Made by a program: the position numbers and the translations under genes. From positions 1 through 39,208 of the IMG/VR virus record IMGVR_UViG_3300046665_000162: a stretch of DNA of 39,208 nucleotides. One strand, given 5' to 3'. Origin of the DNA: a virus. Below, piece after piece: positions 1 through 39,208 of this stretch (within the stretch, counting starts at the first letter, position 1; each line of letters begins with the position of its first letter). Under the pieces are notes generated by a model, which saw only the letters and a program-made list of their open reading frames with translations, did no database searches and had not been told where the DNA came from.

Positions 1-407
1 GACCGCCGACGTGCAGCAGAAAGCATCGGTCGATGTGGCGGCAGCGCAGGCTCAACAGAATGTCGCTGAACAGAACCTGGCCGACCGTAAGGCGGCGGAA
101 TCAGAAGCCAATGCGCAGGCCGCGCAAGCTGCGGCAGACGCCGCGAAGGAGAGGGGAAATGTGGAAAACGCTCAGTCTGTTCTCACTGACGATGCTGCTC
201 GCGATAGCCTTCTCGGGCTGTTGCACGGCACCGGCTCAGACAACCCCGCCGCAGGTCAAGGAAGTCCCGGTGATCAAAACCGTTGACAACTCGTGCAGCT
301 ATTTCAAGCCGATAATGCCGAGCGACGCCGACGTGAAGGTCATATCTCGATCGCTGGTCGATCAGATTACAGTGCACGACCGAACCGGAATCGCACACTG
401 TGGCTGG
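1..407 (+). repeat. Near-identical direct repeat of the window ends (left copy)
   Basis: Bases 1-407 align without gaps to 38802-39208, with 399 of 407 positions equal. Differences fall at 14, 26, 34, 61, 67, 82, 221 and 281. Five are silent in Rz and the two inside Rz1 are silent in Rz1. Confidence 0.95.
2..286 (+). CDS. Rz: Rz i-spanin, C-terminal part (left copy)
   Basis: This is the C-terminal 94 codons of an inner-membrane spanin; the 5' end, including the membrane anchor, lies outside the window. The visible part is Ala/Gln/Glu-rich and predicted to be helical, as expected of the periplasmic coiled coil of Rz proteins, which joins the outer-membrane Rz1 to disrupt the envelope after endolysin action. 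It matches the complete Rz at 38701-39087 except for three amino acids (Q/K, S/T and a final R/S). Rz1 is nested in its 3' half in another frame. The assignment rests on gene order after the endolysin and on the embedded Rz1 lipoprotein. Confidence 0.85.
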   Translation, partial: TADVQQKASVDVAAAQAQQNVAEQNLADRKAAESEANAQAAQAAADAAKERGNVENAQSVLTDDAARDSLLGLLHGTGSDNPAAGQGSPGDQNR

Positions 408-422
408 AAGTTCGGGAAGTAG
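159..422 (+). CDS. Rz1: Rz1 o-spanin lipoprotein (left copy, complete)
   Basis: This 87-residue outer-membrane spanin starts inside Rz in a different frame and runs 136 bases past the Rz stop. Residues 1-20 form a lipoprotein signal with lipobox AFSGC (Cys20), followed by a Pro/Thr-rich stretch (TAPAQTTPP), as is usual for Rz1. The start has a good purine-rich site (GAGAGGGGAA) just upstream. Length is above the roughly 60 residues of lambda Rz1 because of a C-terminal extension that includes two more cysteines. Every nucleotide difference from the right copy is silent in this frame. Confidence 0.88.
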   Translation: MWKTLSLFSLTMLLAIAFSGCCTAPAQTTPPQVKEVPVIKTVDNSCSYFKPIMPSDADVKVISRSLVDQITVHDRTGIAHCGWKFGK

Positions 423-423
423 G

Positions 424-561
424 TCACTCGTAAATCTTGCCGCCAGCGATAAACCGTGTGGCGCCGAATACCACGGTCGCCACCGCGAACCCGACTACGG
501 CTGCGAACGCTATTGCCGGCGACAAAACAATTAGCGAGACAACTTTAATTTTGGCTTTCAT
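424..561 (-). CDS. Small hydrophobic membrane peptide (45 aa)
   Basis: An ATG-initiated ORF of 45 codons converges on Rz1. The peptide begins MKAKIKVVSL, continues with hydrophobic Ala/Val/Ile/Phe-rich sequence to about residue 36, and ends in a short polar tail (GGKIYE). It could be one long transmembrane helix or a signal peptide plus a hydrophobic mature part. No good Shine-Dalgarno is seen; a four-codon ORF (MLIK) ends in an ATGA overlap at its start and might couple translation. It lies in the accessory stretch between the lysis genes and the methyltransferase. Function unknown; a chance ORF cannot be excluded. Confidence 0.4.
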   Translation of the reverse strand: MKAKIKVVSLIVLSPAIAFAAVVGFAVATVVFGATRFIAGGKIYE

Positions 562-644
562 TTGATCAGCATGTGCCCGTTATTCAGGGGAATCCCCAGG
601 GGCCGCATGATAGCCTGGATTAAAAATGTTCGAGTGGGATCAGT
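562..644. other. Short intergenic stretch, no clear feature
   Basis: This 83-base spacer lies between the small membrane ORF and the methyltransferase stop codon. It contains a short GGGGA/TCCCC self-complementary element, too tight to be a convincing terminator. No gene, promoter or RNA is supported. Confidence 0.5.
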
Positions 645-1622
645 TCACACAGTCGCCGCTTGGGATTTCGATTGTTTGCGTGCTGCATAAAATCGGATCA
701 CGTCTGCGACTGTCTGTCTTGCGAGCAATGAGACGGCGCGCGCCCGGCTTTTGACCGGATCCGGCCATACGATAGTGCCCGGTTCTGCTGACTTCTCCAG
801 CACGACGATATATTCGAAACCCGAATCGAGCAGGAAGTAATCGACGACCCGCAGGCCGGTTCCCGACTTCTCGCCAGCGAGTCTCAGGACATCACGAAAT
901 GCCTGCTCGTCGTACACGTGATAGTGGTTTCGGTCTCCTTCGCTGACCCACTTATCCGCCGTCGCGTAGATCACCGGATCGCTTTCATCGAACTGATAGA
1001 TTGATTGGATCAGGTCCGCATAGTGATCGCGGGCGCTTGCCACCCGGTGATTTACGTCCTGAAAGTCGCGTTCGAAGTGTCGGGATGTCGGCGGCCGGCG
1101 CCGGAAGTCGAAGGGGTTATTGCGGAAGTTAGGCAGCGAAAGAAACAGCCGGCCGCCCGGCGCCAGAACCCGCAGCCACTCTATGACCGCACCGACCGGA
1201 TCGTCAAAGTGCTCGAGCACGTGATTGGCAATGAGGTAATCGCGCGAGCCATTCTCGAATTTATCGAGGCGGCCACCGTCAATCAGGTGCGTCACTTCCA
1301 CCAGCTTCTCTAGCGGAATCCCAAACTGCACTGACGTTTGCTCGCGCGTCAGACGGTCGATGTACTCAGTTCGCGCGGCGTGGCTGTTCACCTTTGTCGG
1401 CACGTTCTGCGCGCCGATCTCAAGGCCTACCCCATGAAGGCTTCGGCTCGCGATCCGGTCCCGGATTCTGGTCCTGCACCGCACCGATGCCGTATAGATG
1501 AGCCTGGCACTGCGCGGTCTGGAAAACATTTCGTGACAGAACGCCTTGACCCAAGGTGCCACGTCTTTGCCCGAATGGGCGTTCAAATGCTGGAACAGTG
1601 CAGATTTATACCGGCTCAACAT
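645..1622 (-). CDS. Class I SAM-dependent methyltransferase (accessory 'moron')
   Basis: The 325-residue protein has a Rossmann-type methyltransferase core: motif I LEIGA near residues 67-71, an acidic strand with YIDR near 87-90, and the Methyltransf_11-like segment ANHVLEHFDDP (132-142) followed by LAPGGRLFLSLPN (153-165). Similar proteins occur in polysaccharide and glycan gene clusters, so a surface-glycan or methyl-capping role is plausible but inferred. The start at 1622 is preferred over an upstream in-frame extension because GAGGA lies about 8 bases before it and because the extension reads through the tRNA-derived att sequence. It has its own candidate promoter and palindrome upstream. 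Its position between lysis genes and attachment site is classic for lysogenic-conversion genes. Confidence 0.8.
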   Translation of the reverse strand: MLSRYKSALFQHLNAHSGKDVAPWVKAFCHEMFSRPRSARLIYTASVRCRTRIRDRIASRSLHGVGLEIGAQNVPTKVNSHAARTEYIDRLTREQTSVQFGIPLEKLVEVTHLIDGGRLDKFENGSRDYLIANHVLEHFDDPVGAVIEWLRVLAPGGRLFLSLPNFRNNPFDFRRRPPTSRHFERDFQDVNHRVASARDHYADLIQSIYQFDESDPVIYATADKWVSEGDRNHYHVYDEQAFRDVLRLAGEKSGTGLRVVDYFLLDSGFEYIVVLEKSAEPGTIVWPDPVKSRARAVSLLARQTVADVIRFYAARKQSKSQAATV

Positions 1623-1661
1623 CGAGTGTCCTCGTCTCTCGTAATTGTCAGATTCTTTCTT

Positions 1662-1685
1662 GTTACCGGTTATCTCGCCGGTAAC
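1662..1685. promoter_or_regulatory. Perfect palindrome in the methyltransferase leader
   Basis: GTTACCGG and CCGGTAAC form a perfect 8-bp inverted repeat separated by 8 bases. It lies about 40 bases upstream of the methyltransferase start and just downstream of a candidate promoter. No T-run follows on either strand, so an operator or mRNA stem is more likely than a terminator. Confidence 0.45.
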
Positions 1686-1687
1686 GC

Positions 1688-1716
1688 ATGGTAGCCTGGT
1701 TGGAATGTATTGGTAA
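1688..1716 (-). promoter_or_regulatory. Candidate promoter for the methyltransferase
   Basis: Reading the minus strand, TTACCA (1716-1711) and TACCAT (1693-1688) are separated by 17 bases, each matching four of six sigma-70 consensus positions. The arrangement would let the gene be expressed in a lysogen, independent of phage late transcription. Match quality is modest. Confidence 0.35.
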
Positions 1717-1760
1717 TACGGATGAAGGATTGGGGCGCCGCGCCGTCTGCTTTCTGATTT

Positions 1761-1942
1761 GCCAGCTTTTTGCCAGCTTTTATTCTGCGGTCCAGCGTTT
1801 ACAAGGAATTGCGGGGGTTCGAGTCCCCTTCCTCGCACCATCAAACCATTATCCAGCAAGGCTTTAACGGGTAAGGCTGGCGAAAATCTAGCCAGTTTTT
1901 GCCGGGTTTACGGAAGATTTGCCAGCATTTACGCCAGCATTT
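1761..1942. other. attP: Phage attachment region (attP-like) with arm-type repeats
   Basis: A tRNA 3' end (1813-1840) sits between two groups of direct repeats close to GCCAGCWTTT. The left group starts at 1761 and 1772, with a weaker TCCAGCGTTT at 1791; the right group starts at 1891, 1921 and 1933, with a degenerate copy at 1901 and an inverted GCTGGC at 1876. This resembles a core flanked by integrase arm-binding sites. The right repeats also encode the integrase C-terminus. The integrase gene ends next to the core, as usual for tRNA-targeting phages. Confidence 0.75.
1813..1840 (+). tRNA. tRNA 3' fragment (T-arm, acceptor strand, CCA): integration core
   Basis: The T-stem GGGGG/CCCCT encloses the loop TTCGAGT, followed by acceptor strand TCCTCGC, discriminator A and CCA. 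No D-arm or anticodon arm precedes it, so this is only the 3' portion of a tRNA gene, the part a phage carries to restore the gene on integration. The acceptor implies a tRNA beginning GCGAGGA, compatible with a leucine tRNA, but the isotype cannot be settled here. Confidence 0.8.
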
Positions 1943-3123
1943 TCAGCGAACTTCTCAACGGCTTTCGAACCCGAGGAATCATCCGCTGACGGCATCCATC
2001 GACCATACACGCGGGCGATCATAGTCCAGTCTGCGTGGCCCATCTGCTTCGCGACCCACATCGGGTGTTCACCGGCTGACAGCATCATTGATGCATAGGT
2101 GTGGCGCGTCTGATAGGGCCGGCGATACCTGACGGTCGCGCGTTTCAGTGCCGTCTGCCAGACCCGGTAAATCTGGTGCGATCCGGCGTAGCGCTCGCGC
2201 GTCGTCGGATTGACGAACACCGGGCCATCGGCTTCAGCCAGAAAGGTCATGGCCTTCTGCGCTTTCAGTGCGGCGAGTGCCGGCGCAAGCAGCTTCACGT
2301 CGCGGCGCCCCGCGTCGGTCTTCGGATACTCGGCGACCCCCTTCGACTCGCGCGTGATAGCGCGCCGCACCCGCACGAAGCCGCCCATGAAATCGATGTC
2401 GCTCCAGTTGAGCGCCGTCGCTTCGGACGTGCGCAGGCCAGTCCACAGGAAAAATTGCACCAGATTGTTTTCGCCTTCGCGCAGCTTCGCGAGGATCGCC
2501 CGCTGTTCTTCTGGCGAGAACGGATCAACGTCGTCTTCCGGCTCGCCTTCGACCGGCCGCTCGACCCGCGAGTAGGTGTATCCGGCGAGGGGATTCGTTT
2601 CGATAATCTCGTCTGCCGCGGCATCGCCTAGCGCTGATCGCATACAGCTCTGAATATTGGACAGCCGTTTGTTCGTGACCTTCTTTTCGTCCGGACGCCC
2701 GGCGTCGATCTTCGCCAGTTCGTTGCGGATCGCCGCGCGCTTCAGGTCGGTCAGCGCCAGATCGCCCCATGTCGGTATGACATAACCGAACGTGATCGAG
2801 TGGTAACCCTGGTATGTGGAGGCCTTTACCTCGGCCTTTTTCCGGTCAAGCCACGACTCGAAATACTTTTCCACAGTCAGAACATCGCCCGGTTTCTCCG
2901 CGAACTGCTCAAGATATTTCGAGTCCGGAAACTCAGCGGCGTAGTTAAATTTATCGATGCGAATGGCGTGCATGATTGCCGCACGCCACTCGATCATCTT
3001 TCGAAGATTGGCCGGAGAGAGGGTAGCTTTGACGCGCTCCCGGCACCTGACGCCCCTGTACGTGAACGTGATTTCATAGCTGGAGTCTGATGCGACGGCG
3101 ACTCCGGTCCCTTTTCTACCCAT
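1888..3123 (-). CDS. int: Tyrosine-family site-specific integrase
   Basis: This 411-residue recombinase would integrate the phage at the tRNA site. It has an N-terminal arm-binding domain of DUF3596 type (about 1-60), a core-binding helical domain (about 83-175) and a catalytic domain (about 200-380). Catalytic residues visible are Arg231 (GLRTSE), Lys268, Arg340 in PYQTRHTYAS, His363 in MGH and nucleophile Tyr373 (ARVYGRW). The HxxR box reads YQTR, a His-to-Tyr change seen in this subfamily. The start at 3123 is chosen because it gives the usual N-terminus and has GAGG 10 bases upstream. It is the last gene of the left operon and overlaps the excisionase by 130 bases. Confidence 0.95.
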   Translation of the reverse strand: MGRKGTGVAVASDSSYEITFTYRGVRCRERVKATLSPANLRKMIEWRAAIMHAIRIDKFNYAAEFPDSKYLEQFAEKPGDVLTVEKYFESWLDRKKAEVKASTYQGYHSITFGYVIPTWGDLALTDLKRAAIRNELAKIDAGRPDEKKVTNKRLSNIQSCMRSALGDAAADEIIETNPLAGYTYSRVERPVEGEPEDDVDPFSPEEQRAILAKLREGENNLVQFFLWTGLRTSEATALNWSDIDFMGGFVRVRRAITRESKGVAEYPKTDAGRRDVKLLAPALAALKAQKAMTFLAEADGPVFVNPTTRERYAGSHQIYRVWQTALKRATVRYRRPYQTRHTYASMMLSAGEHPMWVAKQMGHADWTMIARVYGRWMPSADDSSGSKAVEKFAENAGVNAGKSSVNPAKTG

Positions 3124-3284
3124 GATTCGTAAGCCTCGATGTCCATGAGGATCGTTTTCGATCCGGGTGCGTACCGCCAGACCGTCCCTTCCAGCCAGAC
3201 GCCCTTGCACTTCTTCGTGTAGACGGCTGCCGGCGTCATTCCGGTCAATTCGCAGAATTTGGCAATTGTTACAAAGCGTACCAT
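2994..3284 (-). CDS. xis: Excisionase-like DNA-binding protein
   Basis: The 96-residue protein opens with MVRFVTIAKFCELTG followed by a winged-helix-like segment ending in WRYAPGSKTILMDIEAYESWVE, the pattern of small phage excisionases related to MerR-type domains. Such proteins bend att DNA and direct integrase toward excision. The C-terminal 40 residues are polar and overlap int in another frame, which keeps the two genes coupled. The start at 3284 has a strong AGGGGG site; an upstream in-frame start is less likely. Confidence 0.8.
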   Translation of the reverse strand: MVRFVTIAKFCELTGMTPAAVYTKKCKGVWLEGTVWRYAPGSKTILMDIEAYESWVEKGPESPSHQTPAMKSRSRTGASGAGSASKLPSLRPIFER

Positions 3285-3294
3285 GGTCGCCCCC

Positions 3295-3369
3295 TCATCC
3301 TTGGGCGTGGGGGACAGACCATGCCCGCGCCGTCGTTTCAATAACCCGCTGCGCCTCTGCCTCGATCAC
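3295..3369 (-). CDS. Possible 24-aa coupled peptide upstream of xis
   Basis: A GTG start overlaps the stop of the preceding gene as GTGA, the same junction type used throughout this operon, and the ORF ends 11 bases before the xis start. The peptide (MIEAEAQRVIETTARAWSVP...) is short and mostly polar, with an amphipathic look. It may serve mainly to carry ribosomes to xis. Only junction geometry supports it. Confidence 0.35.
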   Translation of the reverse strand: MIEAEAQRVIETTARAWSVPHAQG

Positions 3370-3725
3370 CGCGGCCTCGCCATCATCGCCAGGTCAACGC
3401 GCCGGCTGATCTCGGCGAAGTAGCCGGTCAGCTCGCCGATGAGCGGGGAGAGCGTGCGCGGTTGAGCCATGGTCTCCGGATCAGGTTTCGGCGGCGCCAG
3501 CTTTCCGCGTCTTAGGTGCTCAGTGTTCGGCAGAATGAAGCACTGATGCTTGTGTGGCCTGATCGTCTTCAACTTGCCTTCGTCGACGAGTGAAAGAAGG
3601 ATCTGCTTCACATCCACGGATGTCGCGTGGAGCTTGCGGCCAAGGTTGTATGGCGAGTAGATCTGGCCCGGCTTGATAAGTTCGCGAAGGATCTCGCGCG
3701 TGACTGGTTTGGCGGAGTAGGGCAT
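3366..3725 (-). CDS. Winged-helix-like hypothetical protein
   Basis: The 119-residue product is not assigned to a family. Residues about 8-65 (REILRELIKPGQIYSPYNLGRKL, then VDVKQILLSLVDEGKLKTIRPH) have the helix-turn-helix-wing pattern of winged-helix DNA-binding domains, so a small regulator is plausible. The C-terminal half is Pro/Arg-rich with a short amphipathic helix. Its ATG overlaps the previous stop as TGATG, and a GTG one codon earlier is an alternative start. Confidence 0.65.
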   Translation of the reverse strand: MPYSAKPVTREILRELIKPGQIYSPYNLGRKLHATSVDVKQILLSLVDEGKLKTIRPHKHQCFILPNTEHLRRGKLAPPKPDPETMAQPRTLSPLIGELTGYFAEISRRVDLAMMARPR

Positions 3726-4822
3726 CACTGACCCTCCTTCTGGCCGCTTGCTGGCTGCGCGGCGGTAGTTTTTTCACCGGTCTTCGCGCGCGCCTGCCAC
3801 ATGAGCCAGCCGTCTTGAACTCGCGTATTGACGTAGGCGTCCGGATTGAATCCGCTGCGCTTGAATGTCGTCTCGCCGTGCAGCGGGTATTCCTGACGCC
3901 AGGCCGCTTCGAAAGATGAGCGCTCATCCGTCAGCGCCCGCTCCGTCTGTGCTGGTTGGGTGGCAGTCAATGCGGCTCTCACGCGGACTTCAATCGCCTT
4001 CCAGACTGCCTGTGACACTTCCTCTCTTTCATCGGCAATTCCGGTTTCGACCGCCTGCATCATGGCATTGACTGTCTGTGCTGGCTGCGTCGCCGTGGCT
4101 TGCGCCCGCACTGCCTCAATGACCGCGTTGACGAACTCTTGTGGCGCAAGGTGTCCGAAATTGCGACGATCGGATGACGAGAACAGCGAGTACACGGTGG
4201 CTTGCGGGGATGCGGCACGGGCGAGTTCTTCAATCACAGCCGTCGCAGCCGTGAAATCGTTCATGCGTCCAGTGTGGTCTCGGGCCCAGACGGGAACGCC
4301 ATCAGACCACTCGCCGTGCGTCCGCAAATGCAACCATTCCGCGTACCTCGGAAGCGCCGCCCGCTCATCGTCCAGCACCACGGCAGATTTTTCGGCCAGC
4401 ACCTTCGCAGCAACCGGACAGTCCAGATCGTGATACGGCCGATTTACCTTGCAGTGTTCGCACGGCTCCCCAGCTTCCACGGGCTGGGATGATTGCGGGG
4501 CGGCCCGTTCGACCAGTTCGCGCACTTCATATACATGCGCAAACTTTTCGTGGGCCGTTCGCGCGCCTTCTTCGCTGACGTTGATCCACACGTCACACGA
4601 CGGCAGGATCGGATTGCGCAGCTTCGTTTGATACTGCGCCACCGGCTCCGCCGATTGCGCTGGCGCGGCAGGCTTGCTTGCAGAGAGCAGGGCGCGGGCG
4701 AAGTCTTTAGCGCTTTCCGCCATCCTTCCACTTGATATGCTATGGCCCATGCATTTGTACCAAAGCGCTTCAATCTGTTCGTCTGTCATCATCGCTCCGT
4801 CGATGGTTGTAGGGGCGGTCAT
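3725..4822 (-). CDS. Ead/Ea22-like mosaic accessory protein
   Basis: This 365-residue protein is a string of short modules typical of variable early-region phage proteins. An N-terminal MTDEQIEALWYKCMG segment is followed by a Cys/His cluster (CEHCKVNRPYHDLDC), two segments ending in the repeated linker TATQPAQT, and a C-terminal module beginning FEAAWRQEYP and ending WLMWQARAK. The last module recurs in many phage proteins of unknown role. The start at 4822 makes an ATGA overlap with the upstream gene and is preferred to a 57-residue longer ORF. Function unknown; probably dispensable for growth. Confidence 0.75.
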   Translation of the reverse strand: MTAPTTIDGAMMTDEQIEALWYKCMGHSISSGRMAESAKDFARALLSASKPAAPAQSAEPVAQYQTKLRNPILPSCDVWINVSEEGARTAHEKFAHVYEVRELVERAAPQSSQPVEAGEPCEHCKVNRPYHDLDCPVAAKVLAEKSAVVLDDERAALPRYAEWLHLRTHGEWSDGVPVWARDHTGRMNDFTAATAVIEELARAASPQATVYSLFSSSDRRNFGHLAPQEFVNAVIEAVRAQATATQPAQTVNAMMQAVETGIADEREEVSQAVWKAIEVRVRAALTATQPAQTERALTDERSSFEAAWRQEYPLHGETTFKRSGFNPDAYVNTRVQDGWLMWQARAKTGEKTTAAQPASGQKEGQ

Positions 4823-5223
4823 CTCGGCTCCTTCGCGCGCTCGGCTTCGTAATCGGGTCTGGCGAACCACATGCCGTCCGGTGCAATCACAAAGATTGGC
4901 GGGTTGCCGAGCAGCTTCGAATCCCACCAAGCGTGTGCTCCATCGCGAAACGGGGCGTCGTAATAGCGTTCGCCAGTCTGATAAACGGTGCACGGCGTGG
5001 TCTCGCCTCCGCGCAAGCTTGGCGGCTTCATTGGAATGACTGCCTCCTTAATCTTCTCGGGCATCATCTCGCCGTCCTCGTCGTACTGCTCGGCGCGCAC
5101 GTCATACTGGTCGAGAGGGATTACCAACTCGTAGTGACATTCCCAGTTGTATTCGGGCTTGATAGTGCTGGGCGCCCAACGAAGCTGTAGGCGCGGAGCG
5201 GGCAATTGATCGACGTTGCTCAT
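4819..5223 (-). CDS. Hypothetical early protein (134 aa)
   Basis: No family is recognised. The protein is acidic and aromatic-rich, with a middle segment (YELVIPLDQYDVRAEQYDEDGE) and a C-terminal part (FRDGAHAWWDSKLLGNPPIFVIAPDG) that suggest a small folded beta-rich protein without membrane segments. Start at 5223 overlaps the upstream stop as ATGA; the longer ORF would run through the neighbouring gene and lacks such a junction. Confidence 0.7.
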   Translation of the reverse strand: MSNVDQLPAPRLQLRWAPSTIKPEYNWECHYELVIPLDQYDVRAEQYDEDGEMMPEKIKEAVIPMKPPSLRGGETTPCTVYQTGERYYDAPFRDGAHAWWDSKLLGNPPIFVIAPDGMWFARPDYEAERAKEPR

Positions 5224-5807
5224 GCCTGCTCCCCGGTAGATGCAGCAGGGGCGGCGAGACGATCGAGGCGCTCGATCTCGGCGAGGATCAGTGCGCCGGC
5301 TTTGACGAGGTCGCGGCGCGGCGTGGTTGGTTTCCACCATTTGCGCGACCAGTGCGGCGGCCAGAATTTTTCGAATAGCGCACCGCTCCAACTTGCTGCG
5401 CTCAACGCGTAGCATGCTGCGGCTGAAGGCATTTCGCCGCTGTCGTGCTCGCCATCGTGTTCTGGCGTCCAGCCTTCTGCCGTCACCTGACGCTTGCGCT
5501 CGGCCAGCACGTCGCGTGCGGCCTGCGTCTGCACTCCCTCTGCCTGCTCGGCGGTGGGGGCGACAGTCGGGGGAAAATCGCCGATGTCGGTAACGGCGGT
5601 CTCGTTATCGAAGACCAAACGGCCAAGGTCTTCAACCGACACTTCTTCCATGTAAATCCCATCAGTGTCGTGCTTGGCAGCGCGCTCGTCGGCTTCCTCC
5701 CGCGTTTCGGCATCAACGTAGAACGTCTGCCAGCCGGCGGCTGATTCGATGCTTGCGCTATAGAGAAACCGCTTGCTCGCCCCTGCGTCTTTAGTGTTCT
5801 GTGTCAT
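5220..5807 (-). CDS. Conserved phage accessory protein with 'ERKRQVTAEGWTPEHD' module
   Basis: The 195-residue product has an N-terminal beta/alpha segment (RFLYSASIESAAGWQTFYVDAETREEADERA) and a C-terminal module beginning ARDVLAERKRQVTAEGW and ending with KAGALILAEIERLDR. The second module is widespread in phage early regions, often attached to unrelated N-termini; its biochemical role is unknown to me. The start has AAAGGAC upstream and overlaps the previous stop as ATGA. Confidence 0.75.
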   Translation of the reverse strand: MTQNTKDAGASKRFLYSASIESAAGWQTFYVDAETREEADERAAKHDTDGIYMEEVSVEDLGRLVFDNETAVTDIGDFPPTVAPTAEQAEGVQTQAARDVLAERKRQVTAEGWTPEHDGEHDSGEMPSAAACYALSAASWSGALFEKFWPPHWSRKWWKPTTPRRDLVKAGALILAEIERLDRLAAPAASTGEQA

Positions 5808-6097
5808 GGTTTGTCCTTTGCAAGTTCAGTGCGCAGCAGGAAAATCGAATCGCTTATGTGGTTGCCGCCGAAAATCCTTCCGACCGCATCGCCATGGACG
5901 GTCTTGAAAATGCTGTACATGCCCAGTTCGTCTTTACTGCTGCCGTAGACGGACGGCATGATGTTGCGCGGGCCGATGTATGCGAAGAACTGTTCTTTGC
6001 TGACCTCTGTCATGGTCGGGCTGGCAGCAAGCGCGAGTTCGGTTAGCTTCTGTGTGCCGGGCTTTCGTGGCGCTTCAAATAACGGAAGCGTGCTCAT
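5804..6097 (-). CDS. Hypothetical early protein (97 aa)
   Basis: The product is unrecognised. It begins MSTLPLFEAPRKPGT and has a central region rich in Phe, Gly and Tyr (EQFFAYIGPRNIMPSVYGSS) and no membrane segment. It is joined to its neighbours by ATGA overlaps on both sides, which is the main evidence that it is translated. Confidence 0.65.
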   Translation of the reverse strand: MSTLPLFEAPRKPGTQKLTELALAASPTMTEVSKEQFFAYIGPRNIMPSVYGSSKDELGMYSIFKTVHGDAVGRIFGGNHISDSIFLLRTELAKDKP

Positions 6098-6543
6098 ATC
6101 GTCCTCACTTGTTCGATTGCTTCGCCAAACAGGTCGCCGACAGCGAGCCGGGAGCGCCGCGTCTGGCGTGCTGTCTCGGCATGGTGCTCAGCGTCATAGG
6201 CAAGGTGGCAGCGCTGACATAGCGCCTTCAGGTTGTCGTCGTCGCAGTGCTCAGGAACATGGTCAAGATGTGCGATCGTCAACACAATGCGCGTCCATCG
6301 GTTGCCGCAGTATTCCGACGCCTTGCAGCGGCCAAGCAACCGCCCGTCGTCCGCTGCATAAACCTCGCCGTCGCCTTCGAAGCGCTGGAAAGTGCCCGCG
6401 TCTTTGTCGATACCGCGCACGATCATGTCGCCGTTCGCGACGCGGCATTGCTCGCAGCAGTCACCGGCCCGCTTGAGAATCCGCGTGCGAATCTCTTTCC
6501 AGTTCGACGGATAGCGGGCCTTGTTTTCCGGTTTGATTGGCAT
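6094..6543 (-). CDS. HNH endonuclease-family protein
   Basis: The 149-residue protein carries a zinc-containing HNH fold: paired Cys30/Cys33 near the N-terminus, and a C-terminal core with His92, Asp94, His95 (IAHLDH), Asn104 and Cys109/Cys112/His113 (LCQRCH). Such proteins cut or nick DNA. In many phages an HNH protein sits beside the terminase and assists packaging, but this one lies in the early recombination operon, so a role in recombination, repair or host DNA attack is also possible. Catalytic residues look complete. Confidence 0.85.
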   Translation of the reverse strand: MPIKPENKARYPSNWKEIRTRILKRAGDCCEQCRVANGDMIVRGIDKDAGTFQRFEGDGEVYAADDGRLLGRCKASEYCGNRWTRIVLTIAHLDHVPEHCDDDNLKALCQRCHLAYDAEHHAETARQTRRSRLAVGDLFGEAIEQVRTI

Positions 6544-6609
6544 GGGGCATCACTCATTGTTCGATTGCTTCGCGCGCTGCGCGGATGGGGTTGGGCTTTG
6601 GTTTAGATG

Positions 6610-6795
6610 TCAAATCCCATCGCTATCGTCAGATGGCAGCCATTGATGCGTTCGGACTATTTCGAACGGGCGATACTCGGCGACCTTCTTTGCCTGATTG
6701 CGCATATGCTCTATTACTTCCGATTCCGTCTCAAATGGCCCATAGCACTCAGCGTCATCGTCGTATCGGTAGAAGTATTTGAATGCGAGCTTCAT
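6610..6795 (-). CDS. Small hypothetical protein (61 aa)
   Basis: The peptide begins MKLAFKYFYRYDDDAEC and is rich in aromatic and acidic residues, suggesting a small soluble domain. Start at 6795 has GAGGT 7 bases upstream, far better than the longer in-frame ORF. No family is recognised. The next gene starts about 70 bases downstream. Confidence 0.65.
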   Translation of the reverse strand: MKLAFKYFYRYDDDAECYGPFETESEVIEHMRNQAKKVAEYRPFEIVRTHQWLPSDDSDGI

Positions 6796-6803
6796 GGTTG
6801 ACC

Positions 6804-7130
6804 TCAATCTGGTTTGATGCCTGCTTTTTCGATTGCTTGCCGAATGATGCTGGCGGCATCGGCGTAGTTCTTGCGTTTTTTTGGGTTGGCGGTGTTGAAG
6901 CACACCGCTTCGATATATTTGAGGCCAATTTGCGCAGCGTTCAGCAACTCCGGAGCCGCAGAAATCAACGTGGCGTTAGCTTCTCTCATGCCGGGAATCT
7001 TTTCGAAATCGACTGCTACCGCAACGCCAGCGATACCATCCATGCCGCGAATCACCGTTTCGGGATAGCCTTCGTTATCGTCTGTTTCAGCCACGAACCA
7101 CGGGCCGGGAAGATGTTGAATTGCGCTCAT
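6804..7130 (-). CDS. Ea22-like early protein with 'LISAAPELLNA' motif
   Basis: This 108-residue protein begins MSAIQHLPGPWFVAETDDNEG and contains REANATLISAAPELLNAAQ, a motif shared by many small phage early proteins. The gene at 10505-10828 in the same operon carries a related pattern (GPW... then RLIAAAPEMLEALK), so the two look like members of one family. Role unknown. Start 7130 has GAGG five bases upstream. Confidence 0.75.
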   Translation of the reverse strand: MSAIQHLPGPWFVAETDDNEGYPETVIRGMDGIAGVAVAVDFEKIPGMREANATLISAAPELLNAAQIGLKYIEAVCFNTANPKKRKNYADAASIIRQAIEKAGIKPD

Positions 7131-7239
7131 GCTCGCCTCAATAGAAGGGTTTATTCGTGTGGAAAAAGTGGGGCCGATCCTGCGCCCCGAACACACGCCA
7201 AGCCGTCGCGCGCGGGGATCGTTGCGCGCGGGGCTGTGG

Positions 7240-7743
7240 TTACTCGTCGTTCTCGTCGAACAGCGTCGGATCCACATCGGGCGGCGTCAGCGTGATCGAA
7301 CATTCCTGCATCAGCATCCGCGCGATCTTTCCGTGGTCGCTTTCGCTGAACGGCTGGGCATGCGCCTTGAAGCTGATCTGTACGCTGCCGCCTTCGAGCG
7401 GGTTGATGCCGATGTGCTTCAGGTCGACTTCGTTCAGCAGCACGTCTTCCTTGCCCGTGGCGCCGATCAGGAAGCGCAGTTGATACCCGGTCCACGACGG
7501 GTTTTTCAGCAGCGGAAAGCGCAGCTCAGTCAGTTCGTCCGTTTCGAGCTGGAGTGCGCCCGGCTTCGGCTGCTCCTTGCGGAACAGAAACCCGCGCAGC
7601 GCATCGTCGAAGTGATTGAGCAGCGTGCTCGCGCCGGTGATCGACAAGCCGATCGAGACAGCCGGGACGCGCGCGTTACCGTGCTTCTCGGCGATGTTGG
7701 TCACGCTGGTGACGGTTGCTGCGTGTTCGGTGAGAGAGAACAT
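7240..7743 (-). CDS. Hypothetical recombination-operon protein (167 aa)
   Basis: The protein has no recognised family. It is beta-rich in its middle (ELRFPLLKNPSWTGYQLRFLIG) and ends with an acidic tail (DPTLFDENDE). An acidic C-terminus and a position two genes downstream of RecT would suit a single-strand DNA-binding or accessory recombination protein, but no OB-fold signature is clear, so this is only inference. The start is an ATG preceded by GGAGCATTCCCCG. Confidence 0.65.
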   Translation of the reverse strand: MFSLTEHAATVTSVTNIAEKHGNARVPAVSIGLSITGASTLLNHFDDALRGFLFRKEQPKPGALQLETDELTELRFPLLKNPSWTGYQLRFLIGATGKEDVLLNEVDLKHIGINPLEGGSVQISFKAHAQPFSESDHGKIARMLMQECSITLTPPDVDPTLFDENDE

Positions 7744-7770
7744 CGGGGAATGCTCCTTGGTGGTAGAGGG

Positions 7771-7953
7771 TTACTGCTTCGGCTGACGCGCCGCGATGTC
7801 GCGGATGCGGGCGGCGACGCGTTCGGGGACTGCGATCACCTGGCCGCCGTCGAGAGCGTCGAACGCGGGCCGCAGAAGCTCGCGATCGACGGCGGAAAGG
7901 TCGGCATTGCGGATGCGGCGCAAGTCGTTCCAGAGGGGGGATTCGACGGTCAC
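7771..7953 (-). CDS. Small protein coupled to RecT (60 aa)
   Basis: A 60-codon ORF overlaps the recT stop as ATGA. Its product is helical and charged (LRRIRNADLSAVDRELLRPA, then VPERVAARIRDIAARQ) with no cysteine or membrane segment. It could be a small RecT partner, judged only by its coupling. Confidence 0.6.
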   Translation of the reverse strand: MTVESPLWNDLRRIRNADLSAVDRELLRPAFDALDGGQVIAVPERVAARIRDIAARQPKQ

Positions 7954-8957
7954 GATTGCGCCTGCATCAGTTCGTCGCGGCGGTCCTGATAGGCCTGTTC
8001 CAGCTTCATGCGCTCCGTGTCCGGATAGTTGCGCACTTCGTCAGCGCAGATGTCCAGCACGTCGAGGTCGGCGCACTTCTGGATGCGGTCGAGCATGGTC
8101 GAGTAGGGCGCGAGCGTGTTGTCGGCCTGCTGCGTGCGTTGGTCGGTAATCTCGCCGGTGGACTGGTCGACGTGATCGTCATCCACGGTCGTGAACTGGC
8201 CGTCGATGATCGCGTTGTTGTCCTGCGGCAGCCCCATTTCTGCGCGCTCGTCGAGCCCTACAGCAGTCTGTATTTCGATGCTGACCGGCAGGAACTTGAA
8301 CAGGCGACGCACGACGGTCTTCAGTGCCATGGCCTGATAGTCCGTCTTCCACGGGCCGCCGTTGCCAGCCTTGCTGCGCGCGCGGATGCCTTCGATCTCG
8401 GCGCGGCTCATCACGTCGAACTGGATGCCGCCGTCCTTCAGCTTCGCCACCGCGTAGACGAATTGAAGCTTTTCGCCCATCGTGCGATTCGGGTTCGCCC
8501 AGTCCGGCTCGTGCTCGATGTGCGGGTCAAGGCCTAGTCGGCATTCGAACTTGTCGCCTTCATAGACGGCGCGCGCGTCGATGCTGACGATCTGGCCAGA
8601 GCGGCGCGCGAGGTCGATCATGCCGCGGTAGCCGATGATCAGTTGCACGTCGCAACCGTAGGGAAGCAGGTAGGCATGGCCAAGCGCGTTGCCCGGTTCG
8701 AGCCCGAGCTGCGCGCACTGGATGACTGCGCCGAAGAACGAAACCGGCGTGCATTCGGCCAGCTTCGGCACCTTGCGGATCTCGGTTGTGACGATGCGTG
8801 CGAGACGCTCAGGAGTCATATGGCGCGGCAGTGCGGCCTTGATTTGTGCCTGCATGCTCGGGCTCGATAGCATGTGCGCGACTTTGTCGACCGGCGTCTT
8901 GGCTACTTCGCCGTTGCGGACATTCGAAAGGCTGGTGGTGTTCTGTGCCACGGTCAT
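7950..8957 (-). CDS. recT: RecT-family single-strand annealing protein
   Basis: The 335-residue protein matches RecT: VPKLAECTPVSFFGAVIQCAQLGLEPG near residues 64-90, then NALGHAYLLPYG and QLIIGYRGMIDLARRSG, the conserved core of the family. RecT anneals complementary strands on ends resected by its partner exonuclease and promotes circularisation and recombination of phage DNA. The C-terminal 70 residues are acidic and less conserved. It overlaps the exonuclease gene upstream by 4 bases, the usual pairing. Confidence 0.95.
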   Translation of the reverse strand: MTVAQNTTSLSNVRNGEVAKTPVDKVAHMLSSPSMQAQIKAALPRHMTPERLARIVTTEIRKVPKLAECTPVSFFGAVIQCAQLGLEPGNALGHAYLLPYGCDVQLIIGYRGMIDLARRSGQIVSIDARAVYEGDKFECRLGLDPHIEHEPDWANPNRTMGEKLQFVYAVAKLKDGGIQFDVMSRAEIEGIRARSKAGNGGPWKTDYQAMALKTVVRRLFKFLPVSIEIQTAVGLDERAEMGLPQDNNAIIDGQFTTVDDDHVDQSTGEITDQRTQQADNTLAPYSTMLDRIQKCADLDVLDICADEVRNYPDTERMKLEQAYQDRRDELMQAQS

Positions 8958-9781
8958 TCCTCAGTGATAAGCGCCCAGGACGGGAGCCGGATGATGTTGA
9001 TGCCCGTCGAGTAGCCGGGCCACGTGTTGGCGCGCTCGCACTCGGCGTACGTGCGCAGGTTCTTGCGGTACTTCGCGCGGCCCGCTTCGAGGCTTTCTTC
9101 GTCGAGCATGAAAGCGTTGGCGGCGAACGGGTATTCGGTCTCGACGGCCAGAAAGATGAAGCCGAGCACTTCCATTCCGCTGGCTTTCTCGTAGCCGTCC
9201 GAATAGAACGCGGCCTGAACGTCGTAGCGCTTGCGTGCGACCTGACGACGGAACTCGCTCGGCGCCGCGCTGCTGAACGTTTTCAGGTCGAGCAACAGGA
9301 CCGCGTTTTCACGCACCGGGTGAACGAAGTCGGGACGGCAGCGGCACTTCACGCCGGTTTCTTCGTCGGTCCAGAACGCGGACACCTCGGCTTTGCCGCT
9401 GGCGAGCGCTTCGCCGATCTCCGGCAGCGCGCGCACCGACGCGGCCTGACGCACCGCGGCTTCATACTGGTCGTGCTGAATAGCAACGCGGTTCAGATGC
9501 GCCTCGACGAACTCTTTCCAGACCTTCGTATTTCGGTTGACGGTCGGGCCGACGACATAGCGCAATTCGAATTCGTCGGGCTCAAGCACGGCGCAGTGCG
9601 CGAGGTTGCCTTCAAGCTGGCCGGACTTCGAGATAGGCGCTGGGCGATCGGCTGCACGATGCCGCGCAAAGAAGATCGCGGGCGACAGGTCGAGCGTGTC
9701 GAGTTGCGATTTCGACACCGGCGTCATCGCGTGGTACTGCTCGATGTCGAGGCCTTCGATCAGGTTGTCGGAATAGCTCAC
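8954..9781 (-). CDS. RecE-like exonuclease (DUF3799 / PD-(D/E)XK)
   Basis: This 275-residue protein resembles the nuclease domain of exonuclease VIII. The catalytic cluster includes Asp151 (CRPDF), Asp165 and Lys167 (LLDLKTF), and the downstream YDVQAAFY motif (Tyr186, Gln189). An N-terminal YHAMTPVSKSQLD segment is also typical. It would resect double-stranded ends 5' to 3' to load RecT. Length fits a stand-alone nuclease domain, unlike the long E. coli RecE. The start is GTG, overlapping the upstream stop as GTGA. Confidence 0.92.
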   Translation of the reverse strand: MSYSDNLIEGLDIEQYHAMTPVSKSQLDTLDLSPAIFFARHRAADRPAPISKSGQLEGNLAHCAVLEPDEFELRYVVGPTVNRNTKVWKEFVEAHLNRVAIQHDQYEAAVRQAASVRALPEIGEALASGKAEVSAFWTDEETGVKCRCRPDFVHPVRENAVLLLDLKTFSSAAPSEFRRQVARKRYDVQAAFYSDGYEKASGMEVLGFIFLAVETEYPFAANAFMLDEESLEAGRAKYRKNLRTYAECERANTWPGYSTGINIIRLPSWALITEE

Positions 9782-9927
9782 GTGGCTCTCCCATATGCGA
9801 CCGCTGCATCCACGTAATCCGGATCAGCCGGCACGACGAGCAGCGTGAGAAGGATCAGCGCCACGAAGCCCGCGAGGATCGAGAGCAGCGGGTGGCGGTT
9901 GCTGAAGCGATTAAGTCGACGAATCAT
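9778..9927 (-). CDS. Small single-pass membrane protein (49 aa)
   Basis: The peptide has a basic N-terminus (MIRRLNRFSNRHP), a hydrophobic helix (LLSILAGFVALILLTLLVV, residues about 14-32) and a short acidic tail, so an N-in single-pass membrane protein is likely. A strong AAGGGG site precedes the ATG, and both ends overlap neighbours by 4 bases. Together with three other tiny hydrophobic genes it forms a membrane-peptide cluster directly upstream of the exonuclease gene. Function unknown. Confidence 0.7.
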   Translation of the reverse strand: MIRRLNRFSNRHPLLSILAGFVALILLTLLVVPADPDYVDAAVAYGRAT

Positions 9928-10007
9928 GCGATTCCCCTTGCAGCCATCCAGCCCAGCCACAGGCCGAACGCAATAGCTATTGACCATTCGATGACGGTGG
10001 CCTTCAT
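9924..10007 (-). CDS. Tiny membrane peptide (27 aa)
   Basis: MKATVIEWSIAIAFGLWLGW then MAARGIA: almost the whole peptide is one hydrophobic, tryptophan-containing helix. ATGA overlaps at both ends tie it to its neighbours, the main evidence of translation. The Shine-Dalgarno is weak, so expression probably depends on coupling. Too small for family assignment. Confidence 0.55.
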   Translation of the reverse strand: MKATVIEWSIAIAFGLWLGWMAARGIA

Positions 10008-10129
10008 GAGCACACCGCATGCAGATAGAACGTGAAGATCACCAGCGCGCAGACAGCGGCCGCGCACACGCCAGCGGAGAAAGCGAGAGAGAGGTCTGCG
10101 AGGCGCAGATCGCGTTCGGTGATCTTCAC
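10004..10129 (-). CDS. Tiny membrane peptide (41 aa), GTG start
   Basis: The ORF starts at GTG with GGAGG four bases upstream and overlaps the XRE gene stop as GTGA. Its product has a charged N-terminus (MKITERDLRLADL) and a hydrophobic Ala/Val/Cys-rich helix (about residues 14-38). It ends in an ATGA overlap with the next peptide. The strong ribosome site and double coupling make translation likely. Function unknown. Confidence 0.6.
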   Translation of the reverse strand: MKITERDLRLADLSLAFSAGVCAAAVCALVIFTFYLHAVCS

Positions 10130-10437
10130 GATTCCTCCGAACGCTCTGCAATCCAGGCCAAAATCGCGACGATTTTTTTCGCGATAGTTGTTCGAATCGG
10201 CTTTGTGATGCCTTCGCCCGACAGTTCTTCGCTGAAGAACAAGATCGACGACACCGGTACCTTGAATGCTTGCGCGTACTTTTGAAGGGTTTCGAGACTT
10301 GGCTCTCGGGTTCCTTTCTCAAGCATCGAGATAGTCGCAGTGCTCATTCCGATTTCCCGGCTCAATTCCGTTTGGTTCATGTCGTGATAGACACGCATCA
10401 GCCGAAGCGCTTCGGCAAGCATCGATGGCGCGCTCAC
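10126..10437 (-). CDS. XRE-family HTH regulator inside the early operon
   Basis: The 103-residue protein has an N-terminal Cro/C1-type helix-turn-helix (about residues 9-62; MNQTELSREIGMSTATISMLEKGTREPS lies within it) and a C-terminal basic helix (KKIVAILAWIAERSEES). It differs from the CI-like repressor and Cro of the immunity region, so it may regulate this operon or host genes. GTG at 10437 is the preferred start: it has GAGG 6 bases upstream and overlaps the previous peptide as GTGA. ATG at 10422 is an alternative. Confidence 0.82.
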   Translation of the reverse strand: MSAPSMLAEALRLMRVYHDMNQTELSREIGMSTATISMLEKGTREPSLETLQKYAQAFKVPVSSILFFSEELSGEGITKPIRTTIAKKIVAILAWIAERSEES

Positions 10438-10508
10438 GCGAACCTCACCACGCGGCAGAAGCACCAGGCGATGAACGTCCACAGGACGATGAGGGTTAGG
10501 GCGCTCAT
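10434..10508 (-). CDS. Tiny membrane peptide (24 aa)
   Basis: The peptide MSALTLIVLWTFIAWCFCRV plus VRFA is a single hydrophobic helix with a basic C-terminus. Its ATG overlaps the upstream stop (ATGA) and its stop overlaps the XRE start (GTGA). GGAG lies a short distance upstream. It may function as a membrane peptide or simply as a coupling ORF for the regulator. Confidence 0.5.
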   Translation of the reverse strand: MSALTLIVLWTFIAWCFCRVVRFA

Positions 10509-10828
10509 GATTGGCTCCCGGTGGCTTTGGCGACGATGGCCTGAAGGTCTTCGCACACAATCTGTTCTCCCCACGAGTTATCGCGGGTGGAAAGAAACTT
10601 GATAGTCTCAATCGCTTCTTTTAGCGCTTCGAGCATCTCGGGCGCGGCGGCGATCAGGCGGACTGTTTCTTTAAGCTGCTGATGCTCGCGACCATCGAGT
10701 TCGAAATCGCGACTTAGTCCACCTGCCACGATCGTTTCACCAGTCGTTTCGGACTTGATGAAAAAGTCGCCGCCATCACCATCGAACTGGAACGTCCACG
10801 GCCCCAGCATGAATTTTTGTTTGCTCAT
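10505..10828 (-). CDS. Ea22-like early protein with 'RLIAAAPEMLEALK' motif
   Basis: The 107-residue product opens with MSKQKFMLGPWTFQFDGDGGDFFI, a GPW-containing beta segment, followed by LKETVRLIAAAPEMLEALKEA, the motif also found in the 108-aa protein at 6804-7130. The family is common in temperate phage early operons and has no known activity. The start at 10828 overlaps the upstream stop as ATGA and is favoured over a start four codons earlier. Confidence 0.72.
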   Translation of the reverse strand: MSKQKFMLGPWTFQFDGDGGDFFIKSETTGETIVAGGLSRDFELDGREHQQLKETVRLIAAAPEMLEALKEAIETIKFLSTRDNSWGEQIVCEDLQAIVAKATGSQS

Positions 10829-11199
10829 TTCCCACCCCACTTCGCCACTTCGGCGTCGATCCGAAGCATCCAGTCGTTCGCCATGACTTCGCTGTCCTGC
10901 TCGATGTAAAGATTGATCAGCGCGAAGACCATCGCACCAACGTAGTCGATACGGTTGGAAAGCAGATGCGGACGGATCTTTTCTGCCGCGACTTCCATCA
11001 CGCTTTGCATGCCCGCGACGATGTCGATAGGCGCCATGGCCGCCTTGCGCTCAGCGATCAGTTCCTGAGTACGCGCTGCGATCATTTCGTCGCGTGACTC
11101 GGCATCGTCGAGCGCCTTGTCGATCTTTGCCTTTGTTCGGTCAGCGACGTATTCGCCCATCGCGAGAGCCTGTTTGCCGCAGTAGTGGAGTGTGCTCAT
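10825..11199 (-). CDS. Hypothetical early protein (124 aa)
   Basis: The protein begins MSTLHYCGKQALAMGEYVADRTKAKIDKALDD and is largely helical, with many charged residues through the middle (MIAARTQELIAERKAA). A moderately hydrophobic C-terminal segment (YVGAMVFALINLYIEQ) is probably buried rather than transmembrane. No family is recognised. It starts two bases after the stop of the operon's first gene. Confidence 0.68.
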   Translation of the reverse strand: MSTLHYCGKQALAMGEYVADRTKAKIDKALDDAESRDEMIAARTQELIAERKAAMAPIDIVAGMQSVMEVAAEKIRPHLLSNRIDYVGAMVFALINLYIEQDSEVMANDWMLRIDAEVAKWGGK

Positions 11200-11201
11200 G
11201 G

Positions 11202-11351
11202 TCAGCCCCAGCAAACGTTGCGATAGTCGACCGTGCGACGGATCACCCAGTGGCGGCGCAGCTCGGACGCTTCGTAGTTCGGACAGGCCACTTCGAGGTA
11301 GCCGTTCGCGAGAAGCACGAGAACGGTGTGGAGTCGGTGGAAGCAGGGCAT
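11202..11351 (-). CDS. First gene of the left operon (49 aa)
   Basis: An ATG ORF with GAGGT seven bases upstream begins about 35 bases after the leftward promoter's -10. The product (MPCFHRLHTVLVLLANGYLE... to NVCWG) is Cys/His/Trp-containing with a YxxxxLRRHWVIRR basic segment. It could be a small DNA- or protein-binding inhibitor, the kind of early protein that sits first under PL, but nothing specific is recognised. Confidence 0.65.
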   Translation of the reverse strand: MPCFHRLHTVLVLLANGYLEVACPNYEASELRRHWVIRRTVDYRNVCWG

Positions 11352-11384
11352 TTCGGTCACCTCACGGTGCGTTGTTGTTGAGTC

Positions 11385-11414
11385 TATTTAACGACATCGC
11401 ATCTGTGCTGTCAA
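11385..11414 (-). promoter_or_regulatory. Leftward early promoter (PL-like)
   Basis: On the minus strand a perfect -35 TTGACA (11414-11409) is followed after 17 bases by TTAAAT (11391-11386); TAAATA one base later is an alternative -10. It faces the 49-aa gene at 11351 and the whole leftward operon. The -35 lies within an operator-like palindrome, so repressor binding would block it. Confidence 0.7.
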
Positions 11415-11426
11415 GTGAACTCTACA
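11409..11426. promoter_or_regulatory. Left operator (imperfect palindrome)
   Basis: TGTCAAGTGAACTCTACA matches the operator at 12868-12885 (TGTCGAGTGAACTTGACA) at 15 of 18 positions and keeps the TGTCRAGT half-site with a GA centre. It covers the -35 of the leftward promoter. Binding by the CI-like repressor is inferred. Confidence 0.65.
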
Positions 11427-11468
11427 AAATAGTTGTGGGTAAGGTTCGCGTAACAAAACTACAGACGT

Positions 11469-11497
11469 AAAAAAACCCGCACGCGGCGGGTTTCTTT
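11469..11497 (-). terminator. Rho-independent terminator after the immunity operon
   Basis: AAACCCGC and GCGGGTTT form an 8-bp stem around a 5-base loop. On the minus strand it is followed by a run of T residues, so it should end leftward transcription of repressor and lipoprotein genes before the PL promoter. A weaker T-rich tract on the plus strand could make it bidirectional. Confidence 0.85.
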
Positions 11498-11512
11498 TCT
11501 ATGAATCGATGT

Positions 11513-11845
11513 TTATTTCGAAGGAGAGGTGAGATTGGTCAAGTTCGGCCGAACGTATGCTGGGTCGTTTTTGTCGAGGCACTGGAAAGTCAAATCAGAC
11601 TCGACCGGTGTCCATCCCCGAGCGCCAGATGTCTTGGCCGGCGCCGCTTGCAGCTCTTTGCCCTGCGCTGCGCAGAATTCGCGGGCCTTGGCGACGGCCA
11701 ATGCTGTCGTCTCGCCATGCGACTGGAAGCCGCCGCGCGTTGTCGCATCCACCTGGTATGTGTCTTTTCCGATTTGCGTCACTTCGCTGACCGATTGACA
11801 GCCGGCGAGCGCGGCGAGAGCGAGCACAACGTATCGATTTTTCAT
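11513..11845 (-). CDS. Lipoprotein in the immunity operon (110 aa)
   Basis: A signal peptide MKNRYVVLALAALAGC ends in lipobox LAGC, predicting a lipid-anchored mature protein beginning at Cys16. The mature part contains DTYQVDATTRGGF, a helix with REFCAAQGKEL, and a terminal LTFQCL strand. It resembles the upstream lipoprotein in layout (NGTFY/DTYQV strand, helix with FC, final F-x-C), so the two are likely paralogues. Transcription with the repressor suggests expression in the lysogen; superinfection exclusion or surface change is a reasonable inference. ATGA overlap with the upstream gene sets the start. Confidence 0.78.
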   Translation of the reverse strand: MKNRYVVLALAALAGCQSVSEVTQIGKDTYQVDATTRGGFQSHGETTALAVAKAREFCAAQGKELQAAPAKTSGARGWTPVESDLTFQCLDKNDPAYVRPNLTNLTSPSK

Positions 11846-12138
11846 CCTTGGTCCGTTCCGGCACATTTAAATTCGATTTCCACCCGCGGATAGTTGCCGA
11901 GGATGTAGGGCGGCTGAGCTTCGGTCGTGTTCGTGACTCGCACTGTCTGGCCGCGCTTGGCGCAGAACGCTGCGGCTTCCTTGATGACGTCGGCTTTCAG
12001 GTTGCCAGCGCCGCCGAAGCTGTTTGCCGACTGCTTGGAGGAATAGAAGGTGCCGTTCCCAGTATCAATTATTCCGCTGGAAGCGGCACAACCCGCGATC
12101 GCCACAGAGGCGACCGCGGTAAAAAACGCGATTCTCAT
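11842..12138 (-). CDS. Lipoprotein in the immunity operon (98 aa)
   Basis: MRIAFFTAVASVAIAGC forms a lipoprotein signal with lipobox IAGC. The mature protein has DTGNGTFYSSKQSANSFGG, a helical stretch with EAAAFCAKRGQTV, and a terminal strand VEIEFKC; two cysteines may form a disulfide in the periplasm. It follows the repressor gene by 12 bases and overlaps the second lipoprotein. Similar small lipoproteins occur in proteobacterial prophages and genomes. Function is not established. Confidence 0.78.
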   Translation of the reverse strand: MRIAFFTAVASVAIAGCAASSGIIDTGNGTFYSSKQSANSFGGAGNLKADVIKEAAAFCAKRGQTVRVTNTTEAQPPYILGNYPRVEIEFKCAGTDQG

Positions 12139-12150
12139 TGATGTCCCCGA

Positions 12151-12819
12151 CTAGATTCGTTCGCTCTGTTTATGCACGACGCGACCAATGATGAATGTCT
12201 CGCCGTTCAATGGTCGATCGCGGTAGATGCGCTTGTCGAGGTTGTCTGACGCCGCGACCCAAATTCCATCGGTTCGGAACAGGCGCTTCACCACTGTTTC
12301 ACCGTCTAGGTTCAGGGCATAGGCGACGCCGTCGCGCGGGGTGACGTCGTCGGTATTGATCACCACCCAGTCACCGTCGAACAGCCCTGTCTCCATGCTG
12401 GCGCCAGTGACTTTGATCGCCAAAAGACTTTCAGGCTTATAGCCGTTGCTCTCGTACCACGAGCGGTGAAAGACGATCGGCGCGTGCTCGTCGTTAAGCG
12501 GCTCGACTCCAAAGCCTGTAACGCCTGCTGAAATTTTTATCTTCACGCGCTTGATTGCCGGATATTCGGGATTGTCATGGAGGGGGATCTCTTTATTTTC
12601 CCCTCGTTTCATCCTCCCACGGCCGGTGTTGAGCCAAACCGGCGAAATGTCTAAGACTTCGGCCGTTTTTAGGAGATTGTCCCCGTCGAGACTTGTGGTA
12701 GTTCCCCCGAACCATAACGAGACGGCGCTGCGCGTCACCCCGACGCGTCTTGATAGTTCCGACTGACTAATCCCGGCTTCCGTCAAAGCCATTCTCAGCC
12801 GTTCTGCAAGTGTTTTCAT
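12151..12819 (-). CDS. cI: CI-like repressor with LexA/S24 self-cleavage domain
   Basis: The 222-residue repressor has an N-terminal HTH (about 5-60; ISQSELSRRVGVTRSAVSLW) and a C-terminal S24 peptidase domain. The cleavage site is Ala98-Gly99 (ISAGVTG), the catalytic serine Ser141 (GASMETGLFDGD) and the catalytic lysine Lys178 (GETVVKRL). It should hold the lysogenic state and be inactivated by RecA after DNA damage. ATG at 12819 is chosen over a 27-residue extension that would run through the operator region. Operators at 11409 and 12868 fit autoregulated control of both early operons. Confidence 0.93.
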   Translation of the reverse strand: MKTLAERLRMALTEAGISQSELSRRVGVTRSAVSLWFGGTTTSLDGDNLLKTAEVLDISPVWLNTGRGRMKRGENKEIPLHDNPEYPAIKRVKIKISAGVTGFGVEPLNDEHAPIVFHRSWYESNGYKPESLLAIKVTGASMETGLFDGDWVVINTDDVTPRDGVAYALNLDGETVVKRLFRTDGIWVAASDNLDKRIYRDRPLNGETFIIGRVVHKQSERI

Positions 12820-12837
12820 GTTCAGTAGATTAAACGC

Positions 12838-12866
12838 TTGTCCGCTGAGGATGCTTGACATAGAAT
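12838..12866 (+). promoter_or_regulatory. Rightward early promoter (PR-like)
   Basis: TTGTCC (12838-12843) and TAGAAT (12861-12866) are 17 bases apart and point toward cro at 12904. The expected start of transcription falls inside the operator at 12868-12885, so repressor bound there would block initiation. The promoter for cI itself is not clear. Confidence 0.6.
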
Positions 12867-12867
12867 C

Positions 12868-12885
12868 TGTCGAGTGAACTTGACA
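12868..12885. promoter_or_regulatory. Right operator (palindrome) in the cI-cro interval
   Basis: TGTCGAGTGAACTTGACA is an almost perfect 18-bp palindrome made of TGTCRAGT half-sites around GA. An additional CTTGACA half-site lies at 12854-12860, giving three half-sites in 32 bases. The same element covers the leftward promoter, as expected of a common repressor. Confidence 0.72.
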
Positions 12886-12903
12886 AAAATCTAGGCGCAT
12901 TCC

Positions 12904-13113
12904 ATGAACCTCACGAAATCGCAGGCGGTTGAGATCTTCGGCAGTCAGGCCGAGATTGGTCGCGCGCTCGGCATCTCGCGAAGCGCGGTGTCGCTTTGGC
13001 CGGATGTTTTAGACCAGCGCAAAACGGATGAGCTTGTCGGTGCTGCAGCCCGGCTCGGCAAACCTCTGCCGAGCGGTTTCGCCGCCACAACCGAACAACC
13101 AGCCGCCGCCTGA
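12904..13113 (+). CDS. cro: Cro-like regulator
   Basis: The 69-residue protein is divergently placed to cI and has a compact HTH (GSQAEIGRALGISRSAVSLWP, about residues 13-33), matching Cro/YdaS-type phage regulators. Its recognition helix (ISRSAVSLW) resembles that of the repressor (VTRSAVSLW), in keeping with binding the same operators. The C-terminal 20 residues are Ala/Pro-rich and probably disordered. Confidence 0.87.
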   Translation: MNLTKSQAVEIFGSQAEIGRALGISRSAVSLWPDVLDQRKTDELVGAAARLGKPLPSGFAATTEQPAAA

Positions 13114-13119
13114 TTCCCC

Positions 13120-13167
13120 GCAGTGCAGCGACTGTGGAGCTAATTACAACCTTTAGTTGCGCACTGC
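13120..13167 (+). promoter_or_regulatory. Long inverted repeat between cro and the CII-like gene
   Basis: GCAGTGCAGCGACT pairs with AGTTGCGCACTGC across a 21-base loop, with one bulge. It occupies the place of lambda tR1 and the CII-responsive region. No T-run follows, so it may be an RNA structure, a binding site or an N-type regulatory element rather than an intrinsic terminator. Confidence 0.4.
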
Positions 13168-13194
13168 ACAACCATTGAAAATTAGGTACGCCTT

Positions 13195-13656
13195 ATGGGC
13201 CTCAGAAAAGCCTACCAATCGATGATCCGCGCCTTCAACGGCGGGGCTCCGGCAATGGCGGGGGCGCTCGGGATATCCGAAGCGTCATTGCAGAACCGGA
13301 TCTATGAAGTGAAGGGCCAGGCGATTCAGACCGAAATGGCCCTCGCAATGCAGCGACTGTCTGGCACGACATTCTTTGCTGAAGCCATCGCGGAACAGTC
13401 GGGCGGCATGTTCGTGTCGCTTCCCGACGTCGACGACAACTGCGACAACGAGGAACTGCTCGCCAAGTTCACGCAGATCCTTTCCGACCTCGGCGAACTG
13501 GCTAAGACCCATACCGCGGCCATCGCAGACGGCATCATCAACGACCGCGAGAAGCACGACCTCGAACAGGTCGCAGCAGCCGCGCATCGGCACATTCAGG
13601 AACTGCTGACGCTGACCTTCCGCATCTATTGCCCCAAGGGCATGGCGGAGAAGTGA
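13195..13656 (+). CDS. CII-like regulator (Phage_CP76 / YmfL type)
   Basis: This 153-residue protein fits the regulatory CII family: an N-terminal HTH region with MAGALGISEASLQNRIYEVKGQ (about 20-41), then TEMALAMQRLSGT, then a C-terminal helical oligomerisation part (LEQVAAAAHRHIQELL). Members control the lysis/lysogeny decision by activating repressor or integrase promoters. The position after cro supports this. The Shine-Dalgarno (TAGGT) is modest. Confidence 0.82.
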   Translation: MGLRKAYQSMIRAFNGGAPAMAGALGISEASLQNRIYEVKGQAIQTEMALAMQRLSGTTFFAEAIAEQSGGMFVSLPDVDDNCDNEELLAKFTQILSDLGELAKTHTAAIADGIINDREKHDLEQVAAAAHRHIQELLTLTFRIYCPKGMAEK

Positions 13657-13658
13657 TC

Positions 13659-14159
13659 ATGCAATCGATCGGCTTCCACGCTGAAGACATAGTGCGCAGC
13701 ATGCAGCTGCACGCCGCAATGCGCCCAGTCCGCGGCAACTGGACCGACTGGTTCGACGCACTGCGCCACAACTACCGCCTGTATGCGGCCGCAGTAGAGC
13801 GCGGTGAGGAATCGTGGGGCTACCCCTGCGACCCGTACATGATCGCCGACTGGGTGCTTCTATTCACGCCTATCGAAGCGGCTATCTGGAGTGATATCCG
13901 GTCCTATGGCCTTCCGTTCTGGCCGCAATTTCCGGTCGGAAAATACTTCATCGACTTCGCTGACCCTGTCCGCCGTATCGCGCTCGAGTGCGACGGCGCG
14001 GCCTATCACGATGCAGCCAAAGACCGCCGGCGCGACGAAGCGCTCGAGCAAATGGGCTGGACCACCTACCGAATCCCCGGGCGCGAATGCTTCGATGATG
14101 AAGTGATCATTCGCACGCTTGAGGGCCACTCGCTCAAATTGGAGAGCCTCCGTGCGTGA
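13659..14159 (+). CDS. DUF559 / Vsr-like PD-(D/E)XK nuclease
   Basis: The 166-residue protein has a C-terminal domain resembling very-short-patch-repair-like endonucleases: an upstream Glu73 (TPIEAAIW), Asp99 in GKYFIDFAD, Glu110 and Asp112 in IALECDGAAYH, followed by RRDEALEQMGWTTYRIPG. The N-terminal 60 residues are phage specific. Such proteins are inferred to cut DNA, perhaps host DNA or recombination intermediates. It begins three bases after the CII-like stop and overlaps the replication gene by 8 bases, so it belongs to the replication block. Confidence 0.75.
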   Translation: MQSIGFHAEDIVRSMQLHAAMRPVRGNWTDWFDALRHNYRLYAAAVERGEESWGYPCDPYMIADWVLLFTPIEAAIWSDIRSYGLPFWPQFPVGKYFIDFADPVRRIALECDGAAYHDAAKDRRRDEALEQMGWTTYRIPGRECFDDEVIIRTLEGHSLKLESLRA

Positions 14160-15027
14160 TTACTCCAAAGTCAGCCCGAAATTCTGGATCGGCGACACCG
14201 GCAAGAAGCTGAAGAAAGCGGGCGCTGAAGCGGTCGTCGTCGGCCTCTATCTGATGACTTCGCCACACTCAAACATGCTCGGACTGTACTACCAGCCCGA
14301 ATTGCTCATTGCGCATGAAACCGGGTTGGGCTTCGAAGGGGCTTCCAAGGGGCTTATTAAGTGCATCGAGTGCGGTTTTTGCCAGTATGACCCGGAGTCC
14401 GAAATGGTCTGGGTCTACGAAATGGCCACGTATCAGATCGCTGAGAGCCTTTCTGCAAGCGACAAGCGCTCGATTGGCGTTCAGAACGACTACAACGCTC
14501 TGCCTGAAAACCCGTTTCTGCCGGCCTTTTTCGATAAGTATCAGAAGGCTTTCAATCTCACGAAAAAACGTGAAATGAAAGGATCCTTTGAAGCCCCTTC
14601 GGAGCCCCATCGAAGCCAAGAGCAGGAACAGGAGCAGGAACAGGAGCACGAGCAGGCTCAGGAACAAAGCGCGACGCCGAAAAAAATCCGAGCCGTTGAA
14701 ACCGTGAAAACTTCGCTCGAATTGCCGGACTGGATTCCCGAAGACGCATGGAACGGTTTCGTTGCCATGCGGAAAAAAATCAAAGCGCCTTTGACTGACG
14801 ACGCGGTTCGACTCGCGATCGGCACTCTCGAGAAGCTCATGCAGGAGGGGCATCGTCCGCGCGCAGTGCTCGAGCAATCGACGCTCAACTCGTGGCGCGG
14901 TCTGTTCGAACTGAAGACCGGCCAGCGTTCGGGCAACGACGCGGACTCCCGACAGGCGTTCAACGAACGCGAGAACGCAAAGGCCAAGCAACTGCTGTTC
15001 GGACCGGAGGTGAACCATGCAGCCTGA
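14152..15027 (+). CDS. O-like phage replication initiation protein
   Basis: This 291-residue protein has an N-terminal winged-helix-type domain (FWIGDTGKKLKKAGAEAVVVG... to about residue 125) typical of phage replication proteins that recognise the origin. A flexible Gln/Glu-repeat linker (about 150-170) follows, then a C-terminal domain with LPDWIPEDAWNGFVAMRKKI, as in DnaT/O-type helicase-recruitment modules. The GTG at 14152 has GGAG upstream and gives the usual N-terminus. The origin may lie in this gene, as in lambda, but no clear iterons were found. Confidence 0.78.
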   Translation: MRDYSKVSPKFWIGDTGKKLKKAGAEAVVVGLYLMTSPHSNMLGLYYQPELLIAHETGLGFEGASKGLIKCIECGFCQYDPESEMVWVYEMATYQIAESLSASDKRSIGVQNDYNALPENPFLPAFFDKYQKAFNLTKKREMKGSFEAPSEPHRSQEQEQEQEQEHEQAQEQSATPKKIRAVETVKTSLELPDWIPEDAWNGFVAMRKKIKAPLTDDAVRLAIGTLEKLMQEGHRPRAVLEQSTLNSWRGLFELKTGQRSGNDADSRQAFNERENAKAKQLLFGPEVNHAA

Positions 15028-15766
15028 CGACTTCGACAACTTCGCTCGCGTGCTCGACGCTGCGTATTCGCTGCACAGCAAGTCGCTCACCGCCGATGCG
15101 CGCTCGCTGTTCTTCGCGGCGCTCGGCAAGTACTCGCTGGCTGACGTGCGTAAGGCGTTCTCCGCGCACATCAGCGATCCGCAGCGCGGCCAGTATCCGC
15201 CGAAGCCCGCCGACCTAATCGCGCATCTGCAGGGCGACGCAACGAAGGATGGCCGGCCCGAACCGGCTGAAGCATGGGCTGTTGCTCGCCTTGCTCGAGA
15301 CGAATCCGAGTCGGTCTGCTGGACGCAGGAAATGGCGGAGGCGCTCGACGTTGTCCGCGGCATTGAGGGCGACGAATACGCCGCGCGCACCGCGTTCACG
15401 GCGAAATACGCCCGGCTGGTCGAAGCTGCGCGAGCCGCTGGCCGCAAGCCGCATTGGTTCGCGTCGTGGGGCTTTGACGCATCGAAGCGCGAATCTGTGG
15501 CGCTCGAGGCGGTCCGCGCCGGGCATTTGCAACTTGAGCATGCCCGCGTCGTGCTGCCGCTACTCGAAGCTCCGGCTATCGCCGACACCGAGAAAGCGCA
15601 GGAGCAGCGCGCCGAATTGCACAAGCTCATCGCGAACATGCCGAATCTCAGCGACAAGCTCGCACAGCAACGCTCGGCCGAAATCGAAGCGCAGCGCGAA
15701 GACCTCGAGGAACGCAAGCGCGTCACCGCTCGTCGTGTCGACGAATACCGCCCGGGTGCGCAATGA
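15017..15766 (+). CDS. Helicase-loader candidate (P-like)
   Basis: The 249-residue protein overlaps the O-like gene by 11 bases. Its N-terminal region (ADARSLFFAALGKYSLADVRKAFSAHISDP then YPPKPADLIAHL) resembles G39P/lambda P-type helicase-loading domains, with a long helical C-terminus (QEQRAELHKLIANMPNLSDKLAQQRSAEIEAQ...). Loading host DnaB at the phage origin is the likely role, inferred from position and this pattern. No Walker ATPase motif is present, so it is not a DnaC-type loader. Confidence 0.6.
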   Translation: MQPDDFDNFARVLDAAYSLHSKSLTADARSLFFAALGKYSLADVRKAFSAHISDPQRGQYPPKPADLIAHLQGDATKDGRPEPAEAWAVARLARDESESVCWTQEMAEALDVVRGIEGDEYAARTAFTAKYARLVEAARAAGRKPHWFASWGFDASKRESVALEAVRAGHLQLEHARVVLPLLEAPAIADTEKAQEQRAELHKLIANMPNLSDKLAQQRSAEIEAQREDLEERKRVTARRVDEYRPGAQ

Positions 15767-16077
15767 GCGAGCCGACCAGCGATTTCTGCGCCGCGTACGG
15801 CTGCACGTTGTTCGGCGTCTATGGCGTGAGCGGCAAGTGGTATTGCGGCTGCCATTTCAACGCCAACCCGGCGTTGAACGACGCGATCACGGCTGAGTTG
15901 CACCGCCAGAAGCTGCTGGTCGACCAAATCGTTTCGCTGCGCCGCTGCGGCAAAGCTGACGCGAAGCTCGAAGGCGAACTGCTCGAAATCATCCGCGAGA
16001 TCGGCCAGCAGCCGCCGCTCGCACCGGTTTCAGGCCCGGAACACGCCGAACCCCATTTTTCGGAGACAGACGCATGA
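15763..16077 (+). CDS. Zinc-ribbon-like small protein (104 aa)
   Basis: The N-terminus carries Cys/His pairs (FCAAYGCTLFG then KWYCGCHF), a probable zinc site, followed by helices (AITAELHRQKLLVDQIVSLRR) and a Pro-rich tail. ATGA overlap with the loader gene shows coupling. A DNA-binding role in replication is conceivable but unproven. Confidence 0.68.
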   Translation: MSEPTSDFCAAYGCTLFGVYGVSGKWYCGCHFNANPALNDAITAELHRQKLLVDQIVSLRRCGKADAKLEGELLEIIREIGQQPPLAPVSGPEHAEPHFSETDA

Positions 16078-16145
16078 CCCAATTTCCGCACGCCCCAAAG
16101 ACCGCACTCACGCGCGCGCACGCGCATTTGGAGGCGCAATGCTGA
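16074..16145 (+). CDS. Possible 23-aa coupling ORF before rusA
   Basis: An ATG overlaps the stop of the preceding gene (ATGA) and the ORF runs seven bases into rusA, ending at TGA. The peptide is basic and histidine-rich (MTQFPHAPKTALTRAHAHLE). It may exist only to deliver ribosomes across the 60-base gap. Evidence is limited to the junctions. Confidence 0.3.
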   Translation: MTQFPHAPKTALTRAHAHLEAQC

Positions 16146-16612
16146 CCGTCACGCTCCCATGGCCGGTCTCGGCAAACGTCTACTGGCGCACGCGGGTCGT
16201 GAAGGGCGTCGCGATGACCTACGTGTCGGCAGAGGCGAAGGCGTTCAAGTCCGATGTAACGCACCTGCTGCGCGCCGCTGGCTGCACGAAGCCACTGGCC
16301 GGTCGCGTTGCTGTCGCGCTCACGCTGTACCCGCACCGCCCGCAGGACTGGCAGAAGCGTCAGCGCAAGCTCGGCGCGGCATGGGATGACGGCGTGCGCT
16401 CGATCGACCTCGACAACGCGATCAAGGTCACGCTCGACGCGATGAAGGGAGTCGCGTTCGAAGACGACGTGTGGGTGCGCCGGATCCTCGCAGAGCGCGC
16501 AGAACCGGATGGCGAAGCGCGCCTTGTCGTGACCATCACGCAGATCGACGCGCCGGCACCGCAGACCGCGCTCGATCTTCCGCAATCCCTTTTCGACCCC
16601 TTGGAGGTTTGA
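16139..16612 (+). CDS. rusA: RusA-family Holliday junction resolvase
   Basis: This 157-residue protein matches RusA: N-terminal LPWPVSANVYWR, and the catalytic region SIDLDNAIKVTLDAM with Asp90, Asp92 and Asp100, Lys96, and the acidic pair Asp109-Asp110. It would resolve branched recombination or replication DNA before packaging, cooperating with the exonuclease/RecT pair. The start has TTGGAGG upstream. The C-terminal extension past residue 140 is not needed for the fold. Confidence 0.92.
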   Translation: MLTVTLPWPVSANVYWRTRVVKGVAMTYVSAEAKAFKSDVTHLLRAAGCTKPLAGRVAVALTLYPHRPQDWQKRQRKLGAAWDDGVRSIDLDNAIKVTLDAMKGVAFEDDVWVRRILAERAEPDGEARLVVTITQIDAPAPQTALDLPQSLFDPLEV

Positions 16613-16615
16613 TCC

Positions 16616-16738
16616 ATGAAGCCGAATCTGATCTGCGTCGGAGGCCTGTGGTTTTGCATTGGCGGGGCCAGCGTTGGCTACGGCGAAACCATCAGGCGCG
16701 CTTACGGTGCGTGGTACATGAACCGGATCTTTTCCTGA
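16616..16738 (+). CDS. Small hydrophobic peptide (40 aa)
   Basis: A 40-codon ORF with a strong TTGGAGG site begins three bases after rusA. The product (MKPNLICVGGLWFCIGGASV... AWYMNRIFS) is Gly/Cys/Trp-rich and moderately hydrophobic. It ends in a TGATG overlap with the next gene. The ribosome site and tight spacing argue for translation; function is unknown. Confidence 0.6.
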   Translation: MKPNLICVGGLWFCIGGASVGYGETIRRAYGAWYMNRIFS

Positions 16739-16992
16739 TGGCCTCGATCCTCCAACTCGCCGGCATGTTGCCCCGCGACCCGCAGTTCCGCGCCTTCGTG
16801 AGCCAGTACCTCGTGCCGCCGCGCGAGCCGACCGTCGACGAAGCCGCGCAGTTCATCCGCGAGGCGTGCCAGGTCGAGAGCCGGCGCGAGCTCGCGGAGA
16901 ACGCGGGCGCGGCCGAGGCCTTCCACAAGTTCATTCGCCGGCCGTTTGTGGCTTGGCGGGATCAGCAGCAATCACACAGGAGAGCAGCATGA
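16738..16992 (+). CDS. Conserved early protein (84 aa)
   Basis: The protein begins MASILQLAGMLPRDPQFRAF and contains AAQFIREACQVESRRELAEN and FHKFIRRPFVAW, a pattern seen in small phage proteins next to recombination/nin-type genes. It is helical and basic at the C-terminus. Biochemical role unknown. TGATG and ATGA overlaps link it on both sides. Confidence 0.7.
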   Translation: MASILQLAGMLPRDPQFRAFVSQYLVPPREPTVDEAAQFIREACQVESRRELAENAGAAEAFHKFIRRPFVAWRDQQQSHRRAA

Positions 16993-17291
16993 AACTGTGC
17001 AAAGACTGCAAGCATATGGTCGCAGCGGCAATTCCTTTTGGACCGACCTTTCCTATGTGCATCCATCCGTCTGCACCTGTCGATCCAGTCTATGGACGGA
17101 AAAATGCCTCATGCGATCTGATGCGCTCAGCGAATTGCTTGGTCAAGCCCGCATGTGGTCATGATGGCGACTGGTTCGAGCAAGCACCCGATCCTGAGCC
17201 TGTGCCGAAAATAAAGGCTTGCTACGGCGTGACGATTGAAACTGCGCGTGACCGGTCTTTCTGGGAGAAAGCAAAAGGCTGGTTCATCTGA
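16989..17291 (+). CDS. Cysteine-rich small protein (100 aa)
   Basis: The N-terminus MKLCKDCKHMV and later C residues (PMCIHPSA, ASCDLM, ANCLVKPACGHDGDWFE) form a probable zinc-binding domain of about 65 residues, followed by a Pro-rich linker and an aromatic C-terminal tail. This layout is common among small phage proteins of the nin-like region. An AGGAG site precedes the start. Function unknown. Confidence 0.72.
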   Translation: MKLCKDCKHMVAAAIPFGPTFPMCIHPSAPVDPVYGRKNASCDLMRSANCLVKPACGHDGDWFEQAPDPEPVPKIKACYGVTIETARDRSFWEKAKGWFI

Positions 17292-17356
17292 GCCTCACGC
17301 CACGCCGACGCGCACTCGGCCGCTGGACCCTGCGATACGGGCACGAACAACGGGGA

Positions 17357-17608
17357 ATGAGCATGGCACGCAGAACATACCGGCCGCATATCCAATTGCA
17401 GATTGGCCGTCGCTGGAACAGCCTGATTGGCTGGCTCGATGTCTCTGCGCTTGGACTGCGCTGGTGGGAGTGTGAGGGACACGGCGCGCGTGGGGGTGGC
17501 AAAACACCGAAGGAAGCATACGACGCCTGGTATCGCGATTTCATTCGACCGTACCGGAACAACTCCGTCTTTATGGCTGCGTACCGCGCCACTAACACTC
17601 CGCGCTGA
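17357..17608 (+). CDS. Hypothetical protein (83 aa)
   Basis: The product has a beta-rich region with many aromatic residues (WNSLIGWLDVSALGLRWWECEGHGARGGG) followed by TPKEAYDAWYRDF, a pattern suggesting a small compact domain. No family is recognised. ATG at 17363 is an alternative start with a better-spaced purine tract. Confidence 0.6.
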   Translation: MSMARRTYRPHIQLQIGRRWNSLIGWLDVSALGLRWWECEGHGARGGGKTPKEAYDAWYRDFIRPYRNNSVFMAAYRATNTPR

Positions 17609-17616
17609 GGTTGAAC

Positions 17617-18009
17617 ATGGATCGAATCGACGAACTGCTACTGGACTGGTACGAATGGAGCCAAGGCTACAACCCCGGAACGGACTATTCAGCCTTCGAC
17701 AGCACATGCGCCCAGTTCCGCACGTCGCGGCAGTGGATGGAATACGACGACCTGGATGCAGAGGTCGAGTGGCAGCGCAAGAAGGGCGTCGGCCGGGTAA
17801 TTGAACCGATGATCCTGAAGCTCGATCTGCGCGCGCGGGTTGCGATCAACACCGCGTGTCGAAACTTTGCCTCTGGCGCTCAGGTTTTCTCCAGCGTGCG
17901 TATTGCGGGCGATCAGGAAGCCGAATATGCGCGCGCCAAGGCGATTCTGTGCCCGCAGATGGTGGCGGCTGGGCTAGTTGAGCGGGATGCTTGCAGTCTT
18001 GCTGCATAA
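17617..18009 (+). CDS. Candidate late antiterminator (Q-like)
   Basis: The 130-residue protein begins MDRIDELLLDWYEWSQGYNPG and contains SRQWMEYDDLDAEVEWQRKKGVGRVIEPMI, then a helical region and RAKAILCPQMVAAGLV. This layout is seen in phage proteins encoded just before late promoters and sometimes annotated as antitermination proteins. Position at the end of the early rightward operon, directly before a promoter-plus-terminator, supports a Q-type role. Family membership is not certain. GAGG precedes the start. Confidence 0.45.
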   Translation: MDRIDELLLDWYEWSQGYNPGTDYSAFDSTCAQFRTSRQWMEYDDLDAEVEWQRKKGVGRVIEPMILKLDLRARVAINTACRNFASGAQVFSSVRIAGDQEAEYARAKAILCPQMVAAGLVERDACSLAA

Positions 18010-18035
18010 TGCCTTCCAGCAATCGGAGATGGAAA

Positions 18036-18389
18036 ATGGACGATAGGACGCTGCTGGAACTTGCTGCCAAGGCGGCAGGAATCAAGATCGATAAATCTGA
18101 AACGAACGGTGGTGGTCGAGGGAATACCGGGTTCGACGTTATGGGAAACGCTGTGCTGGATTGGCACAATGGAACAAGATGGAATCCTCTCACCGACGAC
18201 GGCGATGCTTTGCGGCTGGCGGTTAAGCTGGATATCAGCGTTCTTCGATATGAGACGATGACGACTGCGAGGATGCTGTTAGGCGACTTCGTCTGTGATG
18301 AAAGAGACGACGGCGACCCATGCGCTGCAACTCGCCGTGCGATCGTGCGTGCAGCTGCTTATTCCGGTCCGAATAAAAAGGACTTGTAA
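18036..18389 (+). CDS. Ea22-like accessory protein (117 aa)
   Basis: The protein begins MDDRTLLELAAKAAGIK and contains WHNGTRWNPLTDDGDALRLAVKLDI, a module found in many phage early proteins, then a C-terminal helix (CAATRRAIVRAAA). It has no known activity. The start has GGAG 7 bases upstream. The stop codon abuts the candidate late promoter. Confidence 0.72.
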   Translation: MDDRTLLELAAKAAGIKIDKSETNGGGRGNTGFDVMGNAVLDWHNGTRWNPLTDDGDALRLAVKLDISVLRYETMTTARMLLGDFVCDERDDGDPCAATRRAIVRAAAYSGPNKKDL

Positions 18390-18412
18390 ACCCGATAGCT
18401 ATCGACTATCCT
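18384..18412 (+). promoter_or_regulatory. Candidate late promoter (PR'-like)
   Basis: TTGTAA (18384-18389) and TATCCT (18407-18412), separated by exactly 17 bases, point toward the structural genes. A transcript starting near 18419 would meet a small hairpin (GGGCG/CGCCC, 18424-18438) and then the terminator at 18463-18497. This is the arrangement on which Q antiterminators act. Not verified. Confidence 0.5.
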
Positions 18413-18462
18413 GCGCATCAGTTGGGCGAGTCGCGCCCAGAGAAAACCAAATCCCCATCGAG

Positions 18463-18497
18463 AAGCCCCGCCAGTGCGAACTGAGCGGGGCTTTTTC
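18463..18497 (+). terminator. Rho-independent terminator in the late leader
   Basis: AAGCCCCGC and GCGGGGCTT form a 9-bp stem with a 13-base loop, followed by a T-run. It lies upstream of the first late gene and would block late transcription unless read through. It may also end the early rightward transcript. Confidence 0.88.
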
Positions 18498-18631
18498 GTT
18501 TCTTTCTTCCGCAAGCCGTGAGTGCGCTAACCGCGGCAGCTTCGGACGTTCTGGAAGTCGTGGGTCTCCGCCGGCATGCCGGAACTCTGCACGACGCGGG
18601 CCGTGGCACCTCTCAATCCTTGGAGTGAATG
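18498..18631. other. Late-operon leader without a gene
   Basis: After the terminator, 134 bases run to the first late gene. No ORF with a ribosome site is seen. A sequence AATCCTTGGA just before the gene at 18632 recurs before the scaffold gene (near 23510). Confidence 0.5.
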
Positions 18632-19060
18632 ATGAGCGATCCGATTGCACAAGACGACGCAGCGCCGAGCAGCAGCGAGCCGGTTCAGGCGCCCGAGGTG
18701 GCGCAGGCGGGGGAGTCGCAGGAATCGTCAGCGGCTTCTACCACGAGCACTACGCCCGAGCCCTCATCGGCTGAAGTCCCAAACGCCGATGCCAGCACGT
18801 TGCCCGCTGGTGCTGCCACGCCTGCCACTACCGGTAACGTGCTGGTGAACTCGACGCCGACGGTTGATGCGCCTGTGATCGACGCTCCCGAGCCCGCAGT
18901 TGAGCCGGTTGCCGAAGCCGTCGAGCCGCTCCCACGCGAGTCGCACCTGATGCTGCTCGAAGCCAAGTTCGCCAACGCCCTCGCGAAGTTGCGCAACGGC
19001 GAGCGTGTGTTCATCGATGAACTCGACGCGATCTACACGCACGTCAAGGCAGTGATCTAA
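18632..19060 (+). CDS. Acidic Ala/Pro/Ser-rich protein upstream of terminase (142 aa)
   Basis: About 100 residues are low-complexity Ala, Pro, Ser, Thr and Glu, probably disordered, ending in a compact helical C-terminus (SHLMLLEAKFANALAKLRNGERVFIDELDAIYTHVKAVI region, about residues 105-142). It is the first gene of the late operon, four bases before the small terminase. It might be a packaging accessory or a DNA mimic, but nothing establishes this. ATG at 18632 has GGAG six bases upstream. Confidence 0.68.
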   Translation: MSDPIAQDDAAPSSSEPVQAPEVAQAGESQESSAASTTSTTPEPSSAEVPNADASTLPAGAATPATTGNVLVNSTPTVDAPVIDAPEPAVEPVAEAVEPLPRESHLMLLEAKFANALAKLRNGERVFIDELDAIYTHVKAVI

Positions 19061-19063
19061 GCC

Positions 19064-19507
19064 ATGGCCGGCCGTCCGTCGAAGTACAAGCCCGAGTATT
19101 GCGAGTTGGCGAAGAATTATTGCCTTCTGGGCGCGACGGACGTTGAAGTAGCGGGGTTTCTCGGCATTGGTCTGAGGACCTTGAATGACTGGAAGATTGC
19201 CCACGCAGACTTTTACGAGGCTATGTCGTGGGGCAAAGATCAGGCGGATGCCAAAGTTGCGTCCAGTCTGTTTCACCGCGCGACTGGCTACAGCCATCCC
19301 GATGTCGATATTCGGGTGATCGCCGGTCAGATAGTAAAAACCGATCTGATCAAGCACTACCCGCCTGACTCTGCGGCAGGAATTTTCTGGCTCAAGAATC
19401 GGCGTGGTTGGCGCGATCGTGTCGATCATGAAGTTTCTGGCAAAGACGGCGCGCCAATCCAATACCAAGCCGTCGAGCGCAAGATCATCGATCCGAAAGC
19501 CGAATGA
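19064..19507 (+). CDS. terS: Terminase small subunit
   Basis: The 147-residue protein opens with MAGRPSKYKPEYCELAKNYC, then an HTH segment (ATDVEVAGFLGIGLRTLNDWKI, about 25-46) and the helical ALFHRATGYSHP-like core (SSLFHRATGYSHPDVDI). This is the DNA-recognition subunit that marks the packaging start and loads the large subunit. It overlaps terL by four bases. A pac site may lie in or near this gene, which cannot be seen by eye. Confidence 0.9.
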   Translation: MAGRPSKYKPEYCELAKNYCLLGATDVEVAGFLGIGLRTLNDWKIAHADFYEAMSWGKDQADAKVASSLFHRATGYSHPDVDIRVIAGQIVKTDLIKHYPPDSAAGIFWLKNRRGWRDRVDHEVSGKDGAPIQYQAVERKIIDPKAE

Positions 19508-20739
19508 CTACGCTGACCATCGAGACGCCACGGGTGTATCTCCCGCTGCTTCAGCCTGCGCGCTACAAAGGCGCGTTCGGTGGCCGTGGATCGGGCAAGT
19601 CACACTTTTTCGCCGAGCTGCTGGTCGAGGAATGCATCCGGCAGCGCACCGATGCCGTGTGCCTGCGCGAGATCCAGAAGTCGCTGAAGTTCTCGGTCAA
19701 GAAGCTGATCGAGAGCAAGATACAGAGCCTGAACGCCGGCTACTACTTCGACGTGCTCGATTCGCAGATCAACTCGAAGCAGGGCGGCGTCATCATCTTT
19801 CAGGGCATGCAGGACCATACGAGCGATTCGATCAAGTCGCTCGAAGGCTTCCGCATTGCGTGGTTTGAGGAAGCGCAGACAGCCAGCCAGCGCAGTCTTG
19901 ATCTGCTGCGCCCGACCATCCGCGCGCCGGGCAGCGAACTATGGTTCGGCTGGAATCCTCGCTTTTCCACCGATCCGATCGATGTGCTGCTGCGTGGTGA
20001 GAATCCGCCGCCTAACGCGCGAATCGTCGAAGCCAATTTCAGCGACAACCCATGGTTCCCGCAAGAGCTTGTCGACGAAATGGAGTACGACAAGACGCGC
20101 GACCCGGACAAATACGCGCATATCTGGCTCGGCGCATATCAGCAGAACAGCGAAGCGCGCGTGTTCAAGAACTGGAGCGTCGAGGAATTCGAGCGGCCAG
20201 CTGGCACAGTGCATCGGCTGGGCGCTGACTGGGGCTTCTCAGTCGATCCGTCTGTGCTGATCCGCTGCGATATCGAAGGCAACCGCCTGTACGTCGATTA
20301 CGAGGCCTACATGGTGGGCTGTGAGATCGTGAACCTGCCCGAGCTGTTCATGAGCGTGCCGGACGCCGAGAAGTGGCCTATCACGGCCGACTCCGCGCGG
20401 CCGGAGACGATCAGCCACATGCAGAAGAACGGCTTCCCGAAGATTCGCGCGGCCATCAAGGGCGCGAAATCGCTGGAAGAAGGCGTCGAGTTCCTGAAGT
20501 CGTTCGATATCGTCGTTCACCCGCGGTGCAAGCATCTGATCGACGAACTCACGCTCTACAAATACAAGGAAGACCCGCTTACCGGGGCGATCCTGCCGAT
20601 TCTCGAAGACAAGGATAACCACGTGATCGACGCGCTGCGCTATGCCTGCGAGGGCGCCCGACGTGCTGGGAAGGCTCCGAAGCCTTCGAAACCTGTAATG
20701 CGCCGCACCGTGCATGGTGCTGGCGCCTGGATGGGCTGA
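19504..20739 (+). CDS. terL: Terminase large subunit (PBSX-type)
   Basis: This 411-residue packaging motor has Walker A GGRGSGKS (residues 26-33), Walker B RIAWFEEAQ (117-125) and a C-terminal nuclease with Asp in GADWGFSVD (240-247), in ADSARPE and in DNHVIDALRY (near 370-380). The family fits headful (pac) packaging as in P22-like and PBSX-like phages. It fills procapsids through the portal and cuts the concatemer. Length is normal. Confidence 0.96.
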   Translation: MTTLTIETPRVYLPLLQPARYKGAFGGRGSGKSHFFAELLVEECIRQRTDAVCLREIQKSLKFSVKKLIESKIQSLNAGYYFDVLDSQINSKQGGVIIFQGMQDHTSDSIKSLEGFRIAWFEEAQTASQRSLDLLRPTIRAPGSELWFGWNPRFSTDPIDVLLRGENPPPNARIVEANFSDNPWFPQELVDEMEYDKTRDPDKYAHIWLGAYQQNSEARVFKNWSVEEFERPAGTVHRLGADWGFSVDPSVLIRCDIEGNRLYVDYEAYMVGCEIVNLPELFMSVPDAEKWPITADSARPETISHMQKNGFPKIRAAIKGAKSLEEGVEFLKSFDIVVHPRCKHLIDELTLYKYKEDPLTGAILPILEDKDNHVIDALRYACEGARRAGKAPKPSKPVMRRTVHGAGAWMG

Positions 20740-20742
20740 TCA

Positions 20743-22899
20743 ATGGCACGCAAACGCAAATCCGACGACGCTGAATCGAACGGGCTGGACCCGATCGTCA
20801 AGGAGGCCAAGGATCGTTTCGCCCGTTGCGATGATGCCGAGTCGTCGTTCCGCAAGTTGTTCGTCGAGGATATGAAGTTCGCCAACGGCGATCCGGATAA
20901 CAACTGGCAATGGCCGGACCAGATCCGCCAGTCTCGAGACGGCGACCAGCGTCCATGCCTGACGATCAACAAGGTGCGCCAGCACAACTTGCAGATCATC
21001 AACGACGCGAAGCAGAACAAACCGAGCATCAAGACGCTGCCGATCGACGGTCAGGCCGATATCCAGATTGCGAAGATTCTGGACGGCATCATGCGCCACA
21101 TCGAATACAACTCGCATGCCGAGATTGCCTACGACACGGCGACGGAGTTCGCTGTGCAGGGTGGTCTCGGTTACTGGCGCGTCGTGACTGAGTATGCGCA
21201 TGATGGGTCGTTCGAGCAGGAAATCTTTATCCGGCGCGTGAAAGATCCCCTGAGCGTCTATCTTGACCCGGATATTCAGTCTGCCGATGGCGCAGACGCG
21301 AAGTTCGGCTTCGTGTTTGAGGACGTTCCGAAAGAGGAATACGAGGCGCAGTATCCGGACGAAGACCCGGCGAGCGTCACGTTCCCGATGGAAGCGACCG
21401 GTGATCCGTGGCTGGATAAGGATCATGTGCGCGTGTGCGAATACTTCCGCCGCGCCGAGAAGACGGACATGCTCATCAATCACCCTGTGAATGGGCCGAT
21501 GAAGCTGTCCGAAGTGGGCGACGCAGACGAGCGCAAAGCCCTGCTCGCCGACGACAGCGTGAAGAAGCGCGAGATCACCGAGCCGCATTTCCAGTGGTTC
21601 AAGATCGCTGGCGACAAGATCATCGACCGCAAGGAATGGCTGGGCCGCTATCTGCCGATCGTGCGCGTGGTGGGCGAGGAAATCGTCATCAACGGCAAGG
21701 TTGAGCGCAAGGGCCACACGCGCAACATGAAAGACGGCCAGCGCATGTACAACTACATGACCTCGGCCAACGTCGAATACATCGCGCTGCAAACCAAGAC
21801 GCCGTACGTCGCACCTGTCGAAGCCATCGAAGGCTATGAGGACGAGTGGGCGAATGCGAACAAAGATAACAAGGCGTATCTGCCCTACAACGGGCTGCGT
21901 GAGGATGGCAGTGCCATTGAGCGCCCGATGCGCGAGCAGCCTCCCGTAGGGGCTTCCGCGTACCTGCAAGCCATGCAAACGGCACAGCAGGAGCTGATGA
22001 TGACATCGGGCCAGTATCAGGAGCAGTTCGGCGCGCCGTCGAATGCCGATGCTGGCGTTGCCATTGCCGCGCGTCAGCGTCAGGGCGACAAGGCGACATA
22101 CCATTTCATCGACAACGTGGCGCGCGCGATCCGCTACACCGGCCGCATCATGGTCGACCTCATCCCGAAGATTTACGACACGCAGCGCGTGGTTCGGATC
22201 GTCGGCGAAGACGGAAGCGAGGACTTCGCGCAGATCAATCCGCAACAGCCGCATGCAGTCGGCGACCAGCAGGGCAATGCGCAGCAGGCGCCGGCCGATA
22301 ACTCGAAGCTGAGCGCAGAACAGGCCGCGCAACTGATCTACAACCCTGGCATTGGCCGCTATGACGTGACGGTCGAGGTTGGCCCGAACTATGAGACGCG
22401 CCGGCAGGAAGCGTTCCATGCGCTCACGCAGATCATGTCGCAGGATCAGGACTTGATGAAGGTCGCGGGCGATCTGCTGTTCAAGGCTGCGGATTTCCCG
22501 ATGGCCGATGAGGTTGCAGAACGTCTGCACCGCACGATCCCGGCTGCGATCCTCGGCGAAGGCCCGAGCCCGCAAGAGCAGGACATGGAGCAGAAGATGC
22601 AGCAGATGGGCCAGATGATCGAGCATCTGACGGCCGAGCTTCAGAACGCGCGCAGCGGCAAGGATCAGCAGGAAACGGACATCAAGGCCTATGACGCTGA
22701 AACCAAGCGCCTTCAGGCACTCGGCCAGCCGCTCGATCCGGAGCTGGTCGCGCATGTCGCGACGCAGGTCGTAATGCAGATGATGCAGACCGGAGCGCCG
22801 GAAGGAAATCCTTCCGCAGCGCCGCCGGGCGCGCAGCAGAATCAACCCCAACCGAACCCGCCGAGCGCGGGTTTTTCTTTGCCCGCTCAACCTCAATAG
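20743..22899 (+). CDS. P22-like portal protein
   Basis: At 718 residues this matches the P22 gp1 family: N-terminal helical clip/wing (ESSFRKLFVEDMKFANGD, then TINKVRQHNLQIINDAKQNKPSI), a central region with RRVKDPLSVYLDPD, and a C-terminal barrel with heptad-like sequence (QDMEQKMQQMGQMIEHLTAELQNA, about 610-640). The portal forms the dodecameric vertex through which DNA enters and leaves. The last 40 residues are Pro/Gln/Ala-rich. It starts three bases after terL. Confidence 0.95.
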   Translation: MARKRKSDDAESNGLDPIVKEAKDRFARCDDAESSFRKLFVEDMKFANGDPDNNWQWPDQIRQSRDGDQRPCLTINKVRQHNLQIINDAKQNKPSIKTLPIDGQADIQIAKILDGIMRHIEYNSHAEIAYDTATEFAVQGGLGYWRVVTEYAHDGSFEQEIFIRRVKDPLSVYLDPDIQSADGADAKFGFVFEDVPKEEYEAQYPDEDPASVTFPMEATGDPWLDKDHVRVCEYFRRAEKTDMLINHPVNGPMKLSEVGDADERKALLADDSVKKREITEPHFQWFKIAGDKIIDRKEWLGRYLPIVRVVGEEIVINGKVERKGHTRNMKDGQRMYNYMTSANVEYIALQTKTPYVAPVEAIEGYEDEWANANKDNKAYLPYNGLREDGSAIERPMREQPPVGASAYLQAMQTAQQELMMTSGQYQEQFGAPSNADAGVAIAARQRQGDKATYHFIDNVARAIRYTGRIMVDLIPKIYDTQRVVRIVGEDGSEDFAQINPQQPHAVGDQQGNAQQAPADNSKLSAEQAAQLIYNPGIGRYDVTVEVGPNYETRRQEAFHALTQIMSQDQDLMKVAGDLLFKAADFPMADEVAERLHRTIPAAILGEGPSPQEQDMEQKMQQMGQMIEHLTAELQNARSGKDQQETDIKAYDAETKRLQALGQPLDPELVAHVATQVVMQMMQTGAPEGNPSAAPPGAQQNQPQPNPPSAGFSLPAQPQ

Positions 22900-22909
22900 G
22901 GAATCGATC

Positions 22910-23218
22910 ATGGCCGGCTATCCAGGAATCCTCCAAGACCTCGGCAGCACGACGCCGATCGTTGGGCTTTATCGCATCGTCCAGACGCTCGCGCCCGCTG
23001 CGGTCGGCGCGAACACGACCGCGGAGCAGACGTTCACGGTTCCCGGCCTCCAGGTCGGTGATTCCATCGACGTGAACAAGGCATCGCATCAGGTGGGTTT
23101 GTCGATCGGCAATGTGCGCGTTTCCGCGGCGAACACGCTGGCCATCCAGTTCGTGAACACCACGGCTGGCTCGCTCACACCGACGACCGAGCAATACATC
23201 ATCGGCGGCCAGCGCTGA
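22910..23218 (+). CDS. Small head-region protein (102 aa)
   Basis: The protein is beta-rich and compact (IVGLYRIVQTLAPAAVGANTTAEQTFTVPGLQVGD, later SIGNVRVSAANTLAIQFVNTTAG), without membrane segments or cysteines. The pattern of short strands separated by Gly/Asn turns suggests an Ig-like or jelly-roll fold, as in capsid decoration or head-completion proteins. It lies between portal and scaffold. Structural role is inferred from position only. Confidence 0.7.
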   Translation: MAGYPGILQDLGSTTPIVGLYRIVQTLAPAAVGANTTAEQTFTVPGLQVGDSIDVNKASHQVGLSIGNVRVSAANTLAIQFVNTTAGSLTPTTEQYIIGGQR

Positions 23219-23421
23219 TGACTCCGTTCCGAGCCATGAGCGATACAAGCCTATTGCTCGCCGGCGAGGAGGATTTTTCCCCTGACGTGAGCGATGCGCT
23301 CTATGAGAAACACGGCGCGCATGTCAGATACACGCGTTGCCAATGCGGATCACTCACGTTTCACATCGCAATGAACGCGCTCATCTGCGCTCATTGCACG
23401 GCTGAGATCACCAGCCACTAA
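23218..23421 (+). CDS. Small zinc-ribbon protein (67 aa)
   Basis: Two Cys pairs (TRCQCGS and ICAHCTAE) separated by a 12-residue hairpin form a zinc ribbon. The start overlaps the preceding stop as ATGA; ATG at 23236 is a second candidate. It sits in the head gene block before a terminator. Possibly a virion or assembly factor; function unknown. Confidence 0.68.
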   Translation: MTPFRAMSDTSLLLAGEEDFSPDVSDALYEKHGAHVRYTRCQCGSLTFHIAMNALICAHCTAEITSH

Positions 23422-23439
23422 TCGTTTTCAGATTTCCAG

Positions 23440-23477
23440 AAGGCCCGTTTCTCTCACGAGAGCGGGCCTTTTTCTTT
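23440..23477 (+). terminator. Terminator between portal block and scaffold
   Basis: AAGGCCCG and CGGGCCTT form an 8-bp stem, with a further CTCTC/GAGAG stem inside the loop, followed by a T-rich tract. It would reduce transcription into the scaffold/coat genes unless antitermination is active. There is no obvious promoter directly downstream. Confidence 0.85.
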
Positions 23478-23525
23478 TGGTCCGTACCGGTGCGGCATCA
23501 CCGGGCTCAATCCTTGGACACGTCC

Positions 23526-24275
23526 ATGCAAACCGATGAGAACGCTTCAACCGAAGTAGAGAACGTCACGCCTACGGCCTCCACGGAACAGGCGCAACAG
23601 CCCGCTGAAGTCAGCACGGAACCGGGCGCCGGGCAAACCACGGAAGCAGTCGAGCAGACGCAGCAGGAAAAGCCCAAGAACGACTGGGTTCAACGCCGCA
23701 TCGACCAGCTCACGCGGGAGAAACACGAGGAAAAGCGGCAGCGTGAAGCGCTCGAACAGCAGTTGCGGCAGTACCAGCAACCTGCTGACAACTCGCAGCA
23801 GCCCCAGCAACGGCAGATGAGCGCCGACGAGGTGCGGGCCGACGAGGTGCGGGCCGAAGCGAAGCGCCTCATCCAGCAAGAGAAGTTCGATGACGCCTGC
23901 AACAAGGTGTTCGACGCCGGCAAAGGCGAGTTCGGTAACGAGTGGGATTCGTCGCTGCGCACGTTCCAGATGCTCGGCGGCGCATCGCCCGAGTTTCTCG
24001 AAGCCGTCACGGCGATGGATGCCGGCCACAAGGTGCTGCACCACTTGGGCCAGAACCCGGAAGTCGCTGAGCGCCTGCTGTCCCTTCCTCCGTTGCGCAT
24101 GGCGCTTGAACTGGCCCGTCTCGAATCGACGGTCGGTCAGGCCAAACCCAAACCCGTTTCCAACGCCCCCGCACCGATCAACCCGATCGGCGGACGGTCC
24201 GCACCTGTCGAGCCCGAGGAATTCGCCACGGCCGCAGAGCAGATCGCGTGGTGGAAGAAACACGGCTCCAAATGA
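23526..24275 (+). CDS. Scaffolding protein
   Basis: The 249-residue protein has a disordered, acidic Glu/Gln/Thr-rich N-terminus, a coiled coil (RRIDQLTREKHEEKRQREAL, about 54-90), a tandem repeat (ADEVRADEVRAEA) and a structured helical C-terminal part. This composition, and its place just before the coat gene, are typical of P22-type scaffolds that guide procapsid assembly and then leave. The start at 23526 avoids an N-terminal extension in a region lacking a good ribosome site. Confidence 0.85.
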   Translation: MQTDENASTEVENVTPTASTEQAQQPAEVSTEPGAGQTTEAVEQTQQEKPKNDWVQRRIDQLTREKHEEKRQREALEQQLRQYQQPADNSQQPQQRQMSADEVRADEVRAEAKRLIQQEKFDDACNKVFDAGKGEFGNEWDSSLRTFQMLGGASPEFLEAVTAMDAGHKVLHHLGQNPEVAERLLSLPPLRMALELARLESTVGQAKPKPVSNAPAPINPIGGRSAPVEPEEFATAAEQIAWWKKHGSK

Positions 24276-24284
24276 GGCTGAAAA

Positions 24285-25487
24285 ATGGCTAATACCCTTC
24301 TCAATACCAGCAAGATCCTCGACAAGTCGTTGATGATCCTCGAAAACAACCTGGCGTTCTCGTCGCGCGTGAACAAGGAATACAGCGACGAATTCGCCGT
24401 CAAGAGCGCAAAGATCGGCTCGACGGTGAACGTGCGTAAGCCGGTTCGCTTCGTCGGCACGACCGGCCCCGCGCTGGCTGTCGAAAACGTGGTGGAAACC
24501 GTCATTCCGGTGACGCTCGACACGCAGTTCCACGTCGACTTCCAGTTTTCGTCTCAGGAACTGACGTTGAACATCGACGACTTCGCGGAGCGCTACCTCG
24601 CGCCGGCGATGGCGACGATCGCCAACAAGATCGACCTCGACGGTCTCGGTCTGTACACCACGGTCGCCAATCAGGTGGGCACCGCTGGCACCACGCCGAG
24701 CGACATCGCAACGCTGCTGGCCGCCGGCACGCGCCTCGATCAGGAAGCCGCGCCGCGCGACGGTCAGCGCGCAGTCGTGTGGGATCCGGCCGCAAATGGT
24801 TCGATGGTGAAGGCCGCTGCTGGCCTGTTCAACGCTCCGCAGAAGATCAGCGATCAGTACGCAAGCGGCATCTTCGTGCCGGCGCTGGGCTTCGACATCG
24901 GCATGGATCAGAACATCCGTCAGGCAACCGCTGGCACGCGCACCAACGGCACTGTGTCGGGTGCAGGTCAGACGGGCAGTTCGCTGCTCGTGACCGGCCT
25001 GGGTGCAGGCGGCACGGTCGCAGCGGGCGACACCTTCACGCTGGCAGGTGTGTACGCGGTGAACCCGCAATCGCGCCAGTCGACTCGCGTGTTGCGCCAG
25101 TTCACGGTATTGACCGCTGCGACGGCTGACGGCTCGGGCAATGCAACGCTGTCGATCTTCCCGGCGATCAACACCGCGGCTTCGAACCAGCAATACCAGA
25201 CGGTCACGGCCGGCCCGGCAAACGCTGCTGTCGTCACGTGGGACGTTGCCGCAAGCACGCAGTACACCGTGAACATGGCGTATCACAAGAACGCCTTCAC
25301 GCTCGCCACGGCTGACCTGCAGATGCCGGAAGGTGTCGACTTCGCCGGCCGCCGCAACCACAAGGGTATTTCCATGCGGATCGTGCGTCAGTACGCAATC
25401 GGGACGGACACGTTCCCGTGCCGTATCGACGTGCTGTACGGCTGGCGCCCGGTCTACAACGAACTCGCCTGCCGCATCGCCGGCTGA
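24285..25487 (+). CDS. Major capsid protein (P22 coat family)
   Basis: The 400-residue coat protein has the P22_CoatProtein pattern: N-arm ANTLLNTSKILDKSLMILENNLAFSSRVNKEY, E-loop/P-domain segment (IGSTVNVRKPVRF), a spine helix (FAERYLAPAMATIANKID), an inserted Gly/Ala/Thr-rich beta domain (about 220-335) matching the I-domain position, and a closing HK97-like segment. Length is close to P22 gp5 (430 aa). It follows the scaffold by 9 bases. Confidence 0.94.
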   Translation: MANTLLNTSKILDKSLMILENNLAFSSRVNKEYSDEFAVKSAKIGSTVNVRKPVRFVGTTGPALAVENVVETVIPVTLDTQFHVDFQFSSQELTLNIDDFAERYLAPAMATIANKIDLDGLGLYTTVANQVGTAGTTPSDIATLLAAGTRLDQEAAPRDGQRAVVWDPAANGSMVKAAAGLFNAPQKISDQYASGIFVPALGFDIGMDQNIRQATAGTRTNGTVSGAGQTGSSLLVTGLGAGGTVAAGDTFTLAGVYAVNPQSRQSTRVLRQFTVLTAATADGSGNATLSIFPAINTAASNQQYQTVTAGPANAAVVTWDVAASTQYTVNMAYHKNAFTLATADLQMPEGVDFAGRRNHKGISMRIVRQYAIGTDTFPCRIDVLYGWRPVYNELACRIAG

Positions 25488-25494
25488 TTGAACA

Positions 25495-25536
25495 AGGGGC
25501 CGTCATGTTCGGTTCGACGTGCGGCCCCTGTCTTCT
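25495..25536 (+). terminator. Attenuator-like hairpin after the coat gene
   Basis: AGGGGCCG and CGGCCCCT pair across a 19-base loop, followed by a pyrimidine-rich GTCTTCTT tract. It could lower transcription of tail genes relative to coat. The T-tract is weak, so partial termination or mRNA 3'-end protection is more likely than complete termination. Confidence 0.6.
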
Positions 25537-25549
25537 TGTGGAGTGGTTC

Positions 25550-25888
25550 ATGCCATACGAAAAATTCCCGATGTGGACGCATAAGCAGGGCGAGAAATCG
25601 CGCGTCGTCCATACGCAGGAAGAATTTGATGCACTCGGCGAAGGCTGGTCGGACCATCAGCACGTCCCGCCGAAAGTGCATGTCGATGCTGACACGTTCC
25701 AGCATTACCCGAAGTGGGTAGGCGACAAGCTCGTGCACAGCGCCGAGGAAGAAGCCGCGCTTGCGCCGTCCGAGCCCGAGCAGAACGACGAGCGCGCCGC
25801 GCTGCTCCAGATCGCCGACGAGCGCGGCGTGAAGGTCGACAAGCGCTGGTCGAATGACAAGATTCGCGCGGCTCTGGAGGCAGTGTGA
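25550..25888 (+). CDS. Head-tail region protein with HeH/SAP-like C-terminus (112 aa)
   Basis: The N-terminal part (MPYEKFPMWTHKQGEKSRVVHTQEEFDALGEGW) is followed by an acidic linker and a C-terminal helix-extended-helix-like segment (ERAALLQIADERGVKVDKRW then KIRAALEAV). Such C-termini bind DNA or cap proteins in several phage head genes. The position between coat and gp4-like gene fits a head-completion or DNA-binding accessory role. GGAG precedes the start. Confidence 0.7.
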   Translation: MPYEKFPMWTHKQGEKSRVVHTQEEFDALGEGWSDHQHVPPKVHVDADTFQHYPKWVGDKLVHSAEEEAALAPSEPEQNDERAALLQIADERGVKVDKRWSNDKIRAALEAV

Positions 25889-26604
25889 CTACGGGAACTG
25901 ATCTGATCACGCTGGCGCTGAAGGACATCGGCGCGTTGGGTATCGGGCAGGCTGTCTCTGCTGAAGATACGGCCGATGCGCTGGCCACGCTGAACATGAT
26001 GCTCGGCCAGTGGGATGCTGAGCGCCTGAGCGTCTATCACCTGGTCGATACGGCGCATCAGGCGAACGGATCAGTTTCCTACACGGTCGGCCTAGGCGGC
26101 GACTTCAACGTCACGCGGCCGATCAAGATCAACGCCGCCTATGCGCGCCTGCAAAGCAGCGGCGCCGGCAGCGCGGTCGATTACCGGATCTCGATGATCG
26201 ACGCGCGCGAAGACTATTCGCGCATCAGCCTCAAAACGCTGTCGTCGTTCCCTGAGTGGGCGTTCTACGACTCGGCCTATCCGCTTGGCACCCTGTTTCT
26301 GTACCCGGTCCCGAACAGCAGCTACGAGCTGCACATCGTGACGATGGAGACGCTGCCGCAGCTTGCGACGGCCGGAACATCAGTCAACCTGCCGCCGCCG
26401 TATCTGGCCGCGCTGCGCTACAACCTCGCGATCTACCTGTGCCCGTCCTATCAGCTTGAGCCGACGCCGTCACTGGTGCGCCTCGCGATGAACGCCAAGC
26501 GCGTGATCAAACGGATGAACACGCAGATTCCGCAACTGACGATGCCGCGCGGTCTGATGTCGAAATCCCGCTACAACATCTACAGCGACAATTCGAGCAA
26601 CTGA
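25885..26604 (+). CDS. P22 gp4-like tail accessory factor
   Basis: This 239-residue protein matches the P22 tail accessory factor superfamily: N-terminal ITLALKDIGALGIGQAVSAEDTADALATLNMMLGQWDAERL, a beta-rich centre, and a C-terminal helical region ending in Arg/Lys-rich helices. It binds the portal after packaging and seals the head. It is larger than P22 gp4 (166 aa) because of an extra C-terminal part. The start is GTG in a GTGA overlap. No lytic activity motif is evident. Confidence 0.88.
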   Translation: MTTGTDLITLALKDIGALGIGQAVSAEDTADALATLNMMLGQWDAERLSVYHLVDTAHQANGSVSYTVGLGGDFNVTRPIKINAAYARLQSSGAGSAVDYRISMIDAREDYSRISLKTLSSFPEWAFYDSAYPLGTLFLYPVPNSSYELHIVTMETLPQLATAGTSVNLPPPYLAALRYNLAIYLCPSYQLEPTPSLVRLAMNAKRVIKRMNTQIPQLTMPRGLMSKSRYNIYSDNSSN

Positions 26605-28028
26605 TGCGCATCCCGCTCACATCCGGCGCGTACCAGACGCGCAGCGTTATTGCTGAAGCGCAGCGCAGTGTGAACCTGTACGCCGAAGCTAATCCTCAGG
26701 ATGCGCCGTGCCCGTTCACCTACTATCCGACACCGGGCCTGACGCTCGTTTCGACGCCGCCAGGTGAGGGTGAATGCCGCGCGATCTATACCGCGAGCAA
26801 CGGTAATCGCTATGACGTGGTCGGGCAGAGCGTGTATTCGGTCAGTGCCACGAACGCCTATACCGCGCTTGGGCTGCTCACCTCGACGGGTGGGCCTGTC
26901 TCGATGGTCGACAACGGTACCGATGTATTTATCGTCGACGGCACTGTGAACGGGTTCACGATCGATCTGGAGACCAATGTCATGTCTCCCGTTTCCGATC
27001 CGGCGTTCTATGGTGCTGACAAGGTCGATCTGGTGGATGGGTATTTCCTGTTCAACCGGCCCGGCACACCGCAGTTCTACATTTCCCTGTTCGACGGGAT
27101 CACGTTCGACCCGCTCGACATTGCATCGAAATCGACCTATTCCGACAACCTCGTGACCCTGGCCGTCATGCACCGGGAAATCTGGCTGTTCGGCGAACTC
27201 ACAACTGAGGTTTGGTACAACACCGGCGCCTCAGACTTCACCTTTGGCCGCATGCCGGGCGTGTTCATCGAGCATGGCTGCGCGGCCAAGCATTCGGTCG
27301 CGAAGATCGATCTCGCGCTGTTCTGGCTCGGGCAGGATCTGCAAGGGCAGAACGTGGTATTCGCCGGCCGAAACTACATCGCCGAGCGGATTTCGACACA
27401 TTCGATCGAGCAGGCGCTGGCCGGCTATTCGCGCGTTGACGATGCAATCGGCTTCTCATACCAGCAGGGCGGCCACGCCTTCTATGTGCTGACGTTCCCG
27501 ACCGCGAATGCGACATGGTGCTTCGATGTGGTGACCGCGCAATGGCATCAGCGCGCATATCTGGAAGCCGATGGCACACTCAGCCGCCACCGCATGAACT
27601 GCCATTCGTTCAATGCGGGCCGCAATCTGGTTGGCGACTGGCAGACGGGTAACGTCTATGCGCTCGACCCGAATGCCTACACCGATAACGGGACGACGAT
27701 CGAATACATCCGGGCATTCCCGCACATCCTGGGCAGCGACGGCAACCGCGTGATGTTCCGCCAGTTCATCGCAGACATGGAAGTCGGCAACGGGCTGCCT
27801 GACGACTCCGATTCACCTGAAATCCGGCTTCGCTGGAGCGATGACCGGGGCCGAAGCTGGGGGAACTGGATTCAGGGATCACTCGGCAAGCTTGGCGAAT
27901 ACCTGACCTCAATCCAGTTCCAGCGACTCGGCTATTCGCGTGATCGTGTGTTTGAGCTGTCGTGGTCAGCGCCGGTCAAGACTGCGCTCAACGGCGCGTG
28001 GGTTGATGTTTCGAGGTCGCGCACGTGA
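26604..28028 (+). CDS. P22 gp10-like packaged-DNA stabilisation protein (tail hub)
   Basis: The 474-residue protein starts MRIPLTSGAYQTRSVIAEAQRSVNLYAE, a highly typical N-terminus of gp10-like proteins, and has repeated beta-propeller-like strands such as ISLFDGITFDPLDIASK and EIWLFGELTTEVWYNTG. It forms the hub that attaches to gp4 and holds the tailspikes. Length agrees with P22 gp10 (472 aa). Confidence 0.92.
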   Translation: MRIPLTSGAYQTRSVIAEAQRSVNLYAEANPQDAPCPFTYYPTPGLTLVSTPPGEGECRAIYTASNGNRYDVVGQSVYSVSATNAYTALGLLTSTGGPVSMVDNGTDVFIVDGTVNGFTIDLETNVMSPVSDPAFYGADKVDLVDGYFLFNRPGTPQFYISLFDGITFDPLDIASKSTYSDNLVTLAVMHREIWLFGELTTEVWYNTGASDFTFGRMPGVFIEHGCAAKHSVAKIDLALFWLGQDLQGQNVVFAGRNYIAERISTHSIEQALAGYSRVDDAIGFSYQQGGHAFYVLTFPTANATWCFDVVTAQWHQRAYLEADGTLSRHRMNCHSFNAGRNLVGDWQTGNVYALDPNAYTDNGTTIEYIRAFPHILGSDGNRVMFRQFIADMEVGNGLPDDSDSPEIRLRWSDDRGRSWGNWIQGSLGKLGEYLTSIQFQRLGYSRDRVFELSWSAPVKTALNGAWVDVSRSRT

Positions 28029-28534
28029 GCGACGCGACCAACAGCAACATCCCGAATCCCGGGGTTCCGTTCCTCGATTCGAGCGGGCGCATTACGCAGG
28101 TCTGGTGGGCTTTTCTGCTCGCGATCTTCCAGCGGACAGGCGGCAGCGGGACGCCGACGCCGCCGACGCAGATCGACTATTCGCCGCTGATCGACGCTCA
28201 GGCACCATATCCGCCCGCTGCGATCGATCCGTATGGCGTCGCGCTGGCGCCGGTGGCTGCGCCGCAAATTGTGTTCGATGCGCCGCCGGATGCCGTGGCC
28301 GCTCCGTATATCCCGGCCGACCCGATCGAGGACATTTTCACCGCTGGCACCGACTTTACGCCGGGCACGACGGTGAGCCTGGCGCTTTCGAAGGTCTATG
28401 CGTCTGCGCCTGCAGTTCTCGTGCATTTCGATGGCACGTTTCAGGCAACGGACCAGTACAGCGTTTCCGGCAACACGATCACTTTCACGTCGGCCATTCC
28501 GGTTGGGGTGTCCAAAGTCTATGCGCGAGGCTAA
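28025..28534 (+). CDS. Tail protein with beta module shared with the tailspike
   Basis: The 169-residue protein has an N-terminal segment NIPNPGVPFLDSSGRITQVWWAFLLAIFQRTGG, a Pro/Ala-rich linker, and a C-terminal module (about 105-169) whose pattern FTAGTDFTPG...VHFDGT.QATDQY...TITFTSAIPVGV closely matches residues about 98-165 of the tailspike. It occupies the P22 needle (gp26) slot but lacks a long coiled coil, so it is not a typical needle. A hub-to-spike adaptor is plausible. Confidence 0.75.
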   Translation: MSDATNSNIPNPGVPFLDSSGRITQVWWAFLLAIFQRTGGSGTPTPPTQIDYSPLIDAQAPYPPAAIDPYGVALAPVAAPQIVFDAPPDAVAAPYIPADPIEDIFTAGTDFTPGTTVSLALSKVYASAPAVLVHFDGTFQATDQYSVSGNTITFTSAIPVGVSKVYARG

Positions 28535-28537
28535 AGC

Positions 28538-28870
28538 ATGACGACCAAATATCGCGAAATGGTGGCGGCCCAGACGCTGACTGCCAGCGCAGTTTCGTAT
28601 TACACGACGCCGGGCGGCACATATGGTGCGATCCACGCCGGCAGCATCTGCAACCCGACCGGCGCCGTCGTCACGGTGAATATATACAAGGTGCCGAGCG
28701 GCAACACGGCCGGCTCGCCCACGAAGATCGCCAGCAAATCTGTTGGCGCGGGCGCGACGATCGCAGTCCCGGAACTGGTGAACCACAAGATGGAGCCGGC
28801 CACGCAGATTTATGCCGATGGTCTCGCCTGCACGCTGAATATCAGCGGTATCGAATACGTCCCGAGCTAA
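28538..28870 (+). CDS. Small beta-rich structural protein (110 aa)
   Basis: The product (KYREMVAAQTLTASAVSYYTTPGGTYGAIHAGS, later VTVNIYKVPSG and CTLNISGIEYVPS) consists of short beta strands with Gly/Thr turns and resembles small virion or fibre-associated beta-sandwich proteins. No catalytic pattern is visible. It follows the tail-module gene by three bases and is followed by the hydroxylase. Confidence 0.7.
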   Translation: MTTKYREMVAAQTLTASAVSYYTTPGGTYGAIHAGSICNPTGAVVTVNIYKVPSGNTAGSPTKIASKSVGAGATIAVPELVNHKMEPATQIYADGLACTLNISGIEYVPS

Positions 28871-28873
28871 ACA

Positions 28874-29455
28874 TTGAAAAACTTCCATTTCCTCGCTACT
28901 GGCGTTGACGTCAATCCGCTGATGCTCGCGATCCGCCGCCGTCCGGACCTGTGGAAGGAGGACACGTTTCTCCGCCACTACCCGCAAGGCCCGTTTGGCG
29001 AAACCGAAACGATCATGCTGCGCTTTCCCGAGAAGGTCGCTGGCCTGACGGAAGAGCAGATTGAGCTTTACAAGCAGAACCAGCTTGCCGGATACGACCA
29101 GTACGAGGCGATCGACTATCCCGCCTACAAGGTGCTGCACGAAGCGCGACCGCTCGTGATGAACCTGATGGCGCGCGTGCAGGGCGAGCGTCTTGGCCGC
29201 GTGATGATTAACAAGGTATGCCCGGGTGGCCGTATCTTCGCGCATGCCGACACGCCCGAGCAGACGCGCTACTACACGCGCTTTCACGTGGTGCTGCACG
29301 GCCTGCCGGGCGCGGTCCTGAAGGCCGGCGACGAGCAGATCAACATGCTGACGGGCGAGTGTTTCTGGTTCGACAACAGCCAGATCCACGAAGTCATCAA
29401 TAACAGCGCCGACGAACGCGTTTCGATGGTCGTCGATATCAGGACTTCGCGATGA
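28874..29455 (+). CDS. Aspartyl/asparaginyl beta-hydroxylase family protein
   Basis: This 193-residue protein fits the Fe(II)/2-oxoglutarate-dependent Asp/Asn hydroxylase family. His124-x-Asp126 (FAHADTPEQ) and His172 (SQIHEV) would bind iron, with Arg136/His138 (TRFHVVLHG) and Arg182 near the C-terminus as likely co-substrate contacts. Such enzymes hydroxylate side chains of proteins. TTG at 28874 is preferred because it supplies the family N-terminus (FHFLATGVDVNPL). It overlaps the acetyltransferase gene by four bases, so the two form a unit. Its substrate may be a virion or host protein. Confidence 0.88.
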   Translation: MKNFHFLATGVDVNPLMLAIRRRPDLWKEDTFLRHYPQGPFGETETIMLRFPEKVAGLTEEQIELYKQNQLAGYDQYEAIDYPAYKVLHEARPLVMNLMARVQGERLGRVMINKVCPGGRIFAHADTPEQTRYYTRFHVVLHGLPGAVLKAGDEQINMLTGECFWFDNSQIHEVINNSADERVSMVVDIRTSR

Positions 29456-29910
29456 TTACTTTCACCATCGAGCCGTTTTCGAGCGTCTATGCTGAGTTGC
29501 TGCCACTCCTTCAGGCGCACTACGGTGAAATCTCGACCCACAAGGACCACGGCGTACCGCTCGAGCCGGTTGTCGAGGTCTACCGCGCGCGCGAACTCGA
29601 CGGCTCGCTGATGATGACGATCGGCCGCGAACGAGGCGAAATAGTCGCCTATTTCGTGTGCTTCATTGCACCGGGTCTGCATTACCGCTCGTGCCTAACA
29701 TGCTCGCCTGACATTTTCTTCGTGCGCGAAGACAAGCGCACGGGGATCGCCGGCGTCAGGATGTTCCGCTTCGTTGAAAAAGAACTACGCCGCCGTGGTG
29801 TGAAGCGATGGGCGGTCGGCAGCAAGGTTCAGCACGACGCGTCGGCTCTGTTCAAGTTTCTCGACTTCGAGCCTGTCGAGACGACCTTCGAAAAATGGCT
29901 GGAGGATTAA
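29452..29910 (+). CDS. GNAT-family N-acetyltransferase
   Basis: The 152-residue protein has the GNAT order: an N-terminal helix, LMMTIGRERGEIVAYFVCFI (strand 2-3 region), SPDIFFVREDKRTGIAGVRMFRFVEKELRRRGV (strand 4, acetyl-CoA-binding loop with R-x-x-G-x-A-like RTGIAG, and helix 3), and a C-terminal FKFLDFEPVETTFEKWL. It transfers acetyl from acetyl-CoA to an amine of a protein or small molecule. Similar proteins are found in podophage tail blocks. ATGA overlap couples it to the hydroxylase. Confidence 0.88.
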   Translation: MITFTIEPFSSVYAELLPLLQAHYGEISTHKDHGVPLEPVVEVYRARELDGSLMMTIGRERGEIVAYFVCFIAPGLHYRSCLTCSPDIFFVREDKRTGIAGVRMFRFVEKELRRRGVKRWAVGSKVQHDASALFKFLDFEPVETTFEKWLED

Positions 29911-29913
29911 ATC

Positions 29914-30663
29914 ATGGTCGCAGCAGCAATTGTTGGCGCAGCAGCCGTCGGGGCGGTCGGCTCGACCGTGGCTGCAGGTGCTTCAAAGAGCGCGGCAAAC
30001 ACGCAAGCTCAGGCGGCGGAAGATGCTGCGCACCTCCAGAACGATCAATGGAACCAGACACAGGCCAATCTCGCGCCGTACATGAATCTCGGCACGAGCA
30101 ACATCAATGCGCTTCAGACCGCGCTGACGAACCCGATGTTGACGAAGCAGTTCACGGCGCCGAGCGAGGGTGATGCATATGCATCGCCGGGCTACCAGTT
30201 CACCCTGAATCAGGGGCTGAAGTCGGTCCAGAATAGCGCCGCTGCGCGCGGTTTAGGTGTGTCCGGTGCTGCGCTGAAGGGCGCGGCGAGTTACACGACT
30301 GGCCTTGCTGACTCGACCTACAACGATGTATTCAATCGCGCGCTACAGACGTTCAACACGAATTACAGCAGCGCCGCGAACAATGTGAACCGTCTGCAAA
30401 GCGTGGTCGGAAACGGACAGAATGCGGCCGCGACAAACGGGTCGCTCGGCGCTACCGCAGTCGGCAATATCGGTAACACGCTCACGAGTGGCGCGAATGC
30501 ACAGGCGGCCGGCACTGTCGGTAGTGCAAATGCGCTCGCGAGCGGTCTAAATGGCGTCGGCAACAGTGCGCTCACATATGGCCTGATGACGAACAACGCA
30601 GGCGCCGCCGCGCCGGCCAGTGCGGCGGCTGCGGGCAGCAATCAGTACGGCTTCACGATCTAG
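29914..30663 (+). CDS. Ejection protein candidate (P22 gp7 slot)
   Basis: The 249-residue product starts with a hydrophobic Ala/Gly/Val segment (AAAIVGAAAVGAVGSTVAAG), contains Gln/Asn-rich helical regions (QNDQWNQTQANLAPYMNLGTSNINAL) and a Gly/Ala/Asn-rich C-terminus. Such membrane-active, low-complexity proteins are found among podophage ejection proteins. Position before the gp20- and gp16-like genes supports the call. Sequence similarity to P22 gp7 itself cannot be judged by eye. Confidence 0.7.
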   Translation: MVAAAIVGAAAVGAVGSTVAAGASKSAANTQAQAAEDAAHLQNDQWNQTQANLAPYMNLGTSNINALQTALTNPMLTKQFTAPSEGDAYASPGYQFTLNQGLKSVQNSAAARGLGVSGAALKGAASYTTGLADSTYNDVFNRALQTFNTNYSSAANNVNRLQSVVGNGQNAAATNGSLGATAVGNIGNTLTSGANAQAAGTVGSANALASGLNGVGNSALTYGLMTNNAGAAAPASAAAAGSNQYGFTI

Positions 30664-30671
30664 GAAAAAAC

Positions 30672-32114
30672 ATGCCAATCGATCCGAGCATTGCTCTGAA
30701 TGCGAACGCGCCGAAGCCAATCAATCCGCTGCAACAGGCGCTGTCAGTCGCTCAGTTCCGCGCGCTCAATGCCAGCGGCCTCGCGCAGCAACAGCAGCTC
30801 GACGCGAACCGCGCCACGTCTGCGGCATATCAGCAGGCCACCGATCCGACAACCGGCCAGGTCGACAACAACAAGCTGGTCGGCATCCTGAGCCAGGATC
30901 CCGCTGCAGCGTACAACCTGCCCCAGGTGATTCAGGGAATCAACACGCAGAAGCAGCAGCAGCAGACGTTGCAGACTGGCCAGCTTGATCAGTCGATCAA
31001 GGCGCAAAGCAGTCTGCGCCAAGGGCTTGGTAGCCTGCTGACGAAGCCCGACCTGTCGCCGCAGGACGTGCAGGGATTCGCCACGACGCAATTGCAGGCC
31101 GGCGCGATCACGCCTCAGGTGTATCAGGCTGAAATGCAATCGATGCCACAGGATCCGCAGGGGTTGCGCGGATGGGTGCAGCAACACTATATGTCGGCGC
31201 TCAGCGGCGAGACGCAGTTGCACGCGATGCTCCCGCAGTATGCGCAGGTCAACACCGGTCCAGCCACGGTTGCCGTCAACCAGAACCCGCTGGCGGCCGG
31301 TGGCGGCGTCGGCACGGTCGGCTATACGGTCCAGAATGGCTTATCGCCGTCGGATGCCGCGACGCCGGTCACGGTCAACCAGAACGGCCAGCCGACGATG
31401 ATCCCGAAGGCGCAATTCGCCGCCGGCGGCCAGCCTGGGCAGACGCCCGGTGCGCTTCCCGGTGGTGGATTCTCTGCGGCACCGCCCATCGGCGCCGACA
31501 AGGTGGCGAGCGATGCCGCCGCACGCTACAGCTCACTGCAATCCGCCGCCGCGCAGGCGAAACCGCTGATGCAGACATACGATCTGGCCGCGCAGAACAT
31601 CCAGGGCACGCTCACCGGCAAGGGTGCGAATTCCGCACTCAATGTACCGGCGATCCTGAACACGTTTGGTATTCAGGCTGGATCGGATGCCGTCAAGAAC
31701 AATCAGTTGCTCGTTCAATACCTGAACAGCGCGGCAGATCAGGCGGCGGCGTCGCTCGGCCTCTCGGGCAGCGATTCGCGCCTCGCCGCGGCAAAGGCCG
31801 GCCAGCCCGATCCGCACAACATGAACGCGCCGGCGCTGCTCGAATCGATCCAGCATGTGAAGGGCTTGCAGCAGGCCGTGCTTGACCGTCAGCAGGCGAC
31901 CACAAATTTCCTTTCGTCGAATGGCAACAACACCGGCACGCTGCCGCAGTTCGAATCGAAGTGGAATCAGTCGTTCAACCCGGATGTTTCCTATATTCGC
32001 TCGCTCAGCAGCCCGCAGGAACAGCAGGCCGCCATACAGAAACTGAAGTCTGACGGCAAGCTCCAGCAATGGACGAAGGACTATCAGGCCATGAAGGCGC
32101 TCGGGGCATTCTGA
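30672..32114 (+). CDS. Ejection protein candidate (P22 gp20 slot)
   Basis: This 480-residue protein is rich in Gln, Ala and Asn with an N-terminal QQALSVAQFRALNASGLAQQQQ helical region and further Gln-rich helices (QKQQQQTLQTGQLDQ). The C-terminal third is helical (LLVQYLNSAADQAAASLGLSG, then QAVLDRQQATTNFLSSNG). Composition, size and order agree with P22 gp20-like internal proteins that leave the head during DNA injection. No enzymatic motif is seen. Confidence 0.72.
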   Translation: MPIDPSIALNANAPKPINPLQQALSVAQFRALNASGLAQQQQLDANRATSAAYQQATDPTTGQVDNNKLVGILSQDPAAAYNLPQVIQGINTQKQQQQTLQTGQLDQSIKAQSSLRQGLGSLLTKPDLSPQDVQGFATTQLQAGAITPQVYQAEMQSMPQDPQGLRGWVQQHYMSALSGETQLHAMLPQYAQVNTGPATVAVNQNPLAAGGGVGTVGYTVQNGLSPSDAATPVTVNQNGQPTMIPKAQFAAGGQPGQTPGALPGGGFSAAPPIGADKVASDAAARYSSLQSAAAQAKPLMQTYDLAAQNIQGTLTGKGANSALNVPAILNTFGIQAGSDAVKNNQLLVQYLNSAADQAAASLGLSGSDSRLAAAKAGQPDPHNMNAPALLESIQHVKGLQQAVLDRQQATTNFLSSNGNNTGTLPQFESKWNQSFNPDVSYIRSLSSPQEQQAAIQKLKSDGKLQQWTKDYQAMKALGAF

Positions 32115-34453
32115 TGCCAGATATCCAGGGGTTCATCCAGCAATACGCGCCGGTCGCAGCCAGTGTCAGCCAGCGGATCGGCGTCGCGCCTGATGTATTG
32201 CTCGGGCAATGGGGTCTTGAAACCGGGTGGGGGAAGTCGGTCGTCCCTGGCACGAACAATCTCGGCAACATCAAAGGGCCGGGCGTCGCCGCGACGGATA
32301 ACCAGACCGGCTCGAATGACCAGTACCGAGCGTATGCGAGCCCGCAGGCCTTCGGCAACGACTTCGCGAACCTGATCAGCAGCAACTACAAGGGTGCCGT
32401 TGGCGCGGGTTCTGACGCGTCCGCATATGGCAAAGCGCTGAAGGCTGGTGGCTATGCCGAAGACTCTGGCTACGCGAACAAGCTGGCCGGCGCGGTGGGA
32501 ATGGTGAGGAAATTCGGGGACTCGATTGCATCCGCTCTGTCTGGCTCGGCGAACGCTGCCGAACTCAGCCCGCAGCAGATGAGCGCGCCCGTTATCTCGG
32601 CTACTGGACAACAGATCATGCCGCAAGCAAAACCGCAGTCCGCGCCGGCCGCATCAGCGCCGCCGGCATCAACAGGCGATCCCTTGCTGGATATGGCGAA
32701 TTCAGTCCAATCAGGCTCGGGCACCCCTTCTGCCGCTGCTACGCCGCCGTCAGTTTCGCCAAATAGCACGTCAACCGCTGACGATCCGCTGCTTGCGATG
32801 GCGAATAGCGTGATGAGCGGAAAGGCCGCTGCGCCCGCTGCCGTGACGCCACCCACAGCAACGCAGCCTACTATCAACAGCCAGCCGTGGCAGGCACCAG
32901 GCTCAGTCACCATGGGTATCGGTGATGCGATCAAGGGCGGCGTCCAATCGCTCGCGCATGGTGGCGCATGGCTCGCGAACAAAATCGCTCCCGACGCTCA
33001 GTTCACGAAAGACCTCAACACCGCGCTTCCCCAGATCGACCAGACTATCCAGTCGCAGGATGCTCAATATGCGGCGCAGCGTGCGGCGGCCGGCGGGAAT
33101 GGAATCGACATCGGCCGTGGAGTAGGCAACGCAATTGGCTCTATCCCGCTTGCAGCAGCAATGCCGGCCGGTAGCGGCGTATTGGGCGGTATCGGTGCGG
33201 GCGCATTGTCTGGAGTCGCTAATAGCCTACTGGAGCCCGTGACTGATACATCCAGAAGCTATGCGAGCCAGAAACTGCAGCAGGCCGGCACAGGGGCTGC
33301 AGTTGGCGGTATTGCCAATCCGCTTATGCGTGCCGTCGGTGCAGCCGTATCGCCCGCTGTGGGAGCCGCGCAGCAACGTCTTATTGATGCAGGCGTGCCA
33401 TTGACGCCGGGGCAGATCTTGGGGGGTGCTGCAGCGCGGACCGAGGCTAAGCTGACTAGCGTTCCATTCGTCGGCGACATGATCAAGAATGGACAGCAAC
33501 GCGCCGTACAGGGTTTCAACAAGGCCACTTATAACGAAGTCCTTGCGCCGCTCGGGCAGACGTACAGCGGCCCTGTCGGCAATGATGGCGTCGCTGCCGT
33601 ACAGAAGACAATCAGCACCGCATACGACGACGCGCTATCGAAACTCACGTTCAAGGCTGACCCGCAGTTCCAGTCCGACCTTGGCAACCTGGCGACGATG
33701 GCGCAAAACCTTCCCGCTCCACAACAAAGCCAGTTCACGAACGTCCTGAAAAATCAGGTATTCGGGAAACTGTCGCCTCAGGGAGAGATGGATGGCCCAA
33801 CGTTGAAAGGTGTGCAGAGCGAACTTAGCCGTATCTCCCGAGGGCTCACAGGTGATCCATCGTTTGACAACCAGCAACTTGGTCAAGCGATCGGCGAGGT
33901 GAAAAATATCGTGGAGCAGTCGCTTCCGCGTAATAACGCAGCCGACGCCGTCAAGGACCTCGCAAATGCCAATGCGGCCTATGCCAACTTCGTGCGCCTG
34001 CGCGCGGCGGCCGGATCACAAGGCGCGATGAACAACGAGGGAATTTTCACGGCTGCGCAGCTCAATAACGCTGTACGAGGGGCTGACAAATCAGCAGGGA
34101 AGGGCGCGACTGCTACGGGCAACGCGCTTATGCAGGACTTCTCAAGCGCAGGTCAACAGGTTCTTGGATCGAAATACCCGGATTCCGGGACGCCCGGCCG
34201 TGCATTGGCCGCGATGATGGGCCCTGCCGCCTTGGGTCAGGTAATGGCTCCGGCTTACACAGCACCGCTTGCTGCCGCAATGGGAGTCGGGGCGCTCCCT
34301 TATACCGCAATGGGTCAAAAGATCGCACAGGCTCTACTTACCGCGCGCCCTGGGTTTGCGGTCCCAGTAGGGAATGCGCTTACCAAGTATGGGGTCCCAC
34401 TCGCCGCGCCGGCGGGCAATGCTCTCGTCAATGCGATCACACGTTCGCAGTAA
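32114..34453 (+). CDS. Large ejection protein with N-terminal glucosaminidase domain (P22 gp16 slot)
   Basis: At 779 residues this is the biggest late gene product. Residues about 1-140 resemble a FlgJ/LYZ2 glucosaminidase: SQRIGVAPDVLLGQWGLETGWG with probable catalytic Glu36, then TNNLGNIKG and DQYRAYASPQAFGNDF. It would locally open peptidoglycan during DNA entry. A Pro/Ser/Ala linker with repeated DPLLxMANSV motifs (residues about 195-235) follows, then a long helical and Gly/Ala-rich region with membrane-interacting potential (AIGSIPLAAAMPAGSGVLGGIGAG). ATG at 32114 overlaps the previous stop as TGATG. Confidence 0.82.
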   Translation: MPDIQGFIQQYAPVAASVSQRIGVAPDVLLGQWGLETGWGKSVVPGTNNLGNIKGPGVAATDNQTGSNDQYRAYASPQAFGNDFANLISSNYKGAVGAGSDASAYGKALKAGGYAEDSGYANKLAGAVGMVRKFGDSIASALSGSANAAELSPQQMSAPVISATGQQIMPQAKPQSAPAASAPPASTGDPLLDMANSVQSGSGTPSAAATPPSVSPNSTSTADDPLLAMANSVMSGKAAAPAAVTPPTATQPTINSQPWQAPGSVTMGIGDAIKGGVQSLAHGGAWLANKIAPDAQFTKDLNTALPQIDQTIQSQDAQYAAQRAAAGGNGIDIGRGVGNAIGSIPLAAAMPAGSGVLGGIGAGALSGVANSLLEPVTDTSRSYASQKLQQAGTGAAVGGIANPLMRAVGAAVSPAVGAAQQRLIDAGVPLTPGQILGGAAARTEAKLTSVPFVGDMIKNGQQRAVQGFNKATYNEVLAPLGQTYSGPVGNDGVAAVQKTISTAYDDALSKLTFKADPQFQSDLGNLATMAQNLPAPQQSQFTNVLKNQVFGKLSPQGEMDGPTLKGVQSELSRISRGLTGDPSFDNQQLGQAIGEVKNIVEQSLPRNNAADAVKDLANANAAYANFVRLRAAAGSQGAMNNEGIFTAAQLNNAVRGADKSAGKGATATGNALMQDFSSAGQQVLGSKYPDSGTPGRALAAMMGPAALGQVMAPAYTAPLAAAMGVGALPYTAMGQKIAQALLTARPGFAVPVGNALTKYGVPLAAPAGNALVNAITRSQ

Positions 34454-34540
34454 CCACCGATAGACAGGCGGAATGATCACGACCATGAAGCAGAACACGA
34501 TGGTCCTAAAAACGTCGCCCCAGAAATGACTGCCGTTCAT
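34334..34540 (-). CDS. Antisense small membrane-protein ORF in the immI-like slot (68 aa)
   Basis: The ORF MNGSHFWGDVFRTIVFCFMVVIIPPVYRWLL... has one clear membrane segment (about residues 11-30) and a basic cytoplasmic tail (RRRGEWDPILGKRIPYWDRKPRARGK). A GGGGA site precedes the ATG, and a perfect TATAAT lies about 36 bases upstream on the minus strand, without a good -35. The last 120 bases overlap the 3' end of the ejection gene antisense. Its place equals that of the P22 immI/sieA region, so superinfection exclusion is a hypothesis. It may still be a fortuitous ORF. Confidence 0.42.
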   Translation of the reverse strand: MNGSHFWGDVFRTIVFCFMVVIIPPVYRWLLRTCDRIDESIARRRGEWDPILGKRIPYWDRKPRARGK

Positions 34541-34550
34541 TGATTTCCCC

Positions 34551-34575
34551 AAGCCCTCCCTGTGAGGGCTTTTTC
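34551..34575 (+). terminator. Terminator 1 before the tailspike
   Basis: AAGCCCTC and GAGGGCTT form an 8-bp stem with a 5-base loop followed by TTTTC. It lies after the ejection-protein gene. With the next hairpin it forms a double terminator. Confidence 0.85.
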
Positions 34576-34580
34576 ATTAT

Positions 34581-34609
34581 AGGCCGCCGATGAGCGGCCT
34601 TTTGCTTTT
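34581..34609 (+). terminator. Terminator 2 before the tailspike
   Basis: AGGCCGC and GCGGCCT form a 7-bp stem with a 6-base loop followed by TTTTGCTTTT. It ends only a few bases before the tailspike ribosome site, so the tailspike depends on read-through or on a promoter not recognised here. Confidence 0.8.
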
Positions 34610-34618
34610 GAGGCCCAC

Positions 34619-36736
34619 ATGCAAATCCTGCCGAATGCCAAAAGTCAGTTTATCGACCAGAACGGGCTACCTCTTGCGAGCGGCTCAGTCGGCTTTTATT
34701 TTCCGGGAACGCTGAACCCGAAAGCGACGTTTCAGGATCCCGCCGGCACGATCGCAAACACGAACCCGGTGCTGCTCGATAGCCGCGGGCAGGCGCTTAT
34801 CTGGGGCTCGGGGGTGTATCGCCAGATCGTCAAGGATGCCGCTGGCGTCACGATCTGGGATCAGATCACCGAAGACCCGAATTCGGCGCTCACCGGCAAT
34901 ATCACCGATGTTCGCTTTGTGGCCGGCACGGATTTCACGCCGGGTGTGTCGACGCAATTGACGTTGCCGGTTACGCCGGGGTCGATCTCGAACATGTGGG
35001 TTTTCTTCGACGCGTCGTATCAGGCAGATGACCAGATCCAGTCTCTGGATGGCGCGACGATCAACTTCGTGTCACCGATCCCGGTCGGCGTTCAGGAAGT
35101 CAACGTGAAGGTCGGTACGACAATCGCGATCGGCACGCCCGGCGACGGCACCGTTGGCGACAAGCAGCTCGCATGGGGTCCGCCGCTGCGTCGCAATTTC
35201 TCGTCGATCGCGCTGCTGCGCGCTGTCAACAATGCGAACTATGTCAGCGCCTATGTTGAAGGCTATTACGCACCGTCAGACGGCGGCGGCGGCAGTTACG
35301 ACGTCAGTTCGACCGACACGACGTCTGCAGACAATGGCGGCTCGATCATCGTCGACACGCTTGGACGTCGCTGGCATCTGAACCAGGCGAGCCCACTGCG
35401 GCTGCGCCAGTTCGGCGCGAAGGGCGACTGGGTTGTGTCGACCGCGACCGGCACCGACGACAGCACGGCATTCAACAATGCGGTCGCCGCGGCGCAGGCC
35501 TCCCTTAACCAGACACTTTTCATCGACGCGGGTAACTTCTATCTACCGAGTGCGGGAACGATGACAGGGCGTCTGTTCCTGAAAGGCAATAGCGATGGAA
35601 TGCTCGTCGGCAACCTGCTGTATCAGGACTTGTTTTTCCCGCCGTCGGCGGACACGGCCACGCCGCTGACCAACGTCGCGCCGTTCTTCTATGTCGAAGG
35701 CGTCAACTTCAGCACCTACGGCACCAGCACAGGCGCTTTCGCGCTGACGGTGGCCGCTCAGGTAGCGACCTCGTTTATCGACTGTTTCGAGATGAAAAGC
35801 GCCCGCTTCTATGGCCTTAATGGGCTGCTCGCACAAAACATTATTTCGGTGACGATCGATAACTGCTGGTTCTATTCGAACATCAACGGCGTCATCGCGA
35901 GCGGCTGCACGAACTGGAGCGTCTCCAATACCCGGTTTCGGCAACAGGTCGGATTCGGATTCGCGCAAAACCTGTATTCGGTCAATCCGGCCCGAGAGGG
36001 AGGAGAAAATGTCCGCTTTGTCAACTGCGAGTGGACAGTCTGCGCAACAGGCGTGCTGCTCCAGCAAAGCCAGTGGGCGCGCTTCGTCAACTGCCTGTTC
36101 GACTACTGCAACCTGCCGATTAATGTCGATGGGTCGAAATACGTTCGCTGCATCAACACCTATTTCGGCGTCTCGATCCAGTCGAGCCTCACGACGAACC
36201 CGAACTACATTGCGCCGCCGGTATCAGGTTGCGCTTTCTATGCGCATGGCCATGACGATACGAACCTGTTCGACGCGGGTATCGACTGCGTGGAATGCGA
36301 GTTCGTGACGTACGTCGGCACATCACAGCCGCTCGTGACATGCGAGGGTGCAAGCAGCGCATTCCCGAGTAGCTACGGACTGAGCTTCGCCAACTTCACG
36401 AACTGCCTGTTTCTGGCGACGACGTCGCACACAATGCCGTCGATGCTGCTCATCGATAAATGCCAGATCGTGCGCATGTCCAACAATATTTTCTGGTCGT
36501 TCAACCAGTCCACGTCGATGACTGGTCCTTACAACATCAGCAACGTCACCTCCTACCAGATCACCGGGACAGAGACGCTTCTGTGCCAACAGTCAAGCGT
36601 TCAGATGCAGCCGACCAACGAGAAGGCTTCGTTCAATGAGATCGACGTCTATTACGGCTCGTTGCTGAAATCAGTTCAGTACGGCGCGGCCGACAGCGGA
36701 GGCTCCGGTTTCCGCACGCTTCGAATCACCAACTAA
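34619..36736 (+). CDS. Tailspike with beta-helix (pectate-lyase-like) fold
   Basis: The 705-residue spike has an N-terminal attachment module (LPNAKSQFIDQNGLPLASGSVGFYFPG to about residue 90), a beta module (about 98-165) shared with the protein at 28025-28534, a linker, and from about residue 260 (LRLRQFGAKGDWV...DDSTAFNNAV) a right-handed parallel beta-helix with repeated Asn/Cys ladders. Tailspikes of this kind bind and often cut O-antigen or capsule, setting host range. No catalytic residues could be assigned. GAGG precedes the start. Confidence 0.87.
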   Translation: MQILPNAKSQFIDQNGLPLASGSVGFYFPGTLNPKATFQDPAGTIANTNPVLLDSRGQALIWGSGVYRQIVKDAAGVTIWDQITEDPNSALTGNITDVRFVAGTDFTPGVSTQLTLPVTPGSISNMWVFFDASYQADDQIQSLDGATINFVSPIPVGVQEVNVKVGTTIAIGTPGDGTVGDKQLAWGPPLRRNFSSIALLRAVNNANYVSAYVEGYYAPSDGGGGSYDVSSTDTTSADNGGSIIVDTLGRRWHLNQASPLRLRQFGAKGDWVVSTATGTDDSTAFNNAVAAAQASLNQTLFIDAGNFYLPSAGTMTGRLFLKGNSDGMLVGNLLYQDLFFPPSADTATPLTNVAPFFYVEGVNFSTYGTSTGAFALTVAAQVATSFIDCFEMKSARFYGLNGLLAQNIISVTIDNCWFYSNINGVIASGCTNWSVSNTRFRQQVGFGFAQNLYSVNPAREGGENVRFVNCEWTVCATGVLLQQSQWARFVNCLFDYCNLPINVDGSKYVRCINTYFGVSIQSSLTTNPNYIAPPVSGCAFYAHGHDDTNLFDAGIDCVECEFVTYVGTSQPLVTCEGASSAFPSSYGLSFANFTNCLFLATTSHTMPSMLLIDKCQIVRMSNNIFWSFNQSTSMTGPYNISNVTSYQITGTETLLCQQSSVQMQPTNEKASFNEIDVYYGSLLKSVQYGAADSGGSGFRTLRITN

Positions 36737-36745
36737 GGGACCAAC

Positions 36746-37540
36746 ATGAAACGCATCTTCGCAATCTTTGCCTCGCTGATCGCTCTCACCGCTTCGGCGG
36801 CGACACTCAACCCGGTTTCGCTGCTCAATCCTGCCGGCTCGACGGCCGGTCAGGCAATCGTTTCGACCGGCGCGAGCACAGCACCTGTGTGGGGCGCTGT
36901 GCCGCTAACCGGTGTCACTGGCACACTCGCAATCGCCAACGGCGGCACGGGCGCCACGACCGCAGCAAACGCGCGCACGAATCTTGGTCTTGGCACGTCG
37001 GCAACGGTCAACATCGGAACAAGCGGCGCGACTATCCCGCTTCTGAGCACGGCTAACACATGGACGCTGGGTCAGTCCTTCTCAACGCTCTCGGCAACCG
37101 GCCTCATCACGCCGGCCGCGACGGTCGGCATCAAAGGCACGGCGACGAATGACAATCCGGCTGCGGGTAGTTTTGGCGAATACGTGAACGCGCAGACGGT
37201 GAACACCAGCATGACGAGCGGCACCGCAGCGAACTGCGCGAGCCTCACGTTGACCGCTGGCGATTGGGACGTGACCGGCGTCATCGTCTATATCCCTGCC
37301 GGTACGACGACCGTTCAATCGCTGAACAGCAGTCTCACTTCCGCATCGGCGACGGCCGCGGCATTCCCGAACTACGTCGCGACTGGAGGCGGCACAACCG
37401 GCGTATCGCAAGCGGTGGCACTCCCAACAGTTCGGTTCAATTCTCCATCGGGAATCACGGCATATGCAGTTGGTAGCGCCGGATTCGGGGTAAGCACGAT
37501 GCAGTGCTCGGGGTTCCTGCGTGCGCGCCGGCCGCGCTGA
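36746..37540 (+). CDS. Secreted tail-fibre-like protein (264 aa)
   Basis: The first 18 residues (MKRIFAIFASLIALTASA) form a clear Sec signal peptide with A-x-A cleavage. The mature protein contains IANGGTGATTAANARTNLGL, a motif familiar from phage tail fibres, and Gly/Thr/Ala/Ser-rich beta repeats, ending in a beta domain with two cysteines (TAANCASLTL and STMQCSGFLR) and a basic tail. A signal peptide on a fibre-like protein is unusual; it may coat the periplasm or cell surface, or the hydrophobic start may have another use. It follows the tailspike by 9 bases. Confidence 0.75.
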   Translation: MKRIFAIFASLIALTASAATLNPVSLLNPAGSTAGQAIVSTGASTAPVWGAVPLTGVTGTLAIANGGTGATTAANARTNLGLGTSATVNIGTSGATIPLLSTANTWTLGQSFSTLSATGLITPAATVGIKGTATNDNPAAGSFGEYVNAQTVNTSMTSGTAANCASLTLTAGDWDVTGVIVYIPAGTTTVQSLNSSLTSASATAAAFPNYVATGGGTTGVSQAVALPTVRFNSPSGITAYAVGSAGFGVSTMQCSGFLRARRPR

Positions 37541-37555
37541 ACGAGCGGCAAGAGG

Positions 37556-37933
37556 ATGAGCGGCGCCGTGAGCAGATACAGCAGTGAGCCGCCGCATACC
37601 GAGGGTGACGGATTCCGCGCCGTTGCTGCTGCGCTTGACGCACTGCGCGACGAAATCGGAACGCGGCATGTTGAAAACACCAGCTCGCTAGAAGTGCTGG
37701 AAAAGGACGTGAAGGTGCTTATCGAGCAGGTCGATCGGCTTGCGAAAGGGTTCCCGGAGGATGATCCGGACGGCCACAGGCGGATGCATGAAGCCCTGAT
37801 CGAGAAAGCAAAAGCCAGAACTGAGCTATATCGCGACTTGCAAAAGAAGTTGCTTGAGCGCGGCGTTCTGGCAGTCCTCGGGGCGATCGCGGTCGCGATC
37901 TGGTTTTACGTGAAGTCGAGGTTGAATTCGTGA
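37556..37933 (+). CDS. Coiled-coil membrane protein of the lysis cassette (XhlA-like)
   Basis: The 125-residue protein has a helical, heptad-rich middle (LEVLEKDVKVLIEQVDRLAKG, then MHEALIEKAKARTELYRDLQKKLLERG) and a single C-terminal membrane helix (VLAVLGAIAVAIWFYV). This layout resembles XhlA-type proteins that act with holins. It overlaps the holin gene. Its role may be as holin partner or antiholin. Confidence 0.72.
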   Translation: MSGAVSRYSSEPPHTEGDGFRAVAAALDALRDEIGTRHVENTSSLEVLEKDVKVLIEQVDRLAKGFPEDDPDGHRRMHEALIEKAKARTELYRDLQKKLLERGVLAVLGAIAVAIWFYVKSRLNS

Positions 37934-37941
37934 GGTACAAG

Positions 37942-38229
37942 ATGATTCGAGATTTACTGATCGCGGACCTGAAAACGATCCGCTCGTGGTGGTCGGTGCG
38001 CATCGGCGCATTCGGCGTGATCCTGCTGGCAGCAATCCCGGCGATCTCCGACCAGTTCCCGAACGTGGCGCCGTCACTGCTGATGTTCTTTCCGAAGCAC
38101 GGTCAGCAGTGGGTGCCGATCGCTGGCGCTGTGCTGGCCGTCGTGGCGCGAGTCGTCAGCCAGGCCGCAATGCTTGATCGGGTGCGCGGCATGTTCCGCC
38201 GCAAAGGGGGCGACGATGGCGCGCATTGA
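37942..38229 (+). CDS. Holin
   Basis: This 95-residue protein contains two hydrophobic helices (VRIGAFGVILLAAIPAI and WVPIAGAVLAVVARVV) separated by a short loop, and a basic charged C-terminus (DRVRGMFRRKGGDDGAH), typical of class II holins. It would open the inner membrane to release the endolysin. ATG at 37942 has GAGG seven bases upstream; a GTG at 37930, overlapping the previous gene, is an alternative start. Confidence 0.83.
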   Translation: MIRDLLIADLKTIRSWWSVRIGAFGVILLAAIPAISDQFPNVAPSLLMFFPKHGQQWVPIAGAVLAVVARVVSQAAMLDRVRGMFRRKGGDDGAH

Positions 38230-38704
38230 TGCATTGACGGCGGGCGGTGAGAACCGTATCGCCTTCCTCGACATGATCGCGGTCAGCGAGATCGGCGCGG
38301 CGCTGCTCGCGGAGAGCGACGACGGATACAACGTGCTCGTCGGCAGTACGCCCGCGAAGCCGCTGCTGTTCAAGTCCTACGCCGATCACCCGAACGTGCT
38401 GAATACCGCGCTGCGCTCGACTGCGGCCGGCCGTTACCAGATCCTCAACCGCTGGTGGCGCATCTACAAGGCGCAAATGTTCCTGCGCGACTTCTCGCCT
38501 ATCTCGCAAGACCGCTACGCACTCCAGCAGTTACGCGAGCATGGCGCGCTGCCGCTGATCGATGCAGGCGCATTCGAAGCCGCGGTCGCCAAGGTGTCGA
38601 ACGTGTGGGCCAGCCTGCCGGGCGCCGGGTATGGGCAGCACGAGAACCAGATCGAACATTTGCTGGTCGCGTATCAGGCGGCTGGCGGGGAGCTATCGGA
38701 ATGA
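38216..38704 (+). CDS. R: Endolysin, lambda R-like lytic transglycosylase (GH104)
   Basis: The 162-residue enzyme matches lambda R: FLDMIAVSEIG with probable catalytic Glu25, then GYNVLVGS, YADHPN, AAGRYQILNRWW, RDFSPISQDRYALQQLREHGALPLID and NVWASLPGAGYGQ. These enzymes cleave the glycan strand to 1,6-anhydro products. No signal peptide is seen, so release needs the holin. The start overlaps the holin stop by 14 bases. Confidence 0.95.
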   Translation: MARIDALTAGGENRIAFLDMIAVSEIGAALLAESDDGYNVLVGSTPAKPLLFKSYADHPNVLNTALRSTAAGRYQILNRWWRIYKAQMFLRDFSPISQDRYALQQLREHGALPLIDAGAFEAAVAKVSNVWASLPGAGYGQHENQIEHLLVAYQAAGGELSE

Positions 38705-39087
38705 CAGCCGCAATCGCTTTACTTCTGAAGTTTGGCCCATGGCTGCTGACTGCCGGTGCGGCGCTCTTTGCGCTGATCACACACCTGAAAGCGAAGGCGA
38801 CGACCGCCGACGTGAAGCAGAAAGCAACGGTCGACGTGGCGGCAGCGCAGGCTCAACAGAACGTCGCCGAACAGAACCTGGCAGACCGTAAGGCGGCGGA
38901 ATCAGAAGCCAATGCGCAGGCCGCGCAAGCTGCGGCAGACGCCGCGAAGGAGAGGGGAAATGTGGAAAACGCTCAGTCTGTTCTCACTGACGATGCTGCT
39001 CGCGATAGCCTTCTCGGGCTGCTGCACGGCACCGGCTCAGACAACCCCGCCGCAGGTCAAGGAAGTCCCGGTGATCAAAACAGTTGA
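38701..39087 (+). CDS. Rz: Rz i-spanin (right copy, complete)
   Basis: The 128-residue protein has an N-terminal signal-anchor (about residues 4-26, ALLLKFGPWLLTAGAALFAL) and a long Ala/Gln/Glu-rich helical periplasmic domain, matching Rz architecture. It overlaps the endolysin stop by four bases. Rz1 is embedded from 38960. Its 3' part from 38802 is the near-duplicate of the window's left end. Confidence 0.88.
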   Translation: MTAAIALLLKFGPWLLTAGAALFALITHLKAKATTADVKQKATVDVAAAQAQQNVAEQNLADRKAAESEANAQAAQAAADAAKERGNVENAQSVLTDDAARDSLLGLLHGTGSDNPAAGQGSPGDQNS

Positions 39088-39208
39088 CAACTCGTGCAGC
39101 TATTTCAAGCCGATAATGCCGAGCGACGCCGACGTGAAGGTCATATCTCGATCGCTGGTCGATCAGATTACAGTGCACGACCGAACCGGAATCGCACACT
39201 GTGGCTGG
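38802..39208 (+). repeat. Near-identical direct repeat of the window ends (right copy)
   Basis: This is the second copy of the 407-base repeat, ending at the window edge. Its differences from the left copy are at 38815, 38827, 38835, 38862, 38868, 38883, 39022 and 39082. Joining the copies would give a circle of about 38.8 kb. Confidence 0.95.
38960..39208 (+). CDS. Rz1: Rz1 o-spanin lipoprotein (right copy, cut by window end)
   Basis: The reading frame has the same lipobox AFSGC, Pro/Thr stretch and Cys-containing C-terminal region as the left copy and is identical in protein sequence over the visible part. The stop codon lies beyond the window. It starts inside Rz in another frame, the nested spanin arrangement of lambda-like phages. 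Confidence 0.86.
   Translation, partial: MWKTLSLFSLTMLLAIAFSGCCTAPAQTTPPQVKEVPVIKTVDNSCSYFKPIMPSDADVKVISRSLVDQITVHDRTGIAHCGW

Follow-up and report, generated by a model that had tools for sequence, protein, structure and literature searches.

The authors of CheckV state that repeats at contig ends are often equal in length to the k-mers of assemblers (PMC8116208), and those of COBRA describe end overlaps of maxK length as well as the fragmentation of assemblies by variation within a population (PMC10914622). The window examined in this study, i.e. the whole stretch of DNA analysed, which is 39,208 bases long and makes up an entire virus record in IMG/VR, also has ends that match each other. 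We propose, with a probability of about 0.9, that it is an unclosed circular or circularly permuted genome of a temperate P22-like phage, about 38.8 kb long, whose assembly drew on two or more co-occurring strains.

Results

Terminal overlap

Comparison of the window with itself aligned its two ends (Table 1) at 98.03% identity, with 8 mismatches and no gap. A reading of this DNA from the sequence alone (hereafter the sequence-only reading) had described an end alignment of 407 bases with eight substitutions and no indels, and it was exact. This is the sole repeat of comparable level in the window, and a match of 407 bases is far beyond chance expectation. Both copies reach the contig edge exactly, a point absent from the sequence-only reading; 407 is therefore the length of an overlap, and we are dealing with a terminal overlap and not with a bounded repeat. 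The last 126 bases of the right copy are identical to positions 282-407.

The mismatches lie at overlap bases 14, 26, 34, 61, 67, 82, 221 and 281. Five of the eight are silent in the Rz frame, the other three giving Q/K, S/T and R/S, and the two that fall in Rz1 (221 and 281) are both silent in Rz1; the change at base 221 (TTG/CTG) leaves both proteins unaltered. These codon claims had been made before and all of them hold. By chance, a substitution would leave Rz unchanged in about 24% of cases, which gives P = 0.024 for at least five silent changes among eight, and the excess suggests, short of proof, that the two copies are real alleles. Three exact DNA pattern scans of viral_contigs, where the own and nearest records may be omitted, gave 0 matches to other carriers of either Rz/Rz1 allele; a protein-pattern search for the spanin alleles returned 40 stretches that fitted the pattern, none of them confirmed. 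As no other carrier was found, the second allele comes without an independent sighting and the alleles are not polarised.

Lysis genes, methyltransferase-like gene and attachment site

The right end carries, in this order, holin, endolysin and Rz with the nested Rz1; the left end continues with the remainder of Rz1, a methyltransferase-like gene, the att core and the integrase (Table 1). No PHROG or Pfam match was obtained for Rz, and no Pfam match for Rz1 (right copy), so the names Rz and Rz1 rest on position and architecture. The methyltransferase ORF was listed as 645-1859; we set its start at about 1622 from the corresponding ATG of the homologue in G001, a relative described below. The gene is kept in G001 (93% aa) and in a second relative, G002 (about 90% nt). 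It lies at the prophage edge and may be a lysogenic-conversion gene.

Table 1. Features of the window and of its terminal overlap
Feature	Coordinates	Strand	Evidence
Left overlap copy, allele A: 3′ part of Rz and most of Rz1	1..407	+	Self-comparison, codon analysis
Rz1-like outer-membrane spanin lipoprotein, 87 aa, Cys-rich signal end; nested in Rz in another frame; whole in left copy only	159..422	+	Architecture
Class I methyltransferase-like gene, between lysis cassette and attP	645..1622	-	Pfam PF08241, E 3.4e-8; 325-aa G001 homologue
attP core, last 27 bases of tRNA-Leu(TAG) including CCA	1814..1840	+	Match to tRNA 3′ end
Tyrosine integrase with arm-binding domain	1888..3210	-	PF00589, PF12167; PHROG 1
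Terminase large subunit (Terminase_3)	19504..20739	+	PHROG/Pfam searches
P22-like portal	20743..22899	+	PF16510, E 1.6e-166
P22-like coat protein	24285..25487	+	PF11651, E 1.3e-46
Holin	37930..38229	+	PHROG 1356, E 5.6e-12
Endolysin	38174..38704	+	PHROG 90, E 1.1e-47
Rz-like inner-membrane spanin, 128 aa, N-terminal hydrophobic stretch; whole in right copy only	38701..39087	+	Position after holin/endolysin and architecture
Right overlap copy, allele B: 8 substitutions, 0 indels	38802..39208	+	Self-comparison, codon analysis
Second Rz1 copy, truncated by contig end	38960..39208	+	ORF and codon analysis

An att site had been mentioned in the sequence-only reading, and the att core adjoining the integrase is real. 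The intact tRNA at L066 gives a 28-base match that runs through its 3′ end and covers the att core of the window, and arm-like repeats TTGCCAG(C) at 1759, 1770 and 1919 flank the core on both sides. No complete tRNA was found in the window; the loci of all three close integrase homologues in Paraburkholderia genomes also contain a tRNA-Leu(TAG). We read the site as a free attP, i.e. the uncut phage form. Its use to tell a free phage from tandem prophages was abandoned, since both place attP in the middle.

A relative that joins the two ends

The two ends of the window are linked in one molecule, with the same spacing, in G001 (IMGVR_UViG_3300046455_000199, 25,019 bp), which comes from another metagenome. 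This single contig matches window positions 23,430-38,705 at 96.3%, continues with 520 bp containing its own Rz/Rz1 and then matches positions 423-1728 at 95.9%, leaving space for exactly one Rz/Rz1 locus. In G001 the phage map natively runs from the lysis genes to the integrase end. Its endolysin protein is 100% identical to that of the window; for the spanins, BLASTP gave no Rz hit and an Rz1 hit at E 0.82 with no useful alignment. As G001 has neither spanin allele of the window, the copy of the main strain is not identifiable from it. G002 (L062) covers the methyltransferase-attP-integrase stretch at 90% nucleotide identity (integrase 93% aa), and its own start lies near the Rz1 end.

Three further differences between the window and G001 were observed. 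The spanin pair (38706-39208 and 1-422 in the window, L003:5533-6052 in G001) is exchanged as a whole, the borders being the stop codons of the endolysin gene and of Rz1, and identity is about 96% on both sides of the swap. At 1729-3337 (L003:7359-9426), G001 has another integrase-like ORF and a 167 aa ORF replacing attP and the integrase, again with sharp edges; by eye, we take the 167 aa ORF to resemble a GIY-YIG nuclease and the neighbouring ORF to be integrase-like. Finally, identity is 80% in the bin 37500-38000, which holds a small ORF (37556-37933) before the holin, and 97-99% in the neighbouring bins.

Ends of other metagenome virus contigs

The end comparison covered 30 of 32 records (G019 and G023 were left out), plus the window and G001. 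Exact terminal overlaps were present in 10 of the 30 contigs: 127 bp in six of them (G003, G004, G021, G024, G025 and G033), 126 bp in G016, 125 bp in G029, 95 bp in G005 and 55 bp in G032. Two others had inexact overlaps. In G022, a 36.5-kb record (ends L240 and L241), the overlap extends over 933 bp with 70 mismatches (92.5% identity), the first of them at base 128; that of G020 measures 125 bp with 5 mismatches. A single codon phase takes 53 of the 70 mismatches in G022 and 4 of the 5 in G020, the pattern expected of real alleles, and G022 is probably a second complete genome masked by strain differences. Terminal overlap was absent in 18 of the 30 contigs and also in G001.

Converted to window coordinates, the closure points of relatives fall at about 21.0 (G032), 21.7 (G029), 26.8 (G021) and 29.9 kb (G020). 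Such scatter is expected for circular maps; it would fit permutation and also plain circularity.

Assembly graph at the overlap

We inferred k=127 from the overlaps of these siblings; the assembler was presumably of the metaSPAdes type. In a 127-mer graph of both alleles, the last private path of allele B runs out at overlap base 407, precisely where the contig itself stops. The final identical run of the window, 126 bases, compares with 127 as the commonest length among the exact overlaps of siblings, a difference that counts against the explanation proposed here. Overlap bases 83-220, 138 bases identical in both copies, are traversed twice and give 12 repeated 127-mers; the idea that every 127-mer of the window is unique was dropped on this ground. 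The contig is therefore not a simple unitig, and its path was presumably guided by read pairs or similar.

A model of how the overlap arose would then start from one phage map unit of about 38,801 bp, circular or circularly permuted. An assembler building de Bruijn graphs from short reads would enter the map in the spanin genes on the allele of one strain, run through the whole of it and re-enter the spanin genes on the allele of another strain. The eight allele differences would block closure of the circle, and assembly would stop at the base from which k=127 no longer tells the alleles apart. The ends of the window would thus show a single Rz/Rz1 locus twice, as carried by different strains of a mixed population, and not two successive genomes. 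Both alleles would coexist in the phage population of the sample, and headful packaging would be the source of permutation. A mixed population had also been mentioned in the sequence-only reading, and this part of it is supported by the exact overlaps of k=127 type and the two inexact ones among siblings, as well as by G001 joining the ends.

Alternative explanations

The sequence-only reading had also offered two genomes in succession, for example tandem prophages at one tRNA. Two related prophages would then lie in tandem at the tRNA-Leu of one bacterium, the window holding the end of the first, an attP-type junction and then the second. Tandem prophages are described in the literature, and they would account for the attP junction as well as for the divergence between the two copies of Rz. 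By the same reasoning as above, near-identical prophages in tandem would interrupt a de Bruijn assembly at this very base, and the graph therefore cannot discriminate between a tandem array and a single genome. However, the host DNA and intact tRNA predicted beside another att copy were not found within the window, and the 407 bases alone are present twice, with no second full phage copy; the second att site that a tandem array requires is likewise absent from the record, although on all these counts the array could reach past it. The same junction order is native in G001, and siblings commonly close with exact 125-127 bp overlaps. In the genus Paraburkholderia, 9 of 144 genomes matched the portal, with one copy each, and none of the three genomes that hold a close integrase had a second one. 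In both searches, copies may have been merged where assemblies are drafts, and 8 of the 9 portal-bearing genomes are distant (26-44% identity), which makes the multi-copy test a weak one. With a free attP, the native order of G001 and no multi-copy genome among the nine, the proposal of two successive genomes found no support. We prefer a single genome because of parsimony, the native junction and the siblings, and consider a tandem array very unlikely.

Terminal repeats of some hundred bases exist in other phages, and the overlap could in principle be a real terminal repeat of one linear phage genome, or a duplication of its spanin locus. Here, however, it lies inside coding genes, its copies are non-identical and both are cut by the contig ends; moreover the spanin locus is single at the corresponding site of G001, and relatives close elsewhere on the map. 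We regard this explanation as extremely improbable. Finally, assemblies are least trustworthy at their contig ends, but that one copy is merely wrong through sequencing or assembly error is hardly credible given the share of silent changes in Rz (P = 0.024 against random) and in Rz1, and the similar codon-phase bias at the inexact ends of G022 and G020.

Discussion

The terminal overlap of the window is real, and its cause is ordinary and already explained. A caution follows for other data: a 98%-identical end overlap in a metagenomic phage contig is most simply a complete mixed-strain genome and not two successive ones. Exact terminal-repeat tests miss such genomes; among the 32 records with compared ends, the window, G020 and G022 were of this kind.

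The Rz/Rz1 cassette itself could be an exchange hotspot in this phage group, with the population of the window segregating alleles there. We put this forward as a tentative and rather doubtful idea. The window and G001 share the endolysin and the methyltransferase gene, but their spanin pairs are unalignable and the edges fall at gene borders. If true, such a hotspot would account for assemblies breaking at Rz/Rz1.

Similarly to P22-like temperate phages, the window has a P22-type portal and coat protein, a Terminase_3 and a tyrosine integrase at tRNA-Leu(TAG). A scan of genome_contigs gave one relative out of 22 candidate stretches, in the Burkholderiaceae member Paraburkholderia kirstenboschensis, with a portal 84-86% identical to that of the window, whereas the nearest portal in the phages collection, from Pseudomonas phage PAE2, is only 50% identical over 83% of the length. 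Judged from these comparisons of sequence, the phage itself is new, within the P22-like temperate phages.

With tandem prophages at one attachment site, the window shares an attP-type junction at which a lysis end meets an integrase end; it differs from them in having no host flank and no second complete genome, its junction is native in a relative and no multi-copy genome was seen in the genus. It resembles more directly the k-mer-length direct terminal repeats treated by CheckV and COBRA, which are likewise overlapping contig ends of a circular or permuted phage map: its final shared stretch is close to k=127, and siblings have exact 127-bp overlaps. Unlike those repeats, the overlap of the window is longer (407 bases) and carries 8 allelic differences, so that an exact terminal-repeat test fails on it.

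Follow-up and report, generated by a model that had tools for sequence, protein, structure and literature searches.

The accessory genes of the left (pL) operon of phages lambda and P22, such as kil, cIII, ral, arf and the Ea22 region, are short, lie upstream of exonuclease and annealing genes and are exchanged freely between phages. Small early membrane peptides occur in other phages as well. Here we describe a stretch of viral DNA, referred to as the window, which comprises one virus record of 39,208 bases (IMG/VR IMGVR_UViG_3300046665_000162). Like lambda and P22, this phage has a leftward early operon with short accessory genes placed upstream of exonuclease and annealing genes. Unlike their accessory genes, which do not form a series of single transmembrane peptides translated together, those of the window include four such predicted peptides (p24, p41, p27 and p49, named by length), and no sequence relation between the two sets was found. 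Bordetella phage vB_BaM-IFTN7 offers a closer parallel, as it encodes a small hydrophobic protein (UOK17436.1) just before exonuclease VIII, with an N terminus (MIRRALAYL) that resembles p49. However, this protein has 61 residues and a longer tail, p41 was not seen in that phage, and the resemblance does not amount to statistical homology. The peptides are also like T4 Imm-type superinfection-exclusion proteins in being small and, by prediction, early and in the membrane, and they are like the CIII protease inhibitor in position and size only. Small early membrane peptides are already known as a kind, but these particular peptides appear to be new.

The phage is temperate; the window contains genes for an integrase, a CI repressor, a Cro-like protein, a CP76-type CII, portal and head proteins, a holin and an endolysin. 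A methyltransferase-domain gene (PF08241; 645-1859, minus strand) adjoins the integrase gene. The leftward operon, encoded entirely on the minus strand, would be read from a probable early promoter at 11385-11414 (TTGACA, about 17 nt, TTAAAT), which was recognized by reading the sequence and was not picked up by a consensus scan. Its first gene encodes 52 residues (11202-11360; phrog_18845, E 1e-20) and is followed by an open frame of 124 residues (10825-11199), homologues of which lie upstream of the peptide set in L136-L145. Then come a gene at 10505-10840 that probably starts at ATG 10828, p24 (10434-10508; ATG start), an XRE gene of 103 codons (10126-10437; GTG start), p41 (10004-10129; GTG start), p27 (9924-10007; ATG start), p49 (9778-9927; ATG start), exonuclease VIII (8954-9781; GTG start; phrog_412, E 2e-83; PF12684) and a RecT-like annealing protein (7950-8957; phrog_148, E 4.5e-93). 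The gene upstream of p24 had been labelled Ea22-like; the sole basis for that name here is a match to phrog_1273 (E 3e-13), a family of unknown function.

A reading of this region from the sequence alone had described four ORFs of 24, 41, 27 and 49 codons, each essentially one hydrophobic helix, tied to each other and to their neighbours by overlaps. The coordinates and hydropathy profiles bear this out, with maximum 17-residue hydropathy values of 2.0 for p24, 2.5 for p41, 1.5 for p27 and 2.9 for p49. The overlaps that it reported are present, although their number is six rather than five (ATGA, GTGA, GTGA, ATGA, ATGA and GTGA, 4 bp each). Further ATGA overlaps flank the cluster at 10825-10828 and 8954-8957, and all junctions from the 124-residue gene through RecT, including that between p49 and the exonuclease gene, are 4-bp ATGA or GTGA overlaps. 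Most starts are preceded by a Shine-Dalgarno-like match of 4-5 nt. Relatives of the XRE protein match it only from residue 6 onwards, so ATG 10422 could be the true start; the overlap between p24 and the XRE gene would then not be a gene junction. Elsewhere in the window, another overlap-linked hydrophobic ORF of 45 residues (424-561, minus strand) has no match in PHROGs.

Significant matches to p24, p41, p27 and p49 were absent from Pfam and PHROGs, and a description of these peptides was absent from the literature searched. A DNA search of the cluster region against a phage collection came back empty, and an Rfam scan of 9000-12000 gave nothing significant, the sub-threshold matches all falling outside the peptide genes. 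The sequence-only reading had also held that chance was unlikely to produce such a cluster, and both dinucleotide shuffling and strand bias across loci support it. When we counted hydrophobic frames of 20-60 codons that are overlap-linked at both ends, four were found here, none in 1,901 of 2,000 shuffles and four in 1 of 2,000; as the cut-offs were set with the four frames in mind, this result describes their rarity and is not a blind test. The comparison of strands is independent of that choice: within 1.6 kb upstream of the exonuclease gene in 41 loci, slightly wider limits gave 2 frames of this kind on the non-coding strand against 54 on the coding strand, the 54 including alternative starts as well as loci that are nearly identical.

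To follow the peptides through related phages, we used an exonuclease scan of IMG/VR, which gave a graded series of relatives that were each mapped against the window, and a separate scan with p41. The latter recovered 15 IMG/VR loci, in which the core of p41 hardly varies. Over 13 aligned loci, its pS was 0.40, pN 0.14 and pN/pS 0.35 (these and all further pN and pS values come from pairwise counts without correction, and the sequences are not independent). The p41 genes of the window and L007 differ at 27 of 120 bases, 18 of them at third codon positions, and share 34 of 40 residues, an outcome that random substitution never reached in 20,000 trials. p41 was modelled as one helix spanning residues 5-40 (pLDDT 87), in which a charged stretch (TERDLRLADL) is followed by a segment rich in small residues that could, judging from the model, pack against another helix.

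A p49-type peptide lies downstream of p41 in all 15 loci, either directly or after one or two genes. Its sequence is less constrained (pS 0.44, pN 0.33, pN/pS 0.76). A narrow p49 profile still recovered more distant members, one of them from a bacterial genome (L079; E 0.003), and matched no reversed-sequence decoys. Searching bacterial genomes with p41 gave one clear match (L151), the others being partial and low-scoring. The L151 locus, in a bacterial genome from the family of Burkholderia, carries the p41-p49 arrangement and is presumably part of a prophage; this fits a Burkholderiaceae host, and the phage of the window probably infects Burkholderia relatives.

The other two peptides are frequent partners of this core. 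p27 gave a pS of 0.48 and a pN of 0.22 across 8 loci. The place between p41 and p49 is taken either by p27 or by a soluble protein (L003, L135 and L145-L147), with a different soluble protein there in L143. L144 has a cargo gene of 258 codons between p27 and p49 (4197-4973) whose product, by eye, looks like a PAPS-reductase or sulfotransferase-type enzyme. p24, which was too short for the collection scan, precedes p41 in roughly half of the 15 p41 loci and has homologues in L008-L011 as well; its pS of 0.39, pN of 0.32 and pN/pS of 0.83 are on their own weak evidence of selection. Every frame remains hydrophobic across relatives. The conservation check that the sequence-only reading had proposed thus points clearly to p41 and p27 being selected as peptides, with p49 and p24 appearing to be conserved mainly in position, size and hydrophobicity. 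Relatives that kept the DNA and lost the frames or their hydrophobicity would have spoken against that reading; instead, both are retained. Taken at the level of sequence, the four ORFs appear to be genuine genes for tiny membrane proteins, their membrane location being predicted from hydropathy and the helix model.

The genes around the set are exchanged from locus to locus. The sequence-only reading saw the peptides as interlocked with an XRE regulator, which did not hold across relatives, as 13 of the 15 p41 loci have the peptides without the XRE gene. Because of this absence, we consider the XRE gene to be cargo that lies outside the set. Of the 15, only L134 (on the same contig as L002) and L003 have it; an HNH endonuclease gene occupies its slot in L138 (on the same contig as L006), and the slot is empty in the other loci, with p24 joined directly to p41 in L135 and L145. 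The gene after p49 varies too, encoding exonuclease VIII, a RecE-like exonuclease, RecT of either of two families or a protein of unknown function, and a recombination gene of some type usually comes next after the p49-type peptide. Linked peptides are missing from several exonuclease loci (L014, L020, L021 and L058-L061). Unrelated early genes upstream of p24 or p41 begin alike, with MSEIKH or a close variant, in L003, L008, L136, L140, L145 and L146, as if these shared starts were short conserved linkers marking points of cassette exchange.

The XRE protein itself matches the PADLOC model HTH_VI (108 bits, residues 6-96), and other HTH models score far lower. It aligns over its full length with the HTH proteins of type VI retrons (Burkholderia phage KS5, Klebsiella phage ST147-VIM1phi7.1 and Shewanella MuM16-1) at about 40-48% identity. 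However, its locus lacks both a reverse transcriptase and the retron small peptide. RVT_1 had no match in the whole window, no reverse transcriptase lies beside the XRE gene in L003 or L121, and Rfam, which may not cover the RNAs of type VI retrons well, had no match to a retron non-coding RNA in 9000-12000. L121, from a 70.5-kb viral contig of an otherwise different phage, has an XRE copy that is 79% identical over the matched segment and 75% identical in the full alignment, again upstream of an exonuclease gene and followed by an ATGA-linked hydrophobic peptide of 40 residues that is not p41. In L121, positions 2239-5391 include the orphan XRE gene, a gene related to that for the soluble p27 alternative and, ahead of the exonuclease, two further single-helix peptides.

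For comparison with retrons, we searched 398 Burkholderia-family genomes with the HTH_VI model; as it matched 300 of them, mostly through generic HTH domains, only strong full-length matches were used. All 15 fetched loci with at least 85 bits have a reverse transcriptase alongside, as do six HTH_VI relatives from viral contigs. In these type VI retrons, a small peptide, basic and hydrophobic, is conserved upstream of the HTH gene and is possibly the effector; in the Burkholderiaceae and Klebsiella phage retrons (L090-L097, L122-L127 and L132) it has 47-57 residues and lies just before that gene. One published account mentions small auxiliary proteins, consistent with this peptide (PMC8541194). 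A profile of the retron small peptides gave zero matches to p24, p41, p27 and p49, and a proposed homology between p49 and the retron peptides was rejected when the comparison showed no relation.

In phylogenetic analysis, the three orphan XRE proteins (window, L003 and L121) group together on a branch adjacent to that of the retrons (support 89/78 and 90/86). Of the residues conserved among retrons, they retain 3 of 10 in the recognition helix and 21 of 25 in the rest of the protein. Searching five genomes with the XRE protein returned generic HTH matches only, and sequence and fold searches of solved structures placed it only among generic XRE and restriction-control proteins. The protein is a member of the HTH_VI family at a locus that is not a retron, and the simplest reading is that of a re-targeted DNA binder.

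What might the peptides do? We tentatively propose, at somewhat less than even confidence, that, early in infection or induction, they affect the host envelope or a host defence based in the membrane, with no part in DNA recombination as such. As products of this temperate phage's leftward early operon, all four would be translated in a coupled fashion from the one mRNA that also carries the recombination genes, and each would insert into the inner membrane as a single helix. p41 and p49 form the conserved core, with p27 and p24 as frequent partners, and the XRE gene would be an accessory regulator acquired by exchange, with no bearing on what the peptides do. Their early timing is suggested by the promoter-like sequence and the analogy with lambda. 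The targets may lie in the exclusion of competitors or in the blocking of a membrane sensor or effector. Against this proposal we count the near-constant position of the set beside recombination genes and the weak constraint on p49 and p24. A lysis role is disfavoured because the peptides lie in the early operon, and a holin function was rejected because the holin (37930-38229) and endolysin (38174-38704) genes are located elsewhere, on the plus strand.

The peptides might instead be small toxins, resembling kil or type I toxins, with which the phage slows or poisons its host at an early stage of infection. Their size and hydrophobicity are like those of membrane toxins and their place in an early operon is similar to that of lambda kil, but neither an antisense RNA nor any Rfam match was found in the cluster, several of the peptides share translation with genes of an essential type, and no partner antitoxin is conserved, all of which makes this explanation unlikely. 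A toxin-antitoxin pair with the XRE protein is specifically disfavoured because the peptides persist without it, and given the mosaic pattern, XRE rescue of peptide toxicity is also unlikely. Nor do we find it likely that the short frames serve as translational couplers that feed ribosomes to the next gene, with products that hardly matter. The unbroken 4-bp overlaps, the weak constraint on p49 and p24 and a Shine-Dalgarno-like sequence for the next gene within the last codons of p24 would all suit couplers. However, couplers would not account for a p41 core that is near-invariant despite diverged synonymous sites, or for hydrophobicity kept in every frame.

A role tied to recombination, for example in anchoring recombination proteins to the membrane or assisting them as a small accessory gene, is improbable to much the same degree. 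In most loci p49 lies at the start of the recombination gene regardless of its type, yet the enzymes are entirely different between loci and some exonuclease loci have no peptide; a specific recombination role is disfavoured because the peptides are independent of the type of enzyme. We give still less credit to a CIII-like activity, by which the peptides would bind or occupy the membrane protease FtsH and tune the choice between lysis and lysogeny. Lambda cIII is likewise short, belongs to the early left operon and precedes recombination genes, and this phage has a CII-type gene, but the CIII helix is amphipathic and not transmembrane, we saw no sequence similarity, and the CII here belongs to the CP76 family.

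Two readings that give the XRE protein a central part are more remote. The first, a long shot, is that this re-targeted relative of type VI retron HTH proteins acts as a decoy or antitoxin mimic against host retrons and is produced early, from the operon that also encodes membrane peptides for blunting defences that act at the membrane. The second, which we hold to be very improbable, is that a single system of type VI retron origin unites the XRE protein, as regulator, with the neighbouring peptides as its membrane effector. It would explain the HTH_VI assignment, the peptide just upstream of HTH in type VI retrons and the ATGA-linked peptide after the XRE gene in L121, but the phage peptides are unrelated to those of retrons, p24, p41 and p49 persist without the XRE gene, and the L121 peptide is not p41. 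Chance ORFs in GC-rich phage DNA can be set aside almost completely: ATGA and GTGA overlaps form easily and p24 alone carries little selection signal, but the shuffle test and strand bias argue against them and selection refutes them for p41 and p27.

Peptides of 24-49 residues are easily missed by annotation, but those described here form a set that is conserved at a fixed place in many phages. Its position adjoining the recombination genes makes the set a small and defined target for testing early phage membrane peptides, and the presence of a lone retron-type DNA-binding subunit in two different phages leads to a concrete anti-retron hypothesis.

Follow-up and report, generated by a model that had tools for sequence, protein, structure and literature searches.

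A coupled hydroxylase and acetyltransferase gene pair beside the ejection genes of short-tailed phages

Small genes beside the ejection genes of short-tailed phages

In phage P22, gene 14 sits between the needle gene 26 and the ejection gene 7, and in T7 the same place, before gene 14, is occupied by gene 13. P22 gp14 is annotated as a head morphogenesis protein and T7 gp13 as a probable scaffold or internal protein, and our literature search found no clear account of the molecular role of either. The GNAT pc40 of cobaviruses/SIO1 has been proposed as the counterpart of T7 gp13 (PMC6775973), the T7-like Pseudomonas phage vB_PaeM-G11 encodes a GNAT acetyltransferase between its gp12- and gp14-like genes (PMC10142737), and YA3 ORF13 (DUF2833) has been named an acetyltransferase (PMC7326022). 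In the phiKMV-like phages, the gene for the GNAT Rac (LUZ19 gp28) lies at the margin of the structural genes, with the phage RNA polymerase gene on one side and the portal gene on the other, and Rac causes cleavage of the alpha subunit of the host RNA polymerase (PMC7552054). In Limnohabitans phage DC33, ORF8 has been assigned as an Asp/Asn beta-hydroxylase and counted among the auxiliary genes, and a pairing with a GNAT does not appear to be noted there (PMC12195039). The DC33 record (PQ492659.1) gives the family as Inoviridae, although the phage is tailed, has a genome of 39 kb and carries terL, a portal gene and internal virion genes like those of T7.

We analysed a stretch of viral DNA of 39,208 nucleotides (IMG/VR record IMGVR_UViG_3300046665_000162, hereafter the window), in which a hydroxylase gene is followed by a GNAT gene within a block of P22-type virion genes, all on a single strand and separated by overlaps or short gaps (Table 1). 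The neighbours were those claimed in a preliminary description of the window, with the head closure gene and small fibre-like genes upstream and the ejection gene directly downstream, beginning 3 bases past the GNAT. The gene that precedes the pair, coding for 110 amino acids, was also found in three relatives upstream of cupin- and GNAT-type proteins occupying the same slot. No PHROG or Pfam match was obtained for the second internal protein. Separately, a 116-residue module, 40% identical, was shared between the product of the gene in the needle position and the N-terminal portion of the large tail fibre (34619-36736), suggesting that one adaptor or docking domain serves in both proteins.

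Table 1. Positions of the hydroxylase-GNAT pair and neighbouring virion genes in the window
Feature	Positions	Strand	Basis
Head-tail adaptor Ad3 (P22 gp4)	25885..26604	+	phrog_12985 8.5e-45, phrog_637 2.3e-12
Head closure Hc3 (P22 gp10)	26604..28028	+	phrog_578 8.3e-117
Tail-fibre-like protein, P22 gene 26 (needle) position	28025..28534	+	phrog_18673 1.8e-5
110-aa gene before the slot	28538..28870	+	phrog_20100 1.6e-5
Fe(II)/2-oxoglutarate hydroxylase, PF05118 (predicted)	28874..29455	+	193 aa, TTG start; H124, D126, H172 (iron), R182 (2OG)
ATGA stop/start overlap, translational coupling	29452..29455	+	shared by the hydroxylase and GNAT ORFs
GNAT acetyltransferase (predicted)	29452..29910	+	152 aa, ATG start; PHROG_1249 5.8e-9, predicted GNAT fold
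P22 gp7-type DNA ejection protein	29914..30663	+	phrog_598 3.1e-32
Second internal/ejection protein (P22 gp20 position)	30672..32114	+	position; kept behind the ejection gene in relatives
Third internal protein, glucosaminidase/lysin domain (P22 gp16 / T7 gp16 position)	32069..34453	+	PF01832 9.4e-20, phrog_3513 1.5e-37

The place of the pair was nearly fixed in the window lineage. Among window-type loci with room downstream, the P22-gp7-type ejection gene came directly after the GNAT in 140 of 140, and insertion at random places in related phages, which the preliminary description had offered as grounds for doubting its proposal, was not seen in this lineage. Seven loci kept the order adaptor, hydroxylase, GNAT and ejection gene with the head closure gene relocated to a place behind the ejection genes; the swapped order given for one of the seven, L070, arises only because its GNAT ORF was extended upstream. 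Similarly, the adaptor and head closure genes were rearranged in Pseudomonas phage PfAn1, and the pair still adjoined internal virion genes. In ctXG1253-type phages (L003, positions 5998-6552, and L101), a hydroxylase without a GNAT of the window family adjoined an ejection gene that belongs to a PHROG other than that of the window (phrog_21132), apparently as a separate arrival at the same place.

In DC33-type phages, the pair was flanked by terL and portal, at a distance from the genes for the internal proteins, and judging by gene sizes and order, the junction between their tail-tube and internal-protein genes had no gene in the place of T7 gene 13. The unit can thus act from another position, and neighbourhood alone does not name its substrate. 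Modification of phage DNA bases by an oxygenase and an acyltransferase during packaging was considered; the pair adjoins either terL or ejection genes, and phage DNA hypermodification systems include both enzyme classes. We regard this as very improbable, as the two genes are late structural cistrons and not genes of a replication module, and the hydroxylase family PF05118 is not known to belong to the TET/JBP or AlkB groups used on DNA.

Coupling, conservation and active sites of the two genes

The reported four-base overlap of the hydroxylase and GNAT ORFs was confirmed as ATGA, and a 4-base NTGA overlap was present in 141 of 188 loci carrying both genes. When near-identical copies were removed and enough flank was required, 108 hydroxylase loci were left, in 101 of which the GNAT was the next gene (it was absent from that place in 7); part of the loci had been gathered by GNAT similarity and most by the hydroxylase. 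The two genes form a coupled late unit, as first described, with a coupling much stronger than was first claimed. Identity within the families of the pair went down to about 31% for the hydroxylase and 26% for the GNAT, so the pairing does not merely reflect recent common descent. Relatives had a median dN/dS against the window copy of 0.05 (hydroxylase) and 0.06 (GNAT), lower than those of head closure (0.07) and the ejection protein (0.11), and both genes of the pair are thus under strong purifying selection. Given these values and its recurrence in about 190 loci, the arrangement is not due to chance.

A scan that used only the hydroxylase and a broader one that used four aligned sequences found matches in soil and Burkholderiales phages, and in prophages on Achromobacter, Paraburkholderia, Acinetobacter, Rhodanobacter and Sphingomonas contigs. 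In the scan of genome contigs, the single-protein query retrieved 0 loci and the alignment query 12. Isolated phages carrying the pair were Pseudomonas PfAn1 and Limnohabitans DC33.

The hydroxylase matched PF05118 (Asp_Arg_Hydrox) at 6.4e-14, with 52.5 bits against a Pfam cut-off of 22.6, and the match was confined to the C-terminal half of the protein. Its iron ligands, correctly named in the preliminary description, were intact, with the HxD...H triad kept in 197 of 197 aligned relatives and the 2OG-type arginine R182 in 196 of 196. Relatives had start codons at the same position (ATG in 132, TTG in 17 and GTG in 9), which makes the TTG start of the window gene plausible. A 485-aa open frame on the opposite strand (27932-29389, - strand) crosses the gene and probably just reflects the high G+C content. 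The nearest solved relatives included L-proline cis-4-hydroxylase (9e-9), proline 3-hydroxylase (1e-6) and AspH (3e-5), and the score against the LpxO model was far under its cut-off (13.2 of 500 bits). Since enzymes acting on free proline are among these relatives, "Asp/Asn" is to be taken as a family label for the putative hydroxylase and not as its predicted substrate.

For the GNAT, the match to PF00583 was under the Pfam cut-off (0.12) in the window copy and reached 1.3e-7 in relatives, in addition to the match to the PHROG named "acetyltransferase" given in Table 1. The AlphaFold model (pLDDT 95.6) had a full GNAT fold, and its best PDB match was a solved GNAT (Z 16.3, rmsd 2.6 over 143 residues). 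H23, E26, Y67, H77, Y78, D87, R96 and K125 were kept in 191 of 191 relatives. In the acetyl-CoA loop, Q/RxxGxG/A, R96 was invariant and the last position (G101/A) was kept in 190 of 191, whereas just 12 of 191 had the middle glycine, which makes the loop somewhat divergent. The hydroxylase and the GNAT are functional and probably catalytic genes.

The rarity of the middle glycine could also mean that the GNAT, along with its gp13/gp14-type relatives, mainly chaperones the ejection protein during assembly, with catalysis secondary and the hydroxylase alone modifying its target, a role that would suit the annotations of T7 gp13 and P22 gp14 at the same position. A pure scaffold would not need invariant or nearly invariant R96, G101/A, H77, Y78, D87 and K125 across relatives at 26% identity, however, and the slot is also taken by cupin and cupin-SET proteins, as described below. 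We therefore hold a mainly chaperoning GNAT to be improbable.

A small-molecule route, in which the hydroxylase would act on a free amino acid such as proline or another metabolite and the GNAT would acetylate the product, is in line with the two proline hydroxylases being closest among solved structures. It is also in line with the structural matches of the GNAT, in which aminoglycoside and polyamine acetyltransferases tied on top Z with RimI-type enzymes, so that protein and small-molecule acetyltransferases were not separable by this comparison. The position in the virion block is fixed and tied to the ejection gene, however, and each enzyme was also found at the same place without its partner, unlike the steps of a single metabolic route. 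We consider this route quite unlikely.

Proteins found upstream of the ejection gene

Independently of the pair, 79 loci were gathered by the ejection protein and the genes just upstream of it were classed. A hydroxylase, GNAT-type, cupin, cupin-SET or gp14-like protein occupied the slot in 64 of the 79. The hydroxylase was found with the GNAT in 10 loci, with a cupin-type protein instead of the GNAT in 3, and alone in 1, and the window-family GNAT was alone in 10. The others held a cupin alone (25), a cupin-SET fusion (9), another GNAT (3) or another GNAT-like protein (3), leaving 15 with none of the families sought. One locus counted as hydroxylase with GNAT (L316) also matched the gp14-like query. 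Some of the 15 proved to carry GNAT-type proteins as well: L331 matched phrog_1249 at 4e-7, and L309, from a phage related to that of the window, matched phrog_651, the P22 gp14 family, at 1.1e-4. The hydroxylase and GNAT occurred together in 10 loci, against 3.5 expected if each were distributed independently at its own frequency (14 and 20 of 79), a comparison that ignores relatedness among the loci. When the slot families were sought outside the slot, no match was found in the 2131 ORFs of the census loci, a confinement which for the cupin and SET proteins is partly by construction, since those queries were seeded from the slot.

The SET proteins retained the RFINHS..PN and GDELLVDY motifs and matched PF00856 at up to 8e-12. 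In four relatives of the window phage, L326 (5066-5941), L332 (2283-3131), L370 (4290-5147) and L327 (4993-5667), cupin-SET fusions with intact SET catalytic motifs lay directly upstream of the ejection gene; phage-encoded SET methyltransferases within a virion block looked unusual to us. Small proteins of L313 (5525-5992), L319 (4753-5199) and L340 (2234-2575) carry the PHROG name "tail fiber adhesin/short tail fiber" (24280, 12032). They look like Cupin_2 proteins with conserved histidines and not like fibres, and would be candidate enzymes. Beside the hydroxylase, a cupin-type protein stood in for the GNAT in L297, L368 and L371.

In relatives, the pair is thus replaced by other modification-type proteins at a nearly fixed position before the ejection gene. 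It might still be a late host-targeting unit, modifying the host RNA polymerase, ribosome, envelope or a protease, in which case its location would reflect late expression only. The effect of Rac on the host RNA polymerase from the edge of a structural block, and a pair that also works from the terL-portal position in DC33-type phages, speak for such a role. Rac is not encoded at this place, however, and a free gene would not be expected to stay beside the ejection gene in all 140 loci and through rearrangements, nor would other modification-type proteins be expected to substitute for it at exactly the same place. We rate host targeting as rather unlikely. A virion-directed role is favoured, mainly because different protein-modification-type enzymes replace one another at one place.

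Candidate substrates and comparison with known systems

We estimate a probability of roughly 50% that the pair is a late unit which modifies, or chaperones, virion proteins, probably those of the ejection module. As a single translationally coupled unit, the two enzymes would modify phage-made virion proteins during assembly, and the most likely target would be an ejection-module protein from the next cistrons (gp7-, gp20- or gp16-like), or else a nearby tail protein. The GNAT, in the place of P22 gp14 and T7 gp13, may acetylate an N-terminus or a lysine, or may chaperone the ejection protein. The hydroxylase would be an optional partner that uses Fe(II), O2 and 2-oxoglutarate to hydroxylate a residue, either in that same protein or in one next to it. 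We infer virion proteins as the targets, and likewise the residues that would be hit and a target common to both enzymes.

Alignment columns were compared between hydroxylase-bearing and hydroxylase-free phages. In the gp7-type ejection protein, no clear hydroxylase-specific Asp, Asn, Pro, Lys or His column was found, N195 showing a modest difference (0.83 vs 0.51). In small and related samples, P53 of the 110-aa protein was at 0.83 in hydroxylase-bearing and 0.38 in hydroxylase-free phages, and D4, P159 and N203 of the second internal protein differed moderately. The preliminary description had interpreted the pair as enzymes for virion proteins or late host targets; its coupled late unit and conserved place hold, while virion substrates are not established by the present data, as the DC33-type location, an ejection protein without a hydroxylase-specific residue and the free-proline hydroxylase relatives count against them. 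The finding is real, and modification of the virion remains a plausible interpretation of it.

GNATs beside internal virion genes have already been published and likened to T7 gp13 (PMC6775973), so the expression "new kind" of virion maturation was too strong for the GNAT half. The coupling to a hydroxylase and the enzyme-swapping slot appear to be new: we found no report of the pair, or of its replacement by SET or cupin proteins at this place, in a literature search that covered few subscription journals. On a wider and more tentative reading, which we think doubtful as a whole, short-tailed phages would have a virion-finishing slot with an interchangeable hydroxylase, acetyltransferase, SET methyltransferase or cupin, including P22 gp14 and T7 gp13, whose occupants would covalently modify ejection proteins for packaging, folding or envelope crossing. 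The arrangement suggests that the infection machinery may be chemically finished by the phages themselves. If P22 gp14, T7 gp13 and the hydroxylase-GNAT unit belong to one functional slot of modification enzymes, its role would become testable by mass spectrometry of virions. Phages would then be seen to finish their ejection machinery covalently, and the slot would yield small Fe/2OG hydroxylases, GNATs and SET enzymes that are new and whose protein substrates are tied to them genetically.

Compared to P22 gp14 (PF11039/DUF2824, phrog_651), the window GNAT occupies the same slot directly before the first ejection gene and is of nearly the same length (152 vs 151 amino acids), and the ejection proteins that follow, P22 gp7 and that of the window, belong to the same PHROG (phrog_598). 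The top 50 PDB matches of the P22 gp14 AlphaFold model were all GNAT-type (prob 1.00), which is only suggestive since the model is weak (pLDDT 46.8). The window GNAT had no Pfam match to PF11090 or PF11039, and with hhalign its signal against the shallow profiles of T7 gp13 and P22 gp14 was not above controls. It shares with T7 gp13 (PF11090) and the cobavirus GNAT its small size and a gene position between those for the tail tube and the internal virion proteins, and differs from them in having a hydroxylase partner, none being reported for those systems. Rac, too, is a GNAT encoded by a phage at the margin of its late structural genes, while the window GNAT lies between head closure and the ejection gene and not in the Rac-type position. 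With AspH, cis-proline-4-hydroxylase, proline 3-hydroxylase and LpxO of the PF05118 superfamily, the hydroxylase has in common an above-cut-off family match and the HxD...H...R active site; AspH joins a TPR region to its oxygenase, whereas the window hydroxylase is a single 193-aa domain protein without TPR. DC33 carries the same pair with the same 4-base overlap as the window, and differs from it in the location of the pair between terL and portal.
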